Shown piece by piece: positions 1 through 64,000 of a stretch of DNA of 64,000 nucleotides (its first letter is position 1; each line of letters begins with the position of its first letter). Under the pieces are notes generated by a model. It saw only the letters and a program-made list of their open reading frames with translations, was not told the origin of the DNA and ran no database searches. Position numbers and translations under genes: made by a program. The stretch is from Pseudomonadota bacterium (GTDB lineage: Bacteria; Pseudomonadota; Alphaproteobacteria; Puniceispirillales; Marisalimonadaceae), in contig JAOESH010000008.1 in assembly GCA_028382005.1 (NCBI GenBank), positions 1 through 64,000 of the forward strand, given 5' to 3'.

Positions 1-64
1 AAAATTTAACGAAGTATTTAAGTATTTTTTAGTAAAAATAGAGTATTTCATATTTAAATATAAA

Positions 65-784
65 CTAAATATCAATTAATTGGAATACAAATGAAGGAAA
101 AATATTATGACTTTTAAAACGATTGAAAACACTAAAAATATTTTCTTCACAAACATTCATATGATAAGCATTAGCATGTAAAAGTATATTTTTTTTTGAC
201 ATTATACCAACGTGGCCAGGCCAAAAGATTATAAATCCTTTTTGAATATTTGATTTTCTTAATAAATCTAAATCAATTTCCTTAAATCTTTGTGATGTTT
301 TCATAAAAAGAACTTGTTCTTTAGTATTTCTAGGTAAATTTATACCTGTGGACTGGAAAGAAAGTTGAAGTAAAGCAGAGCAATCAATACCATTTGAGGT
401 TCTTCCTCCCCAAACATATGGAGTGTTTAACATTTCATAGCTGGTATTTATCCAATCACATTTGTACTCTGTAACTTTTGTTAAGTGATTAACGGGAATA
501 AAACCAGTTTTAGAAGAATTTTTTGAGTTAAGGGAGATTGTAGCCCAGTCATTTTCAATTTTATGGGCATAGACTGTACTTCCAAGAGATAAATATTTTA
601 ATACAATACTTTTCGCATCAGGGTACAAATATATATTAGAAGACTTTGATTTGATTCTATAATTATTCTCTTTATAAGAGCCCAAGTACTTTGCTTGAAT
701 CCAACCTTCATGATTGTCAGTTAAAAGAGTCCCAAAACACCAATCTTCTATTGTTTTATATACGGAAAATATTTCCCCAAACAA
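65..784 (-). CDS. NlpC/P60 family cell-wall endopeptidase with N-terminal SH3-like region (true start probably upstream of the listed TTG)
   Basis: C-terminal NlpC/P60 signatures: YVWGGRTSNGIDCSALLQ (Cys), WPGHVGIM (His). Reading frame stays open upstream of 784 (IIYPIVPLYASNINLEKIETECLFGE). Confidence 0.85.
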   Translation of the reverse strand: MFGEIFSVYKTIEDWCFGTLLTDNHEGWIQAKYLGSYKENNYRIKSKSSNIYLYPDAKSIVLKYLSLGSTVYAHKIENDWATISLNSKNSSKTGFIPVNHLTKVTEYKCDWINTSYEMLNTPYVWGGRTSNGIDCSALLQLSFQSTGINLPRNTKEQVLFMKTSQRFKEIDLDLLRKSNIQKGFIIFWPGHVGIMSKKNILLHANAYHMNVCEENIFSVFNRFKSHNIFPSFVFQLIDI

Positions 785-854
785 ACATTCAGTCTCGATT
801 TTTTCAAGGTTAATGTTTGACGCATATAAAGGAACTATGGGGTATATAATTTGT

Positions 855-1271
855 TTAATTTTTTAAACCTTTAATTTTGTTAGACCACCATTTTTTAACA
901 TCAAAATTTGGGCAAGTTTTAGAAGTATTAGGGAAATCTCTGTGTCCAACCACTTCTGTGTTCTTATATTGACCTTTCCAATAAGTAAGTAATTTAAAAA
1001 GGGCACCTAACTGCTCTGGCATAAAATTATTTTTCCCAATTAAACATACACCTAAACTTATTTCATTATATCCATAAACGTGTGCTCCAACCCAAAATTC
1101 TGGTCGGCCATTTTCAAGGACACCACTTCTATTAATAATTTTATGATAACCTATCCCTTCCCAACCAAATGACAGATGCATTTTATGGATATCTGAGGCT
1201 TTAAGGTTATCAGTATCTGGAGTATCAGAGCAATGAACAACTAAATATTTTATATTATTAATTTTTAACAT
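855..1271 (-). CDS. N-acetylmuramoyl-L-alanine amidase (T7-lysozyme/PGRP-like)
   Basis: YLVVHCSDTP..., GYHKIINRSG, VVGHRDFPNTSKTCPNFD zinc-amidase signatures. Confidence 0.88.
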   Translation of the reverse strand: MLKINNIKYLVVHCSDTPDTDNLKASDIHKMHLSFGWEGIGYHKIINRSGVLENGRPEFWVGAHVYGYNEISLGVCLIGKNNFMPEQLGALFKLLTYWKGQYKNTEVVGHRDFPNTSKTCPNFDVKKWWSNKIKGLKN

Positions 1272-1532
1272 TTGTTGATTATTTCTGTCTTTTAACTAAC
1301 TTAACAAGAGATAAACTTTAATCAAGTATACAATTAATACATTATCATAACAAACATTATAAAAAAACAATGATTTTGAAAGAATAAAATAAATTAGCTT
1401 TATAAAGATATGACGTATAAGAATACATAAATATTAAAAACTTCTCCTATTAAAATGTATAACTTAATTTGTTCTAGAGGTTAATATGAAATCTATAATT
1501 ATTTTGAAAAACTAGAATTATAAATCTTAAAT

Positions 1533-2810
1533 ATGTTAATAATAAGCAATATTAAATTAATAATTACAAGCTTAAATCATAAAGCTATTAATTTCATGAT
1601 GGTAAATTTTATAGCAAGATTTTTAATAGCTTTAACACAACTCTATGCTATTTCTGTTTTTACTAGGATCCATGATAGCACTTCTATGTCAGTAATGATT
1701 TTATTATTTGGTTACATAATATGGTTTAATTTATTTGAACTTGGTTTATCACAAACCATCCAAAACAGACTTAACATATACAAGCTGAAAATTAAAAATA
1801 TTAGTAAAATCATTCTGTTACATTATATTTTTGTTGTTGTCATCGCTGGGTTATTATTAAATGTTAATTTATTCTCTTTTTTACTTCTTAACAACACTGA
1901 AATATTATTTACTGATGAAAATAAAAACAATTTTGATATTGGATGCTCATTTTTGATTTTAACAAGTAATAATCTTTTAATACATAGATTTCTGATTTTA
2001 TATAAGAAGTCAAAGTTATTAAATTTGCTTTTAATTTGCCAAGCAATAATAACATCAGGTTTATTATTTTTTTATCAAAAATATTTCAATGCTCACCAAT
2101 TAAGCTCTTTACTAATATACTTTTTACCACAATTATTTATAAACTTTCCAATACTAACAATACTCTTCGTCAGAGCTTTCAATTCTAAAAATGTTCGCAA
2201 TATCCCAACTAACTTAATTTATATTTTAAAATATACGTCTTCTTTTTTGTTGATAACATTTTTATCGTCTTTTTTATTAGGACTTGATTACTTTATGATT
2301 TCATATTTCTCTGACTCAGAAGAAATGTTGTCTTATCACATCACCATAAGATTTTTTTATTTTTCATTTATGATGTATTTTGCATATATTACTTTTGTTG
2401 CTAAAAAAATTAACACTTCAACTAACATTAATGATGCGTTTGAAATTAAAAAAATAAAGAAAAATACAGCTTTTATAGGCATGTCATCTGTCATTCTTAT
2501 TTATGTCTTTGTATTAATTTTAAATCAAATTGGTCTCTTAGAGTTAATTACAAACGGTGTAAATATTGACAACCAAATTCTCTTTGGGGCATTTGTGTAT
2601 TTTTCAGTCAGAGTATTTGCAGATACAAGAATAGTTATTGCCCAAAATCTGTCATATAGAATAAGTTTGATAAAGCTCTATACAACCCAGATAATTATTT
2701 CATTAATTTGCATGCCATTTTTATGCTATTTCTTCGGCGGGTTAGGAGTTCTTATGTCTCTTTCACTGAGTTATATTTCTGGTTTCTTTGTTAAATTAGA
2801 GGGTAAATAA
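1533..2810 (+). CDS. Polysaccharide flippase-like multi-TM protein (Wzx/MATE-type)
   Basis: 425 aa, about 12 hydrophobic helices, first gene of a glycosyltransferase cluster. Confidence 0.65.
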   Translation: MLIISNIKLIITSLNHKAINFMMVNFIARFLIALTQLYAISVFTRIHDSTSMSVMILLFGYIIWFNLFELGLSQTIQNRLNIYKLKIKNISKIILLHYIFVVVIAGLLLNVNLFSFLLLNNTEILFTDENKNNFDIGCSFLILTSNNLLIHRFLILYKKSKLLNLLLICQAIITSGLLFFYQKYFNAHQLSSLLIYFLPQLFINFPILTILFVRAFNSKNVRNIPTNLIYILKYTSSFLLITFLSSFLLGLDYFMISYFSDSEEMLSYHITIRFFYFSFMMYFAYITFVAKKINTSTNINDAFEIKKIKKNTAFIGMSSVILIYVFVLILNQIGLLELITNGVNIDNQILFGAFVYFSVRVFADTRIVIAQNLSYRISLIKLYTTQIIISLICMPFLCYFFGGLGVLMSLSLSYISGFFVKLEGK

Positions 2811-2814
2811 AAAC

Positions 2815-3615
2815 ATGATTTTATCAATAGTTACTGTGGTAAAGAACGATATTACTAGATTGATTAAAACTATTGAGAGTTTAAAATATTATTATAATGA
2901 TAAAAATTTTGAGCATATTATCGTTGATGGTAAATCAACAGATAATACCTCTAATACTATAAAAAAAATAAAACAAGAGAATAAGAATATATTGTTTAAA
3001 TCGTCTCAAGATAATGGAATATATGATGCTATGAATGTTGGTATCGATTTATCAAATGGTGACTTTATTATCTTCTTAAATGCAGGTGATAAACTTATTG
3101 CTGATAAATTCGAGTTACTTAAAAAAATAAATAAATATATAGTCTTAGAGCCTCACATATTATGCTTTCCATTTAGTCAAGTTTTTATGGAGCAAATAAT
3201 TGAACGATTTCCCAAAAAAAAGTGCCTAGATAAACTACCTACTTCACATCAAGCGATGGTTTTTTCAAAAAAATTTCTTCAAGTGTCTAAATATAATTTG
3301 TCATACAAAATAGCATCTGATTTTGATTTGTATTCACAATCAGACAAATCAAAAGTTTACTTTGTCTCTAACTTTACTGTTCTTACAATGGTAGAAGGTG
3401 AAGGTGTGGCGTCTCAAAATTTTCTTTTATCTTATCTAGAATACCTAAAAATTATTTCAAATCGTTATAGTGGACTTTTAAGGTTAATACTTTTACTCAA
3501 AGTTATTTATAAAATATTTATTATGACTATCTTTAAATTACTATTAACAAAATCATTCTTTGTTAAGTTAAAAAAAGTGCTATATCAGCTTTTAGAAAAA
3601 AAATACAACTTTTGA
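2815..3615 (+). CDS. Glycosyltransferase family 2
   Basis: MILSIVTVVKNDITRLIKTIESL... HIIVDGKSTDNT... GIYDAMNVGIDLSNGDFIIFLNAGD; GT-A signature. Confidence 0.88.
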   Translation: MILSIVTVVKNDITRLIKTIESLKYYYNDKNFEHIIVDGKSTDNTSNTIKKIKQENKNILFKSSQDNGIYDAMNVGIDLSNGDFIIFLNAGDKLIADKFELLKKINKYIVLEPHILCFPFSQVFMEQIIERFPKKKCLDKLPTSHQAMVFSKKFLQVSKYNLSYKIASDFDLYSQSDKSKVYFVSNFTVLTMVEGEGVASQNFLLSYLEYLKIISNRYSGLLRLILLLKVIYKIFIMTIFKLLLTKSFFVKLKKVLYQLLEKKYNF

Positions 3616-3619
3616 TTAA

Positions 3620-4789
3620 TTGAAAGTAAGAATTTTGACTTTAGATAAGAAAAAAATTATTATAATTATAATTTTATTAAAATTGCTTGCAACCAGCTTT
3701 GCTTTGATGGTTTTTGACCAATTTTCACCGTTAGTAGACGCTCGGTTGTATGAAAATGAATTTTTCTTAAATGGATATGCTTTAAATACTTCTTTAAGAA
3801 CAGATATTGTACAAGGTCTAGTGAGGCAATTTAATTATATTTTTTATCCTATAGTTTCACATTATATTTTTTCAATTATTTCTATTTTAGGAATAATATG
3901 GTATGTGGTTTCAAATAAATTTCATTGGGCTATTCTACTTATATTTATTTTTCCAAGTTCTATGATTTGGACATCAGTAATTGGAAAAGAAGCTATTTAT
4001 TATTTGTTTTTTTCGCTTTTAATAATAATTTGGAGTAACTATATCAGTGAAAAACTTAAGGCTAGACATTATTTAATTGCAGTAGTTGCAATTTTATTTT
4101 GTTTAATGTTCAGGTTGCACTATACGATTGCAATATTATGGTTGTTTTGGGCAGCTATAAATATTAATAAATTTAAAAATTATAAAATGATTTTATTTTG
4201 CACATATTCTTTAATATTAATCCTGTTATTTGTAGTCTTATTTAAAGGAATGCAATTAAATGATTTACTGGATACAAATTTTCCTGATGTAAAATGGAGA
4301 GCTTACTCTTCAATTGCTATTGAAGGGAAAGCTTCAAGACATTCTTCATTAGGTTTTACAGACATTAGAGACAAATGTATTAATGATAAACTTTGTGATT
4401 GGGATATTATGCAAAGAATTTTATTAGATAAAAAAATTAATTCACATTTTATTACAGGTTTCATATTTGGTATAATTGGTCCTTTTTTTAATGAAATTAT
4501 AAATAGACCTGTGTTTATACCTTTTTTCATAGAGGGAGTTTTAATTATATTACTCCCTTTTATGTTTCTTATTTATTTCATTTTTACTAGAAAAGTTGAA
4601 AGACAAAATATTTATTATTTAAATTATATTTATGGAGTTTTACCTGCAATTTTATTGGTTATGATAATGCATGCATTTTTTGGTATGCTGAACCCTGGTT
4701 CAGCAATTAGGTGGAGGGTAAACTTTGAATTGATTTTTTATTTAGCACCATTTTTAATATATTTAAACCTAATAGAAAAAAACAAATGA
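3620..4789 (+). CDS. EpsG/Wzy-like multi-TM polysaccharide polymerase candidate
   Basis: 389 aa polytopic membrane protein between two glycosyltransferases; TTG start; stop overlaps next start (ATGA at 4786). Confidence 0.5.
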   Translation: MKVRILTLDKKKIIIIIILLKLLATSFALMVFDQFSPLVDARLYENEFFLNGYALNTSLRTDIVQGLVRQFNYIFYPIVSHYIFSIISILGIIWYVVSNKFHWAILLIFIFPSSMIWTSVIGKEAIYYLFFSLLIIIWSNYISEKLKARHYLIAVVAILFCLMFRLHYTIAILWLFWAAININKFKNYKMILFCTYSLILILLFVVLFKGMQLNDLLDTNFPDVKWRAYSSIAIEGKASRHSSLGFTDIRDKCINDKLCDWDIMQRILLDKKINSHFITGFIFGIIGPFFNEIINRPVFIPFFIEGVLIILLPFMFLIYFIFTRKVERQNIYYLNYIYGVLPAILLVMIMHAFFGMLNPGSAIRWRVNFELIFYLAPFLIYLNLIEKNK

Positions 4790-5865
4790 AAAAAATAATA
4801 CATTTCCATCCTAATGGTAATTATGCAGAAAAATTTGTAAAACCTCTTAAAGACTATGAAATTAAATCTGGATTCCATAGTCTGCTGGTTACTGAAATAA
4901 AAAGTAATAAAAATGATATTAATATGCCTTTTACATTATTTTGTAGTCCTTGGAAAATTTTGTTTAGGATTGTTAACTTAATTAAATTTTTACACATAAA
5001 AAAACCATACATTGTGATTTCTCATAACAGCATAACTTCTTTTCTTCCTTTGTTAACTTCCAGATTATGTTTTGTTCGAAATATAATTTATTTCAATCAT
5101 GGTGTTCCGTTTATTGGATATTCAGGTTTTTTATATTTTATATTAAAATTTGTTGAGTTTATAAATTGTAGTCTTGCAAAAAATATTTATACGGTGTCAT
5201 TTGATATGAAATATGAGTTATCAAAGATTACAAATAAAAAAATTACAGTTGTTAATTTTGGTTCTGCATGTGGCCTAAAAGATAGAATTAAATTTAGAGA
5301 TAAAGAAATTCAAAATATAAAAGAAAGCATTAACTTTTCTTCTCAAGATTTACTATTCTTATATGTTGGTAGACCTAATATACGCAAAGGTTTTGTTGAT
5401 GTAATCAATTTGTGGAACAAAAAATTGGGTAGTGAAGAAAAATATAAGTTAATTTTGCTTGGAATAACCAAAAATGATTTGTTAAAATGGTTCAAAGACT
5501 TTCCAAAAAATACTTATCCAATGGGCTTCGTTAATGAAGCTGAATGTTATTTTTCATTAACAAATTATTTGCTTATGACTAGTCACCATGAAGGCTTAAG
5601 TTATACTATTTTAGAGGCTTTACAGTATGACACAATAGTAATATCCAATGATATTTTAGGAGCACGTGAAATAATAGAGCATAAAAATAATGGATTTTTA
5701 GTAAGAGATAACAATTTTGAAGATATTTATGAAATTATAAAACTTTGTGAATCAGACTTGTATTTGAAGAAAAAAATAATTGATGAAGGAAAGAAAGTTA
5801 TTTTAAAATATAATATTACAGACTTTGAGAAAAATTATATTAATTGTTTAAATAATCTCAATTAA
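4786..5865 (+). CDS. Glycosyltransferase family 4 (group 1)
   Basis: LFLYVGRPNIRKGF...; TSHHEGLSYTILEALQYDTIVISNDILGAREII E-x7-E type GT-B signature. Confidence 0.88.
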   Translation: MKKIIHFHPNGNYAEKFVKPLKDYEIKSGFHSLLVTEIKSNKNDINMPFTLFCSPWKILFRIVNLIKFLHIKKPYIVISHNSITSFLPLLTSRLCFVRNIIYFNHGVPFIGYSGFLYFILKFVEFINCSLAKNIYTVSFDMKYELSKITNKKITVVNFGSACGLKDRIKFRDKEIQNIKESINFSSQDLLFLYVGRPNIRKGFVDVINLWNKKLGSEEKYKLILLGITKNDLLKWFKDFPKNTYPMGFVNEAECYFSLTNYLLMTSHHEGLSYTILEALQYDTIVISNDILGAREIIEHKNNGFLVRDNNFEDIYEIIKLCESDLYLKKKIIDEGKKVILKYNITDFEKNYINCLNNLN

Positions 5866-6915
5866 TTAATTTTGTACTTGATTCTTCCAAAAAACTGGAA
5901 AGTTAGGTTTGAATATAATAACTTCTGATCTGTTAACCTTTAAGGATTTTCTGAAAGTAATTGGTTTTAATTGTTTATTCAGAGTGATTTTAGATTTGTT
6001 CTGAGGTATTTGATAATGAACTGCACCATTAATGCTAACAAATTTTTCTAAGTTTTTTATAGATCTATTATCATCAAAAATTTGAGCCAAAATAGGTAGA
6101 GCATAGGAAGAGTTAAAAATTCCAGCACAACCACAAGCGGTTTCTTTGTCTCCAATTAAGTGTGGTGCAGTATCAGTACCTAAAAAAAATTTAGAATTTT
6201 CGTCACTAGTTGCAACTTTTATTAGAGCATTCTTATGAATTTCTCTTTTCAAAATAGGTAAACAATAGAAGTGTGGTTTAATGCCTCCAACAAAAATATC
6301 ATTTCTATTTAATGCTAAGTGATGTGGGGTAATAGTGGCCACCAAGTTTTGCTTTCCTTCATTAACATATAACGTTGCTTCTTTAGTTGTAATATGTTCA
6401 AGGGTGATTCTTAATTCAGGTAATCTTTTACAAATATAATCCAATGTTTTGTCAATAAATTCTTTTTCTCTGTCAAAAATATCAACATTTTTTTCAGTTG
6501 ATTCGCCGTGAATTAATAAAGGCATACCAATTTCTGACATAGTTTCTAGTACAGACATAATTTTATTTAGATCCTTAACTCCTGAGTCTGAGTTAGTAGT
6601 TGCACCTGCTGGATACAGTTTTGCGGCAAAAACATGTCCGTTTTCATATGCATTCTTAAGGTCGATTTTATTTGTACTTTCTGTTAAATAAAGGGTCATT
6701 AATGGAAAAAAATGATCTTTTCTGGGGATTGCTTCCTCAATTTGTTTTCTATATTTTATTGCATCGCCTTCATTTAAAATAGGTGGAGTCAAATTAGGCA
6801 TCACTATTGCCCTTGCAAAATGTCTTGTTGTTTCAGGTACTACTGCTTTTAATAAATCACCATCTCTAAAATGAACATGCCAATCGTCTGGTTTAATTAT
6901 TTCAATTTTTTCCAT
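5866..6915 (-). CDS. pyrC: Dihydroorotase
   Basis: DDWHVHFRDGDLL, MPNLTPP, AAKLYPAGATTNSDSGV, LEHITTKEA, LGTDTAPH; typical class II dihydroorotase. Confidence 0.97.
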   Translation of the reverse strand: MEKIEIIKPDDWHVHFRDGDLLKAVVPETTRHFARAIVMPNLTPPILNEGDAIKYRKQIEEAIPRKDHFFPLMTLYLTESTNKIDLKNAYENGHVFAAKLYPAGATTNSDSGVKDLNKIMSVLETMSEIGMPLLIHGESTEKNVDIFDREKEFIDKTLDYICKRLPELRITLEHITTKEATLYVNEGKQNLVATITPHHLALNRNDIFVGGIKPHFYCLPILKREIHKNALIKVATSDENSKFFLGTDTAPHLIGDKETACGCAGIFNSSYALPILAQIFDDNRSIKNLEKFVSINGAVHYQIPQNKSKITLNKQLKPITFRKSLKVNRSEVIIFKPNFPVFWKNQVQN

Positions 6916-7003
6916 TTTTCGTCTAAACTTTCATAGTAAAATCCTATATATTAAATATATATTAATTTATAAAAATAATCATTAATTTTTGGTAGATCTC
7001 AGT

Positions 7004-7603
7004 ATGAATATTTCAATTATATCAACAAGTCAAAGACAAGATTCCCAATCAAAAAGAGTGTCTGACATTTTGCAGAAACGTTTATTTGAACTTCAAGAAA
7101 ACTTAGATCTATTCTCTCTAGATTTAGGTGAAACCATTTTGCCACTATGGTCTCCTGAAAAAAAAAGTGAAAATGGAATTTGGGGAGATGCATGGAAAAA
7201 AATATCGAAAAATTTAAGTAAATCAGATGGGTTCATTTTTGTTGTACCTGAATATGGAGGAATGGCTACTCCTAGTTCTAAAAACTTATTTTTGTTATGC
7301 GGTGAAGGAGAGTTAACCCATAAACCAGGCCTAATAGTATCAGTTAGTAGCGGTCAGGGAGGTGCTTATCCAATTGCTGATTTAAGATCTTTTTCATATA
7401 AAAACACACATATTATGTGGATACCGGAAAATATAATTATCAGAAACGTTGAAAGTTTTAATCCTGGTTCTCACGGAGAAGTTATCCCTTCATGGTTAGA
7501 TAAGCGAATTGAATATACTTTGACTTTATTGCTTGCTTATTCTTCGAATATGAAACCTTTAAGAAAAATTATAAATAGAAAGGATTTTGGAAATGGAATG
7601 TAA
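7004..7603 (+). CDS. NADPH-dependent FMN reductase-like flavoprotein
   Basis: [19 protein letters not shown]... [21 protein letters not shown] opens at TTG 6989 but the ATG at 7004 is the more likely start. Confidence 0.8.
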
Positions 7604-7886
7604 CAATCTAATTGAAAAATTTGAAAATTTAGAAGGTTGGGAGAAAACTCAAGACGAAAGAGAAGCTTATGAAAAAATTTTTAAGTTTTCTGATTTTAAA
7701 CAAGCATTTTCATTTATGACTTGTATTGCAATGAAAGCAGAGCAAATAAATCATCATCCTGAGTGGGAAAATGTATACAATAAGGTTAAAATAACCCTAA
7801 CCACTCATGATGTTGGAGGTATTTCTAAATTAGATTACGATATGGCTTTATTTGCAGATGTATACTCACAAAATTTTAACAAGTAA
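7587..7886 (+). CDS. 4a-hydroxytetrahydrobiopterin dehydratase (PCD/DCoH)
   Basis: [50 protein letters not shown]; classic PCD motif. Confidence 0.93.
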
Positions 7887-7906
7887 AATCATTTGGAATA
7901 AAAGTA

Positions 7907-9874
7907 ATGAAAGATGACTTTAAAAACAATTCGATATTATGGTCTCCTTCTGATGACAGAATTAAATCGTCTCAGATGTACTTGTTTATGGAAAATATTA
8001 ATCAAAGCTATAACTTAAATCTAATGAATTTCGAAGAACTTCATGAATGGTCAATAAAATCAACCCCTAATTTTTGGAATGCTGTATGGGATTTTTTTAA
8101 TATTATTGGAACTAAAGGCAATAAGCCTTTTATAGACCCAATAAATAAGATGCCGGGGAGCAAGTTTTTTCCTTATGGTAAAGTAAACTATGCTGAAAAT
8201 ATGTTGTCAGGGGATAATAATGGATTAGCTATTGTATTTAAATCTGAAGATAAGATTAGAAGGACTTTGTCCTGGGAAGAGCTAAATTCTCAAGTAGCTA
8301 CTCTAGCAAAATTTTTAAAAGAACATGGTATTGTAAAAGGTGACAGGATAGCAGCCTTCATGCCGAACATGCCAGAAACTGTTGTTATGATGCTAGCGTC
8401 CTCCTCTTTAGGTGCGATTTTCTCATCAGCTTCTCCTGACTTTGGAGTTGATGGAGTTTTAGACAGGTTTGGTCAAATTGAACCCAAAATTCTAATAACT
8501 ACTGATGGTTATTGGTATAATGGAAAAGAAGTGAAAATAGATGATAAAGTTTTAAATGTCGTTAAAGGATTATCATCTATACAAAAAGTTGTAATAGCTC
8601 CTTTATTAGGTGGTAAAACAAATTTTGATAATAAAAACTTTATAAGTTACAGGGAGATACAAGACAAATATTTTACAACTGAAATTAGTTTTCAGCCTTT
8701 AGGCTTAGACGAGCCATTATACATTATGTTTTCTAGCGGCACTACTGGGAAACCAAAATGCATAGTTCACTCAAATGGCGGTGTTTTATTAAAACATTTT
8801 GTTGAACTTGGTCTTCATTCAAACGCAAGAAAGGAAAGTAAAGTATTTTATTTTACTACATGTGGATGGATGATGTGGAACTGGTTGGTATCGGGGTTAT
8901 TATTAAAATCAACAATCTACCTGTTTGATGGTTCACCCTTTTACCCAAATGGAGAGGTTTTATGGGAATTTGTAGACAAAGAGAAAATTAATTTTATGGG
9001 TGTTTCTGCTAAATATATTGATGCCTTAGGTAAGGATCACATAAGTGTTATTGATAAATATAAATTAGATGATTTGGAAATAATTGGCTCTACGGGTTCC
9101 CCACTAATTCATGAAAGTTTTGATTATATTTATAATAGGGTAAAAAAAGATGTTTCAGTAGCTAGTTTGTCTGGTGGAACTGATTTAGTGGGTTGTTTCA
9201 TAGGAGGTAATCCAATGTCATCTGTAAGGCGGGGAGAAATACAAGGCCCTATTTTGGGAATGGATATACATGTTTTTGATGACAACGGTAACTCGATTAA
9301 AAATGAGAAAGGAGAATTAGTATGTATACAAAGCTTTCCTACTATGCCTTTATATTTTTGGAACGATAAAAACAACGAAAAATATCATAATGCTTATTTT
9401 AACAAATTTGAAAATATTTGGTGCCACGGTGATTATATTTTAAAGACTGAAAATAATGGTTTTATTATATTTGGAAGATCTGATGCAACATTAAACCCTG
9501 GCGGTGTTCGTATTGGAACTGCAGAAATATATAGACAGGTCGAGCAGTTAGAAGAGGTTTTAGAAGGGTTAGTTGTTGGGCAAATATGGAATGGTGACAC
9601 AAGAGTTGTTCTGTTTGTTAGATTAAATTCTAACTATGACTTAACCGAAGAACTGACCAATAAAATCAAATTAAAAATTAAATCAGGTGCCTCCCCAAGG
9701 CATACACCTTCAAAGATAATTTCAGTTAAAGATATACCAAGAACAAAATCTGGTAAAATTGCAGAGTTAGCTGTACGAGATTTGATTCACAATAAACCTA
9801 TTAACAATCAAACAGCTTTGGCCAATCCTGAGTGCTTAGTAGAATTTAAAAATATAAAACAATTAAGTTTTTAA
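7907..9874 (+). CDS. Acetoacetate--CoA ligase
   Basis: 655 aa AMP-binding protein; N-terminal WSPSDDRIKSSQMYLFM; FPYGKVNYAENML; FSSGTTGKPKCIVHSNGG; FFTTCGWMMWNWLVSGL typical of acetoacetyl-CoA synthetase. Confidence 0.93.
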   Translation: MKDDFKNNSILWSPSDDRIKSSQMYLFMENINQSYNLNLMNFEELHEWSIKSTPNFWNAVWDFFNIIGTKGNKPFIDPINKMPGSKFFPYGKVNYAENMLSGDNNGLAIVFKSEDKIRRTLSWEELNSQVATLAKFLKEHGIVKGDRIAAFMPNMPETVVMMLASSSLGAIFSSASPDFGVDGVLDRFGQIEPKILITTDGYWYNGKEVKIDDKVLNVVKGLSSIQKVVIAPLLGGKTNFDNKNFISYREIQDKYFTTEISFQPLGLDEPLYIMFSSGTTGKPKCIVHSNGGVLLKHFVELGLHSNARKESKVFYFTTCGWMMWNWLVSGLLLKSTIYLFDGSPFYPNGEVLWEFVDKEKINFMGVSAKYIDALGKDHISVIDKYKLDDLEIIGSTGSPLIHESFDYIYNRVKKDVSVASLSGGTDLVGCFIGGNPMSSVRRGEIQGPILGMDIHVFDDNGNSIKNEKGELVCIQSFPTMPLYFWNDKNNEKYHNAYFNKFENIWCHGDYILKTENNGFIIFGRSDATLNPGGVRIGTAEIYRQVEQLEEVLEGLVVGQIWNGDTRVVLFVRLNSNYDLTEELTNKIKLKIKSGASPRHTPSKIISVKDIPRTKSGKIAELAVRDLIHNKPINNQTALANPECLVEFKNIKQLSF

Positions 9875-11085
9875 CTTACCTTTTTTATTTCTGAATTTAC
9901 TGAAAAAGGCTCTTCTTTAACAGTGATTGTGAGAAGAAACGCAATAATGCCCAATCCTACGCTTAACCACCACATGTTTTCATAACTACCATAAATATCA
10001 AAAAACCTCCCACCTAACCAAGCTCCTAATACAGCCCCCAGTTGATGGCAAATGAAGCAAATACCAGATAATGTGGCCAAATATTTTGGCCCAATAAAAG
10101 ATAATATGATTGCGTTAGTCATTGGAACTGTTGCTAACCACAAAATGCCAATGACAGCTCCAAATAACAAAGCAATAAATGGTGATGGGGGTGAGAGAAC
10201 AAATATTGTGATTGTAAGAGCTCTCAATAAATAAATTATTGACAAGGGCATTGGTTTTTTAACTTTACCACCTAGCCATCCAAATCCTAAAGTTCCAATT
10301 ATATTAGTTACCCCAATAATTGCTAGTGACCATCCAGCTATTTCTGCCGAAATACCTTTAGAGATTAGGTCTGCAGGAAGGTGTAACGCAATAAAAGTAA
10401 CGTGAAATCCACATACAAAAAAACCAGAAATTAATAATATGTAATTTTTATCTTTCAGAGAAAACATAATGGTCTTTTGTAAGCTGTTTTCGAGATCTTG
10501 AGTATTATTGTTATTTTCATTTGTATTATTGAGGAGTGGCAAAAGAAGTAATAGGCATATTGAAATTGAAGATAAAACAATTAAACTTGTTTCCCAACCA
10601 AACTCCTTATTCATCCACATAGTAGGAAGTACAATAGCAAATTGTCCAAATGAAGCTGCTGCAGCTACTAGGCCCATTGCAAGAGAACGTTTATTAACCG
10701 GAGCTACCTTGCCTGCTATGCTTACCATAGTTGCCATTCCAGCGCCACCAAGGCCAAATCCCATAAGAGTTGTAGCAGAAAACAAAACGAATTCAGAAGT
10801 CGGATTGCTCATCAGGAAAATACCTGATGAATACGAAATAATCCCAAATGCAAGAACTTTTTGAGGTCCCCACTTGTCTATAAGAATTCCTAAGAAAAAT
10901 GTAACAAGACCCCAAATAATTGCTTGAACACCTATTGCAAATGAAAAGAATTCTTTCCCACTTTTCATGAAGCTAGTAATTGGATCTAAGAATAAACCTA
11001 GAGATTGTCTAACGCCCATAATCATAACGATTATGATTGAGCAAACAAGAATTACAACTTGCCAATCAACTTTCTTAGTCTCCAT
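9871..11085 (-). CDS. MFS transporter (MCT/OFA-like)
   Basis: About 12 TM; GLFLDPITS..., GWSLAIIGVTNIIGTLGFGWLGGKV, GAVLGAWLGGRFFDIYGSYENMWW. Confidence 0.87.
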   Translation of the reverse strand: METKKVDWQVVILVCSIIIVMIMGVRQSLGLFLDPITSFMKSGKEFFSFAIGVQAIIWGLVTFFLGILIDKWGPQKVLAFGIISYSSGIFLMSNPTSEFVLFSATTLMGFGLGGAGMATMVSIAGKVAPVNKRSLAMGLVAAAASFGQFAIVLPTMWMNKEFGWETSLIVLSSISICLLLLLPLLNNTNENNNNTQDLENSLQKTIMFSLKDKNYILLISGFFVCGFHVTFIALHLPADLISKGISAEIAGWSLAIIGVTNIIGTLGFGWLGGKVKKPMPLSIIYLLRALTITIFVLSPPSPFIALLFGAVIGILWLATVPMTNAIILSFIGPKYLATLSGICFICHQLGAVLGAWLGGRFFDIYGSYENMWWLSVGLGIIAFLLTITVKEEPFSVNSEIKKVS

Positions 11086-11105
11086 TTTAATTCCCCTTTT
11101 AGTAG

Positions 11106-11522
11106 TTAAAAATTTAATTTACTAATCTTTTTCATGAATAAATCAAATTGATTTTTATTATTTAATCCAAAGGCATTTAGAAATTTCTGTTGACTTTTTT
11201 CCCAGATAACTTTTGCATCATTTAGTTTTTTTGTTCCATTAACAGTAAGGCTTATAACTTTTATTTTATTTACATCATTTTTTTTATAATAAATAAGATC
11301 TATTTTTTTTAACTTATCCAAATTTCTTAACACAGTTGTTCTTTCAAGATCTAGTTTTCTTGATAATTCATGTACTGTTGGATTACCTAAATCCTGTATA
11401 TTTTTTAATGTACTGTATTGTGTAATTTTAATGTCAAGAGAAGATAATTCATGATCATATAATTTTGAAATATGATTAGCTGCCTTTCTGAGGGATATGC
11501 AAATACAAGAAATATCATTCAT
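11106..11522 (-). CDS. MarR-family transcriptional regulator
   Basis: LRKAANHISKLYDHELSSLDIKITQYSTL..., HELSRKLDLERTTVLRNLDKL wHTH; adjacent to MFS gene. Confidence 0.87.
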   Translation of the reverse strand: MNDISCICISLRKAANHISKLYDHELSSLDIKITQYSTLKNIQDLGNPTVHELSRKLDLERTTVLRNLDKLKKIDLIYYKKNDVNKIKVISLTVNGTKKLNDAKVIWEKSQQKFLNAFGLNNKNQFDLFMKKISKLNF

Positions 11523-11571
11523 ATTTTGTGTATATACACATATTCAACAAATGTCAATTTCAATGCTTCAG

Positions 11572-12033
11572 TTATCCTCTACCTCTGTAATTATCAACAT
11601 TATGAATAGGTATAAATAAATGCTTAGGTTGTTCATTTGTTTGCCAAAATATATCGATAGGAATTCCACCTCTTGGATACCAATAACCACCAATTCTTAA
11701 CCATTTAGGAGACAATAAATCAACAATATCTTGAGCAATTGAAATTGTACAATCTTCATGAAACGCACCATGGTTTCTATATCCTAAAAGATATAATTTA
11801 AAAGATTTACTCTCTACAATAAATTTATTAGGAACGTAGTCTATCACAATATGAGCAAAATCAGGTTGGGCAGTAACTGGACAGATTGAAGTAAATTCTG
11901 GACATGTAAGCCTTATAGCATAATCAACACCAATTTTAGGATTTGTAACTTTTTCAAGAATATTGTTGTCAGGAAATTCTGGAACTTTACTTTTATAGCC
12001 AAGAGCATTTAAGTCTTTAGTTGATTTACTCAT
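11572..12033 (-). CDS. queF: NADPH-dependent 7-cyano-7-deazaguanine reductase
   Basis: [29 protein letters not shown]...[22 protein letters not shown]; QueF signature. Confidence 0.97.
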
Positions 12034-12046
12034 GAAAATATCTCAC

Positions 12047-12958
12047 TTAATGATTGATGTTCATTAACTCATTATTAGTAGAATTAATTTTAGTCAATAT
12101 TATATTTTGCCACTCTTCAATATTCTTGACTAAATAAGATTCTTCTGGAAAAGCAATACTTCTGGAGGCGTTTATTAAGCCAAAGTTTTGAAGGTCTAGT
12201 TTTTTAGTATCTGGAATTAATGGAGCACATGCATCCTCTGCTGAAGCACCTTGTGTTCCATAACCAGGAATTAAAAATGGAGCACTTGGTAAGATTTTTC
12301 TTAATGCTAAAGCTTCTTCTTTAAATGTAGCGCCAGACACGATACCTATTGATGATAATCCAGAAGTCCCTTTATGTTTTTCTACAATAGGTTTTAATAT
12401 GTTAGCAAGATGTTCATAGCATTTAATGCCAATTGTAAGAGGCATTTCTTGAATATCTTTAGATCCTTTATTACTTGTATGAGCTAAAATAAATAACCCA
12501 CTACCTGTTTCAGAAGCTTTTTTAAAGAAAGGTTCGAGGCTATCGATGCCTAACCAAGGATTAACAGTCAGAGCATCACTTGGAAAAGGAGCGTTTTTTC
12601 CTAAATAAGCGTTTGCGTATGCTTGGCTAGTACTTCCTATGTCACCTCTTTTTGCATCCATAATTACTAAAAAACCTTTGGATTGAGCGTGTTTACATAA
12701 AGATGAAAGTAGTTTCATACCATCTGGGCCTAGTTGTTCAAATAAAGCAATTTGCGGTTTAATCGCTGGCACAAGTTCATAAGCAGTATCTAAAAGTGAA
12801 AAACAAAACTTCTCAACCGTTTTAATATTATTTGTAGAGGTGCGTTCTTTATTGAAAATTTTAGGAATCATGTTTAGGTGTGGATCAATACCTAAGCATA
12901 AAAAAGATTTAGTACTTCTAATTTTTTTAAAAAGCCTGTCTCCAAAATGCTCAACCAT
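12047..12958 (-). CDS. pyrF: Orotidine 5'-phosphate decarboxylase
   Basis: FLCLGIDPHL, VIMDAKRGDIGSTSQAYA, FLIPGYGTQGAS; long-form OMPdecase. Confidence 0.95.
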   Translation of the reverse strand: MVEHFGDRLFKKIRSTKSFLCLGIDPHLNMIPKIFNKERTSTNNIKTVEKFCFSLLDTAYELVPAIKPQIALFEQLGPDGMKLLSSLCKHAQSKGFLVIMDAKRGDIGSTSQAYANAYLGKNAPFPSDALTVNPWLGIDSLEPFFKKASETGSGLFILAHTSNKGSKDIQEMPLTIGIKCYEHLANILKPIVEKHKGTSGLSSIGIVSGATFKEEALALRKILPSAPFLIPGYGTQGASAEDACAPLIPDTKKLDLQNFGLINASRSIAFPEESYLVKNIEEWQNIILTKINSTNNELMNINH

Positions 12959-12961
12959 ATT

Positions 12962-13228
12962 TTAAAATATACCTAAAGCATTTCTGTAAGTATCTAACAA
13001 AGCTTCTTGTTCTAACCTTTCATCAATATCCATTTTGCGTATAATTAAGACTTTACGCATAATTTTGGGGTCATAGCCTATACTCTTTGCTTCAGAATAA
13101 ACTTCCTTAATGTCAGCAAGTATATTGCTTTTCTCTTCCTCTAATCTTTCAACTCTTTCTATAAAGCTTTTAAGACGATCATCTTTAGGGTTATTTTCGA
13201 TGTTTTCTTTATTTTCTATATTGTTCAT
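12962..13228 (-). CDS. gapR: GapR/DUF2312 family DNA-binding protein
   Basis: [51 protein letters not shown] closely matches Caulobacter GapR; start moved from 13279 to ATG 13228, just after the upstream stop. Confidence 0.9.
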
Positions 13229-13229
13229 A

Positions 13230-13529
13230 TTAGTGTGTTTCTGGTTCTTTGTTTTTAAATTCATTTTTTTGATCTTCATTGGCCTCTGTTTGGTATTTTT
13301 CTATCCAAACAGAATGCGGCATCCCATATATTATTTCCCTAGCATCATCTTTATTGATGTCTATTCCGTTATCTTCAGCAGACTCGCTATACCACCTTGA
13401 GAGACAGTTTCTACAAAATCCACTAAGGTTCATTAAATCAATATTTTGCACGTCAGTTCTTTTTTGAAGATGAGAAATCAATTTTTTTAAAACATCTGAT
13501 TCAATTTTTAACTTCTGTTCATTATTCAT
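13230..13529 (-). CDS. DUF1244 family protein
   Basis: [67 protein letters not shown]. Confidence 0.92.
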
Positions 13530-13629
13530 TTTATCACCTATTTTTAATTATGTTATTATCACAAATCTGATATCAAAACAATTTACATTCAAAAATAATA
13601 TAATTAATTGTAAAAAGTTTATAAAAATA

Positions 13630-13643
13630 TTAGCATAAGCTAA
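13630..13643. promoter_or_regulatory. Candidate MntR-type operator (TTAGC-ATAA-GCTAA)
   Basis: Inverted repeat with 5-bp arms and 4-bp spacer immediately upstream of mntR-like gene; TAGC-N4-GCTA core as in the E. coli MntR box as I recall it. Confidence 0.45.
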
Positions 13644-13656
13644 CTTTAGAAAGTTA
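13641..13656. promoter_or_regulatory. Second inverted repeat (TAACTTT-AG-AAAGTTA) overlapping the first
   Basis: Perfect 7-bp arms, 2-bp spacer, ends 4 bp before ATG of 13661. Confidence 0.4.
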
Positions 13657-13660
13657 AATT

Positions 13661-14074
13661 ATGAATGATAAGATAGAGTTCAATTCTGACAGGTTCGAGC
13701 AAGTAAGAAATGCAAGAAATACTGAAACTGCAGAAGACTACACTGAAATGATTGCTGACTTGATAAGAGAATCAGGTGAAGCAAGAGCAGTAGACTTAGC
13801 TAAACATTTTGGAGTAACTGGCCCTACTGTTAATAGCATAATCAGGCGTTTAGTAAGAGAAGATTTGGTTATTAGTAAGCCTTATAGGTCTATATTTTTA
13901 ACTGAGAAAGGCCAATTTTTAGCAGACTATTGCAAAAAAAGACATGAAATTGTCTATAAATTTTTAATTAAAATTGGCGTCAATAGCGAAACCGCTAAAA
14001 ATGATGCTGAAGGTTTAGAGCATCATGTAAGTGCTGAAACGTTAAATGTCTTTGAGAAATACAACAAAAAATAA
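13661..14074 (+). CDS. mntR: Manganese-responsive DtxR-family transcriptional regulator
   Basis: RNARNTETAEDYTEMIADLIRESGEARAVDLAKHFGVTGPTVNSIIRRL... DAEGLEHHVSAETLNVFEKY; matches MntR. Confidence 0.93.
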   Translation: MNDKIEFNSDRFEQVRNARNTETAEDYTEMIADLIRESGEARAVDLAKHFGVTGPTVNSIIRRLVREDLVISKPYRSIFLTEKGQFLADYCKKRHEIVYKFLIKIGVNSETAKNDAEGLEHHVSAETLNVFEKYNKK

Positions 14075-15559
14075 TTATTTATTTTTACCAGTAAACAAAT
14101 AATAAGTTCTATAAATATCTTTCATTGTGTTAACAGAGATTTTATCTATTAGCTTAATATATGCAAGGTTTGGATAGTTATAAATCTTTGGTTTAGTGCT
14201 TACGATCAATACATTTTCTCTAGAATGGAACTGTCTATTATTATAATTATAATTAGCTTCATAAAAATTACCTGGTTTTAAGCTTTCACTTTTTAGAAAA
14301 ATTTTATTTTTAAATTTTTTATGAGACCTATTTAGATAATAGTTGAACCTAGAAATATCTCCTCTAGTTTCAAATACTATTGCTGATATTAGGTCAGTAT
14401 TAAATCTATTTTCAATCTTGTCAGAAAGTAATTCAAATCCAAGACTTTTTCTTAATGGGTCAGATTTCAAATTTAATGGATAAAAGTCTCCAGTTAATGT
14501 TACTTTTAAAATAAATATTGATAAAACAAAGTTGATTATAAATCCGACCTTAAAGAAAATTCTTAAAAATTTGTATTTTTGTATTACTACATATGCGCTA
14601 AGTATTATTGTGGCGCATATATAAGCTGTAATAGCCCAATTTGGGTTAGAGATTTTAAGAAAACTTTGAATTGTAATTAGAATTATAATTGGAAATGATA
14701 GGAAGGCTAGTAGAGATAGTTTTCCTTTTTTGAGAAAACAGTCAAAAATTAAAAATATATATAAAAGTAAAAAAATTGGACCAAACACTAGTAGTTGAGA
14801 TGATAAAAAACTAATTACGTTTGTTAAGTTAAATATAATTTTAGTAAGGTTGGCATTTGAAACTGTATGGCTAACTGTAACAAATTCATTTATGTAATTC
14901 CAATATATATTCCCACTTGCTACTAAAATGCTTGTTATGAGTATAATAAATATATTTTTGATGCTTAGGTCTTTATTTCTGTCATAAATCAACCACCACA
15001 TAATTAAAAATATAATAAAATACAAAGCAGCGTACTTAGATAAAAAAGCCAATCCAATTGAAATTCCAGCTAAAATAGCAATCAAGTTTGTTTCATTACG
15101 GAATAATTTAAATATGAATAAAATGCTAAATGACCAAAATAATAGCAAAGGAGTGTCTGTAGATATAATAAAACTACCTAAAGATGCGGCTGGAGTAAAA
15201 ATCCATATCAAAGCTGCTAATTTTCCAGCCTTAGCTCCAAAAGCAAATTGGGAAGTTGCCCATAAAATTAACGAAATAAAAAAATGAATTAATGGAGACG
15301 ATAACCTTACAGCCCATTCCTCATTTCCAAAAACACTTGTGGAAAGTGCTATTACCCATGCTATCATAGGCGGTTTTGTAAAATAACCAAATTCTATATT
15401 TTGTGACCAGTGCCAATACTGGGCTTCATCAACAGACAGTTCTATTGGCGAAACGTATAAAGCATATATTCTAAGTAAAGTAATTGTTATTAAGAAAAAT
15501 AATACTACTGGGGAACTGAGCAATAAAAAATTATCGCGTTGATTGCGGAACGATATCAC
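14075..15559 (-). CDS. ArnT/PMT-like glycosyltransferase (GT83-type, multi-TM)
   Basis: N-terminal ELSVDEAQYWHWSQNIEFGYFTKPPMIAWVIAL signature; about 12 TM; GTG start. Confidence 0.85.
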   Translation of the reverse strand: MISFRNQRDNFLLLSSPVVLFFLITITLLRIYALYVSPIELSVDEAQYWHWSQNIEFGYFTKPPMIAWVIALSTSVFGNEEWAVRLSSPLIHFFISLILWATSQFAFGAKAGKLAALIWIFTPAASLGSFIISTDTPLLLFWSFSILFIFKLFRNETNLIAILAGISIGLAFLSKYAALYFIIFLIMWWLIYDRNKDLSIKNIFIILITSILVASGNIYWNYINEFVTVSHTVSNANLTKIIFNLTNVISFLSSQLLVFGPIFLLLYIFLIFDCFLKKGKLSLLAFLSFPIIILITIQSFLKISNPNWAITAYICATIILSAYVVIQKYKFLRIFFKVGFIINFVLSIFILKVTLTGDFYPLNLKSDPLRKSLGFELLSDKIENRFNTDLISAIVFETRGDISRFNYYLNRSHKKFKNKIFLKSESLKPGNFYEANYNYNNRQFHSRENVLIVSTKPKIYNYPNLAYIKLIDKISVNTMKDIYRTYYLFTGKNK

Positions 15560-15711
15560 TTACGTATCCCCCCCTTACATTAAAAATAATGTATTCATAA
15601 TAAATAAAAAAATATTATTTGCTAACCATTTTAAATATAAATTTTTTATCGTTCTTGATTTGTGACAATTATAACCTTATTTTAGGTATCTAACCAACAT
15701 GTGGATGAATC

Positions 15712-16131
15712 TTGAAAGAATATAACGATCAAATTAATGAATTAATTAATGACTTTTCCTTTTTTGAAAATTGGGAAGATAAATACCAATATTTGATTGA
15801 TCTTGGTAGAAATGTTCCTGCAATGAGTGAAGAGTTAAAAATTGATGAGAACAAACTTAAAGGTTGTCAGTCAGTTGTCTATTTCAGTAATTCATTTAAT
15901 AGCGATGGCTCCATTACTTATATGGCTACTAGTGACGCTGCTATTGTACAAGGTCTAATAGCGTTAATGCTAAAAGTTTATTCAGGAAAAAAACCCCAAG
16001 AAATTTTAGATATTAATATTAATTTTTTAGAAAAAATTGGTTTGGACGAACATTTATCTCCAACTAGAAAAAATGGATTATCTTCCCTCATTTCTTCAAT
16101 TAAGAATGCTGCTAAATTAAAATTAATTTAG
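15712..16131 (+). CDS. sufE: SufE-family Fe-S/cysteine desulfuration protein
   Basis: KYQYLIDLGRNVPAMSEELKIDENKLKGCQSVVYF...SDAAIVQGLIALMLKVYSGKKP; TTG start. Confidence 0.93.
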   Translation: MKEYNDQINELINDFSFFENWEDKYQYLIDLGRNVPAMSEELKIDENKLKGCQSVVYFSNSFNSDGSITYMATSDAAIVQGLIALMLKVYSGKKPQEILDININFLEKIGLDEHLSPTRKNGLSSLISSIKNAAKLKLI

Positions 16132-16141
16132 GATTCCAAAT

Positions 16142-16951
16142 TTGATCAAAATTGGTAAAAAATACGAAATTATAAGTCTATATAATGACAAGGTTAAGGT
16201 AATTAATAGCTTGTCTCAAAGAAAGTATAGAAAAGAGCTAAATTTATTTGTAGCTGAAGGTATCAGGGTCTGCAAAGAGGCATTAAATAATGGCTGGTCA
16301 TTTAAATATCTTCTCTACGATAAATCTAATATTGATAACTCCTTAATAAATGATTTACTAGATGAAATCATCTCAAAAGGTGGGGATGTTATTGGCGTGA
16401 CATCTGATATTTTAAAAAAAATTTCTCATAAAGATAATCCGCAAAATGTATTAGGTGTAATTGAGCAAAAATGGTGCTCATTACCGTTAGATTTGAATAA
16501 AGATACTTTTGTTGCACTAGAATGTGTAAGAGACCCCGGTAATTTAGGGACTGTTTTAAGAACAATAGACGCCGTAGGTGCTAAGGGATGTATTTTGGTA
16601 GGAGAATGTACAGACCCATTTTCGTATGAATCTGTGAGGGCTAGTATGGGTGCTATTTTTAATTTAAAAATTATTGGAGTTTGCTTAGAAGATTTTATTA
16701 AATGGAAATTTCAACATAAAGTGAGTTTAATTGGTACTTCTTTGAATAATGCAGATGATTACACAAAAACAAATTGGAAATTACCATTCATATTAGCTAT
16801 GGGAAATGAACAACAAGGTTTATCTGAAAAGATTTTGGGTTGCTGTGACCAAATAATTAAAATGCCAATGTTTGGTAGCTCAGATAGCTTAAACTTGGCA
16901 GTTTCGGCTGGAGTGGCTCTTTATGAATCAATTAGGAAAAATCCTAATTAA
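16142..16951 (+). CDS. TrmH/SpoU-family RNA 2'-O-methyltransferase
   Basis: ALECVRDPGNLGTVLRTIDAVGAKGCIL, FILAMGNEQQGLSEKIL, IKMPMFGSSDSLNLAVSAGVALYE. Confidence 0.93.
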   Translation: MIKIGKKYEIISLYNDKVKVINSLSQRKYRKELNLFVAEGIRVCKEALNNGWSFKYLLYDKSNIDNSLINDLLDEIISKGGDVIGVTSDILKKISHKDNPQNVLGVIEQKWCSLPLDLNKDTFVALECVRDPGNLGTVLRTIDAVGAKGCILVGECTDPFSYESVRASMGAIFNLKIIGVCLEDFIKWKFQHKVSLIGTSLNNADDYTKTNWKLPFILAMGNEQQGLSEKILGCCDQIIKMPMFGSSDSLNLAVSAGVALYESIRKNPN

Positions 16952-17865
16952 GGTCTCTCATTTTCCCACCTTGCAAATATTGCAGTGCTAATCTCACGTG
17001 GATCTAGTTGATCTTCAAAAATAGATATTTCTCCAGACTCAACTTTACCACCAAATATTTTCATAACTTCAATTAAGGCATAATGAAGTGATAAATAACT
17101 AGATCGTATTGCGTAACTGTTAAGTATAATAAATAGGGGCTCCTCTGATAATATTTTGGGAAGAAGATTTAATAAGATGGGTAGATCTTTGTGTAATTCC
17201 CATTTTTCTCCATTTGGACCTCTTCCGTATTTAGGAGGATCTAGAATAATTCCATCATATTTATTTCCTCTTCTAATTTCACGATGTACAAATTTTAAGG
17301 CATCATCGGTAAGGTATTTAATTGGTAAATTAGAAAAAGAAGATAAATTTCTATTTTCAAAAGCAAAATGTATAGCTTTTTTACTTGCGTCGACATGTGT
17401 AACAGATGCTCCTTTGGATGCTGCGTGTAATGACGCTAAGCCAGAGTAGCCAAAAAGGTTCAGAATTTTAGGAGGGTTGGAGTTAAAGGCGTTGATAGAA
17501 AAATCATTGATTTTGTTGGCAACCCACATCCAGTGTGGAGATTGATCTGGGAAAAAACCTAAATGCCTGAAGGCAGTAGGTGTAGCGTAAAATTTAATAT
17601 TATCATATGACATTTCCCAGCGCTCTGGAATATTAGGTTTGAGAGACCATTTCCCATTACCCTCATTATCTTCTATAGAGGATGAAGTAAGAAAAGTTCC
17701 TGCAGCACCATCCCATATTTTTTTAGATAAATTCTGAGACCAAAGAGCTTGAGGCTCTGGCCTTGAAAACATGTAAGGGCCAAATCTTTCTAGCTTTCGC
17801 CCGTAGCCCGAATCAATTAATGAATAATCATTCCATTCACTTGGGTGTAAAATCTGAGGGATCAT
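16948..17865 (-). CDS. Class I SAM-dependent rRNA methyltransferase (RlmI/RlmK-like)
   Basis: ILNLFGYSGLASLHAASKGASVTHVDASKKAIHFAFENR... IILDPPKYGRGPNGE. Confidence 0.88.
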   Translation of the reverse strand: MIPQILHPSEWNDYSLIDSGYGRKLERFGPYMFSRPEPQALWSQNLSKKIWDGAAGTFLTSSSIEDNEGNGKWSLKPNIPERWEMSYDNIKFYATPTAFRHLGFFPDQSPHWMWVANKINDFSINAFNSNPPKILNLFGYSGLASLHAASKGASVTHVDASKKAIHFAFENRNLSSFSNLPIKYLTDDALKFVHREIRRGNKYDGIILDPPKYGRGPNGEKWELHKDLPILLNLLPKILSEEPLFIILNSYAIRSSYLSLHYALIEVMKIFGGKVESGEISIFEDQLDPREISTAIFARWENERP

Positions 17866-17943
17866 TAGGAAATTTCCTATTAAATTAATTTTTGCAATAT
17901 TAATAATTGATAGTTAATAATAAAGAAAAAAAAAAGAAATAAA

Positions 17944-18750
17944 ATGAAAAAAAATTTATCAGTAATAATTCCAGTTTATAACGCTAAAAAAACAATTCGG
18001 ACATCCATAAATTCAGTTATTAACCAAGAAATTAAAATAAAAAATTTTTTATTAGAAATTATATTAATAATAGATGATGGAAAAAGGTATGAAAATATAA
18101 TTCCTAAAAAAAGAAATGGTGTCAGCATAAAAATAATTAAAACACATGGTATTAAAACAGGACCAGGTAATGCAAGAAATTTAGGAATAAAAAAAGCAAA
18201 TGGAAAATATATAGGATTCTTGGATGCAGACGATGAATGGTCTAAAAATTATATTGACAATATGTATGAATTAGTAAAACAAAATGGAATAGCTTTTGCC
18301 CCTACTAAAGTTTATGAAAACAACAAAGAGTTGTTCAAGTTTACTGGTAAAGATTCAGGTTATCTCCAATTAAGTGATATAGGGCAAATTCCATGTAGTT
18401 TTCATCCTTTTATATTAAAAGCTAATCATAAAGATTTTAAATCTATAAAAAGCCAAGATGTGTACAATACAGCTTATATTTTAGCGCGTAGTAACAGAAA
18501 AATAAAAATGATTGATAAGGGATTTTATAAACTAAACATACAAAGGGAATCTGTCACTAAAGAAACTGGTTTTTCTCATCAAATAAATATAGCTTATAAA
18601 AAATATCAACTTATATGTGGAAAAGACAAAGTACCAAAAGTTTCTCGTCAATTTGCATTGAGGCGAATAATGAATCTAAAATTCATTAAATGGCAAAAAA
18701 AATTTAAAGGTGATTTTTATAATTTTTTAAGTAAAGAAATACCAAACTAA
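17944..18750 (+). CDS. Glycosyltransferase family 2
   Basis: LSVIIPVYNAKKTIRTSINSVINQ... GPGNARNLGIKKANGKYIGFLDADDEW. Confidence 0.9.
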   Translation: MKKNLSVIIPVYNAKKTIRTSINSVINQEIKIKNFLLEIILIIDDGKRYENIIPKKRNGVSIKIIKTHGIKTGPGNARNLGIKKANGKYIGFLDADDEWSKNYIDNMYELVKQNGIAFAPTKVYENNKELFKFTGKDSGYLQLSDIGQIPCSFHPFILKANHKDFKSIKSQDVYNTAYILARSNRKIKMIDKGFYKLNIQRESVTKETGFSHQINIAYKKYQLICGKDKVPKVSRQFALRRIMNLKFIKWQKKFKGDFYNFLSKEIPN

Positions 18751-18766
18751 AAGAAAATAGGGAGTA

Positions 18767-19438
18767 ATGAATATGGATGGAGTTAAAGTATGTATTTTTG
18801 ACGCATACGGAACGTTATTTGACGTAAATGCAGCATGTAGGGAACTTTCTAAAGAGGTTGGAGAACAATGGCAGGAATTAGCAACGCTATGGAGACTGAG
18901 ACAGGTGGAATATACATGGCTAAGAAACTCTATGAATGAATACATAAACTTTTGGAATATCACAGAAGATGCGTTGGAATATGCAATGGAAACTTTAAAA
19001 ATGAAAAATGAAGAATTGAAAAATAAGTTGTTAGATTTATATCTAAAATTAGAAGCATACCCGGAGGTAGAAAAAGTTTTAATACAATTAAAAAAAGAAG
19101 GTTACCAAACAGGCATTTTATCAAATGGTAGTGAAGAAATGCTTGCTAGTGCGGTTAAAAATGCAAAATTAGAAAATTTGTTAGATAAAGTTTTATCTGT
19201 AGAAAAATGTAAAGTATATAAACCATCTAGTAAAGTATATGACCTTGTAGAAAAAGAGTTTAAAATTAATAAAATTAACTGTGCTTTTTTCTCAAGTAAT
19301 GCATGGGACATGCATGCTGCAGCACATTATGGTTTTAAAACAATATGGGTAAATAGATTTGAAGGTAACTTAGAAAAGTTACCAGGCAAGCCTTACAAAA
19401 TAGTACAAACACTAGAAAAAATTGTAGACATATTATAA
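18767..19438 (+). CDS. Haloacid dehalogenase, type II (L-2-haloacid dehalogenase-like)
   Basis: FDAYGTLFDVNAA (nucleophile Asp), LWRLRQVEYTWLRN (Arg), GILSNGS, YKPSSKVYDL (Lys), FFSSNAWDMHAAAHYGF. Confidence 0.88.
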   Translation: MNMDGVKVCIFDAYGTLFDVNAACRELSKEVGEQWQELATLWRLRQVEYTWLRNSMNEYINFWNITEDALEYAMETLKMKNEELKNKLLDLYLKLEAYPEVEKVLIQLKKEGYQTGILSNGSEEMLASAVKNAKLENLLDKVLSVEKCKVYKPSSKVYDLVEKEFKINKINCAFFSSNAWDMHAAAHYGFKTIWVNRFEGNLEKLPGKPYKIVQTLEKIVDIL

Positions 19439-19442
19439 AATA

Positions 19443-20642
19443 TTATAGGTCATGTCCTATGCCCCAATGCCAAAAATCAGATTTATGATTATTAAAAAAT
19501 CTATTAATTATCATTTGGTGGACTTCAGTAGCTCCATCAACTAACTTGGCCTGTCTAGCATATCTATAAATCCATTCTAAAATTGTATCTTTGCTGTAGC
19601 CTCTTGCCCCATTCAATTGTATGGCAGTATCACAAACATTATTTAAAGTTTCAGCAACTTGTATCTTAGCCATAGAAACATCTTGTCTTGCTTTACTACC
19701 ATTCTCAATCTTCCAAGCAGCTCGCATTACAAGAAGACGACTTATATCTATATCCATTGCAGCTTTGCCGAGTTTAATTTGAATAGATTCTCTATCAGCT
19801 AATTTAATCCCAAAACCTTCTCTGTGAGATACATATTCTAGAGCAATCTCTAGACTTCTTTTAGAAAGCCCTATCCATCGCATACAATGTGTAAGTCGAG
19901 CTAAACCTAGACGAATTTGAACGATTTTTAGGCCCTGACCAACTTCTCCTAATCTATTCTCATCAGGAATTTCAAGACCTTTATATTCAATTTCACAATG
20001 GCCACCATGTTCTTCAGGACCCATAATTGGGATACGACGTTTTATATTCCAACCTGGTTGATCTTTATGATAAAGAAAAGCCGTTAGACCGTCTTTAGTA
20101 TTTGCTAAAAGAATAAAATGTGATGCAACACCAGCTCCAGTAATATACCATTTTAAGCCATTAACTATCCATTTATTATTACTGTAAACAGCTTCAGTTT
20201 TAATCATTGATGGGTCAGATCCACCACCAGGTGCAGGCTCAGTCATTGCAAGTGCTGACCTAACATCACCGTTTATGATAGGATCAAGCCATTTAACCTT
20301 TTGTTCATTAGAAGCTATTTTATTTAATATGTACATATTACCATCATCAGGAGCTGCACAATTAAAGCAAACAGGACCAAAAATAGATCTATTCATTTCT
20401 TCGTATAAAACAGCCATACCGATGGGGCCTAAACCTAAACCAGATCTATCTATAGGCATTTGAGGAGCCCATAGACCAGACGCTTTAACTTGTTTCCTAA
20501 TATTATCGAGAAGAGTTTGATTTATGTTTTCATGATCGTCATAAGATGACTTTTCAGACTCAAGAGGTATAATAATGCCATTAACAAAATCTCTAGTTTT
20601 AATTCTTAGTTGTTCAATTTCGTTAGATAATTTATATTCCAT
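19443..20642 (-). CDS. ACAD10/ACAD11-like acyl-CoA dehydrogenase
   Basis: SALAMTEPAPGGGSDPSMIKT, WYITGAGVASHFILLANT, and LVDGATEVHQM in place of the usual YEGTxE motif, like the ADGPDEVH motif of ACAD10/11. Confidence 0.88.
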   Translation of the reverse strand: MEYKLSNEIEQLRIKTRDFVNGIIIPLESEKSSYDDHENINQTLLDNIRKQVKASGLWAPQMPIDRSGLGLGPIGMAVLYEEMNRSIFGPVCFNCAAPDDGNMYILNKIASNEQKVKWLDPIINGDVRSALAMTEPAPGGGSDPSMIKTEAVYSNNKWIVNGLKWYITGAGVASHFILLANTKDGLTAFLYHKDQPGWNIKRRIPIMGPEEHGGHCEIEYKGLEIPDENRLGEVGQGLKIVQIRLGLARLTHCMRWIGLSKRSLEIALEYVSHREGFGIKLADRESIQIKLGKAAMDIDISRLLVMRAAWKIENGSKARQDVSMAKIQVAETLNNVCDTAIQLNGARGYSKDTILEWIYRYARQAKLVDGATEVHQMIINRFFNNHKSDFWHWGIGHDL

Positions 20643-20662
20643 TACAATTCCTTTGAAAAAAT

Positions 20663-21409
20663 CTACAAACCTGCACTCAATCCTCCATCAATTGAAATAA
20701 TTGAACCTGTCATATATGAATTTTTTTTATTCAATAACATAGAAATTAATAAATCAAGTTCATTTATATCGGCAAACCTACGTAGTGGGATTTTCTTTTT
20801 AAGCATTTCACCAGCTTCACCCTCAAGCTGATGACGATTAATATCAGTTATAATATAGCCTGGAGCAATGGCATTTACGCATATATTGTATCTCGCTAAC
20901 TCAATAGACTGTGATTTAGTAACTTGAATTAATGCTGCCTTTGTAGCTGCATAAGCACCAACATATGATAGTGGTCTATGACCTAAAGCAGACGCTATAT
21001 TTATTATCCTTCCACATTTATTTTGAATCATGGTAGGGATAACAGCTCTAGAAATATTCAAAGAACCAATTAAATTAGTATTAACAATCTGATTAATATC
21101 TTCATATGTTTCTTCATGTAATAATTTAGTATTCGCAATTCCAGCATTATTAATTAAGCCATATATTTCAATATTTTTTAGCTTTTCTTGAACTTGATTC
21201 TCGTCTGTAATATCTAAGACTAAATAATCATGATCTAATTGTGAATTAGGTAATTCAGAAATAACTTTATTTAAGTCATCCTCACTTCTTCCAACTCCAA
21301 TAATGCGGAAGCCATCTTTTGCTAAAACTTTTGCAAAGTTGGATCCAAGTCCTTTTGAAGCACCAGTAATTAATATAGAATTAAAATCAATATTTTTCAT
21401 TTTATACAT
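20663..21409 (-). CDS. Short-chain dehydrogenase/reductase
   Basis: ILITGASKGLGSNFAKVLAKDG, INNAGIA, Ser/Tyr/Lys (YVGAYAATKAAL), GYIITDIN, TGSIISIDGG. Confidence 0.93.
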   Translation of the reverse strand: MYKMKNIDFNSILITGASKGLGSNFAKVLAKDGFRIIGVGRSEDDLNKVISELPNSQLDHDYLVLDITDENQVQEKLKNIEIYGLINNAGIANTKLLHEETYEDINQIVNTNLIGSLNISRAVIPTMIQNKCGRIINIASALGHRPLSYVGAYAATKAALIQVTKSQSIELARYNICVNAIAPGYIITDINRHQLEGEAGEMLKKKIPLRRFADINELDLLISMLLNKKNSYMTGSIISIDGGLSAGL

Positions 21410-21421
21410 CCAGATTGAAAT

Positions 21422-21435
21422 GTAATATATATTAC
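21422..21435. promoter_or_regulatory. Perfect 14-bp palindrome GTAATATATATTAC in the divergent SDR/APH-kinase promoter region
   Basis: Read directly from sequence; 82-bp intergenic region between divergent genes. Confidence 0.4.
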
Positions 21436-21491
21436 GTAATTATTATGTATAAAGTTAAATATGAAATAAGCAAAAGAGTAATTTATAAAAT

Positions 21492-22532
21492 ATGATAGAA
21501 AAACAAAATATAAAAAATTTAGGTTTATGGTTAAAACAAAATACACTTTTACAAATTGAAATTATGTCATTAGTTAAATTTGAAACAGGTCAATCCAATC
21601 CAACATTTATAATAAAATCAGATAAAAAGAATTATGTTCTAAGATCAAAACCAAAGGGAACTCTTTTGAAAGGAGCTCACCGTATTGATAGAGAATATAA
21701 AGTTATGAATTCATTAAAAAATTCTCAAATACCTGTGCCTAAAATGTATTGTTATTGTAAGGATGTTGAGGTTATTGGAAGTGAATTTTATATAATGGAA
21801 TTTTTAGAGGGCAGTCATGAAGTTGATCCATTTTTGAAACATTTTAATAATTTGGAAAAAGAGAAAATATATGATCATAAAATTAATATATTAAGTGAAT
21901 TAGCCTCGGTAGATATTAAAAAGTTAGGACTAGAAGAATTTGGCAGGCCAATAGGTTATTTAGAGAGACAAACTAATTTATGGATTTCACAATATAGAGC
22001 ATCACAAACAAAAGAGATAGAAAGTATGGAGTTTTTAATAGAAAATATTCCAAAATTTATTCCAGAAGAAATAGACATTCTCCCCCCTAGTTTGCTTCAT
22101 GGTGATTTTCGTTTAGATAATATGATTTTAAAAAAAGACAAAACATTAAACAAAGTAGCTGGATTATTAGATTGGGAACTATCAACATTAGCCCCTCCAT
22201 TTATTGATTTATCCTATTGGGCAGTAATGCTTAGATTTAAAAAAGAATGGCCAATTGGAGGATTAGGTAATAATGGAAATTTAATACAAAATTCAGGTAT
22301 TCCTTCAGAAGACATGATTTTAGAGAAATATTTGAATAGAACTGGGTTAGAGAAACCTAAATATTGGAAATATTTATTAGCTTTTAACAGTTTTAGGTTT
22401 GCAGGTATACTTCAGGGTATAGCTAAAAGGTTAATTGATGGAAATAATGCAGCAGTGAATGCTTATCAAGTAGGAGAACAAGCAGAACCAGTTGCTAAAT
22501 TAGGAGCCGAATTGCTTAAGGAGTATTTATGA
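21492..22532 (+). CDS. APH-fold phosphotransferase of the ACAD10/11 N-terminal (LvaA-like) type
   Basis: FETGQSNPTFIIKSDKKNYVLRSKPKGTLLKGAHRIDREYKVMNSL, YIMEFLEG, LLHGDFRLDNMILKKD, GLLDWELSTLAPPFIDLSYW. Confidence 0.9.
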   Translation: MIEKQNIKNLGLWLKQNTLLQIEIMSLVKFETGQSNPTFIIKSDKKNYVLRSKPKGTLLKGAHRIDREYKVMNSLKNSQIPVPKMYCYCKDVEVIGSEFYIMEFLEGSHEVDPFLKHFNNLEKEKIYDHKINILSELASVDIKKLGLEEFGRPIGYLERQTNLWISQYRASQTKEIESMEFLIENIPKFIPEEIDILPPSLLHGDFRLDNMILKKDKTLNKVAGLLDWELSTLAPPFIDLSYWAVMLRFKKEWPIGGLGNNGNLIQNSGIPSEDMILEKYLNRTGLEKPKYWKYLLAFNSFRFAGILQGIAKRLIDGNNAAVNAYQVGEQAEPVAKLGAELLKEYL

Positions 22533-23706
22533 ATTTAGTAGAGCTAAATCTATTAGGGTGTATCATCAAAATCGCGGCAAATAAGAGTGATATAGAGGAA
22601 ATAGTAAGAGCAACGTCATAAGAAGAAAATGAGTCTATTATTATACCTCCAAAATAAGGGCCTACCATTTGACCTATACTAAATGATGAAGTAAGAATTG
22701 CAGTTGAAATTATGATTGAACCTTTATATCTTGATTGGCCTTCTAAGAAGGCAAGTGCTGTAATAGGAATAAAAGTTCCACCTAATAATATTGCAGCAAA
22801 GATAATTCCTAATTGATGATCTACAATAACAGGCATTAAAATACCAATTCCCATAATTAAACAGGCTAAGAACAAAGCTAGATCATTTCCAATTTTTTTG
22901 CCCAACCAAGGCCAAAAAATGACCATTGGAATACCTGCAAGACCTACCAACAACCAAACGTAAGTTTCGGTAGATTCCAACCCTGGAGTATCCCTTGCCA
23001 TTGTTGATATAAATGTCCCAAGTACAACATAGCCAAAACCGTAAAGGCCATAAGAAAAAGTAATTAGATTAAATCCTAATCTAGTTGATGTATTGAATTT
23101 TTTATCAGTTTCATTTGTAACAACAGGATTTGGTGTGAATATAAAGACAGGAATAGCAAGCAATAATGCTAAAATAGTAACCCCTAACCATAAATCACTC
23201 CATACAAACCCTAAACTTCCTAAAAAAGACACTAAGATTGAAGATAATAAAATTCCAAATCCCACACCCATAAAATGTGCTGTGCTTAGAGAACTTTTAC
23301 CTAAAGCCTGAATAGAAGGAAGAATTAAAGATGTTCCAAAAATTAATACAAAAGCACTAGATAAACCTGCAAAAAATCTAATTATAATAAAGAGGAATAT
23401 GTCTTCACAAAACGCCATAAATATTGTCGTTAATAATGATATAATTATAGAAATAAAAAAAACAAATTTAATTTTTTTTTTAAATATTGATAAGATCGAA
23501 ATTAATGATCCAAATAAGTAACCAAAAAAATTCCACGAAGCTATTAAACCACCATTTGTTTTGCTTAAGCTTAACTCTTCTAACATATATGGTAAAATAG
23601 GTGTATAACTAAATCTTCCAATTCCGATAGCAATTGCTAAAGCTGCAGCACCTGTCAAAATTAAAACTATTATATTTGATTTATATTTTTCTAATAAAAT
23701 TATCAT
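22516..23706 (-). CDS. YbfB/YjiJ-like MFS transporter
   Basis: ALAIAIGIGRFSYTPILPYMLEELSLS..., polytopic; overlaps the convergent gene 21492-22532 by 17 bp. Confidence 0.87.
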   Translation of the reverse strand: MIILLEKYKSNIIVLILTGAAALAIAIGIGRFSYTPILPYMLEELSLSKTNGGLIASWNFFGYLFGSLISILSIFKKKIKFVFFISIIISLLTTIFMAFCEDIFLFIIIRFFAGLSSAFVLIFGTSLILPSIQALGKSSLSTAHFMGVGFGILLSSILVSFLGSLGFVWSDLWLGVTILALLLAIPVFIFTPNPVVTNETDKKFNTSTRLGFNLITFSYGLYGFGYVVLGTFISTMARDTPGLESTETYVWLLVGLAGIPMVIFWPWLGKKIGNDLALFLACLIMGIGILMPVIVDHQLGIIFAAILLGGTFIPITALAFLEGQSRYKGSIIISTAILTSSFSIGQMVGPYFGGIIIDSFSSYDVALTISSISLLFAAILMIHPNRFSSTKFINTP

Positions 23707-23853
23707 TCTGGGATTTATTCAACTAAAAATATACTATATGCTTGATTATAGCATTAAATAATTGAAAAGCTTAAAAACATTATCAATTGACTGGCTAAGA
23801 AAAATTATTTCTAATGAAATTAGTAAATATGATAGAAAGTTGGGATCATAAAA

Positions 23854-24633
23854 ATGCAAAATTTATTCAAAGTTTCTAATGTTACTAAGCATATTGTCAA
23901 AATAGAGTTATGTAATGGTAGGAAACATAATCCTTTATCCTTAGGTCTGATGAAGGATTTGACTAGCTCTTTAAAAGAAGTATCTACAAGACCAAATGTT
24001 AGAGTTTTAATTATTTCTTCAGAAGGACCTGGCTTTTCAGCTGGACATGATTTGGAAGAATTAAGGCGAAATAAAAATGATAAAGATTTTTTTAAAAGCT
24101 TATTTAACGAATGTTCTAATTTGATGCAGACAATTATGAACCTTTCCCAACCAGTAATTGCTGAAGTTTGTGGTATTGCAGCAGCTGCTGGTTGTCAATT
24201 AGTGGCTAGTTGTGATTTAGCTGTTGCTTCAGAGCAGGCAAGCTTTATGACGCCTGGCGTTAATATAGGATTGTTTTGTTCGACACCTATGGTTGCAGTC
24301 TCAAGAAATATGAGTAGAAAGAAAACAATGGAAATGCTTTTAACTGGTGAAAAAATCAGTGCTATAGAAGCTGTAGATTTTGGCTTAATTAATCATTGTG
24401 TTTCTTTTGAAAAACTTGAAAATAAAACAATGGATCTTGCCAATTTAATTGTTTCAAAACCTCTTTCAACAATTAAAATTGGAAAGGAAGCTTTTTATAA
24501 ACAAGCAGAGATGCCAATCTCAGAGGCTTATAATTTTACCTCTGAAGTAATGGCAATGAATATGTTAGAAATCGATGCTCACGAAGGAATTACTGCGTTC
24601 TTAGATAAAAGAACTCCATTATGGCAAGAATAA
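23854..24633 (+). CDS. Enoyl-CoA hydratase/isomerase family (ECHDC3-like)
   Basis: VRVLIISSEGPGFSAGHDLEEL, AAAGCQLVASCDLAVASEQASFMTPGVNIGLFCSTP. Confidence 0.92.
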   Translation: MQNLFKVSNVTKHIVKIELCNGRKHNPLSLGLMKDLTSSLKEVSTRPNVRVLIISSEGPGFSAGHDLEELRRNKNDKDFFKSLFNECSNLMQTIMNLSQPVIAEVCGIAAAAGCQLVASCDLAVASEQASFMTPGVNIGLFCSTPMVAVSRNMSRKKTMEMLLTGEKISAIEAVDFGLINHCVSFEKLENKTMDLANLIVSKPLSTIKIGKEAFYKQAEMPISEAYNFTSEVMAMNMLEIDAHEGITAFLDKRTPLWQE

Positions 24634-24640
24634 TCATTAT

Positions 24641-26368
24641 ATGAATATTTCAGAACGTGATAATCAAAACAAAATAGATCTAAGTCCTAAAGATGGAATA
24701 TCTTATGTTAGAGGTTCTTCTAAACCGAACCTAATTTATTCAACTATATCACAACTTTTGAAGAATGCTGTTTCTCAATATGGATCAAGGGACGCTTTAA
24801 TTTTTCCAAATCTTAAGTTGAGCTATGAAGACTTTGACCGTGCTGTTGATGCCTTGGCAATTGGTTTTTTAGCTCTTGGATTAGAAAAGGGTGATAGATT
24901 GGGTATTTGGTCCCCTAATCGTTTAGAATGGGTGTTAACTCAATTTGCAACCGCTCGTATTGGTGTAGTACTAGTTAATATTAATCCTGCTTACCAACTT
25001 TCAGAATTGGAATATTCTTTAAATAAAGTTGGTTGTAAAGCCTTGGTCTTAGCAAAGAACTTTAAAAGTTCTGAGTATGTCAAAATGATTCATACCTTGG
25101 CTCCAGAAATATATAAATGTCTCCCAGGAGAACTAAAGTCTTCAAGGTTACCCAACCTCAAACATGTGGTTGTTATGGACGCTGTTGAAAACTTGAATGG
25201 ATTATGGTCATTTGAAAACATTACCAATTTAGGAGGGGATACAGAGAAACTAAAACTTATTGAAATAGATAAGAATTTAACCCCTGATGATCCAATTAAT
25301 ATCCAGTTTACTTCTGGAACAACGGGGAAGCCTAAAGGTGCAACTTTATCCCATTACAATATTGTCAACAATGCAAATCTAATTACAGACAGAATAAATC
25401 TTACTGAAATAGATCGCTTAGCAGTACCTGTCCCGCTTTACCACTGTTTTGGGATGGTAATGGGTGTCCTTGGGGCGGTGAGTAAAGGTGCCGCAATGGT
25501 ATTCCCTGGGGAATCGTTTGATCCTAAGATAACATTAGATGCGCTCGATAAAGAAAAATGTACTGCTCTTTATGGAGTTCCAACAATGTTTGTAGCAATG
25601 CTTCAAGAACTAGATAAGACACCAAGAGATTTATCTAGGTTACGCACAGGAATTATGGCTGGTGCACTTTGCCCAATAGAAGTAATGAAAAAAGTAAACA
25701 CTCAAATGAATATGAGTGAAGTTACAATCTGTTATGGTATGACTGAAACTGCTCCTGTTTCTTTTCAAAGTTTTATTGACGACCCAATAGACAAACGCTG
25801 TGAAACTGTTGGTCGAGTTCATCCTCACCTAGAAGTAAAAATAGTAGATAAACTTGGCCAAATTGTTTCTATTGGGACACCAGGTGAACTTTGTACTCGA
25901 GGCTATTCAGTTATGAAAGGCTACTGGAATGACAATGATATGACTAATGATGCAATTCATGATGGATGGATGCATACTGGTGATCTTGGCATGTTTAATG
26001 AAGAAGGTTTTTGTACTATAACAGGTCGCCTGAAAGATATAATCATACGAGGTGGTGAAAATATTTACCCACGTGAAATCGAAAATTTTTTATTTTTACA
26101 CCCAAATGTAATAGAGGTACAGGTATTTGGAGTGCCAGATATAAAAATGGGCGAAGAAGTGTGTGCGTGGATAATCCCAGAAGTGGGATATAATTTTGAA
26201 CAAAATGAATTAGTAGAGTTTTGTAAAGGAAAAATAGCCCATTTTAAAATACCTAAATATTTTAAGTTTGTTAATGAGTTACCAATGACTATTACTGGAA
26301 AGCCTCAAAAATTTATCATGAGAGATAAAATGATTGAGATGCTTAATACAAAAACACCTATTAATTGA
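24641..26368 (+). CDS. AMP-binding acyl-CoA ligase (ACSF2-like)
   Basis: INIQFTSGTTGKPKGATLSHYNIVNNA, YGMTETAPVSFQ, GWMHTGDLGMFNEEGFCTITGRLKDIIIRGGENIYP. Confidence 0.93.
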   Translation: MNISERDNQNKIDLSPKDGISYVRGSSKPNLIYSTISQLLKNAVSQYGSRDALIFPNLKLSYEDFDRAVDALAIGFLALGLEKGDRLGIWSPNRLEWVLTQFATARIGVVLVNINPAYQLSELEYSLNKVGCKALVLAKNFKSSEYVKMIHTLAPEIYKCLPGELKSSRLPNLKHVVVMDAVENLNGLWSFENITNLGGDTEKLKLIEIDKNLTPDDPINIQFTSGTTGKPKGATLSHYNIVNNANLITDRINLTEIDRLAVPVPLYHCFGMVMGVLGAVSKGAAMVFPGESFDPKITLDALDKEKCTALYGVPTMFVAMLQELDKTPRDLSRLRTGIMAGALCPIEVMKKVNTQMNMSEVTICYGMTETAPVSFQSFIDDPIDKRCETVGRVHPHLEVKIVDKLGQIVSIGTPGELCTRGYSVMKGYWNDNDMTNDAIHDGWMHTGDLGMFNEEGFCTITGRLKDIIIRGGENIYPREIENFLFLHPNVIEVQVFGVPDIKMGEEVCAWIIPEVGYNFEQNELVEFCKGKIAHFKIPKYFKFVNELPMTITGKPQKFIMRDKMIEMLNTKTPIN

Positions 26369-26383
26369 TAATCTGTAAATAGA

Positions 26384-26842
26384 TTAAATCTTAAGATCAA
26401 GTCTAGGTTTCCAAAAAGGTCGGAATAGCTCAATTTTTGGGCATCGGTTCATTACAACCTTTAAACCAGCTTCCTCTGCAAGGCGAGCTGCATCATGATT
26501 GATAACCCCAATTTGCCCCCATAAAACCTTTGCTTCAATAGCGATAGCTTCTTCAGTAATTTGATACAAATCTTCTGATTTTCTGAAAACTTCTACCATA
26601 TCTACTGGTCGATCAATTTTATTTAAACTTGGATAAACTTTTAAATTTCTTATTTCAGTAAGACTTGGTCGAGGATTAACAGGTATCATGTCATAACCAG
26701 TTTCGTGTAATACTCGGAGCACTCCATAACTAAACTTTGTTTTATCAGGACTAGCCCCGACCATTGCAATAGTTTTGACAGAACTAAGAATGTCTTGCAG
26801 ATATTCTTCACTATAAGGTTCATTGTGATTCATAAATGTCAT
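26384..26842 (-). CDS. CoA-binding (YccU-like) Rossmann protein
   Basis: VKTIAMVGASPDKTKFSYGVLRVLHETGYDMIPVNPR... VLWGQIGVINHDAARLAEEAGLKVVMNRCPKIE; ATGA overlap with upstream ferredoxin gene. Confidence 0.92.
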   Translation of the reverse strand: MTFMNHNEPYSEEYLQDILSSVKTIAMVGASPDKTKFSYGVLRVLHETGYDMIPVNPRPSLTEIRNLKVYPSLNKIDRPVDMVEVFRKSEDLYQITEEAIAIEAKVLWGQIGVINHDAARLAEEAGLKVVMNRCPKIELFRPFWKPRLDLKI

Positions 26843-27204
26843 TTGTTCGCATCCTTTCTTATTGCAATATCAGCTTTTAGTTCGTGTGGTGCGAGAGGAT
26901 CAATAAAAGGGTTACGATAAAGTTTATCGTGGCTTTCTACACCAACCTCAAAGGTACAGTCAGTTTTTGCATGTGCAACGCATAAAATGACATAACCGTC
27001 ATTTATCTGTCGGTTATTAAGGGCAACTTGAGCACGTTGGTCAACCTCGCCTTCTATCAACTTTGCTGCACATGTTATGCATCCTCCATATTGACACCCA
27101 TATGGTAAATCAAGACCCTGTGAACGTAATTCTAAAAGTAGAGGCTTATTACCTTTAACTTTATAAAAATCATTTCCACGATTTGCGATTGTAATCTTTG
27201 TCAT
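26839..27204 (-). CDS. 2Fe-2S plant-type ferredoxin
   Basis: LDLPYGCQYGGCITCAAKLIEGEV...VILCVAHAKTDC; start refined from 27255 to ATG 27204, giving an ATGA overlap with the SBP56 stop. Confidence 0.92.
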   Translation of the reverse strand: MTKITIANRGNDFYKVKGNKPLLLELRSQGLDLPYGCQYGGCITCAAKLIEGEVDQRAQVALNNRQINDGYVILCVAHAKTDCTFEVGVESHDKLYRNPFIDPLAPHELKADIAIRKDANK

Positions 27205-28556
27205 AACCATATATCGCTTGTGCAATCTCCACCTGGATAACGGCTTTCGTGACATCGACTTGGTCCATTAGGCTCTTTTCCAAAATCAATAATGAAATCT
27301 TTATTAATTTTCATACCTCCATTTTTAACATCACAATCAATCATAAGCATGGCTCCTCCTTGCGTGCGCATATCCGGATAGAACTGGTTATCCCAAGTTG
27401 AGAAAAGAGATGTTGTTACATACATGCGCTTACCATCTAATGATAATTGATACATTTGTGGACCACCTGTAATATTCACACCATTTATAACTGGTGCTTT
27501 ACCTAAAAGGCCACCCATCCATACCTGACCAGTCATCACAGGTTTATGAGGATCAGAAATATCATATTGTCGCATATCGCCATGAAGCCAGTTGTTTATG
27601 TATAGATATTTATCATCCATTGAAACTAAAATAGCCGACATCACTCCAGGTATAGGAATAGGCCAATCAGGATGTGGTTCGTTATCAACGTCAATAATCT
27701 TTTCCCATTCCCATTTTTCTTCTTTAGATTTCCAAAAATGTATAACATTACTGCTAAGAGCTGCTCCACAAAAACCGTGACTGCTATCGGGATCATGCAA
27801 AAACTTAACTTCTAGCGGCACTAATCCATCCTCACCTAAATACATTGTTTCAACAGGTTTTTTCTTTGCAAAATCCCAAATATGTAATCGACGACCATAT
27901 TTTAAATGTCCTACTTCTTCAAGATCAAATCCTGGCATAAAAGTATTTGGTGCCGCCCATTCTGAACTCACCATCACATTATGGCGTGGCTGATACCAAA
28001 AATCATAACTAAAAGGAATATCGCCCATTGAGTTTTCCCAGCGACCAACTATTTCAAAATCCTTATTGAGATGTAAATAACCTCCTGGAGCTTCTCCTTT
28101 TGCATCACCAAGGAAAGAAATAATAATTTCAGATCCTAGACAATGAACTGTGTGAGGTCCTGAAAGGTTTGTTTTTGATTTAATTTCAGCCCCATCAACT
28201 GTTTTATACAAGCTTGGCGAAAAAGGATCAGTTGCAGTATCGACCACATAAATATTATTAGATCGAACACCTGGAACTAGCAGGTATCCTCGACTCATTT
28301 TGTTATCACCATGACAAGAGGAACATGCGTTCCAACCCATATGGTGCAACTCATCTCCAATTCCAGGCATTTCAAGTCTATTGATAACCTTCGAATATGT
28401 AGAGCTTTCTGGATCTAAATCAATAGTTGCTAGATAATCAGGTTTTTGTATTCCGGTACCAGTATAGATTGCTATAGTATATAATATTTTTTCTCTAGGA
28501 GCTTTGATAGCCTCAGAAGGACTAGAATAACCTGGGCCACAACAAAATCCATCCAT
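27201..28556 (-). CDS. Selenium-binding protein 56 family / methanethiol oxidase
   Basis: CCGPGYSSPSEAIKAPREKILY, PDYLATIDLDP, DELHHMGWNACSSCHGD, YDFWYQPRHNVMVSSEWAAPN, NWLHGDMRQYDISDP, GGPQMYQLSLDGKRMYVTTSLFSTWDNQFYP, ESRYPGGDCTSDIWL; closely parallels human SELENBP1. Confidence 0.96.
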   Translation of the reverse strand: MDGFCCGPGYSSPSEAIKAPREKILYTIAIYTGTGIQKPDYLATIDLDPESSTYSKVINRLEMPGIGDELHHMGWNACSSCHGDNKMSRGYLLVPGVRSNNIYVVDTATDPFSPSLYKTVDGAEIKSKTNLSGPHTVHCLGSEIIISFLGDAKGEAPGGYLHLNKDFEIVGRWENSMGDIPFSYDFWYQPRHNVMVSSEWAAPNTFMPGFDLEEVGHLKYGRRLHIWDFAKKKPVETMYLGEDGLVPLEVKFLHDPDSSHGFCGAALSSNVIHFWKSKEEKWEWEKIIDVDNEPHPDWPIPIPGVMSAILVSMDDKYLYINNWLHGDMRQYDISDPHKPVMTGQVWMGGLLGKAPVINGVNITGGPQMYQLSLDGKRMYVTTSLFSTWDNQFYPDMRTQGGAMLMIDCDVKNGGMKINKDFIIDFGKEPNGPSRCHESRYPGGDCTSDIWL

Positions 28557-28732
28557 CCTTAAGTTCCTCTATTTTGGTCTAGATAATATTTTTTATATAA
28601 TTAAAAAGGGTATCACAAGACAAAAATTATATCACTTCAATTGATAAGCACTAAATTTAATTTTTTAAAACGCAAACCATAACTATGTTTGTTAAAAAAA
28701 TAACGTCATGAACCAATATTTAAGTATAAAGA

Positions 28733-30538
28733 TTATATAGTTGATAAAGCTCCATCTAAGTCAGAAATAATGTCCTTATAACTTTCTAATCCAATTGATA
28801 AACGGATAATAGAATCGCTAATCTCAGATTTTTCTTTTTGCTCGATAGTTAACTGTCTATGTGTTGTTGATGCTGGATGAACAATTAATGATCTTGTATC
28901 ACCTACATTTGCAAGATGAGAAATTAAATTACAGTTTTCTACTAATTTTATAGCACCTTCATATCCGCTAGTTACTGAAAATGTAAAAACTGAACCAAAA
29001 CCATTTTTAAAATACTTTTTTGCTAATTCATGATAAATATTTTCTTTAAAACCAGCCCAGGATACGTGATTTACCTTTGGATGGCTTTTAAGAAAGTTAG
29101 CCACTATCTTAGCATTTTTCATGTGTTGCTTCATTCTTAATGGAAGGGTTTCTAAACCAGTTAATGTTAAATATGCATTTAGTGGAGCCATTGTTGCTCC
29201 TAAGTCCCTCAATACGCATGCGTGACAGTAATTGATAAAGGCATGACTTCCAAAACTTTCGTAAAAATTAATTTCGTTATAGGAAGAATTAGGCAAAGTT
29301 AGTTTTGAATAATCTCTACCTTTATCCCAAGGGAATTTTCCCATATCTACAACCGCACCACCCATAGCGTTTCCATGTCCTGAAAGAAACTTTGTTGTTG
29401 AGTAAATAATTAAGTCTGCACCAAATTTTCCTGGTTGACATAAAATTTGTGTTGCCATTGTATTATCAATTACAAGTGGAATGCCAGCTTCGTGTGCAAT
29501 TTCAGCTAAAGATGAAATATCAGTAATATTTCCATCTGGGTTTGCTAAACTTTCAGCAAATAAAACTCTAACAGAATTATCCTGAACAGCAGACTGTACA
29601 GCATTCAAATCAGATATATCAACTAACTCAGCATCCCAGGAAAAATTTTTAAATGTTTTTGTAAACTGAGTAATTGAACCACCATATAATTTAGAGCTAG
29701 CCACTATTTTTGTACCAGGCTCCATTAATGGAAATAGTGCTAACATTTGTGCAGCATGTCCAGATGCAGCGCAACAAGCTCCTAATCCATTATCTAAGGC
29801 TGCAATTCTTTGTTCTAAAGCAGATATCGTAGGGTTAGATAATCGCCCATAAATATTACCAGGTTCTTGAAGGTTAAATAAACTTGCAGCATGGTCTGTA
29901 TCATCAAATATAAAAGAGGTTGTTTGATAAATTGGTACGCTTCTAGATCCAGTTGCTGGATCAGGTCTTGTCCCAGCGTGAATAGCTAGAGTTTCTAATT
30001 CATTTGATTTTACAAATCCACCATTTCTGGATGCAAGAGGTGGTATTTTTATATTTGGTCTCTTTGAAGAAATTAAGTTTGAATTAAAGCCAGCTAATCC
30101 AAGCGTACCAGATAATTTTGAATGCTCCATTTTAGGACATTTATCATAAATCACATTTATATTTGCTTTTTTACCTAATCTAATAGCTTCTTCATTTTTA
30201 ATACCCAACTGCATCCAAACAGTTTTAGCCCCGATTCTTATTGCATCTTTAGTTATCAAAAGACAAAATTTGCTAGGTCTAAATATATTAACCATATCTA
30301 TTTTAAACGGGACTTCCTCAAGGGATGCGTAGCATAATTCATTAAGTATATATTGTCCTGCGTTCCCAGGGTTAATAGGTACGACTTTGTACGCATGTTT
30401 TTGGAGGTACTTCATAACAAAATTGGAAGGTCGTTTCCAATTTTTACTAGCTCCAACCATGGCAATAGTTTTGTTTTTAGATAAAATATCTGCGATAAAA
30501 AGATCTTCATCATCTTTTAGATTATTTATTTTGGACAT
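28733..30538 (-). CDS. Fusion: N-terminal CoA-binding domain + C-terminal O-acetylhomoserine sulfhydrylase (MetY-type PLP enzyme)
   Basis: N-term KTIAMVGASKNWKRPSNFVMKYLQKHAYKVVPINP...VIYDKCPKME; C-term LETLAIHAGTRPDPATGSRSVPIYQTTSFIFDD...LIIYSTTKFLSGHG...LSIGLESYKDI. Confidence 0.93.
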   Translation of the reverse strand: MSKINNLKDDEDLFIADILSKNKTIAMVGASKNWKRPSNFVMKYLQKHAYKVVPINPGNAGQYILNELCYASLEEVPFKIDMVNIFRPSKFCLLITKDAIRIGAKTVWMQLGIKNEEAIRLGKKANINVIYDKCPKMEHSKLSGTLGLAGFNSNLISSKRPNIKIPPLASRNGGFVKSNELETLAIHAGTRPDPATGSRSVPIYQTTSFIFDDTDHAASLFNLQEPGNIYGRLSNPTISALEQRIAALDNGLGACCAASGHAAQMLALFPLMEPGTKIVASSKLYGGSITQFTKTFKNFSWDAELVDISDLNAVQSAVQDNSVRVLFAESLANPDGNITDISSLAEIAHEAGIPLVIDNTMATQILCQPGKFGADLIIYSTTKFLSGHGNAMGGAVVDMGKFPWDKGRDYSKLTLPNSSYNEINFYESFGSHAFINYCHACVLRDLGATMAPLNAYLTLTGLETLPLRMKQHMKNAKIVANFLKSHPKVNHVSWAGFKENIYHELAKKYFKNGFGSVFTFSVTSGYEGAIKLVENCNLISHLANVGDTRSLIVHPASTTHRQLTIEQKEKSEISDSIIRLSIGLESYKDIISDLDGALSTI

Positions 30539-30692
30539 AATGTACTTTCATTTTTAATCAATAAATTAAATGATAAACTGTTTAAAAAAAAACTCGAAAT
30601 AATTATTTTAAACTTGGTTAATATTCCTTAATCTGAGTATTATTAATAAAATTATTCTTTATTTTAGCGGAATTTTAAAAAGGTATTTTGTC

Positions 30693-32288
30693 ATGTCCCA
30701 AAAATTTGATTTTATTGTAGTTGGAGCAGGGACTGCTGGATGTCTTTTAGCAAATCGATTATCAGCAAATGGAAAATATTCTGTAGCACTTCTTGAAGCT
30801 GGAGGTAGTGATAATTATCATTGGATACATATACCTGTTGGTTATTTATATTGCATGGGGAATAAAAGGACTGATTGGTTATTTAAAACTACAGCTCAAA
30901 AAGGATTAAACGGTAGAGCGCTGAATTATCCAAGAGGTAAAGTTATGGGTGGCTGTTCTTCTATAAATGGTATGATTTATATGAGAGGACAATCTAACGA
31001 CTATGATCAATGGCGACAAATGGGAAATGAAGGTTGGAGTTGGGATGATGTATTACCATATTTTACTAATATGGAAGATAACTATGATGGAAAAAATAAG
31101 TTTCACGGTAAAGGTGGTGAATGGAAAGTAAATAAGCAAAGATTATCTTGGGATATATTAGATAGTTTTCAAGAAGCTGCAGTAGAATTAGGAATTCCTA
31201 AAATAGACGATTTTAATGAAGGTAATAATTATGGAGTTTCATATTTTAAGGTAAATCAAAATTCTGGTTTTAGATGGAATACAGTAAAAGCTTTTATTAA
31301 ACCAATTAAGAATAGAAAAAATTTACATATTTTTAAAAAATGTGAGGTTAATAATTTAATTTTAGAAAAAAATAAAGTAATAGGCGTTGATGTTAAAAGA
31401 AATGGAAATTTTGAAAATTTTTTTGTAAATAAAGAAATTATTTTGTCGTCTGGGTCAATTGGGACTCCAAAAATTTTAGAATTATCAGGTATAGGCAATC
31501 CTAAAGTATTGTCAAACTTAGGAATAGAAACTAAGGTTAAAAGTATAAACGTAGGAGAAAATTTGCAAGATCATCTCCAATTGAGAGTGATCTATAAATT
31601 GGATAACGCGTTAACCTTAAATCAAAAAGCAAACTCTCTTTTGGGTAAAATGGCTATAGGTTTGGAGTATGCCCTTAAAAGAACTGGCCCTATGTCTATG
31701 GCCCCTAGTCAATTAGGTGTGTTTGCAATGTCAGATCAATCTTATGAAACACCAAATTTACAATTTCATGTTCAACCCTTATCTTTAGACAAATTTGGAG
31801 ATCCACTTCATGATTTTCCAGGACTAACTGCTAGTGTTTGTAATTTAAATCCTCAGAGTAGAGGAAGTGTTCATATAACTTCTAAAGATGCTAAGTTAGC
31901 TCCTGCTATCGATCCAAAATATTTATCAGAAGAACAAGACAGAATTGTTGCCGCTCAATCAATAAGGCTGGCAAGAAAGATAATTGCTCAACCATCTATG
32001 GAAAAATTTAACCCAGAGGAACAAGCTCCAGGGATACAATTCCAGTCAGATGAAGAGTTAAAAAAAGTTGCGGGAGATATAGGGACTACCATTTTTCATC
32101 CAGTTGGAACTTGTGCCATGGGTCCAAGTATTTCTTCAGTAACAGATTCTGAATTAAAAGTTAGAGGAGTTGATGGTTTAAGAATTGCTGATGCATCCGT
32201 AATGCCTACTATTACCTCAGGTAACACTAATGCACCCACATTAATGATTGCAGAAAAAGCATCAGAAATGATATTGAATTCTTATTAA
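30693..32288 (+). CDS. GMC-family oxidoreductase (choline dehydrogenase-like)
   Basis: FDFIVVGAGTAGCLLANRLSA, YPRGKVMGGCSSINGMIYMRG, SGSIGTPKILELSGIG, HPVGTCAMG, TSGNTNAPTLMIAEKASEMI. Confidence 0.95.
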   Translation: MSQKFDFIVVGAGTAGCLLANRLSANGKYSVALLEAGGSDNYHWIHIPVGYLYCMGNKRTDWLFKTTAQKGLNGRALNYPRGKVMGGCSSINGMIYMRGQSNDYDQWRQMGNEGWSWDDVLPYFTNMEDNYDGKNKFHGKGGEWKVNKQRLSWDILDSFQEAAVELGIPKIDDFNEGNNYGVSYFKVNQNSGFRWNTVKAFIKPIKNRKNLHIFKKCEVNNLILEKNKVIGVDVKRNGNFENFFVNKEIILSSGSIGTPKILELSGIGNPKVLSNLGIETKVKSINVGENLQDHLQLRVIYKLDNALTLNQKANSLLGKMAIGLEYALKRTGPMSMAPSQLGVFAMSDQSYETPNLQFHVQPLSLDKFGDPLHDFPGLTASVCNLNPQSRGSVHITSKDAKLAPAIDPKYLSEEQDRIVAAQSIRLARKIIAQPSMEKFNPEEQAPGIQFQSDEELKKVAGDIGTTIFHPVGTCAMGPSISSVTDSELKVRGVDGLRIADASVMPTITSGNTNAPTLMIAEKASEMILNSY

Positions 32289-32317
32289 ATTTAATATCTA
32301 TTTAATACATTAATTAT

Positions 32318-33472
32318 ATGAGGTATCAGATGAATTTTGAATATAACCAAGACCAATTAGCAATTCAAGAAATGGCAAAAAATTTTGCTGAGACTGAGTT
32401 TGCACCTTATGCATCTGAATGGGATCAGAATGAAATTTTTCCAGTTGAAACTTTAAAAAAAGCGGCTGAACTAGGTTTAGCAGCAATATATGTAAATGAA
32501 AAATATGGTGGGTCTGGACTGAGTCGGCTAGATGCAGCAATTATTTTTGAAGAGTTATCTAGAGGATGTGTTTCAACTGCAGCTTATCTATCTATACATA
32601 ATATGGTTACTTGGATGATTGATTCCCATGGTTCAGAAAGTATTAAAGAAAAATTCATAAAAAGATTATCCACTATGGAAATAATGTCTAGTTATTGTTT
32701 GACTGAAGCGGGTTCTGGTTCAGATGCTGCAGCTATGAAAACTTCAGCGTCAAGAAAAGGAAATAGTCACTATGTTTTGAATGGATCTAAGAGCTTTATC
32801 TCTGGAGGACCAACAAGTGATGTTTTTGCTGTTATGTGCAGAACAAGTGAAGATGGTGCAAATGGCGTTTCATGCTTATTGATAGAAAAAGAAACTAAAG
32901 GTTTATCTTTTGGTAAACAAGAAAAGAAAATGGGATGGAATAGCCAACATACCTCTACAGTGAATTTTGATAATTGTGAAATTCCAATTGATAATATTGT
33001 TGGAAATGAAGGTGACGGGTTTAAAATTGCTATGAAAGGTCTTGATGGTGGACGAGTAAATATTGCTGCCTGTTCATTAGGTGGAGCTAGAGCCGCTTTA
33101 GACGCATCATTAAGTTATGCGGCTGATAGAAAACAGTTTGGAAAGTCAATTGACCAATTTCAAGCAACTCAATTTAAATTAGCAGATATGGCGACAGAAT
33201 TAGAAGCTTCAAGGTTAATGGTATTAAGAGCAGCCGCTAGTCTTGATTTAAAAGATATTCAAGCAACAAAATATTGTGCAATGGCAAAACGTTTTGCTAC
33301 TGACATATGTTCTGATATATGTAACGAGGCACTTCAGATACACGGTGGATATGGATATTTAAAAGATTTTCCGCTCGAAAGACTTGTAAGAGATTTAAGA
33401 GTTCATCAGATACTTGAGGGTACTAACGAAATAATGAGAGTAATAATCTCAAGAAAGTTAAAAGGTAATTAG
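32318..33472 (+). CDS. Acyl-CoA dehydrogenase (isobutyryl-CoA dehydrogenase-like)
   Basis: SSYCLTEAGSGSDAAAMKTSA, DRKQFGKSIDQFQATQFKLADM, LEGTNEIMRVIISRKL; adjacent to a HIBCH-like gene. ATG at 32330 is an alternative start. Confidence 0.92.
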   Translation: MRYQMNFEYNQDQLAIQEMAKNFAETEFAPYASEWDQNEIFPVETLKKAAELGLAAIYVNEKYGGSGLSRLDAAIIFEELSRGCVSTAAYLSIHNMVTWMIDSHGSESIKEKFIKRLSTMEIMSSYCLTEAGSGSDAAAMKTSASRKGNSHYVLNGSKSFISGGPTSDVFAVMCRTSEDGANGVSCLLIEKETKGLSFGKQEKKMGWNSQHTSTVNFDNCEIPIDNIVGNEGDGFKIAMKGLDGGRVNIAACSLGGARAALDASLSYAADRKQFGKSIDQFQATQFKLADMATELEASRLMVLRAAASLDLKDIQATKYCAMAKRFATDICSDICNEALQIHGGYGYLKDFPLERLVRDLRVHQILEGTNEIMRVIISRKLKGN

Positions 33473-33496
33473 TTTTAATAAAAAGGTATTCAAATA

Positions 33497-34567
33497 ATGT
33501 CAGAAGATGAAGTAATATTTGTTGAAGAAAATGGTGTTGGGATAATAACATTAAATAGACCAGATAGATTAAATGCTCTTACCTATCCGATGGTCCAGAA
33601 AATAAATGAACATTTAAATTCGTGGGAAACAAAAGAAAGTATTAATTGTATAGTTATTGAAGGAGCTGGTGACCGTTCATTTTGTGCGGGAGGTGATGTT
33701 GTTAAATTAAGAAAAGAAGTTCTAGAATTAGGTGGTCCTCCTACTGATTTATCTCGTTCATTTTTTTATGACGAATACACATTAAACTATAAAATATCTA
33801 ACTATAAAAAACCTTTTATTGCTCTTATTAACGGATTCACAATGGGTGGAGGTGTTGGTATTTCAATGCATGGTAGCCATGTAGTTGCATCAGAAAAAAC
33901 AATGTTTGCAATGCCTGAAACGGCCATTGGTTTATTTCCTGATGTTGGAGGCGGTTTTTTATTAGGTCAGCTCGATAGAGGAATTGGTGCTTGGTTAGCC
34001 CTTGTAGGTGCAAAGTTAAAAGCTTATGATTTAGTTCAATTAGGTCTTGCAACGAGTTTTGTTAATTCAAATGAAGTTCATAATCTTAGAAAACGTTTAA
34101 TTGCCAGTTCTCCTAAAAATAATCAAGAAGTATCAAGTGTTATTAATAGTTTTTCTTCTAAGCCAGATTTTGAAGAAAGTTTACTTAAAGATAATGAGAC
34201 AATAATTAAAGAAGTTTTCTCTCATGACACAGTTGAAGAAATTTTTGAAAATTGTAAACAAGCTTCATCTAGTAAATTCATAGAAATGCAATTCGATGAA
34301 TTAAAACATAAATCTCCAACCTCACTCAAAATTTCGTTAAAACAAATTAGAGTAGCCAAAGATATGAGTTTAAAAGATGAGCTTATTATGGAGTATAGAA
34401 TGGTTCAAAACTGCCTTGAAAAAGGTGATTTTTTTGAAGGAGTTCGTGCGATGTTAGTTGACAAGGACAGAAAGCCAAATTGGAAACCTTCAAAAATAGA
34501 AGAAGTAGATAATAACAGGGTTGATAATTTTTTTAAAACTTTAGATGATTTAGATCTAAAATTGTAA
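33497..34567 (+). CDS. 3-hydroxyisobutyryl-CoA hydrolase-like enoyl-CoA hydratase/isomerase protein
   Basis: DRSFCAGGDVVKL, GFTMGGGVGISMHGSHVVASEKTMFAMPETAIGLFPDVGGGFLL. Confidence 0.93.
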   Translation: MSEDEVIFVEENGVGIITLNRPDRLNALTYPMVQKINEHLNSWETKESINCIVIEGAGDRSFCAGGDVVKLRKEVLELGGPPTDLSRSFFYDEYTLNYKISNYKKPFIALINGFTMGGGVGISMHGSHVVASEKTMFAMPETAIGLFPDVGGGFLLGQLDRGIGAWLALVGAKLKAYDLVQLGLATSFVNSNEVHNLRKRLIASSPKNNQEVSSVINSFSSKPDFEESLLKDNETIIKEVFSHDTVEEIFENCKQASSSKFIEMQFDELKHKSPTSLKISLKQIRVAKDMSLKDELIMEYRMVQNCLEKGDFFEGVRAMLVDKDRKPNWKPSKIEEVDNNRVDNFFKTLDDLDLKL

Positions 34568-34607
34568 ATTAAATATGTTAAATAAAGATATTTAGGAGGA
34601 TAACGAA

Positions 34608-35780
34608 ATGAATGATATATTTATAATGTCTGCAAATAGGTCGGCTATTGGAGGTTTTGGAGGAGCTCTAAAAACTTTTTGTCCAGTAGATTTAGGAACT
34701 TTGGTTGCGAAAGAAGCTATTGTAAGATCTGGTTATGATCCAAAAGAAATTGAACATGCTGTTTTTGGAAATGTAATTCACACTGAACCAAGAGATATGT
34801 ATGTAAGTAGGGTTATTGCTCTTCAAGCAGGTTTAAGCAAAGATTCTGCTGCATTAACTGTAAACCGACTTTGTGGTTCTGGTCTTCAAGCAATTATAAG
34901 TGCCATTCAACTTTTAGCTTTAGGAGATGCTTCTATTGTGATGGCTGGTGGTGTAGAAGTCATGTCAAATGGAGCACACATTGTTGAAGGGTTTCGTTGG
35001 GGCGCAAGAATGGGCGATGGGAAAGTTCATGATATGATGCTTGGTGCTCTTCATGATCCATTTGGACATGGGCACATGGGTATTACTGCTGAAAACATAT
35101 CAAGTAGATATCAAATAAGTAGAGATATGCAAGACGAGTTCGCCTTCACAAGTCAAAAAAGAGCAAGCAAGGCGTTAAAAGATGGAGCTTTCAAAAACCA
35201 GATTCTCCCAATAGAAATTAAGACAAGAAAAGGTATTGATGTTTTTGAAAATGATGAACATTTAAAACCAAATACTACTATGGAAAGTTTATCTGGGTTA
35301 AGAACAGCATTTAAAAAAGATGGAGTGGTCACTGCAGGCAATGCCTCAGGAATAAATGACGGTGCATCAGCTTTAATTCTTGCTAATGAGGAAAAGGCTA
35401 AAAAGGGGAACCCGTTGGCTAGAATTATTTCTTATGGTTTTGGAGGAGTTGATCCAGATGAAATGGGAATGGGGCCTGTACCTGCTACCAAAATGGCATT
35501 AAATAAAGCTGGTTTAGGGGTCTCAGATTTAGATTTGGTAGAATCAAATGAAGCTTTTGCTGCTCAGGCTTGTGCAGTAAATAAACAATTAGGTCTTGAT
35601 CCTGAAAAAGTAAATGTTAATGGTGGAGCTATTGCACTCGGTCATCCTGTTGGTGCAACAGGAGCAATTATAATGACAAAGCTTATTTATGAGTTAAGAA
35701 AACGTAATGGTAGGTATGGTCTTGCTACCATGTGTATTGGTGGCGGCCAAGGTATAGCAGTTATTATAGAAGCTTTATAA
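34608..35780 (+). CDS. Acetyl-CoA C-acyltransferase (thiolase)
   Basis: ALTVNRLCGSGLQAII, VESNEAFAAQA, NVNGGAIALGHPVGATGA, ATMCIGGGQGIA. Confidence 0.96.
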   Translation: MNDIFIMSANRSAIGGFGGALKTFCPVDLGTLVAKEAIVRSGYDPKEIEHAVFGNVIHTEPRDMYVSRVIALQAGLSKDSAALTVNRLCGSGLQAIISAIQLLALGDASIVMAGGVEVMSNGAHIVEGFRWGARMGDGKVHDMMLGALHDPFGHGHMGITAENISSRYQISRDMQDEFAFTSQKRASKALKDGAFKNQILPIEIKTRKGIDVFENDEHLKPNTTMESLSGLRTAFKKDGVVTAGNASGINDGASALILANEEKAKKGNPLARIISYGFGGVDPDEMGMGPVPATKMALNKAGLGVSDLDLVESNEAFAAQACAVNKQLGLDPEKVNVNGGAIALGHPVGATGAIIMTKLIYELRKRNGRYGLATMCIGGGQGIAVIIEAL

Positions 35781-35785
35781 ATAAT

Positions 35786-36082
35786 ATGTCTTTTAAATGT
35801 ATATCTGTAGAAGAAGCAAAACAAATTCTAGACAATGATAACTTAACTATCATTGACATAAGAGACCTAAATTCTTTTTCAAATGGGCATATAGAAAATG
35901 CAATTCATGTTGAAGATTTAAATATTGATAATTTTATAAAAGATAAAAATAAAGATGAAGCGCTTTTAATTTATTGCTATCATGGTATCTCAAGTAAATC
36001 TGCAGCAAATTTTTTTGTTCACAATGGTTTTAAAAATGTTTTTAGTATGGATGAAGGTTATTCCGGCTGGGTAGAAAATTAA
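35786..36082 (+). CDS. Single-domain rhodanese (GlpE-like thiosulfate sulfurtransferase)
   Basis: MSFKCISVEEAKQIL..., LLIYCYHGISSKSAANFFVHNGFKNVFSMDEGYSGW; start refined from 35732. Confidence 0.9.
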   Translation: MSFKCISVEEAKQILDNDNLTIIDIRDLNSFSNGHIENAIHVEDLNIDNFIKDKNKDEALLIYCYHGISSKSAANFFVHNGFKNVFSMDEGYSGWVEN

Positions 36083-36136
36083 AATATATTTCAGACTTCT
36101 TTAACTTGTTTAATTAAAAATAATAACTATATCTTC

Positions 36137-36155
36137 AATAGTAATTATTACTATT
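36137..36155. promoter_or_regulatory. 19-bp inverted repeat AATAGTAAT-T-ATTACTATT upstream of the CBS gene
   Basis: Perfect 9-1-9 dyad read from sequence, 29 bp before the TTG start at 36184. Confidence 0.4.
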
Positions 36156-36183
36156 ATTATATTTGTAGATTTGAGGTTAAAAA

Positions 36184-36717
36184 TTGGAAAATCGTAAAGG
36201 TGGTCGTCTAGTAGACAGGCCAGAATTTAAAACAAAACCTCAACCCATAACTTTTTTAGCTAAAGATAAAGTTAATCAAGCTATAGAAATAATGTCAGAA
36301 AAAAATTATGGATCAGTTGTTATTGTTGATAGTAAAGATAAAGTAATTGGTATTGTAACTGAGAGAGATATTGTTAAAAAATTAGTAAAGAATAACATGT
36401 CCCCAAAAACTACAAAGCTTGAAGAAATCATGACATCTAATCCTAGAGTGGCCAATGAAAATGATAATGTCATAGATTGGTTAAGAATTATGTCTAATGA
36501 CAGATTTAGAAGGTTACCTGTTGTTGATGAAAATGGAAAAATAAAAGTTATTTTTACTCAAGGTGATTTTGTATCATATACATGGCCAGATTTAATTTTT
36601 CATGCCTCTCAATTAGCTAAAGCTTCTTTTATGAAAGGTTTTTCTATAAATACAATGCTTATTATGATGTTTATTTATGGGGTTGCAATGATTGCTGCAA
36701 TCAAAGCATTTGTTTAA
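36184..36717 (+). CDS. CBS-domain pair protein with C-terminal hydrophobic helix
   Basis: Two CBS motifs (VVIVDSKDKVIGIVTERDIVKKL; LPVVDENGKIKVIFTQGDFV) then INTMLIMMFIYGVAMIAAIKAFV. Confidence 0.88.
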   Translation: MENRKGGRLVDRPEFKTKPQPITFLAKDKVNQAIEIMSEKNYGSVVIVDSKDKVIGIVTERDIVKKLVKNNMSPKTTKLEEIMTSNPRVANENDNVIDWLRIMSNDRFRRLPVVDENGKIKVIFTQGDFVSYTWPDLIFHASQLAKASFMKGFSINTMLIMMFIYGVAMIAAIKAFV

Positions 36718-36728
36718 GCTTTATTGGA

Positions 36729-37181
36729 TTAGACTTTAACTTTAATCATTGAATTAGATATCCAAGTCATAACGACGTCCTCGTTTTGATTAAAAACAGT
36801 TTGTTTTAGTCTAACTGTGCCTTTGATTGGATTTTTAGATGATAATTTTTTTTCTAATACCTCAACCTGTGTTTTGAGTGTATCGCCAGGGTAGACAGGT
36901 TTAGTCCATCTTAATTCATCTAATCCCCAAGCTCCCATGCTAGAACCGTTAAAAACGTTAGTATTAAATATTTGAGTGAAAGATTTCCCTAAAGTCATAA
37001 AGCCACTTGAAGTTAATCGTCCAAAAGGTCCGTTTTTGGCAGCGTCTTCATCTAGGTGAAAAGTTTGTGGATCATATTTTGATGCAAAATCAATAATTTC
37101 ATCTTTAGAAATAAAATTAGGTTCAGTTTCAAAGCAGTCACCTACATGAAAATCATCAAAATATTTTGGTTTTAATTTCAT
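36729..37181 (-). CDS. MaoC-like dehydratase
   Basis: YFDDFHVGDCFETEPNFISKDEIIDFASKYDPQTFHLDEDAAK...GFMTLG hotdog/MaoC. Confidence 0.92.
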   Translation of the reverse strand: MKLKPKYFDDFHVGDCFETEPNFISKDEIIDFASKYDPQTFHLDEDAAKNGPFGRLTSSGFMTLGKSFTQIFNTNVFNGSSMGAWGLDELRWTKPVYPGDTLKTQVEVLEKKLSSKNPIKGTVRLKQTVFNQNEDVVMTWISNSMIKVKV

Positions 37182-37207
37182 TTTTGATCAGGTTTATAAG
37201 AATTAAT

Positions 37208-37957
37208 TTATCTTGGTGCTAATCGGACAGAACCGTCAAGTCTAATTGTTTCACCGTTTAATAGAACATTAGTTAGAATACTTTCAACTAACATTGCATA
37301 CTCTAATGGTGTACCAAGACGTTTAGGAAATATAGTTGTAGCTATTAAACTTTGTTGAACTTCTTCACTCATTCCAGAAAGCATAGCTGTTGCAAACAAA
37401 CCTGGTGCAATTGTATTAACTCTAATACCATTTGAAGCTAACTCACGTGCAATTGGCAAAGTCATTCCTACAATACCACCTTTGGAAGCAGAGTAAGCAG
37501 CTTGTCCAATTTGTCCATCATAAGCCGCTACTGAAGCTGTATTTATAACAACGCCTTTTTCTCCTTCATGATCGGGTTCATTGGTCTGCATTTTATCAGC
37601 GCATAATCGAAGCATATTAAAGGTTCCAATTAAGTTAACTTTAAGGACTTTTTCAAATAAGTTTAAATCATGCATTCCTCTACTAGAAACAACTTTAGCT
37701 CCAACGGCAATGCCTGCGCAATTAACTAAACAGTTAATACCGTCAAACTTAGCTATGGCATTTTTCATTTCTTCTTCATTAGAAACGTCACCGACAAAGT
37801 ATTGAGCGCCAATTTCATCTGCAACACTTTTAAGTCCGTCGGCATTTAAATCTATCAATAAAAGATCAGCTCCTTTTTCTTTCAAGTATCTTGCTGTTCC
37901 TTCTCCAAGGCCACTGCCGGCTCCCGTAATTACTGCTTTAACATTTTTAAGTATCAT
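37208..37957 (-). CDS. SDR, 3-hydroxyacyl-CoA dehydrogenase type 2 (HSD17B10)-like
   Basis: AVITGAGSGLGEGTARYLKEKGADLLLIDLN, VNCAGIA, YDGQIGQAAYSASKGGIVGMTLPIARELA, NTIAPGLFATAM. Confidence 0.93.
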   Translation of the reverse strand: MILKNVKAVITGAGSGLGEGTARYLKEKGADLLLIDLNADGLKSVADEIGAQYFVGDVSNEEEMKNAIAKFDGINCLVNCAGIAVGAKVVSSRGMHDLNLFEKVLKVNLIGTFNMLRLCADKMQTNEPDHEGEKGVVINTASVAAYDGQIGQAAYSASKGGIVGMTLPIARELASNGIRVNTIAPGLFATAMLSGMSEEVQQSLIATTIFPKRLGTPLEYAMLVESILTNVLLNGETIRLDGSVRLAPR

Positions 37958-37959
37958 TT

Positions 37960-39204
37960 TTATTCTCCAAAATCACGAATATCATCTATCACTTTTCCAT
38001 CATTAGGTAAACTATTAATAGGAACTATTTCAGAAGCTCCTCTTAAATTTATAATATTTTTAATTTCTTCAGAAACCTTGTTTTGAATAGCTTCAACTTC
38101 TGATGAACTAGTAAGGTTAGATTCTATTTTTAGGAGTATTTCATCTCTATCATTTTGTCTGCTAACTATCATGCGTGCATTATTATTAATTTTTAGGTTT
38201 TCCAAAATTTGATTAATCTGAGATGGTTGAACAAACATACCCTTTACTTTTGTTGTTTGGTCAGCCCTTCCCATCCAACCTTTAATTCTTTTATTTGTTC
38301 TTCCAGTTGAGCTCTCACCTTCTAAGATTGCTGACAGATCACCTGTAGCAAATCTTATTACAGGTAATTCAAAATTATTGAGTACAGTAACTATAACTTC
38401 TCCTACTTCACCGTCTTGAAGAGGTTTCCCAGTGCCAGGTTTAACTATTTCTAAAATAACATCTTCGTCAATAATCATACCGTCATTCGCAGCTGCTTCA
38501 TATGCCACTAAACCGAGATCAGCAGTACCATAACATTGGAAGGTTTGAATATTACGTTCTTTGAAATTATCAGCGACTGAAGGAAAAAGAGGGCCACCTG
38601 TTACCATAGCTTTTTTCAAATTAGGAAGTAGTACGTGCATTTCATCTGCTTTTTCTAAAATTATTTTTAAAAAATCTGGAACCCCAACGTAAGCAGTTGT
38701 TCCAATAGTTTGCATAACTTCTAATTGAAGATCTGTATTATCTCCCCCAGCAGGAAACACTGTACATTTTAAAATTTTTGCTGCTTCTTCAAACATTGCA
38801 CCAGCAGGTGTGAAATGATAAGAAAAGCAATTTTGTACAATATCCCCATATCCAAAATCAGCCGCATATAATGCTCTAGCAAATCGCCACCAGTTTTTAG
38901 AATGACCATCTAGATCATAAATAGGTCCAGGAGATCTATAAATATGAGCAAAATTCTTAATTTCGCTAACATTTAATTTAGCAAATGGTAAATTTTTACT
39001 TTGCTTGTCAATTAATTCTGATTTTCTTAATAGTGGAATAGAGGATAAATCACTTAAATCGTTAATTCTACAGTCTAATCTTAATGATTGATTTTCATTA
39101 TTTCGAGCTTGTTGAATTAATTTATTAAGTTTATTTAAATGATCTACATTTCTTTGATCTTTAGATCTAGTTTCTAAATCGTCAAAAAAAACACTCTTTG
39201 TCAT
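37960..39204 (-). CDS. Phenylacetate-CoA ligase-like AMP-binding enzyme (PaaK family)
   Basis: NCFSYHFTPAGAMFEEAAKILKCTVFPAGGDN..., QCYGTADLGLVAYE, RFATGDLSAIL, KGWMGRADQTTKVKGMFVQPSQI. Confidence 0.9.
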   Translation of the reverse strand: MTKSVFFDDLETRSKDQRNVDHLNKLNKLIQQARNNENQSLRLDCRINDLSDLSSIPLLRKSELIDKQSKNLPFAKLNVSEIKNFAHIYRSPGPIYDLDGHSKNWWRFARALYAADFGYGDIVQNCFSYHFTPAGAMFEEAAKILKCTVFPAGGDNTDLQLEVMQTIGTTAYVGVPDFLKIILEKADEMHVLLPNLKKAMVTGGPLFPSVADNFKERNIQTFQCYGTADLGLVAYEAAANDGMIIDEDVILEIVKPGTGKPLQDGEVGEVIVTVLNNFELPVIRFATGDLSAILEGESSTGRTNKRIKGWMGRADQTTKVKGMFVQPSQINQILENLKINNNARMIVSRQNDRDEILLKIESNLTSSSEVEAIQNKVSEEIKNIINLRGASEIVPINSLPNDGKVIDDIRDFGE

Positions 39205-39210
39205 CTGCTT

Positions 39211-40053
39211 TTATAGCCATCTTTTTCGACGTCTGTATTGTTTAACGTCTTTAAAAGACTGTCTGCCTTCGCCTGAGATGCCAAGGTAAAACTCTTTTAC
39301 GTCCTCATTGTCTCTCATTGATTCTGCTGTGCCTTCCATAACTACACGTCCGTTTTCAAGAATGTATGCATATTCTGCATATTGAAGAGCAACATTGGTA
39401 TTTTGTTCAGCTAGTAAAATAGTAACACCTTCTTTTCTATTAATTTCAGCTACTATTTCAAATATTTGTTTAACTAATTGTGGAGCAAGCCCCATAGATG
39501 GCTCGTCAAGTAATATCATAGTTGGGTGTGCCATAAGAGCTCTACCTATAGCTATCATTTGTTGTTCACCGCCAGAAGTATATCCAGCTTGAGAAGTTCT
39601 TCTATCTCTTAATCTTGGAAAATAATTATAAACTCTTTCTAAATCATGCTTAACTTCTTGCTTGTTAGATCTGGTGTAGGCACCAGTGAGTAAATTTTCT
39701 TCAACTGTTAAATGTTCAAAACAGTGTCTTCCTTCCATAACTTGGATAACACCTTTTTTAACAAGTTGAGACGGATCAAGATCATGAATATCTTCACCAT
39801 TAAAGTTTACAGATCCTTTAGTGACCTCTCCTCTTTCAGAGGATAATAAATTAGAAATAGATTTAAGTGTGGTACTTTTACCAGCACCGTTTCCACCTAG
39901 CAATGCAGTAATTCCACCTTTTTTAACTTTTAAACTAACACCTTTTAAAACTAAAATAACATGGCTATATACAACTTCAATATTGTTAACAACTAAAACA
40001 TCATCAGATTTAGTAGGTGATTTACCTTTTTTTGCTACTTTAATTTCATCCAT
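39211..40053 (-). CDS. ABC transporter ATP-binding protein (LivF-type)
   Basis: ALLGGNGAGKSTTLKSI, YTSGGEQQMIAIGRALMAHPTMILLDEPSMGLAP, ILLAEQN. Confidence 0.95.
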   Translation of the reverse strand: MDEIKVAKKGKSPTKSDDVLVVNNIEVVYSHVILVLKGVSLKVKKGGITALLGGNGAGKSTTLKSISNLLSSERGEVTKGSVNFNGEDIHDLDPSQLVKKGVIQVMEGRHCFEHLTVEENLLTGAYTRSNKQEVKHDLERVYNYFPRLRDRRTSQAGYTSGGEQQMIAIGRALMAHPTMILLDEPSMGLAPQLVKQIFEIVAEINRKEGVTILLAEQNTNVALQYAEYAYILENGRVVMEGTAESMRDNEDVKEFYLGISGEGRQSFKDVKQYRRRKRWL

Positions 40054-40075
40054 ATTATTTTTCCCGTAGATAAAA

Positions 40076-40100
40076 GAGAGCCTAAAAAAATTAGGCTCTC
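40076..40100 (-). terminator. Intercistronic stem-loop (10-bp perfect stem GAGAGCCTAA/TTAGGCTCTC, 5-nt loop) between SBP and LivF genes
   Basis: Direct reading; on the minus strand the hairpin is followed by TTTTA. Confidence 0.75.
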
Positions 40101-40106
40101 AAATTT

Positions 40107-41402
40107 TTAGTTACAACGAAGAGCTATCTTTTGCTCTTTAGCATATTTAGAAGAATCTTCAGCGATTAACTTTTGAACCACATCAGAATCACCGTACATA
40201 TATTCAGTGATCATATTCCACTTTTTATTTTTTGCATCCCATTGTTGAACAGCTGCAAGTCCACTTCCACCATGGTTTTCACAAGTATTTTTAAATGGAG
40301 GTGCGAAGTCTTTAAAACCTAATTCTGCCATTCGCTCGGCGCTTAAGTTTACAGCCTCCATACCATCTCGGTACATAGCAGATGTAATTTTAGATGTGCC
40401 ATGGATGCCTTGAGCAACTTTAGCAGCTTCTACTTGAACCATAGCCTGGAATAAACCTCTATTATATAAGACTGTTCCAAAGTGTGATCCATCACCTGAT
40501 GCTTGACCTTTATCATGGACATATTTTTTAATGTCTCTATGAACTTGATAATCAGTACCAGGAGCGTTAAAAGTTAAAGACTTATATCCATGTGCACCTT
40601 GTCCGGCAGGTAGAACGTCATTTTCTGAACCTGACCACCAAATACCTATGAACTTGTCCATTGGATATTTGATAGACGCAGCAGATTTGACTGCAACAGA
40701 ATTCATAACACCCCAACCCCACATTAAAATATTGTCAGGACGAGCTTTACGTATTTTTAACCATGTTGCTTTTTGTTCTTGTCCTGGGTGATCTACAGGT
40801 AATAACATTAGCTTATAACCGTGCTTTGTAGCTAATGTTTGAAGAGTTCTAATTGGTTCTTTACCATATGCTGAGTTATGATAAACAAGAGCAATTTTCT
40901 TACCTCTAATATTACCATTATTATTCTTCAGAATATGTCTGATAGCAATAGATGCTCCGTCCCAATATGTTACAGGTGCATTAAAAACCCACTTAAAAAC
41001 TTTTCCATTAGCAGCAGATGTTCTTCCATATCCTGTTGAATATACAGTCACACCGTCAGCAGTTGCTTTTGGAATTAGTTGATATGTAATACCAGTAGAC
41101 ATAGGCTGGAAAACCATGGCGTCTTTTTTATTTTTTTCGTAACACTCAACGCCAACTTGAGTTTTATAACCAGTTTCACACTCTGGATGTACTATTTTTT
41201 CGCCACCAATTCCACCATCTCTGGCGTTAATCATTCTGTAATAATCTACAAAACCATCGGCGTTTGGAATACCGTTAGGTGCGTATGCGCCTGTTCGATA
41301 AACTAACATTGGAAATTTAAGATCTGCAACTGCAATTTCTACATAACTAGAAATGGCAATAACACCAGCTGTTATTCCAACTAAAAGTTGTTTTATTCTC
41401 AT
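40107..41402 (-). CDS. ABC transporter substrate-binding protein (Liv/HAAT family)
   Basis: Signal-like N-terminus MRIKQLLVGITAGVIAISSYVEIAVA; periplasmic-binding fold; GGGAGGA RBS upstream of ATG 41402 (ORF track start 41432). Confidence 0.92.
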   Translation of the reverse strand: MRIKQLLVGITAGVIAISSYVEIAVADLKFPMLVYRTGAYAPNGIPNADGFVDYYRMINARDGGIGGEKIVHPECETGYKTQVGVECYEKNKKDAMVFQPMSTGITYQLIPKATADGVTVYSTGYGRTSAANGKVFKWVFNAPVTYWDGASIAIRHILKNNNGNIRGKKIALVYHNSAYGKEPIRTLQTLATKHGYKLMLLPVDHPGQEQKATWLKIRKARPDNILMWGWGVMNSVAVKSAASIKYPMDKFIGIWWSGSENDVLPAGQGAHGYKSLTFNAPGTDYQVHRDIKKYVHDKGQASGDGSHFGTVLYNRGLFQAMVQVEAAKVAQGIHGTSKITSAMYRDGMEAVNLSAERMAELGFKDFAPPFKNTCENHGGSGLAAVQQWDAKNKKWNMITEYMYGDSDVVQKLIAEDSSKYAKEQKIALRCN

Positions 41403-41449
41403 TAGATCCTCCCTTAGAGAAAAAGTTAACAAAATCTACTAAATAAAAT

Positions 41450-42529
41450 TTAGTAGGGGAAAGGCCATCTTCGTAACTTTTCTTTTGCGATGGACCAAAG
41501 TCTTGCAAGGCCGTGAGGCTCCACAATTAGAAAAACTATCATTAAGAGACCCCAAATAGAAATCTCGAAATGTTTGGCAGTAACAGCGGATAGACCAACC
41601 ATGTCTACCATTATAAATTTTAAACCGATTGGAAGAGTAACAATAAATGCCGCTCCAAGGAATGAGCCTAGCATAGACCCAAGTCCACCAATAATAATCA
41701 TAAATAAAACTGGAAACGAAATAGTCATTATATCAAAAGATTCTGTAACTTCTATAGCACCCAAAAAAACTGCAAAATATAAAGCACCAGCAACACCTAT
41801 GTAAAAAGAACTAATTGCAAATGCTGTTAATTTAGTTTTTAAAGGTGGCACACCTATTATCTCTGCTGCAATATCCATGTCTCTAATAGCCATCCAGGAT
41901 CTTCCTGTTTTGCTTCTTATTAAGTTTTTAGCAGCGAAGCCTAGTGCTACAACTAAAACTAAGCAAAATAAGTAAGTTGCATAAGGAGGTGCAGTAGCTC
42001 CAGTTACAGGCACACCAAACATCACTCTTTCTGATACGGTAATTTGTCCAGTATCAGAGTAGTTATAAAACCAAGGAACTTTATTAAATAACCAAACTAG
42101 AAAAAACTGAGAAGCAAGTGTGGCTACTGCAAGGTAAAACCCTTTAATTCTAAGAGAAGGTAGACCAAACAAAATTCCAACTGCAGCTGTAATTAAGCCA
42201 GAAATTAAAACAATAATCATTATATTTAAATCTGGAAAAGAAGTCATGATTTTATAGGTCGAAAAAGCACCTACAGCCATAAAGCCACCAGTTCCAAGCG
42301 AAACCTGACCACAATATCCAGTTAAGATATTAAGACCGATTGCAGCTAAAGAAAAAATTAAAAATGGTACGAGTATAGCTTTTTCCCAGTAACTATCGAT
42401 AACAAAAGGAATTACAAGAAATGCAATTAGCATTAACGTGCTAAAAGCAATTTTATCCTGAATAAGAGGAAAAATAGCATGGTCTGATTTATATGAAGAT
42501 TTATATTGTCCTGTTTCTTTGTAAATCAT
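41450..42529 (-). CDS. Branched-chain amino acid-type ABC permease (LivM-like)
   Basis: AAIGLNILTGYCGQVSLGTGGFMAVGAFSTY, GLPSLRIKGFYLAVATLASQ, IIGGLGSMLGSFLGAAFI. Confidence 0.95.
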   Translation of the reverse strand: MIYKETGQYKSSYKSDHAIFPLIQDKIAFSTLMLIAFLVIPFVIDSYWEKAILVPFLIFSLAAIGLNILTGYCGQVSLGTGGFMAVGAFSTYKIMTSFPDLNIMIIVLISGLITAAVGILFGLPSLRIKGFYLAVATLASQFFLVWLFNKVPWFYNYSDTGQITVSERVMFGVPVTGATAPPYATYLFCLVLVVALGFAAKNLIRSKTGRSWMAIRDMDIAAEIIGVPPLKTKLTAFAISSFYIGVAGALYFAVFLGAIEVTESFDIMTISFPVLFMIIIGGLGSMLGSFLGAAFIVTLPIGLKFIMVDMVGLSAVTAKHFEISIWGLLMIVFLIVEPHGLARLWSIAKEKLRRWPFPY

Positions 42530-42534
42530 TAGTC

Positions 42535-43539
42535 TTAAACCCTCTCGATGATTTTATCGCCAAACAATCCTTGTGGACGAAATAATAAAAATACTAATGC
42601 CATTACATATGCAAACCAGTTCTCTAAGGCTCCGGTTTCAAAGTAACCACCAATATAAATTTCAGCAAGTTTTTCACCTACACCTATAAGCAAGCCACCA
42701 ATAATAGCTCCTGGGATAGAAGTAAATCCTCCAAGAATTAGAACAGGGAGGGCTTTCAAAGCAATTAAGGACAAAGAAAATTGAACTCCTGATTCTGCGC
42801 CCCACATGATACCTGCTACCATTGCTATGAACCCTGAGATAGCCCATACCAAAACCCATATAGATCTAAGAGAAATACCAACAGATAAGGCTGCTTGATG
42901 GTCATCAGCAACAGCTCGCAACGCTCGACCGGTTTTTGTATATTGAGAAAAAATTGCCAATGAAATAACTAATATTACAGCAATTACAGTAGCCCATACA
43001 TTTAAAACATCTATATACATTCCATAATAATCACTTCCCTCTGCGGCAAGGCCTATAGTTGCTTGTTCCAGCCATTCTGAACCACCACTTGGTATTCCAA
43101 CATCCAAAACTTTAACGTTGGAACCCCACATTAAGTCTCCAACTCCTTCAAGTACAAATGCCAACCCAATTGTAGCCATAAATAATATTATAGGGTCCTG
43201 GTTTACTAGATGTTTTAGTACCAGTCGTTCTATTATCCACGCCAAAGCAATCATAGTTATCATAGTTAAGATGATGGCAAGAAAGTTAGGCATTGAGGCG
43301 TACCAATGATGGTAATTAGTTCCAAAAAGCTCATTTATAAGATGAGCAAATGGAACCTGACCTGTTTGATAGCCTACTAAAGTTAGCGCTGCAAAAAGTG
43401 CAAAAACTCCTTGAGCAAAGTTAAATACACCAGAAGCTTTAAAGATAAGAACGAATCCAAGGGCAACTAGGGAATACATTACTCCTGACATTAAACCATT
43501 TAATACAGTTTCAATAAAATTTAGTAAATCTACACTCAT
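42535..43539 (-). CDS. Branched-chain amino acid-type ABC permease (LivH-like)
   Basis: GLMSGVMYSLVALGFVLIFKASGVFNFAQGVFALFAA, LRAVADDHQAALSVGI, PVLILGGFTSIPGAIIGGLLIGVGE. Confidence 0.95.
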   Translation of the reverse strand: MSVDLLNFIETVLNGLMSGVMYSLVALGFVLIFKASGVFNFAQGVFALFAALTLVGYQTGQVPFAHLINELFGTNYHHWYASMPNFLAIILTMITMIALAWIIERLVLKHLVNQDPIILFMATIGLAFVLEGVGDLMWGSNVKVLDVGIPSGGSEWLEQATIGLAAEGSDYYGMYIDVLNVWATVIAVILVISLAIFSQYTKTGRALRAVADDHQAALSVGISLRSIWVLVWAISGFIAMVAGIMWGAESGVQFSLSLIALKALPVLILGGFTSIPGAIIGGLLIGVGEKLAEIYIGGYFETGALENWFAYVMALVFLLFRPQGLFGDKIIERV

Positions 43540-43554
43540 AAAATAATTTCCCTA

Positions 43555-44358
43555 TTAATCATCTGCAACTCCCAAATAGGCATCAATAACAGCCTTGTTA
43601 TTTCTTATTTCGTTTGGAAAACCAGAACCAATCTTTTTTCCATAGTCTAACACAACTATTCTATCTGAAATATCCATTACGACACCCATGTCATGTTCAA
43701 TTAGTACTATGGTTGTCTTTAATTCGTTATTAACGGTAAGAACAAATCTACTCATATCTTGCTTTTCTTCTACATTCATTCCAGCCATTGGCTCGTCAAG
43801 AAGTAACACTTCAGGTTCCATGGCTAAAGCACGACCTAATTCAACTCTTTTTTGTAATCCATAAGGCAGTGAACCTACAGGAGTTCTTCTTATCGATTGA
43901 AGATCTAAGAAGTCAATCACACGCTCAACTTTTTCTCTATGCATTTCTTCTTCTTTTTCTGCAGGACCAAAATAAAGAGCTTGCATCAACAAGTTTTGTT
44001 TTTGTTTTAATAATCGACCTGTCATCAGATTGTCTAAAGTACTCATGCCTTTGAAGAGCGCTATATTTTGAAACGTTCTTGCAATACCACTTTTAGCAGC
44101 AAATTCAGGTTCCATCTCTTTTCTTTCCTTACCAGCAAAATTTATAAGTCCACTAGTAGGTTTGTAAAAGCCATTTATTACATTTAACATTGATGATTTA
44201 CCGGCACCATTTGGGCCTATAATTGCAAAAACTTCACCTTTCTTAACTTCAAAGGAAACATCTGTTAATGCCTTAACCCCACCAAAAGCAAGGCTAATAT
44301 TTTTAAGTTCGAAAGCAGTTTTACCGTAAGGTATATTTTTTAAATCTTCTAAGCTCAT
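43555..44358 (-). CDS. ABC transporter ATP-binding protein (LivG-type)
   Basis: FAIIGPNGAGKSSMLNVINGFYKPTSG, GIARTFQNIALFKGM, LPYGLQKRVELGRALAMEPEVLLLDEPMAGMN. Confidence 0.95.
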   Translation of the reverse strand: MSLEDLKNIPYGKTAFELKNISLAFGGVKALTDVSFEVKKGEVFAIIGPNGAGKSSMLNVINGFYKPTSGLINFAGKERKEMEPEFAAKSGIARTFQNIALFKGMSTLDNLMTGRLLKQKQNLLMQALYFGPAEKEEEMHREKVERVIDFLDLQSIRRTPVGSLPYGLQKRVELGRALAMEPEVLLLDEPMAGMNVEEKQDMSRFVLTVNNELKTTIVLIEHDMGVVMDISDRIVVLDYGKKIGSGFPNEIRNNKAVIDAYLGVADD

Positions 44359-46344
44359 TTATTTTTTGCCCTTACTAGATTTTTTAACTTTAACAGCACT
44401 CTTCTTTGCTTTAGCTATTTTAATTAATTCTTTTATTTCCATTTGTGCACTAATTTTACTCTTTCTTCCGTCTTCAAGAGTAAATTCAGTATTAATGGAT
44501 GCTATATCTTTATCTGAGTATAAATCATTAATTATATCTTTATATCTGGTGTTAATCACACTTCTTCTAACTTTTCTAGTTCTTGTGAGCTCACCGTCAT
44601 CAGCTTCTAATTCTTTAAACAACAGTAAGAATTTTGCTATTTTTGTATTTTCAGGTAACTTTTCATTGACCTTAATTATTTCATTTTCAATCAAAGAATA
44701 TATTTTTTTATCAGCAGCTAATCCTGTATAAGAAGTGAATGCTAATTGCCACTTTTCAGCTAATTTTGAAACTATTGAAAACCTAATACAAATAATTGCA
44801 GTCAAATAAGGTTTATCAGATCCAATTACAACAGCTTCTCCAACATAAGGAGAAAATTTAAGTTTGTTTTCTATATTTTGTGGTGAAAATTTTACTCCGT
44901 CAGATTTAATTGCAATATCATTTACGCGGTCCACTACATTAAGCCTACCTTTTTCGTCAAAAAAGCCTGCATCGCCAGTATGCATCCATCCTTTTTTGAT
45001 AGTATCTTTAAAAGCTTTTGCGTTATTGTAATATCCTGAAAACATACTTGGATGCTTTGTTATTATTTCTCCCATCCCGTTAGGGTCTGGATCTATAACT
45101 TTAATTTCACAATCAGGAAATGGTACACCTACTGTTTCACAATCCATAGTTCCTTCAGGCACATCTTGAAGGGTGTAAGCTCCCATTAATTCTGTCTGAC
45201 CATATAGTTGTCTTAAAGGAATTCCCATAGCTAAGAAAAATTTAAAGGTTTCAGGACCAATAGCTGAACCACCAGTTGCAGCTGATGTAACTTTACTGAA
45301 CCCTAATCTATCTTTTAAAGAAGAGAAAAGAAGTTTATCAGCAAGAAAATCCCTTTTACCCTGATCAACGGCTTTTAAACCTCGGTCTACCATAACGTTA
45401 AAAAGCCACTGTGTTAATTTAGGTGCATCCAATATCCTTGAGCGCATGTCTGCTGCTATTTGCTCCCATAGTCTTGGTGCGCCAAGCATGAATGTTGGGC
45501 CTACCTCACGCAAATCTTCCATCGCCGTTTCAGGACGTTCAGGAAAGTTAACTTTCATTCCGCCTATAATATTAAATCCTACTCCATATATTTGTTCCAT
45601 TATCCATGGAAATGGAAGTACAGATACATATTCATCGTCAACAGTTTTGGGATCAACATTTAGATATCTGAGGACATGTTCAACAAATTTTCCACCTGGT
45701 AACATCGCTAACTTTGGATTAGAAGTAGTTCCAGATGTAGTACATAATATTGCATCTTGTTTATCCGATATCTTATCAATCATATGATTATATTTATCAG
45801 GTGTTTTATTAGCTATCACTTGTCCTTCATTCATTAGTTGAATCATATCAATGATATGTGGGTCATTTAATTCTTTTAAACCACGGCTATCGTCATAAAA
45901 CATAGTTATATGATTAGTCTTTGGTCTTTTTATTGCTAAGATTTTATCAACCTGCTCTTGATCTTCAGCATAAATAAAGTTTACTTTTGCGGCGTTTATT
46001 AAGTATCCCACTTCTTCATCAAGAGTGTCTCTATATATTCCAAGGCTCATTCCACCAACTGCTTGTGCAGCTAGTTCGAAATATAACCAAGATGGTTTGT
46101 TATCTCCAATTAGGCCAATCACATCACCTGGTTTGAAACCTCTTTTTGACAAACCTAAAGCAAGATAAGAAACATTATCGTTATATTGCTTCCAAGTAAT
46201 TTCATTCCATATTCCAAGATCTTTATCTCTAAGAGCAACTGTACTTGGCATTGTATCAGATCTATGTCTAAGAATTTTAGGAAGGGTATTATGAATTTTT
46301 ATATCTGGATAGTTAGTCATTTTTTCCTTTAAATTTAAACTCAC
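44359..46344 (-). CDS. Long-chain-type AMP-dependent acyl-CoA synthetase (FadD15-like)
   Basis: ILCTTSGTTSNPKLAMLPGGKFVEH, LPFPWIMEQIYGVG, LYGQTELMGAYTLQ, KKGWMHTGDAGFFDEKGRLNVVDRVNDI; C-terminal Lys-rich tail. Confidence 0.93.
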   Translation of the reverse strand: MSLNLKEKMTNYPDIKIHNTLPKILRHRSDTMPSTVALRDKDLGIWNEITWKQYNDNVSYLALGLSKRGFKPGDVIGLIGDNKPSWLYFELAAQAVGGMSLGIYRDTLDEEVGYLINAAKVNFIYAEDQEQVDKILAIKRPKTNHITMFYDDSRGLKELNDPHIIDMIQLMNEGQVIANKTPDKYNHMIDKISDKQDAILCTTSGTTSNPKLAMLPGGKFVEHVLRYLNVDPKTVDDEYVSVLPFPWIMEQIYGVGFNIIGGMKVNFPERPETAMEDLREVGPTFMLGAPRLWEQIAADMRSRILDAPKLTQWLFNVMVDRGLKAVDQGKRDFLADKLLFSSLKDRLGFSKVTSAATGGSAIGPETFKFFLAMGIPLRQLYGQTELMGAYTLQDVPEGTMDCETVGVPFPDCEIKVIDPDPNGMGEIITKHPSMFSGYYNNAKAFKDTIKKGWMHTGDAGFFDEKGRLNVVDRVNDIAIKSDGVKFSPQNIENKLKFSPYVGEAVVIGSDKPYLTAIICIRFSIVSKLAEKWQLAFTSYTGLAADKKIYSLIENEIIKVNEKLPENTKIAKFLLLFKELEADDGELTRTRKVRRSVINTRYKDIINDLYSDKDIASINTEFTLEDGRKSKISAQMEIKELIKIAKAKKSAVKVKKSSKGKK

Positions 46345-46577
46345 TTAAATACTATAATTTTGTTTTTATAAAAGCAATACAGCTTGAAGTAAAAAAAATA
46401 TTAATGATGAGATCAAACTTAAAAACAAGTAGCCCCCACTACATTGCCTATAGGCTATCCAAAAATAAGTTAAAAGCAACTTAAAGTTTATTAAATTTAA
46501 AAAAAAAAATTAATCAATGTTTTCAATTGTTTATCTTGTTAAAAATTTAAAAAGACAATAAAAAAATTCTTATCATC

Positions 46578-48287
46578 TTAAATATGAGAATCATTAGTTG
46601 ATTGAATCAACTCTGCACCATTCATTACAATATGAAAGTGTGATTGTATTCTTGGAAGAATGTGAAGATTATAAAAGTCACCAGAAACCATTTTACGTTT
46701 CAAAAATATCTCATTTTGACTGCCATCAGACAATTTTAAGTTAGCTTTTGTTTTTGCTTTATGCATTAACCAACCACCTATTAGATATCCAAACCCCATC
46801 ATATAATCAAAACTAATACATGATAGTTTTTCATAATCGTCTCTATTATTTAAAACATAATCTAAGGTTTCATTAGCTAGATTTATCATATTACTCATCT
46901 GAATATTATTTTTGCAATCCTTAGTCATTTCATCTAAAATTTTTTTAGCTGTTAAGCCATTGTCTTTAACAGTTTTCCTAAACATAAAATCATTAGCTTG
47001 AATTGCATTTGTTCCTTCATAAATAGGTAAAATTCTAGCATCTCGCATATATTGAGCGGCTCCTGTTTCTTCTATGAAACCCATACCACCGTGGATTTGA
47101 ACTCCATTACTTGTTACTTCTTGAGCTAGCTCTGTTGACCAACCCTTAATTATTGGGATTAAGAATCCTTCTTTTATTTTACATTCTTCATTACCAATAT
47201 GTGCTCTTTCCATAATTTCAGAGGACACCAAGATTAAAGCTCTCATTGCTTCAGTCAGGCTTCTCATTGATAAAAGCAGCCTTCTGACATCACCATGACC
47301 TATTATAGGAGTTCCTTTTTCTCGGTTTATAGGTGTTCCTTGAACTCTAATATTTGCATATTCGTGAGCTTTCTGTCTTGCAGCTTCAGAAACTGCCATA
47401 CCTTGAAGACCAACATCAAACCTTGCCCGGTTCATCATAATAAACATATATTCTATTCCCCTACCTTCTTCGCCTAGCATATATCCTATAGCACCCTCGT
47501 CTTCCCCATAGGCCATAACGGCGGTTGGGCTTGCCTTAATACCCATTTTATGTTCAATAGAAATACATTTTAAGTCATTCCTCTTTGTGTATTTACCTTC
47601 TTCATCCTCCAAAAATTTTGGTATTATAAATGTAGATATCCCCTTTATCCCTTCGGGCGCTCCCTCAGTTCTAGCTAATACTAAGTGAATAATATTTTCG
47701 GACATATCATGCTCGCCATATGTAATGTATATTTTTTGTCCTTTAATCCTCCAATTTTTTCCATCATGTTCAGCTTTAGTTTTAATTGTTGCTAAATCTG
47801 TTCCTGACTGTGGTTCAGTTAGATTCATAGTGCCAGTCCAAACACCAGAGTTAAATTTAGGTAAATATTTTTGTTTCTCTTCTTCTGTTCCAACTAATGT
47901 AAAGGCATCAATTAAGCCTTGGGTCAATAGGCTACATAATGAGAACGATAAATTTGCGCCCTGCCAATATTCATTAATTGCTGCACTCATTCTGAGTGGC
48001 AGACCCATTCCACTGTAATTTGAGTTGCTGGCAACACCAATCCAACCGCCCTTGGCTATCTCTTTAAACGCATGACTAAATCCGTTTGGCGTTTCAACTT
48101 CGTGATCTTGCCTTAATACAGGATTATTTTTATCTCCAAAATGATTTAGGGGTGCTAAATAATTATCTGCTAGCTTCCCTGCTTCACTAAGAACAGCATC
48201 AATTGTAGTATTGTCTAGATCACTGTGAGGAGGTAAAAGATTTTCTAATACAAATTTAGTATCTTCAAGAGGCGATGAGTAAGGCAT
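46578..48287 (-). CDS. Large acyl-CoA dehydrogenase of the DmdC (3-methylmercaptopropionyl-CoA dehydrogenase)-like subfamily
   Basis: MPYSSPLEDTKFVLENLL N-terminus, GTMNLTEPQSGTDLATIKTKA, IHGGMGFIEETGAAQYMRDARILPIYEGTNAIQANDF, long C-terminal extension. Confidence 0.85.
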   Translation of the reverse strand: MPYSSPLEDTKFVLENLLPPHSDLDNTTIDAVLSEAGKLADNYLAPLNHFGDKNNPVLRQDHEVETPNGFSHAFKEIAKGGWIGVASNSNYSGMGLPLRMSAAINEYWQGANLSFSLCSLLTQGLIDAFTLVGTEEEKQKYLPKFNSGVWTGTMNLTEPQSGTDLATIKTKAEHDGKNWRIKGQKIYITYGEHDMSENIIHLVLARTEGAPEGIKGISTFIIPKFLEDEEGKYTKRNDLKCISIEHKMGIKASPTAVMAYGEDEGAIGYMLGEEGRGIEYMFIMMNRARFDVGLQGMAVSEAARQKAHEYANIRVQGTPINREKGTPIIGHGDVRRLLLSMRSLTEAMRALILVSSEIMERAHIGNEECKIKEGFLIPIIKGWSTELAQEVTSNGVQIHGGMGFIEETGAAQYMRDARILPIYEGTNAIQANDFMFRKTVKDNGLTAKKILDEMTKDCKNNIQMSNMINLANETLDYVLNNRDDYEKLSCISFDYMMGFGYLIGGWLMHKAKTKANLKLSDGSQNEIFLKRKMVSGDFYNLHILPRIQSHFHIVMNGAELIQSTNDSHI

Positions 48288-48313
48288 TAAAACTCCAAAT
48301 TAATTTTTCATTG

Positions 48314-48342
48314 TTGATAAATATCTATCAAATCATTATCAA
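48314..48342. promoter_or_regulatory. Cluster of TATCAA half-sites (one inverted, two direct) in the divergent DmdC/DmdB-like promoter
   Basis: TTGATA-AATATC-TATCAA at 48314-48331 plus TATCAA at 48337-48342. Confidence 0.35.
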
Positions 48343-48364
48343 TAATATAAGGAGGAAATCAACA

Positions 48365-50002
48365 ATGTCTATTTCTGAAGTTGGATTAAATAAAAATCAA
48401 GCAAATTTTGCTGCTTTAAGTCCTTTATCTTTTCTAGAAAGAACTAGAAAAACTTTTCCAAATCAAACTGCTATAGAATATAAAAACTATAAATTAAGTT
48501 ATGAGCAAGCCAGCTCTAGGTGTGATGCATTAGCTAATTTTCTTAAAAAAAGAAATATTGATTCTGGAAGTACAATTGCTGTTATGCTTCCAAATATTCC
48601 AGTAATGTGGGAATGTCATTATGGAATCCCTATGGCATTAGGTGTTATGAATGCCATTAATACAAGACTTGATAGTAATACTGTTAAATTTATTCTTGAA
48701 CACGGCGAGGCTAAATTATTTATTTATGACTCTGAGTATAGCGAAATTATACAAAAAGCTTTTCAAGATTTAAGTAACCCTCCTATATTAATTGAATATG
48801 TTGATAAAATTGCTGGGAATAAGAGATCTGATTTTGCAGATTTAAAAAACTGTCTAGATTATGAAACTGAAATACAGAATTTCATAGGTGATGAATATGA
48901 ACATGTTTTACCAAGTGATGAATGGAATTCAATAGCATTAAACTATACATCGGGAACTACAGGCAATCCAAAAGGAGTTGTTTATCATCATAGAGGAGCA
49001 TACTTAAATGCAATTGGAAATACTCTTACATGGAACCTTCCAATGCATCCAAAGTATTTGTGGACGTTGCCAATGTTCCATTGTAATGGATGGTGTTTTC
49101 CTTGGACTATTACCGAACGGGCGGGTACACATGTCTGCTTAAGACAACCTGTTGGAAATTTGATTGTTGAAGCTTTTGAAAAACACAATATAACTCATTT
49201 ATGTGGCGCACCCATAGTAATGCAAATGATAGCTGATCATTTATTACAAAATAATATTTCTCTTAAATCTGATATCAAAATGATGACGGCTGGAGCACCA
49301 CCGCCTGAGGCAGTTTTGAGTAAAATGGCTTCTTGTGGGATTGAGGTTATACATGTTTATGGTTTGACTGAAATTTATGGACCGGCGGTAGTCTGTGCTT
49401 GGCATCCAGAATGGAACGAATTAGGGGCCTCAGAGCAAGCTAAATTGAAAGCAAGACAAGGAGTTGTATATTCAGTTCAAGAAAATATGAAAATCATTGA
49501 TACTGAAACTAATAAGAATGTTGCTAAAGACGGTAATACTTTGGGAGAAGTGCTTATAAAAGGTAACATTACGATGAAGGGATATTTTAAAAATAAAAAA
49601 GCAACTGATGAAGCTTTTAAAAATGGATGGTTTCACACTGGTGATCTAGGTGTATGGCATGAAGATGGTTATATCCAACTAAAAGACAGATCCAAAGACA
49701 TTATAATATCGGGAGGAGAAAATATCTCGTCTATAGAAGTTGAAGATGCTTTATACAAACATCCTGAAGTAGTTGCTGTCGCTGTAGTTGCTAAAGAAGA
49801 CGAAAAATGGGGTGAGACACCTTGTGCATTCATTGAGATAAGTAAAGAGTCAACTGTTAATGAATTAGAACTTAAAAATCATTGTAAATCTTTATTGGCA
49901 GGTTTTAAAGTTCCTAAATATTTCAAATTTATAGAGCTACCTAAAACAAGCACAGGTAAAATTCAGAAATTTAAACTAAGAGAAGAAGCAAAGTTGATAT
50001 AA
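48365..50002 (+). CDS. AMP-binding acyl-CoA ligase (DmdB-like)
   Basis: SIALNYTSGTTGNPKGVVYHHRGAYLNAIGN, LPMFHCNGWCFPWTI, VYGLTEIYGPAVVCAWHPEWNEL, GWFHTGDLGVWHEDGYIQLKDRSKDIIISGGENISS; AAGGAGGA RBS supports ATG 48365 rather than 48275. Confidence 0.88.
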   Translation: MSISEVGLNKNQANFAALSPLSFLERTRKTFPNQTAIEYKNYKLSYEQASSRCDALANFLKKRNIDSGSTIAVMLPNIPVMWECHYGIPMALGVMNAINTRLDSNTVKFILEHGEAKLFIYDSEYSEIIQKAFQDLSNPPILIEYVDKIAGNKRSDFADLKNCLDYETEIQNFIGDEYEHVLPSDEWNSIALNYTSGTTGNPKGVVYHHRGAYLNAIGNTLTWNLPMHPKYLWTLPMFHCNGWCFPWTITERAGTHVCLRQPVGNLIVEAFEKHNITHLCGAPIVMQMIADHLLQNNISLKSDIKMMTAGAPPPEAVLSKMASCGIEVIHVYGLTEIYGPAVVCAWHPEWNELGASEQAKLKARQGVVYSVQENMKIIDTETNKNVAKDGNTLGEVLIKGNITMKGYFKNKKATDEAFKNGWFHTGDLGVWHEDGYIQLKDRSKDIIISGGENISSIEVEDALYKHPEVVAVAVVAKEDEKWGETPCAFIEISKESTVNELELKNHCKSLLAGFKVPKYFKFIELPKTSTGKIQKFKLREEAKLI

Positions 50003-50005
50003 TAT

Positions 50006-53000
50006 TTATGCTGATTTTTTTAAATCTACATTTTTAATAATTTTATCTAACGATATATCCCATTTGCTTTCGGCTATCATTATGTTTTTTTCTTTTACGT
50101 GACCATAACCTTTTATAGATAGAGGGATTTCAAGAAATTCCAATATTTTTTTACGGTTATTTTGATCTAGATTTTTAGTAATGGCAATAATAGTATTAAT
50201 AGTTTTTTCAACCAAAGCTCTTTCACTTTTTCGTTCTATTGTATAACCAAATAAGTCAAATCTAGTACCTCTTAAAAACTTGAAATTAGATAATATTTTA
50301 AAAGCTTTAAACACCCATGAGCCAAATCGTTCTTTTTGAAGATGTCCAGTATCTTTATCAATTTTTGAAAAAAGAGGAGGTGCAAGATAATATTCTAATT
50401 TTGCGTCTTTATTATTAAATAAAAACTGCTTTGCAAAATCACCGGAAGTGTGAAGTCTAGCTACTTCATACTCATCTTTATAGCGCATTAATCTGAATAA
50501 GGTTAAAGCAATTTTTCTTGTTAATGGTAACTCGATTTCATCTTTAAAAAATTTAGTTTCTTTTTGTAATACTTCATTTACAAGATCTTTGTATTTATTC
50601 GAATAAAATTTATCTTGATATAATTCAAGCACTTTAGAAAAGTTATCTATATAGTCTTGAACGGTTTCTTTCTTTTGGTTTTTTTCAAATAACCCTGCAG
50701 CTTGAAATACTTGTTCAGGATTTTCAGCTAATAATCTTCCCCATTTGAAGGCAGTAATATTTTGGTTTATTGCTACGCCATTTAATTCTATTGCTTTTTC
50801 TATTGAAGAAATTTCAATTGGTAAAAAACCATTTTGAGCAGCTAAACCTAACATCATAATGTTTGCAGATACAGTATCTCCAACTAGAGATTCAGCTAAA
50901 CTAGAAATATCAATAAAGTTAATGTTATTACTATTAATATGTATTTCGAGATGTTTTTTTAATAACTGATCATCAACTACTTTACCGATGTGAACTCCTG
51001 CTACACCAAGGGGTTCAACTCTACCATTTACAATAGCCTTAGTTTTCTTGGGGTTTAATGTTCTGGTTATAGAAGGAGAAACAGAAACAACGGCATCACA
51101 TCCTAAAAGTAGACTAGCAGTTTCGTTTGGTAACCTTGCTGATTTAGTATATAGGGATTTTTTATTACTAATTCTTATTTGGCTGGTTACGGCTCCGTTT
51201 TTTTGAGCAAGGCCAGTAAAATTCATTGATTGTGCATATAACTTATCTAAACGTGCAGCCATCACTATAATAGCTGCTATTGTTGAAACACCAGTTCCTC
51301 CAATACCAGCCATAATTATATTTTTAATGTCCTTAATCTTCTCCTTTGGGTTTTCCAAATTATTTATATTTAAAGGTAAGGACGGAAATACTTTCTTCAC
51401 TGTTTCTAATGATTTACTTGACGTAACACCAATAAAACTAGGGCAAAAACCTTTGCTGCAAGAATAATCTTTGTTACAAACACTCTGGTCAATTTGCTTT
51501 TTTGTACCGTCAAAGTGGTCAAGAGGCTTTACGGCTACACAATTTGATTTTTCAGCGCAATCCCCGCAACCTTCACAAACATCAGGATTGATAAACATTT
51601 TAACGTCGCGGTCAGCAATTAATCCTCTTTTTCTTCTGCGTCTGAGCTCTGTGGCGCATGTTTGAACATAGATAATAGCAGTAACACCCTCGATTTCTCT
51701 AACTTCTTTTTGCACTTTAATTAAATCATCTCTATGGTACATAGATACACCGTCTGCAAAGAGACGAGTTTCTTGAAATTGTTCTGGTTCGTCTGATACC
51801 ACATAGATTTTTTTTACACCCTCTGCTGCTAATTGTTTAGAAATATTCCAAGGACTTGCACCTCCTATGGCTTGTTGTCCTCCAGTCATAGCAACAGCAT
51901 CATTATACAAAATTTTAAAAGTAACATTAACATTTGCTGAAACGGCTGCTCTGATAGCTAGAGATCCAGAATGAGCATAAGTCCCATCACCAATATTTTG
52001 AAAAATATGGTTGTGGTTAGAGAATGGTGCTCTGCCAATCCAATGCCCACCTTCACCACCCATTTGACTAAAATTTGTTAGTTTTTCTGGATGTAGAAAA
52101 TAACCTATGGAATGACATCCAATTCCAATACCAACCACCTCTTCATCAGGTGTTTTTGTTCCTGAATTATGAGGACATCCAGCACAATACCATGGAGTTC
52201 TTGCTGAAACAGGAGGTAAATTGTCTCCTAGTGAAAGTGATTTTACTTTAGGAATGTCATTTTCAGTTAATTCAGGGGGCAATTTTTTTAATAGACAATC
52301 AGCAATAATATCACTTGATAACTCGGAAGTTTTTGGAATTAAAGGCTCATTTGATATAGCGTCAAGTTTACCTGATAATAGCGGTCTTTTTTTTTCGTTA
52401 AAAAGAATATGGGCTATTTGTTGTTCAACTATTCCTGCCTTTTCTTCAATAACAATAATTTCTTTATAACCTCGACAAAATTCTATTATTTCTTGATTTA
52501 TTAAAGGCCATGGAACTTTACATGAGTAAATCCCTATTCCTTTTTCTTCAGGTGATTTAATCCCAATGGTATCAAAGGCATCAATTGTTTCTGTTGTAGC
52601 CTTGCCAACGGCAACAATGCCGATCTCTTTATTAGTTGGACTATATATTACTTCATTAATATGATTGATGGTTATGAACTCTTTAGAAGCTGGAATACGT
52701 CTGTTAATTAAAGCTGATTCTCTATCAAGTGCAGGATCATGTCTGTTGACGTGAACGTTAGTTGGATTATTTAGTTTAAAAAGTTTAGGTCTAATTAATC
52801 CCATGTCAATTACAGCATTTGAATCAGCAGTGTCTCCAGTAATTTTCAAGCCTACGCATATACCAGCATGACGTGAGAGAGCAAAAGCTTGAAGGCCCAT
52901 TGAGATAACTTCATTTACGTTAGCAGGGTAAAAAACAGGTATGCCTGCAGAAATTAAGCTTTGCTCTGACTGATAAGCTAAAGTTGAACTTTTACCTATC

Positions 53001-53458
53001 GGATCTTCTGCAACTGCGAGTATCATTCCACCTTTTGCTGAAACTCCTCCCATATTAGCGTGACGAAGTGCATCCATGGCTCTATCTAACCCAGGTCCCT
53101 TGCCATACCACATTGAAAAAACACCATCAATGTCAGGTTTGTCATATAAGCCTAGCATTTGAGTTCCCCAGGCAGCGGTGGCGGCTAATTCTTCATTTAC
53201 AGCAGGTTGAAAAACTATGTTATGAAGGTCTAAATGTTTTCTAGCTCGACCAAGTTCTAAATCGAGTGTTCCAAGTGGGGAACCTGGGTATCCACTTACA
53301 TAGCCTTTAGTAAGTAAACCGTTATCTTTGTCTAACTTTGCTTGTTCAATTAAAAGTCTGACTAAGGCTTGGACGCCATTCATTAAAGCTAAATCACTAT
53401 CTTTAGTAAAACAATCATCTAACTTTATAGGATTAACTTGATTCAATATAATTCTCAT
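50006..53458 (-). CDS. Indolepyruvate ferredoxin oxidoreductase, alpha-beta-gamma fusion
   Basis: 1150 aa; GYVSGYPGSPLGTLD, PWYCAGCPHNSGTKTP, CEGCGDCAEKSNC ferredoxin motif, IIMAGIGGTGVSTIAAI gamma domain. Confidence 0.95.
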   Translation of the reverse strand: MRIILNQVNPIKLDDCFTKDSDLALMNGVQALVRLLIEQAKLDKDNGLLTKGYVSGYPGSPLGTLDLELGRARKHLDLHNIVFQPAVNEELAATAAWGTQMLGLYDKPDIDGVFSMWYGKGPGLDRAMDALRHANMGGVSAKGGMILAVAEDPIGKSSTLAYQSEQSLISAGIPVFYPANVNEVISMGLQAFALSRHAGICVGLKITGDTADSNAVIDMGLIRPKLFKLNNPTNVHVNRHDPALDRESALINRRIPASKEFITINHINEVIYSPTNKEIGIVAVGKATTETIDAFDTIGIKSPEEKGIGIYSCKVPWPLINQEIIEFCRGYKEIIVIEEKAGIVEQQIAHILFNEKKRPLLSGKLDAISNEPLIPKTSELSSDIIADCLLKKLPPELTENDIPKVKSLSLGDNLPPVSARTPWYCAGCPHNSGTKTPDEEVVGIGIGCHSIGYFLHPEKLTNFSQMGGEGGHWIGRAPFSNHNHIFQNIGDGTYAHSGSLAIRAAVSANVNVTFKILYNDAVAMTGGQQAIGGASPWNISKQLAAEGVKKIYVVSDEPEQFQETRLFADGVSMYHRDDLIKVQKEVREIEGVTAIIYVQTCATELRRRRKRGLIADRDVKMFINPDVCEGCGDCAEKSNCVAVKPLDHFDGTKKQIDQSVCNKDYSCSKGFCPSFIGVTSSKSLETVKKVFPSLPLNINNLENPKEKIKDIKNIIMAGIGGTGVSTIAAIIVMAARLDKLYAQSMNFTGLAQKNGAVTSQIRISNKKSLYTKSARLPNETASLLLGCDAVVSVSPSITRTLNPKKTKAIVNGRVEPLGVAGVHIGKVVDDQLLKKHLEIHINSNNINFIDISSLAESLVGDTVSANIMMLGLAAQNGFLPIEISSIEKAIELNGVAINQNITAFKWGRLLAENPEQVFQAAGLFEKNQKKETVQDYIDNFSKVLELYQDKFYSNKYKDLVNEVLQKETKFFKDEIELPLTRKIALTLFRLMRYKDEYEVARLHTSGDFAKQFLFNNKDAKLEYYLAPPLFSKIDKDTGHLQKERFGSWVFKAFKILSNFKFLRGTRFDLFGYTIERKSERALVEKTINTIIAITKNLDQNNRKKILEFLEIPLSIKGYGHVKEKNIMIAESKWDISLDKIIKNVDLKKSA

Positions 53459-53478
53459 TTAACATTTATTTTATTAAG

Positions 53479-53505
53479 AATTAATTTAATTAATTTAATT
53501 AATTA
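53479..53505. repeat. 9-bp tandem repeat (AATTAATTT), about 2.9 copies
   Basis: Direct reading in the divergent intergenic region. Confidence 0.8.
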
Positions 53506-53547
53506 AACAAGTCTTTAGTGCTAAGTAAATTTAAGTTTGAGAAATAT

Positions 53548-55188
53548 ATGCTTACAAAAACAAATAATTATGAAGATTTATATAAGCACTTTAGATGGTC
53601 TATTCCATCTCATTATAACATTGCTGCAAGTACTATTGATAAAAAAGAGTATCAACATAGAACCGCTTTAATACATGTTTTAGAGAATGGCAAAACACAA
53701 AACTGGTCTTTTGCCAATATAAGAAAATATTCGAACAAGCTAGCTAATACCTTTGATCATTTCAAGGTAGACAGTAATGCAAGGGTTGGTATTATTTTAG
53801 GTCAATGTCCTGAAACGGCAATAACACATATGGCTTGTTTTAAGACAGGAAGAATTTCAATTCCTTTATTTAATTTATTTGGTGTTGAGGCTCTTCACTA
53901 TCGTTTGATGAATTCAAGAGCTTCAGTAGTAATTTGTGATAAAAAAGGCCTTAATAAAATAAAGGAAATTTTTGATACGCTTCCATACTTAAAACTAATC
54001 TTGTGTATTGATATTAATAAAGATGAAACAAATATTTTGAGCTATCAAAACTTACTTGAAAGAGCGTCTGATAATTATACGACAAAGACAACTGATGCCA
54101 ATGATCCGGCAATAATTATATATACATCAGGAACTACTGGAGGTCCAAAAGGAGCATTGCTTCCACATAGGGTTTTACTAGGTCATATTCCCGGCGTAGA
54201 AATCCCTCATCATTTTTTATCGTCATCTAATCCTATAACTGATTTATTTTGGACACCGGCAGATTGGGCATGGATAGGAGGTTTGTTTGATGTTCTTCTT
54301 CCAGCATGGCATTTTGGAATTCCAGTGGTAAGTCATAGGTCTGAAAAATTTGATCCTGAGTTCGCCTTTTCTTTATTATCTAAATTGAATATTAAAAATA
54401 CTTTCTTGCCTCCTACTGCGTTGAAATTAATGAAAGCGTTTAACCCTTCTCAAAAAATGAATAGTTTGAACCTAAGAACTGTGGGTTCTGGTGGAGAAGC
54501 ATTAGGAGAAGAGTTATTAGAATGGGGTAAAAATATTCTTGGAGTTGGCATTAATGAATTTTATGGTCAAACAGAATGTAACTTAACTATATCAAATAGC
54601 CGTTTACTTATGTCAGCAAAACAAGGATCTATTGGGAAACCTGTTCCTGGTCATGATATTAGATTAATGGACAAAAAAGGTAATTTAATTTTGGAGCCTG
54701 GCTTAGATGGCGAAATAGTAGTCAAATCCGATACACCAGTTGCCTTTCTTAAATATTGGGAAAATGATGACGAAACACAAAAAAAAGTTGTGCAAGGTTG
54801 GCTTTACACTGGGGACTATGCTTACACTGACGATGAAGGATATTTTTACTTTAAAGGTCGTGAGGATGATATAATTAACACTTCAGGATATAGGGTTGGG
54901 CCAAGTGAAATTGAAGATTGTATTCTTTCACATTCAGAAGTTGAAATGGTAGGCGTTATTGGCGTCCCTGACGAAATAAGAGGAAATGTAATCAAAGCGT
55001 TTATAGTCCCTATGAATAAAAAAAATGTTTTAAGTCAAAATAATAAACTGAAGCTTAATATACAAAATTTAGTAAAGTTAAAATTAGCCGCACATGAATA
55101 TCCCCGTATTATTGAATTTGTTAAAGAATTACCAATGACCACCACCGGAAAAATTATTCGAAAAAAACTTAGAGAAAATAATAAATAG
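53548..55188 (+). CDS. Acetyl/medium-chain-type AMP-binding acyl-CoA synthetase
   Basis: IIIYTSGTTGGPKGALLPHRVLLGHIPGVE, FYGQTECNLTISN, WLYTGDYAYTDDEGYFYFKGREDDIINTSGYRVGPSEIED; ATG 53548 preferred over GTG 53518. Confidence 0.92.
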   Translation: MLTKTNNYEDLYKHFRWSIPSHYNIAASTIDKKEYQHRTALIHVLENGKTQNWSFANIRKYSNKLANTFDHFKVDSNARVGIILGQCPETAITHMACFKTGRISIPLFNLFGVEALHYRLMNSRASVVICDKKGLNKIKEIFDTLPYLKLILCIDINKDETNILSYQNLLERASDNYTTKTTDANDPAIIIYTSGTTGGPKGALLPHRVLLGHIPGVEIPHHFLSSSNPITDLFWTPADWAWIGGLFDVLLPAWHFGIPVVSHRSEKFDPEFAFSLLSKLNIKNTFLPPTALKLMKAFNPSQKMNSLNLRTVGSGGEALGEELLEWGKNILGVGINEFYGQTECNLTISNSRLLMSAKQGSIGKPVPGHDIRLMDKKGNLILEPGLDGEIVVKSDTPVAFLKYWENDDETQKKVVQGWLYTGDYAYTDDEGYFYFKGREDDIINTSGYRVGPSEIEDCILSHSEVEMVGVIGVPDEIRGNVIKAFIVPMNKKNVLSQNNKLKLNIQNLVKLKLAAHEYPRIIEFVKELPMTTTGKIIRKKLRENNK

Positions 55189-55260
55189 TATTATCATAAT
55201 ATTTATTGATTTGTTCTTTTACGTATTTTACTAAATTCACTTTAAATTGAGGGAATTATT

Positions 55261-56556
55261 ATGAGTGACAATTATAAATTTGATACACTTTCTTTGCATG
55301 CAGGTCATAGTCCTGACAAAGAAACAGGGTCACGTGCAGTCCCTATTTATCAAACAACATCTTATGTGTTTAAAGATACAGAAGAGGCAGCCGCTTTATA
55401 TAATATGGAAATTGGAGGTCATTTATATTCTAGAATATCTAATCCTACAGTTGCGGCATTGGAGCAGAGGCTTGCTGCACTAGAAGGAGGGGTAAGCGCA
55501 ATTGCATGTTCAAGTGGTATGGCGGCCATGCATTTGGTTGTGACAGCATTGTGTAGTAGTGGAGATCATATAGTGGCTTCTAGTAAAATGTATGGAGCTA
55601 ATATCAATTTACTTCAACATACTATGCCGAGATTTGGAGTAACCACAGAATTTGTTAATCCTAATGATCCAGATGCTATTGAAAAAGCTATTAAACCAAA
55701 CACAAAAATGGTTTTTGGTGAGGTGATTGGTAATCCTGGCTTAGATATAATGGACGTACCAACTATTGCAAAAATATGTAAAAAGAAGGGTATACCACTA
55801 GTTTTGGACGCAACGTTCAATACGCCATTTTTAATGCAACCATTTAATCATGGAGCTAATATAATAATTCACTCTCTTACTAAGTGGTTGGGTGGACATG
55901 GAATAGCCATTGGCGGAGCAATAGTTAATGGTGGTAATTTTGACTGGGGTGATAAAGAAAAATTTCCAACTATTTCTGGAGACCATTTTGCTTTAGGAGG
56001 CATAAGTTTTTGGGAAGAGTTTGGCCCAGCTGCTTTAACAATGAAAATAAGGGCTGAAGGCATGTATAATTTTGGTCCTTCGCTTTCGCCCACAAATGCT
56101 TTTTATTTAATGCAAGGAATTGAGACCTTACCATTAAGAATGAAAAAACATATGGAAAACACTCACAAATTATTGTCTTTTCTTCAAGATCATGATTTGG
56201 TTGAATGGGTAAAGCATCCAGACCTTGAGACCCATCCAGATCATTTAGTTGCAAAAAAAATCCTTCCTAAAGGTTCTGGTTCAGTAATAGTTTTTGGTAT
56301 CAAAGGAGGACGAAAGGCAGGACAAACTTTTATAGAGTCTGTCCAGTTAGCATCCCATTTAGCAAATGTAGGAGATGCAAAAACTCTGTTAATTCATCCA
56401 GGTAGCACTACTCACTCTCATCTTAGTGCAAAGGCGATGAAATTATCTGGTTTAACGGAGGACATGATAAGGTTATCTGTAGGTTTAGAAGATATAGACG
56501 ATATAAAGAAAGACTTTGAAAAAGGATTTCGTGCTGTATCAAAGTTAATGAAGTAG
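55261..56556 (+). CDS. O-acetylhomoserine sulfhydrylase / Cys-Met metabolism PLP enzyme (second copy, unfused)
   Basis: FDTLSLHAGHSPDKETGSRAVPIYQTTSYVFKDTEEAAALYNMEIGGHLYSRISNPTVAALEQRLAALEGG, IIHSLTKWLGGHG. Confidence 0.95.
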   Translation: MSDNYKFDTLSLHAGHSPDKETGSRAVPIYQTTSYVFKDTEEAAALYNMEIGGHLYSRISNPTVAALEQRLAALEGGVSAIACSSGMAAMHLVVTALCSSGDHIVASSKMYGANINLLQHTMPRFGVTTEFVNPNDPDAIEKAIKPNTKMVFGEVIGNPGLDIMDVPTIAKICKKKGIPLVLDATFNTPFLMQPFNHGANIIIHSLTKWLGGHGIAIGGAIVNGGNFDWGDKEKFPTISGDHFALGGISFWEEFGPAALTMKIRAEGMYNFGPSLSPTNAFYLMQGIETLPLRMKKHMENTHKLLSFLQDHDLVEWVKHPDLETHPDHLVAKKILPKGSGSVIVFGIKGGRKAGQTFIESVQLASHLANVGDAKTLLIHPGSTTHSHLSAKAMKLSGLTEDMIRLSVGLEDIDDIKKDFEKGFRAVSKLMK

Positions 56557-56568
56557 GAGTAAAACGGA

Positions 56569-57366
56569 ATGTTTATTAACTTTAAAGGTGCTAAAACATA
56601 CATAAATACAGGTGGAAAAAATATAGATGTAGATAAAACCACTCTTTGTTTTATTCATGGTTCAGGTCAAAATCATCTAAGCTTTGTTCAACAATCCAGG
56701 TATTTTGCTAATAAAGAGTATTCAGTTATTGTTCCAGACTTGCCTGGTCACGGTTTTTCAGAAGGCGTGCCATGTGTTTCAATAAAGGAAAATGCTGAGT
56801 GGATATATGATTTAGTTAAAGAATTGAAACTAAATGATATTGTTTATTTAGGTCACTCTCAAGGATGTTTAACTGGATTGGAATTAAATAAAAATTATCC
56901 AAAATTATTAAAGGGTATAATTTTCATAGCAGGATCGAATACAATTCCTGTTAATCAATTTTTAATCGATCTAGCCTCTAATGATTTTCATAAAGCTTAC
57001 AGAATGATGGTAACTTGGGGTCACGGCAAAGATGGCGCCATGTTTACTGGCAATATACCAGGCCACTCTCACTTTGGTGAAGGTTTTAATATAATGAATA
57101 TGAACAATGAAAAAACTCTTAAAATAGATTTGGAAGCATGTAATAAATATGACGGCGGGACAGATGCTGCACAAAAAATTAAAATACCAACTTTAGCGGT
57201 ATTAGCAAAGTTTGATCAAATGACACCATTAAAATCAGGAAAAAAATTTATTGATCTTCTTGATAATTGCGAGTTGAAAATTTTAGATTGTGGACATTTT
57301 TTACAGGCAGAAAGACCAAAAGAACTTAATACATTTATTTCTTCATATCTTAGAAAATTAAATTAA
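56569..57366 (+). CDS. Alpha/beta hydrolase
   Basis: CFIHGSGQNHLSF, PDLPGHGFSEG, LGHSQGCLTGLEL nucleophile elbow, DCGHFLQAERP. Confidence 0.92.
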   Translation: MFINFKGAKTYINTGGKNIDVDKTTLCFIHGSGQNHLSFVQQSRYFANKEYSVIVPDLPGHGFSEGVPCVSIKENAEWIYDLVKELKLNDIVYLGHSQGCLTGLELNKNYPKLLKGIIFIAGSNTIPVNQFLIDLASNDFHKAYRMMVTWGHGKDGAMFTGNIPGHSHFGEGFNIMNMNNEKTLKIDLEACNKYDGGTDAAQKIKIPTLAVLAKFDQMTPLKSGKKFIDLLDNCELKILDCGHFLQAERPKELNTFISSYLRKLN

Positions 57367-57379
57367 GGTTGCTTGTTTA

Positions 57380-58960
57380 ATGAATAAAGTTAATCCTTTC
57401 TTATATTCCAACATAGATAATAGTAATCACTGGATAATTTCAGAGATTATTTTAAATCAATGTAAGAAACATCCAGAAAAAAAAATTATAGAGTTTGTAG
57501 ATGGACCAGAATGGTCATTTAATATTTTAAAAGATATAGCTTTTGAAAAAGCAAAAATCTTGAAGGATTTAAAGATTAAGCAAGGAGATACCATAACTGT
57601 AATGGTAGATGATCCAATAGAATTTATTCCTTATTGGGTTGCTTCAAGTTTTCTTGGAGTCATGTTTGTTGCCTTAAACACCGGCCTTAAGGGAAGTGTG
57701 CTTTATCATCAAATTAAATTAGCAAATTCTAGTGTTATGATAGTTAGTGATCTTCATTACAAAGATGTTGATCAATTAGTTAAAGAAAAAAAATCTAAAA
57801 TTAAAGTTTTTAATTGTTCTGAACTTAAATCTAAAGGAATGATTTTAGAAAAGGAGGTTTATGTTGGTAAGATAAGTGATGAGACATGCACAATGTTTAC
57901 AAGTGGAACATCAGGTCCTTCCAAAGGAGTTTTAATGCCTAATGCACATTGTGTTTTATTTGCCGTTGGCACAATTGAAAATTACAAATTAAACCACAAC
58001 CATATTTTTTATATTTCTCTTCCTTTATTTCATGCAAATGGTCTTTTTATGCAACTTTTAGCTTGTATTATGGTTGGGTCAAAAGCTGTAATAAAATCTC
58101 GTTTTTCTGCTTCTAATTGGCTAAATGATATCAGAAAGTACAATGTAACGCATACAAATATGTTAGGGGCTATTGCTGCGTTTATTACAGCTCAACCCCC
58201 ATCAGAAAATGATAAAGATCATAATTTAATATTAATTGGTTCCGCTCCTCTACCTAGTGAACCTGAGAGAGTTTTTAGAGATAGGTTTGGTGTTAAGGAT
58301 GTGTTGCCTCTATATGGAATGACAGAAGTAAATATTCCATTATATGGTTTAATAAACGAAAAAGGAGATGGTAAATGTGGAAAATTATACCATAAATATT
58401 TTGAAGTCGAAATAAGAGATCCAGAAACTGATTTACCTATAAAAGACGGTGAAGTGGGTGAAATTGTAGTTAGACCGAAACAGCCGTTTGGGTTTATGTC
58501 AGGTTATATGGGTATGCCAGAAAAAACAGTTGAGACATGGAGAAATTTTTGGTTTCATACTGGCGATGCTGGAATAAAAGACCAATCAGGTAGCTTTACT
58601 TTTGTAGATAGAATTAAAGATTGTATCAGAAGACGTGGTGAAAATATTTCTTCATATGAAGTTGAACAGGCTTTTCTAGAAATTTCATATATCACTGAAG
58701 CTGCAGCGTATGCTATTCCGGCCAAAGGTGGGGAGGGTATGGAAGATGAAGTTATGGTTGCTTTAATGATAAATAATAACATGTTAATTGATTATATAGA
58801 TTTATTAAATCAAGCTAAAAAAAATTTAGCAACATTTGCTGTTCCAAAATACATAAGAATAATGGATCATTTTCCAAAAACACAAACTGGTAAAATTCAA
58901 AAAAATAAATTAAGAGAAGATGGTGTTACAGTTGACACTTGGCAAAATAAAAATATTTAA
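57380..58960 (+). CDS. AMP-binding acyl-CoA ligase (CaiC-like)
   Basis: CTMFTSGTSGPSKGVLMPNAH, LPLYGMTEVNIPLYG, FWFHTGDAGIKDQSGSFTFVDRIKDCIRRRGENISSYEVE. Confidence 0.92.
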   Translation: MNKVNPFLYSNIDNSNHWIISEIILNQCKKHPEKKIIEFVDGPEWSFNILKDIAFEKAKILKDLKIKQGDTITVMVDDPIEFIPYWVASSFLGVMFVALNTGLKGSVLYHQIKLANSSVMIVSDLHYKDVDQLVKEKKSKIKVFNCSELKSKGMILEKEVYVGKISDETCTMFTSGTSGPSKGVLMPNAHCVLFAVGTIENYKLNHNHIFYISLPLFHANGLFMQLLACIMVGSKAVIKSRFSASNWLNDIRKYNVTHTNMLGAIAAFITAQPPSENDKDHNLILIGSAPLPSEPERVFRDRFGVKDVLPLYGMTEVNIPLYGLINEKGDGKCGKLYHKYFEVEIRDPETDLPIKDGEVGEIVVRPKQPFGFMSGYMGMPEKTVETWRNFWFHTGDAGIKDQSGSFTFVDRIKDCIRRRGENISSYEVEQAFLEISYITEAAAYAIPAKGGEGMEDEVMVALMINNNMLIDYIDLLNQAKKNLATFAVPKYIRIMDHFPKTQTGKIQKNKLREDGVTVDTWQNKNI

Positions 58961-58997
58961 TTATCATATTTAAATTTAATAATATAAAGGAATTGAA

Positions 58998-59915
58998 ATG
59001 GCTAATAATGAATTTAAGGGTTGTTGGCCTGTTGCCCCAACACCGTTTAAACCAAATGGTGAAGTAGACAAAGAAGGAATGAAAAGAGTTATTGACTGTA
59101 TGGTTGACCAAAAGGTTGACGGGATTTGTATTTTAGCAAATTATTCAGAGCAATTTTTGTTGTCCGATGAAGAAAGAGAAATATTAACTAGATTGTGTAT
59201 AGAGCATGTAGCTGGAAGAGTGCCTGTTATCACCACAGTAAGTCATTTCTCGACAGATATTGCATTATCCCGGGCAAAGCTTGTGAAGGCCTTAGGTGGT
59301 GAGATGATAATGATGATGGCTCCCTATCATGGAGCACTAATGAAAGGAACCCCTCAGCAAACTTTTGAACAGTTTTCTAAAGTAGGTGAAGCAAATGTAA
59401 CTATTATGGTTCAAGATGCTCCATTGTCAGGTGTCGATTTACCTGTTCCTCTTTTAATAAAGATGGCAAAAGAAATTGAGATGGTAAAGTGTTTTAAAAT
59501 TGAATGTGCTCAGGCTGCTGCAAAGTTAAGAGTACTTATAAAAGAGGGTGGAGAAGTTATAGAAGGTCCTTTTGACGGAGAAGAAGGAATAACTTTGTTT
59601 GCCGACTTGGAAGCTGGTGCAACTGGAAATATGAGTTCAGCAATGATCCCAGATTTAATAAGGCCCGTAGTCACAGATTTTCTAGATGGTAAAATTGATA
59701 AAGCTGAAACTCAGTATAATAATATTTTACCTTTAATAAATTATGAAAATAGACAGTGTGGATTCAGGGCTGCAAAAGTAATTATGAAAGAGGGGGGAAT
59801 AATAGGCTCCGATTTTTGTAGACATCCAATTCCTTCTTTAGAAGAAAACACGAGAGCTGGTTTAATAAATTTAGCTAAGAGGTTTGATCCTGTAGCCTTG
59901 AATTGGGGAAAATAA
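58998..59915 (+). CDS. Dihydrodipicolinate synthase (DapA)-family aldolase/lyase, non-canonical
   Basis: WPVAPTPFKPNGEVDKEGMKRVIDCMVDQKVDGI, Schiff-base Lys in VKCFKIECAQ; IMVQDAP replaces the usual LYNVP. Confidence 0.87.
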   Translation: MANNEFKGCWPVAPTPFKPNGEVDKEGMKRVIDCMVDQKVDGICILANYSEQFLLSDEEREILTRLCIEHVAGRVPVITTVSHFSTDIALSRAKLVKALGGEMIMMMAPYHGALMKGTPQQTFEQFSKVGEANVTIMVQDAPLSGVDLPVPLLIKMAKEIEMVKCFKIECAQAAAKLRVLIKEGGEVIEGPFDGEEGITLFADLEAGATGNMSSAMIPDLIRPVVTDFLDGKIDKAETQYNNILPLINYENRQCGFRAAKVIMKEGGIIGSDFCRHPIPSLEENTRAGLINLAKRFDPVALNWGK

Positions 59916-59951
59916 AAAGTAAACTATATACGATTCAATTTGGAGGAATAT

Positions 59952-60482
59952 ATGCCTTATACATTAAATGATCTAGCTGGTGATATAAAAGAAATACTTA
60001 TTAATAATAAAATCCCAAACGGATCAGACAAAATATGTTATTTTGTTTCTAAAGCTTTAATGGATCAAAATTTTGTCGTTGAGAACCTTCCTGATAGAGT
60101 AGAAGGGGAACCATCAAGAAAAATACTGTACGAAGATAAAGATACAGATTTTTGTATTTGTGGTCACGTTTATGCAAATGAAGCTATAGGATTGCCTCAT
60201 GACCATGGACCAAGTTGGGCGATATATGGGCAAGCATCTGGAGAAACTGAGATGACTGATTGGGAAATTATTCAAGAAAAATCTTCAGATGATGTTTTGT
60301 ACGTAAAACCTAGTGAAACCTATCTTATGAAAACAGGTGACGTTCATTTTTATGATATAGGTGACGTTCATTCGCCAGTAAGAAAAGATCCAGTTAGACT
60401 ACTGAGAATAGAAGGTACAAATTTAGACAATATCAAAAGGTCTAATATAAAGTCGTTTAATGGAGAAGAAAGCAAAGGTTAA
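59952..60482 (+). CDS. Cupin-fold protein resembling cysteine/3-mercaptopropionate (thiol) dioxygenase
   Basis: LPHDHGPSWAIYGQASGETEMTDWE (two His) and GDVHFYDIGDVHSPV (third His) parallel the CDO 3-His site; GGAGGA RBS supports ATG 59952. Confidence 0.6.
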   Translation: MPYTLNDLAGDIKEILINNKIPNGSDKICYFVSKALMDQNFVVENLPDRVEGEPSRKILYEDKDTDFCICGHVYANEAIGLPHDHGPSWAIYGQASGETEMTDWEIIQEKSSDDVLYVKPSETYLMKTGDVHFYDIGDVHSPVRKDPVRLLRIEGTNLDNIKRSNIKSFNGEESKG

Positions 60483-60499
60483 CTAAAATTTATTTGTAT

Positions 60500-62065
60500 T
60501 TATAATAGATTAAAGAATGACAATTCCTGTTCATCCATCTTATCAACTAAGTCTGTTTCCCATTTCAAATACTGCTCAGCGTGAGCTTTACTACCCTCGT
60601 GCCTTTTATAAGTATGAAAATTAAAATCTATACGTTTCTCTTTGGCCATTTTGTTTATTGTACGATCAAAAATATCAGGCTGTTTTATTAAATCATCTTT
60701 TGACCATTTATAAACTTTTATCTTACAATTTTTATTTTGACCTTGAATATCTTTTACAATTAAAAAAGCTTTTTTTAAATCATCAGTAATAATTATTATA
60801 TCATTATTTTTATAGATATTTTTTTTAAAAATTTCCGATCGGTTTAACCACAAAGAGTTTTTTAACCTAACATTTAAATAATCTTGACTTAATCTTATAT
60901 CAAATAAAGTATGATTTTTTAAGTTGATCAATTCGTTAATATTTAAAATATCTAAAATTTCTTCTTTTTGATTATAATGCTTCTTTAATTTTAATTTTGA
61001 AGCTTCTGAAATCCCATCTTTTAATATAAACACCTTAAAATTCATTCTTTTTAGCCACATAGCTGTAGTTCCAGCTCTAACTAAATCTCCATCATCAATT
61101 AAAATGACGTTTGATTTCCAAACACCAATGTGCTTATCAGTTGCTTGAACAAGCTGTCCTCCTGGTACGTTTGGAATTTCACTAACAGTTTTATTTCCCA
61201 GAGCATTGGTTACGTTAAATACAAACGTAGATGCATTTGTATCATTTATTAATTGTTGAGCTTGCGATACATCAATTACTTTAATATTATTCTTATTAAT
61301 TAAGTTTAAGGCCTTTTCTTTTAATTCTTTGATTTCCAGATCGTTTGGTAAAATACCTATTATTTTGTCTTTATTGTGATCTAAACTGAGATTAGATAAA
61401 AACCACCCTTGAGTTCCGTTTTCTAGAGCTTTGACAGTATTTTTTATACCAAACTCAATTAGTGTTTGCGCTCCGATAATAGACCTCGTTCTTCCAGCGC
61501 AATTAATAATTATTTCTGTATTTTGGTCATTGATATAAGAAGGAACTCTTAATGCTAATTCTGCATTGGGACAACATATACTTTTGGGTATACTCATTTT
61601 TATATACTCATCAAATGGTCTGCCATCAATTACAATATAGTTTTCGTTTTTTGATTGTTTATGATGAAGTTCTTTAGCTGTGATTGAAGGGGTATGAAAT
61701 TTTTTTTCAATTAATTCACCAAAACTCTTACTTGGTACATTGATACCATCAAACAATGAAAATCCTTTTTTTGTCCATTCTTTAACACCACCTTCTACTA
61801 CAAAGATATTCAAGTAACCTAAGGAATCAGCTTTATCATAAGCATGATTTGAAATTTCGTTATGACTATCTATAAGAATTAATCTTGTTTTTTTGTTAGG
61901 CACTAGTGTTTCTAAATTGAGCTCAAAAATACTATATGGTAATGATATGGCGAAAAAAGGGTGTCCATTGGTATGTTGACTTAATTCTCTTAAATCAATA
62001 AATGCAACCTCTTTTTCATCGTAGAGACATAATTTCACTTTTTCTGCGGATATTTTAGTATTCAT
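60500..62065 (-). CDS. Four-domain rhodanese-like sulfurtransferase
   Basis: Repeated rhodanese folds (VAFIDLRELSQHTNGH; IVIDGRPFDEYIKMSIPKSICCP; VIDVSQAQQL; TLFDIRLSQDYLNVRLKNSLWL); one catalytic loop CAGRTRS. Confidence 0.9.
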   Translation of the reverse strand: MNTKISAEKVKLCLYDEKEVAFIDLRELSQHTNGHPFFAISLPYSIFELNLETLVPNKKTRLILIDSHNEISNHAYDKADSLGYLNIFVVEGGVKEWTKKGFSLFDGINVPSKSFGELIEKKFHTPSITAKELHHKQSKNENYIVIDGRPFDEYIKMSIPKSICCPNAELALRVPSYINDQNTEIIINCAGRTRSIIGAQTLIEFGIKNTVKALENGTQGWFLSNLSLDHNKDKIIGILPNDLEIKELKEKALNLINKNNIKVIDVSQAQQLINDTNASTFVFNVTNALGNKTVSEIPNVPGGQLVQATDKHIGVWKSNVILIDDGDLVRAGTTAMWLKRMNFKVFILKDGISEASKLKLKKHYNQKEEILDILNINELINLKNHTLFDIRLSQDYLNVRLKNSLWLNRSEIFKKNIYKNNDIIIITDDLKKAFLIVKDIQGQNKNCKIKVYKWSKDDLIKQPDIFDRTINKMAKEKRIDFNFHTYKRHEGSKAHAEQYLKWETDLVDKMDEQELSFFNLL

Positions 62066-62120
62066 TAAAAATCAATCGTTAATATAATTTTACATAATTT
62101 TAAAAATTAATATAAGATTT

Positions 62121-62132
62121 TTAACATGTTAA
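62121..62132. promoter_or_regulatory. Perfect 12-bp palindrome TTAACATGTTAA upstream of ThDP enzyme
   Basis: Direct reading; in the divergent rhodanese/ThDP intergenic region, 18 bp before ATG 62151. Confidence 0.4.
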
Positions 62133-62150
62133 GTCAAAAAGGAGATTTGT

Positions 62151-63803
62151 ATGGCAGATTACAATATTGGGGACTTAGTATCTGAGTTCTTATATCAAAT
62201 GAATGTAAAAGATGTTTTTGGTGTGGTTTCAGTTCACAACATACCCATGTTAGATGCCATAGGTAGAAGAAATTATATAAAAATGATACCTGCAAGAGGT
62301 GAAATGGGCGCAGGTCACATGGCAGACGGTTACGCTAGAACAACAAATGGTCTTGGTATTGTTTTTACAAGTACTGGCCCAGGAGCAGCTAACGCAGCTG
62401 GATCTGTGGTTGAGGCTCGTTTTGCAGGTTCTCCTGTACTCCATTTTACTGGTCAAACTGCAACAGGCAATTTAGACAAAAATCAAGGGACAGTTCATGA
62501 TGTTTATGATCAGCTAGGTATGCTCAAATCAATATCAAAAAAAGCTATTAGAATAAGTAATGCAGATGATGCTCTTTCACAATTAATGGAGGCTGTTACC
62601 GTAGCTCTCACACCTCCTATGGGACCAGTCTCAATCGAAATACCTATAGACATTCAACGAACTAATATTGAAAGGCCCTCAATGCTTGATCAAATCAAGT
62701 TACCAACTATTAATTTACAAATTGGTTATACATCGTCTGTAGACCAAATTGAAAGTATAATTAAAACATCTAAAAGAAAAATACTTTGGGTTGGTAATGG
62801 AGGTAAGTACGCAAAAGACGAGGTAGAAAAATTTATTGAAATGGGATTTGCTGTTGTAACTAGTACCTTGGGAAAGGGCGTAGTACCTGAAAGTAACTTA
62901 ATGAGTTTTGGTGCTTTTAATGCAGTACCACTTATAGAAGATTTTTATCAAACATTAGATTTAATGATAGTAGTTGGAAGTAGATTAAGAGGACATGAAA
63001 CAAGAGACATGTCTTTAAAGCTTCCACATAATATTATTCAGATAGACATAGACCCTGATGCAGAGGAGAGAACATATAAAACAAATTTATTTCATTGTGG
63101 TGATGCAAAGAAAGTTTTAGGAGAACTTGCGGATAGATTATCAAATCAACTTTCTAGTGATGATGAATGGGTAAATGAAGTAGCTAATCTAAAAAGTAAA
63201 ATTTTACAAGATTACAAAAACAACCTTGGAGCATATAAAGACTTTCCAGAAGTCATAAGAAGAGTTCTTCCTGAAGATGGAATATGGGTTAGAGATGTTA
63301 CTATTTCTAATAGTATGTGGGGCAATCGTTCAATGTTAATAAATAAGCCTGAACAAAATATTTATCCTGTAGGAGCGGCAATTGGGCCAGGAATGGCACT
63401 TGCTATTGGAGCTTCTGTTGGAAGTGATGGAAAAAAAACTATTGCCATGTGTGGTGATGGTGGTTTCATGCTAAATCTTCCTGATTTATGGACAGCTTCA
63501 GAAACAAATTGTGATGTTGTTTTTTTAGTAATGAATGATCAAGGCTATGGTGTCATAAAACATATTCAAGAAAGCATGTATGGTGGACGTAAATTTTATG
63601 CTGACTTATTAGGGCCAAATTTTGAAGACTTAGCAAAGGTTGCAAAAATGAAATATAAAAGGATTGACCACGCTAACGAATTAGAAAAGAAATTAGATGA
63701 AGCTGTAAAATTTTCTGGACCGGTTTTAGTGGAAGTTAATGTCCATTCAGTTGGAGAGATGCCTCGTTATTTTGCTCCTCCGCCTCATGCAACTAAAGTA
63801 TAA
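62151..63803 (+). CDS. Thiamine pyrophosphate-dependent enzyme (acetolactate synthase/decarboxylase-like)
   Basis: ARGEMGAGHMADGYART (Glu), TSTGPGAANAAG, MCGDGGFMLNLPDLWTASETNCDVVFLVMNDQGYGVIK ThDP motif. Confidence 0.93.
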   Translation: MADYNIGDLVSEFLYQMNVKDVFGVVSVHNIPMLDAIGRRNYIKMIPARGEMGAGHMADGYARTTNGLGIVFTSTGPGAANAAGSVVEARFAGSPVLHFTGQTATGNLDKNQGTVHDVYDQLGMLKSISKKAIRISNADDALSQLMEAVTVALTPPMGPVSIEIPIDIQRTNIERPSMLDQIKLPTINLQIGYTSSVDQIESIIKTSKRKILWVGNGGKYAKDEVEKFIEMGFAVVTSTLGKGVVPESNLMSFGAFNAVPLIEDFYQTLDLMIVVGSRLRGHETRDMSLKLPHNIIQIDIDPDAEERTYKTNLFHCGDAKKVLGELADRLSNQLSSDDEWVNEVANLKSKILQDYKNNLGAYKDFPEVIRRVLPEDGIWVRDVTISNSMWGNRSMLINKPEQNIYPVGAAIGPGMALAIGASVGSDGKKTIAMCGDGGFMLNLPDLWTASETNCDVVFLVMNDQGYGVIKHIQESMYGGRKFYADLLGPNFEDLAKVAKMKYKRIDHANELEKKLDEAVKFSGPVLVEVNVHSVGEMPRYFAPPPHATKV

Positions 63804-63815
63804 AAGTTGTTAGAC

Positions 63816-64000
63816 ATGCCAACTGAGCTCTCTGAGTTTACTTTTTATTTTTTAATTTTAGCAAGTATGATGACCTCCTTTATAAGCGCTGCTTTTGGAA
63901 TTGGTGGTGGTGCAATTCTTTTAGGTCTTCTTGCTCTTAAACTGCCTCCTATTGCATTGCTTCCAATACATGGAATTGTTCAAATAGGTTCTAATTTAGG
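63816..64000 (+). CDS. TauE/SafE-family sulfite/anion exporter, truncated by window end
   Basis: My translation from ATG 63816: MPTELSEFTFYFLILASMMTSFISAAFGIGGGAILLGLLALKLPPIALLPIHGIVQIGSNL; TauE/SafE N-terminal signature; not in the supplied ORF track. Confidence 0.82.
   Translation, partial: MPTELSEFTFYFLILASMMTSFISAAFGIGGGAILLGLLALKLPPIALLPIHGIVQIGSNL

Follow-up and report, generated by a model that had tools for sequence, protein, structure and literature searches.

A split kinase–acyl-CoA dehydrogenase module in a SAR116 genome with a predicted role in hydroxyacyl-CoA phosphorylation and phosphate elimination

The window, by which we mean the whole stretch of 64,000 nucleotides that was analysed, carries adjacent genes for an acyl-CoA dehydrogenase (ACAD), an SDR oxidoreductase and an APH-type kinase that together form a conserved unit. 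We consider it probable (about 0.68) that they are a split relative of ACAD10/11 and of LvaA/LvaC, in which a hydroxyacyl-CoA would be phosphorylated, most likely at C4, and the phosphate then eliminated. The analysis establishes the identities of the genes, their conserved linkage, the clades into which they fall and the active-site residues of the two enzymes.

Organization and conservation of the module

All of the open reading frames named in an earlier note on this DNA are present, and each family assigned to them is consistent with Pfam and NCBIfam profiles. The genes for the ACAD (19443–20642) and the SDR (20663–21409; PF00106, 168 bits) lie on the reverse strand and that for the kinase (21492–22532; PF01636, 123 bits) on the forward strand. 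Around them are a forward-strand HAD gene (18767–19438), a reverse-strand gene for a YbfB-type MFS transporter (MFS_4; 22516–23706; PF06779, 255 bits) that is a candidate importer, and forward-strand genes for an enoyl-CoA hydratase of the PRK08139 family (23854–24633; NF006008, 354 bits with a cut-off of 313) and an ACSF2-like AMP ligase (24641–26368; assigned by Pfam/NCBIfam family match). These genes do not form a single operon, with the SDR and ACAD genes read leftward, the kinase gene rightward, and the MFS gene convergent.

Genus-wide identities to the window proteins are 84–87% for the ACAD, 65–70% for the kinase and 67–72% for the SDR, and these are therefore conserved genes, not chance open reading frames. 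Their order and divergent layout are kept in all 16 of the other loci of the genus that were examined, as well as in two loci (G045 and G048) from another family of the same order. Among 62 ACAD relatives with full flanks, spread over the Alpha-, Beta- and Gammaproteobacteria, an APH kinase is nearby in 57 (46 of 51 outside the genus) and an SDR lies within about 3.6 kb in 54, and the kinase–SDR–ACAD unit is therefore real. Carriers that can be cultured include Marinobacter caseinilyticus, Azospirillum and Sulfitobacter dubius. The grouping of these three genes proposed in the earlier note thus holds well beyond the window: they occur together in SAR116 genomes, and the SDR and kinase are regular partners of the ACAD in many bacteria.

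In the same neighbourhood comparison the HAD, MFS and hydratase genes adjoin the module only within the genus. The HAD protein is not a part of the module, and it is an L-2-haloacid dehalogenase, scoring 206 bits against TIGR01428 (cut-off 125) and having 2no4 and 1jud, both L-2-haloacid dehalogenases, as its best PDB matches. It reaches only 45 bits against TIGR02247 (cut-off 125), the epoxide-hydrolase N-terminal type that we take to be the type of the HAD domain in ACAD10, and we rejected it as an ACAD10-type HAD on these two grounds.

The kinase and the acyl-CoA dehydrogenase

The best PDB matches of the kinase are 3dxp (2.7e-69) and ACAD11 (8v3v, 8.5e-62), and its AlphaFold model (pLDDT 86) is closest in fold to 3dxp (TM 0.87). 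The catalytic loop HGDFRLDN supplies D205 and N210, which, together with R159, align with D220, N225 and R176 of ACAD11 (PMC12440821). In the kinase tree a 16-row set including ACAD11 and 3dxp is supported at 97/98, although AU tests do not reject alternative groupings (p 0.084 and 0.28). Similarity, trees and fold all point to a member of the ACAD11/3dxp subfamily, as the earlier note had suggested in calling it ACAD10/11-type, and we predict that it is a hydroxyacyl-CoA kinase.

The ACAD has 4hr3, 8v3u and 2wbi as its best PDB matches, and its model (pLDDT 89) has its best fold matches in 4hr3 and ACAD11, but its identity to human ACAD11 (2wbi) is only 32%, and such divergence can alter the substrate or the hydroxyl position. 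Residues R244, R249, H252, C253, M254, R255 and the catalytic D369 are invariant in a 27-row alignment, and R244, R249, H252, R255 and D369 correspond to R626, R631, H634, R637 and D753 of ACAD11 (PMC12440821). The R-x4-R-LT-HCMR motif is present in 88 of 89 members of the window ACAD's clade, and the matching motif is found in 33/33 of an ACAD11-like set as against 0/18 other ACADs; of seven ACADs examined in this same genome, only the two that lie beside APH kinases have a motif of the HCMR type. We therefore predict a phosphate-eliminating enzyme that forms an enoyl-CoA.

Descent is a separate matter. In a tree that left out LvaC and ACAD10 themselves, the window ACAD falls in a 79-row group (SH-aLRT 98) apart from the 36-row ACAD11 group (100), so that a position inside the ACAD11 clade was rejected; it belongs instead to a widespread clade that is sister to the ACAD11 (LvaC-like) clade. 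The description of the enzyme as ACAD10/11-type is thus borne out by the residues diagnostic of ACAD10/11 and LvaC and not by clade membership. A literature search on DUF6285 and the module returned nothing on the window ACAD clade, biochemical or otherwise.

These observations also bear on the possibility that an ordinary FAD-dependent acyl-CoA dehydrogenase simply lies beside an APH kinase of some other function. APH kinases do act on many substrates, and the genes are divergently transcribed; but the kinase stays linked in 57 of 62 loci across three proteobacterial classes, more than one kinase subfamily in the kinase tree partners this same ACAD clade, and the atypical active-site residues are conserved, and we regard a chance association as very improbable.

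A predicted kinase-coupled route

We infer the reaction, the C4 position, the part played by the SDR and the order of steps as follows. The kinase would place a phosphate on the hydroxyl group of a hydroxyacyl-CoA, C4 being the likeliest position, and the ACAD, using FAD and its catalytic aspartate, would bring about loss of the phosphate to give a 2-enoyl-CoA that could enter beta-oxidation, with the genus-level enoyl-CoA hydratase possibly carrying it onward. The SDR, a generic classical member of its family with TGASKGLG, NNAG and YAATK motifs, is a candidate ketoacyl-CoA reductase or hydroxyacyl-CoA dehydrogenase, and would probably form the hydroxyacyl-CoA from a ketoacyl-CoA, or else oxidise a later intermediate.

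Mammalian ACAD11 and ACAD10 (PDB 8v3u, 2wbi; PMC12440821, PMC11342911) share with the window module the kinase subfamily and, in the ACAD, the catalytic Asp and the Arg/HCMR residues of the phosphate pocket, but they are single fused proteins rather than the products of separate genes, the window ACAD belongs to a sister clade, and the ACAD10-type HAD has no counterpart in the window. Kinase and ACAD orthologues from B. pseudomallei substitute for the ACAD10 domains in vitro (PMC11342911), and separate bacterial proteins can therefore perform such chemistry. The kinase-coupled loss of acyl-CoA hydroxyl groups has been assigned to enzymes only recently, in mammals and a few bacteria. If the window ACAD clade acts in this way, there is more diversity in this route than the ACAD10/11–LvaC clade alone would indicate, it extends to an abundant surface-ocean lineage, and its separately encoded enzymes would be suited to probing what determines substrate choice.

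A second pair and the choice of substrate

The genome contains a second kinase–ACAD pair, on contig C8 (kinase 10645–11709, ACAD 11734–12936), in which a kinase likewise adjoins an HCMR-type ACAD. This ACAD is the more ACAD11-like of the two: its identity is 55% with human ACAD11 and 33% with the ACAD of the window. The kinase beside it is closest to PDB 9o56 and 29% identical to the window kinase. The presence of this more ACAD11-like pair suggests that the window pair does something different.

One form that such a difference could take is the same phosphorylation and elimination at a hydroxyl other than that at C4, or on an acyl-CoA carrying a branched or tertiary alcohol, instead of on 4-hydroxyacyl-CoAs. 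The separate clade of the window ACAD and the existence of the ACAD11-like pair lend this some weight, as does a weaker fold resemblance of the kinase model to the 25-hydroxy steroid kinase of Sterolibacterium, an enzyme that phosphorylates a tertiary alcohol so that it can be eliminated (PMC8449060). That system resembles the window in using an APH-fold kinase to activate an alcohol for phosphate loss, but it has a different substrate, and fold alignment gives the two kinases an identity of only about 15%; the window kinase is far nearer to 3dxp and ACAD11, and the ACAD retains every residue with which ACAD11 holds the 4-phosphate. We therefore consider this alternative unlikely, and continue to favor C4. 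A broader proposal, which we advance tentatively, is that the window ACAD clade is a second widespread proteobacterial family of kinase-coupled, phosphate-eliminating ACADs whose substrate is distinct from those of ACAD10/11 and LvaC, and that in SAR116 an ACAD11-type kinase has replaced the kinase and DUF6285 pair of most relatives. Similarity and the kinase tree suggest such a replacement, but the AU tests leave the other groupings standing (p 0.084 and 0.28).

Comparison with the levulinate system and candidate ligases

The earlier note had read the locus as one for levulinate or gamma-valerolactone catabolism, equivalent to lvaABCDE, with the ligase at 24641, the MFS transporter and the hydratase as further members. 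The enzyme types do agree in outline (SDR, kinase, ACAD and ligase), and in P. putida (Rand et al. 2017, as outlined in PMC6692424) the kinase, ACAD and SDR types are also encoded by separate genes; but gene order and strands differ, and none of the annotated neighbouring genes in the window is of an LvaR-, LvaF- or LvaG-like family. Moreover, LvaC is reported to be 56–62% identical to ACAD11/10 (PMC11342911) and is therefore placed in the ACAD11 clade, to which the window ACAD does not belong.

The LvaB-like small subunit, which the note had not seen, was also sought here. We equate LvaB with DUF6285 (PF19802), and there is no match to it in this genome, which is 81% complete, such that incompleteness could explain the absence. 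A sample of Pseudomonadales searched for DUF6285 yielded no locus with an LvaC-type ACAD recognisable as lvaABC. Nothing in the window indicates levulinate or gamma-valerolactone, and a levulinate role for the module is very unlikely; an Lva-like role would better fit the pair on contig C8, given its ACAD11-like dehydrogenase.

The ACSF2-like ligase at 24641–26368, which the note had included, has no counterpart in any of the 36 further genomes of the genus that were searched and is only 26–30% identical to the module-linked ligases of other bacteria; restricted to this one genome among them and outside the module-linked family, it was rejected as the module ligase. At the locus, and in contrast to lvaABCDE, no ligase of the usual module-linked family adjoins the ACAD, SDR and kinase genes. 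The nearest member of that family in the window is an acyl-CoA synthetase at 48275–50002 on the forward strand (PRK08162 family, 815 bits with a cut-off of 677), which is about 40–54% identical to the ligases linked to the module in other genomes; most genomes of the genus carry a copy at 80–90% identity, and the synthetase may be a paralogue.

Conservation of a kinase-ACAD-SDR module

The seven open reading frames described in the earlier note lie at the coordinates it claimed and belong to the expected families by Pfam and NCBIfam profiles, in a genome that is 81% complete in 65 contigs and whose nearest named relatives are SAR116 cluster genomes. Three of them, an acyl-CoA dehydrogenase (ACAD; 19443–20642, reverse strand), an SDR (20663–21409, reverse strand) and an APH kinase (21492–22532, forward strand), form a real and conserved module, a variant of known kinase-ACAD systems whose function is predicted. 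Related ACADs with 3.5 kb or more of flank on each side number 62; counting partners within about 3.6 kb, an APH kinase lies near 57 of them, an SDR near 54, an AMP ligase near 32 and a DUF6285 protein near 21. Leaving out the 11 that come from the window's own genus, the kinase linkage is 46/51. Annotated plasmids carry this unit too: Paroceanicella and Azospirillum, for example, have SDR-ACAD-kinase-DUF6285, and Sulfitobacter and a Paracoccaceae strain have SDR-ACAD-ligase-kinase. We note also that in Azospirillum sp. B510 (locus L066, 9620–12960) a histidine phosphatase family gene, apparently split by an IS21 element, comes after the module; a gene of this family also adjoins the lva genes of P. 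citronellolis (PMC6692424).

The kinase has an APH fold, with 3dxp (E 2.7e-69) and mouse ACAD11 (8.5e-62) as its best solved matches, and 3dxp is also the best fold for its predicted model (pLDDT 86; TM 0.87), other folds being far behind. Its HGDFRLDN loop and R159 line up with D220, N225 and R176, kinase residues named for ACAD11 (PMC12440821). A careful tree unites the SAR116 kinases in a single clade (support 100/100), enclosed by a set that includes ACAD11, 3dxp and kinases near ACAD11-like ACADs (97/98). Match, residues, model and tree all group it with ACAD11 and 3dxp, in agreement with its earlier assignment to the ACAD10/11 type.

Outside SAR116, the window ACAD's relatives mostly have an APH kinase partner of a very different type, often beside DUF6285; two such partners have 19–22% identity to the window kinase. 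In a quick tree, 26 of the 44 rows of this kinase clade have DUF6285 beside them, against 0 of 20 window-type ACAD loci whose kinases fall on the ACAD11 side, at a detection threshold that may miss copies. The kinase types and the DUF6285 distribution would fit a swap of kinase partner in or before SAR116, which we offer as a suggestion; a common kinase clade is not rejected by AU tests (p = 0.084 and 0.28).

Diagnostic residues and placement of the ACAD

The best solved matches of the ACAD, and the best folds for its predicted model (pLDDT 89), are 4hr3 and ACAD11, and it is 32% identical to human ACAD11. Residues R244, R249, H252, R255 and D369 align with ACAD11 R626, R631, H634, R637 and D753, of which R626, H634 and R637 handle the 4-phosphate, R631 places the substrate and D753 acts in catalysis (PMC12440821); all five positions are invariant across a 27-row ACAD alignment. 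In the window clade, 88 of 89 ACADs carry the motif R-x4-R-LT-HCMR, whose RIHHCMR/RVHHCMR form occurs in 33/33 of an ACAD11-like set (one duplicate counted) and 0/18 other ACADs. This conservation is not built in, because the relatives were retrieved with patterns that did not contain the motif. Of seven ACADs checked in the window's own genome, only the two adjoining APH kinases have it.

In the ACAD tree the window clade (79 rows) and the ACAD11 clade (36 rows) are separate sister groups, the exact root being less sure than this split owing to long outgroup branches and a quick method. The tree was built without LvaC, the ACAD of the Pseudomonas putida levulinate (Lva) proteins, which we group with the ACAD11 clade because of its published identities of 62% to ACAD10 and 56% to ACAD11 (PMC11342911). 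The proposal of an ACAD10/11-type ACAD thus stands for the diagnostic residues but not for membership of the ACAD11 clade.

A second pair lies on another contig of this genome (C8, locus L043), with a kinase at 10645–11709 and an ACAD at 11734–12936. The C8 ACAD is closer to human ACAD11 (55% identity) than to the window ACAD (33%), and the C8 kinase is closer to PDB 9o56 (39%) than to the window kinase (29%); the C8 pair is a better candidate for an LvaC/ACAD11-like role than the window pair.

Predicted chemistry and the levulinate question

ACAD10/11 chemistry proceeds by phosphorylation of a 4-hydroxyacyl-CoA and then phosphate elimination (PMC12440821, PMC11342911). The sequence evidence supports the same chemistry for the window module, though not a particular hydroxyl position or chain. 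On the ACAD10/11 model, its kinase would add a phosphate to a 4-hydroxyacyl-CoA, which its ACAD would then eliminate without an external electron acceptor. A profile search of the 81% complete genome gave no match to DUF6285, which we take to be LvaB, in keeping with the reported absence of an LvaB-like small subunit. Families like LvaR, LvaF and LvaG are not among the annotated neighbour genes of the module. The equation of LvaB with DUF6285 and the make-up taken for LvaR, LvaF and LvaG draw in part on PMC6692424. With no DUF6285 match in the 81% complete genome, no LvaR/F/G-like families among the annotated neighbours and an ACAD outside the clade to which LvaC belongs, the levulinate and gamma-valerolactone locus that had been proposed is unsupported.

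Neighbouring genes

The wider locus originally drawn does not extend beyond the genus: the HAD protein (18767–19438), MFS transporter (22516–23706) and enoyl-CoA hydratase (23854–24633) lie beside the module within it, but not in relatives outside. The HAD gene, which adjoins the module throughout the genus but is not counted as part of it, encodes a type II L-2-haloacid dehalogenase (TIGR01428, 206 bits; PDB 2no4, 1jud).

The PRK12583-related, ACSF2-like ligase (24641–26368) is found in 0/36 other genus members, and a single relative (55% identity) comes from a different genus within the order; it was possibly acquired, or lost elsewhere. With this distribution and 26–30% identity to module-linked ligases of other genomes, we reject it as the module ligase and remove it from the locus. 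The ligase at 48275–50002 (PRK08162 family), conserved in the genus, is about 40–54% identical to those module-linked ligases; it may be a paralogue, since its nearest matches in another SAR116 family are copies other than the module-linked ones.

Further along the window, 27201–28556 encodes an SBP56 protein (PF05694, 673 bits), a methanethiol oxidase relative far under the MtoX cut-off, whose place near the module is kept by only some relatives (loci L045 and L057). It adjoins a ferredoxin-like open reading frame and a CoA-binding protein. At 28733–30538, the translation suggests a fusion of a CoA-binding domain with a Cys/Met-metabolism PLP enzyme-like region. A compact beta-oxidation-type block (32318–35780) comprises an ACAD, an ECH_2 protein (hydroxyisobutyryl-CoA hydrolase-like) and a thiolase, and at 36729–46344 genes for two AMP-binding enzymes, an SDR and a MaoC protein accompany those of a branched-chain-type ABC transporter.
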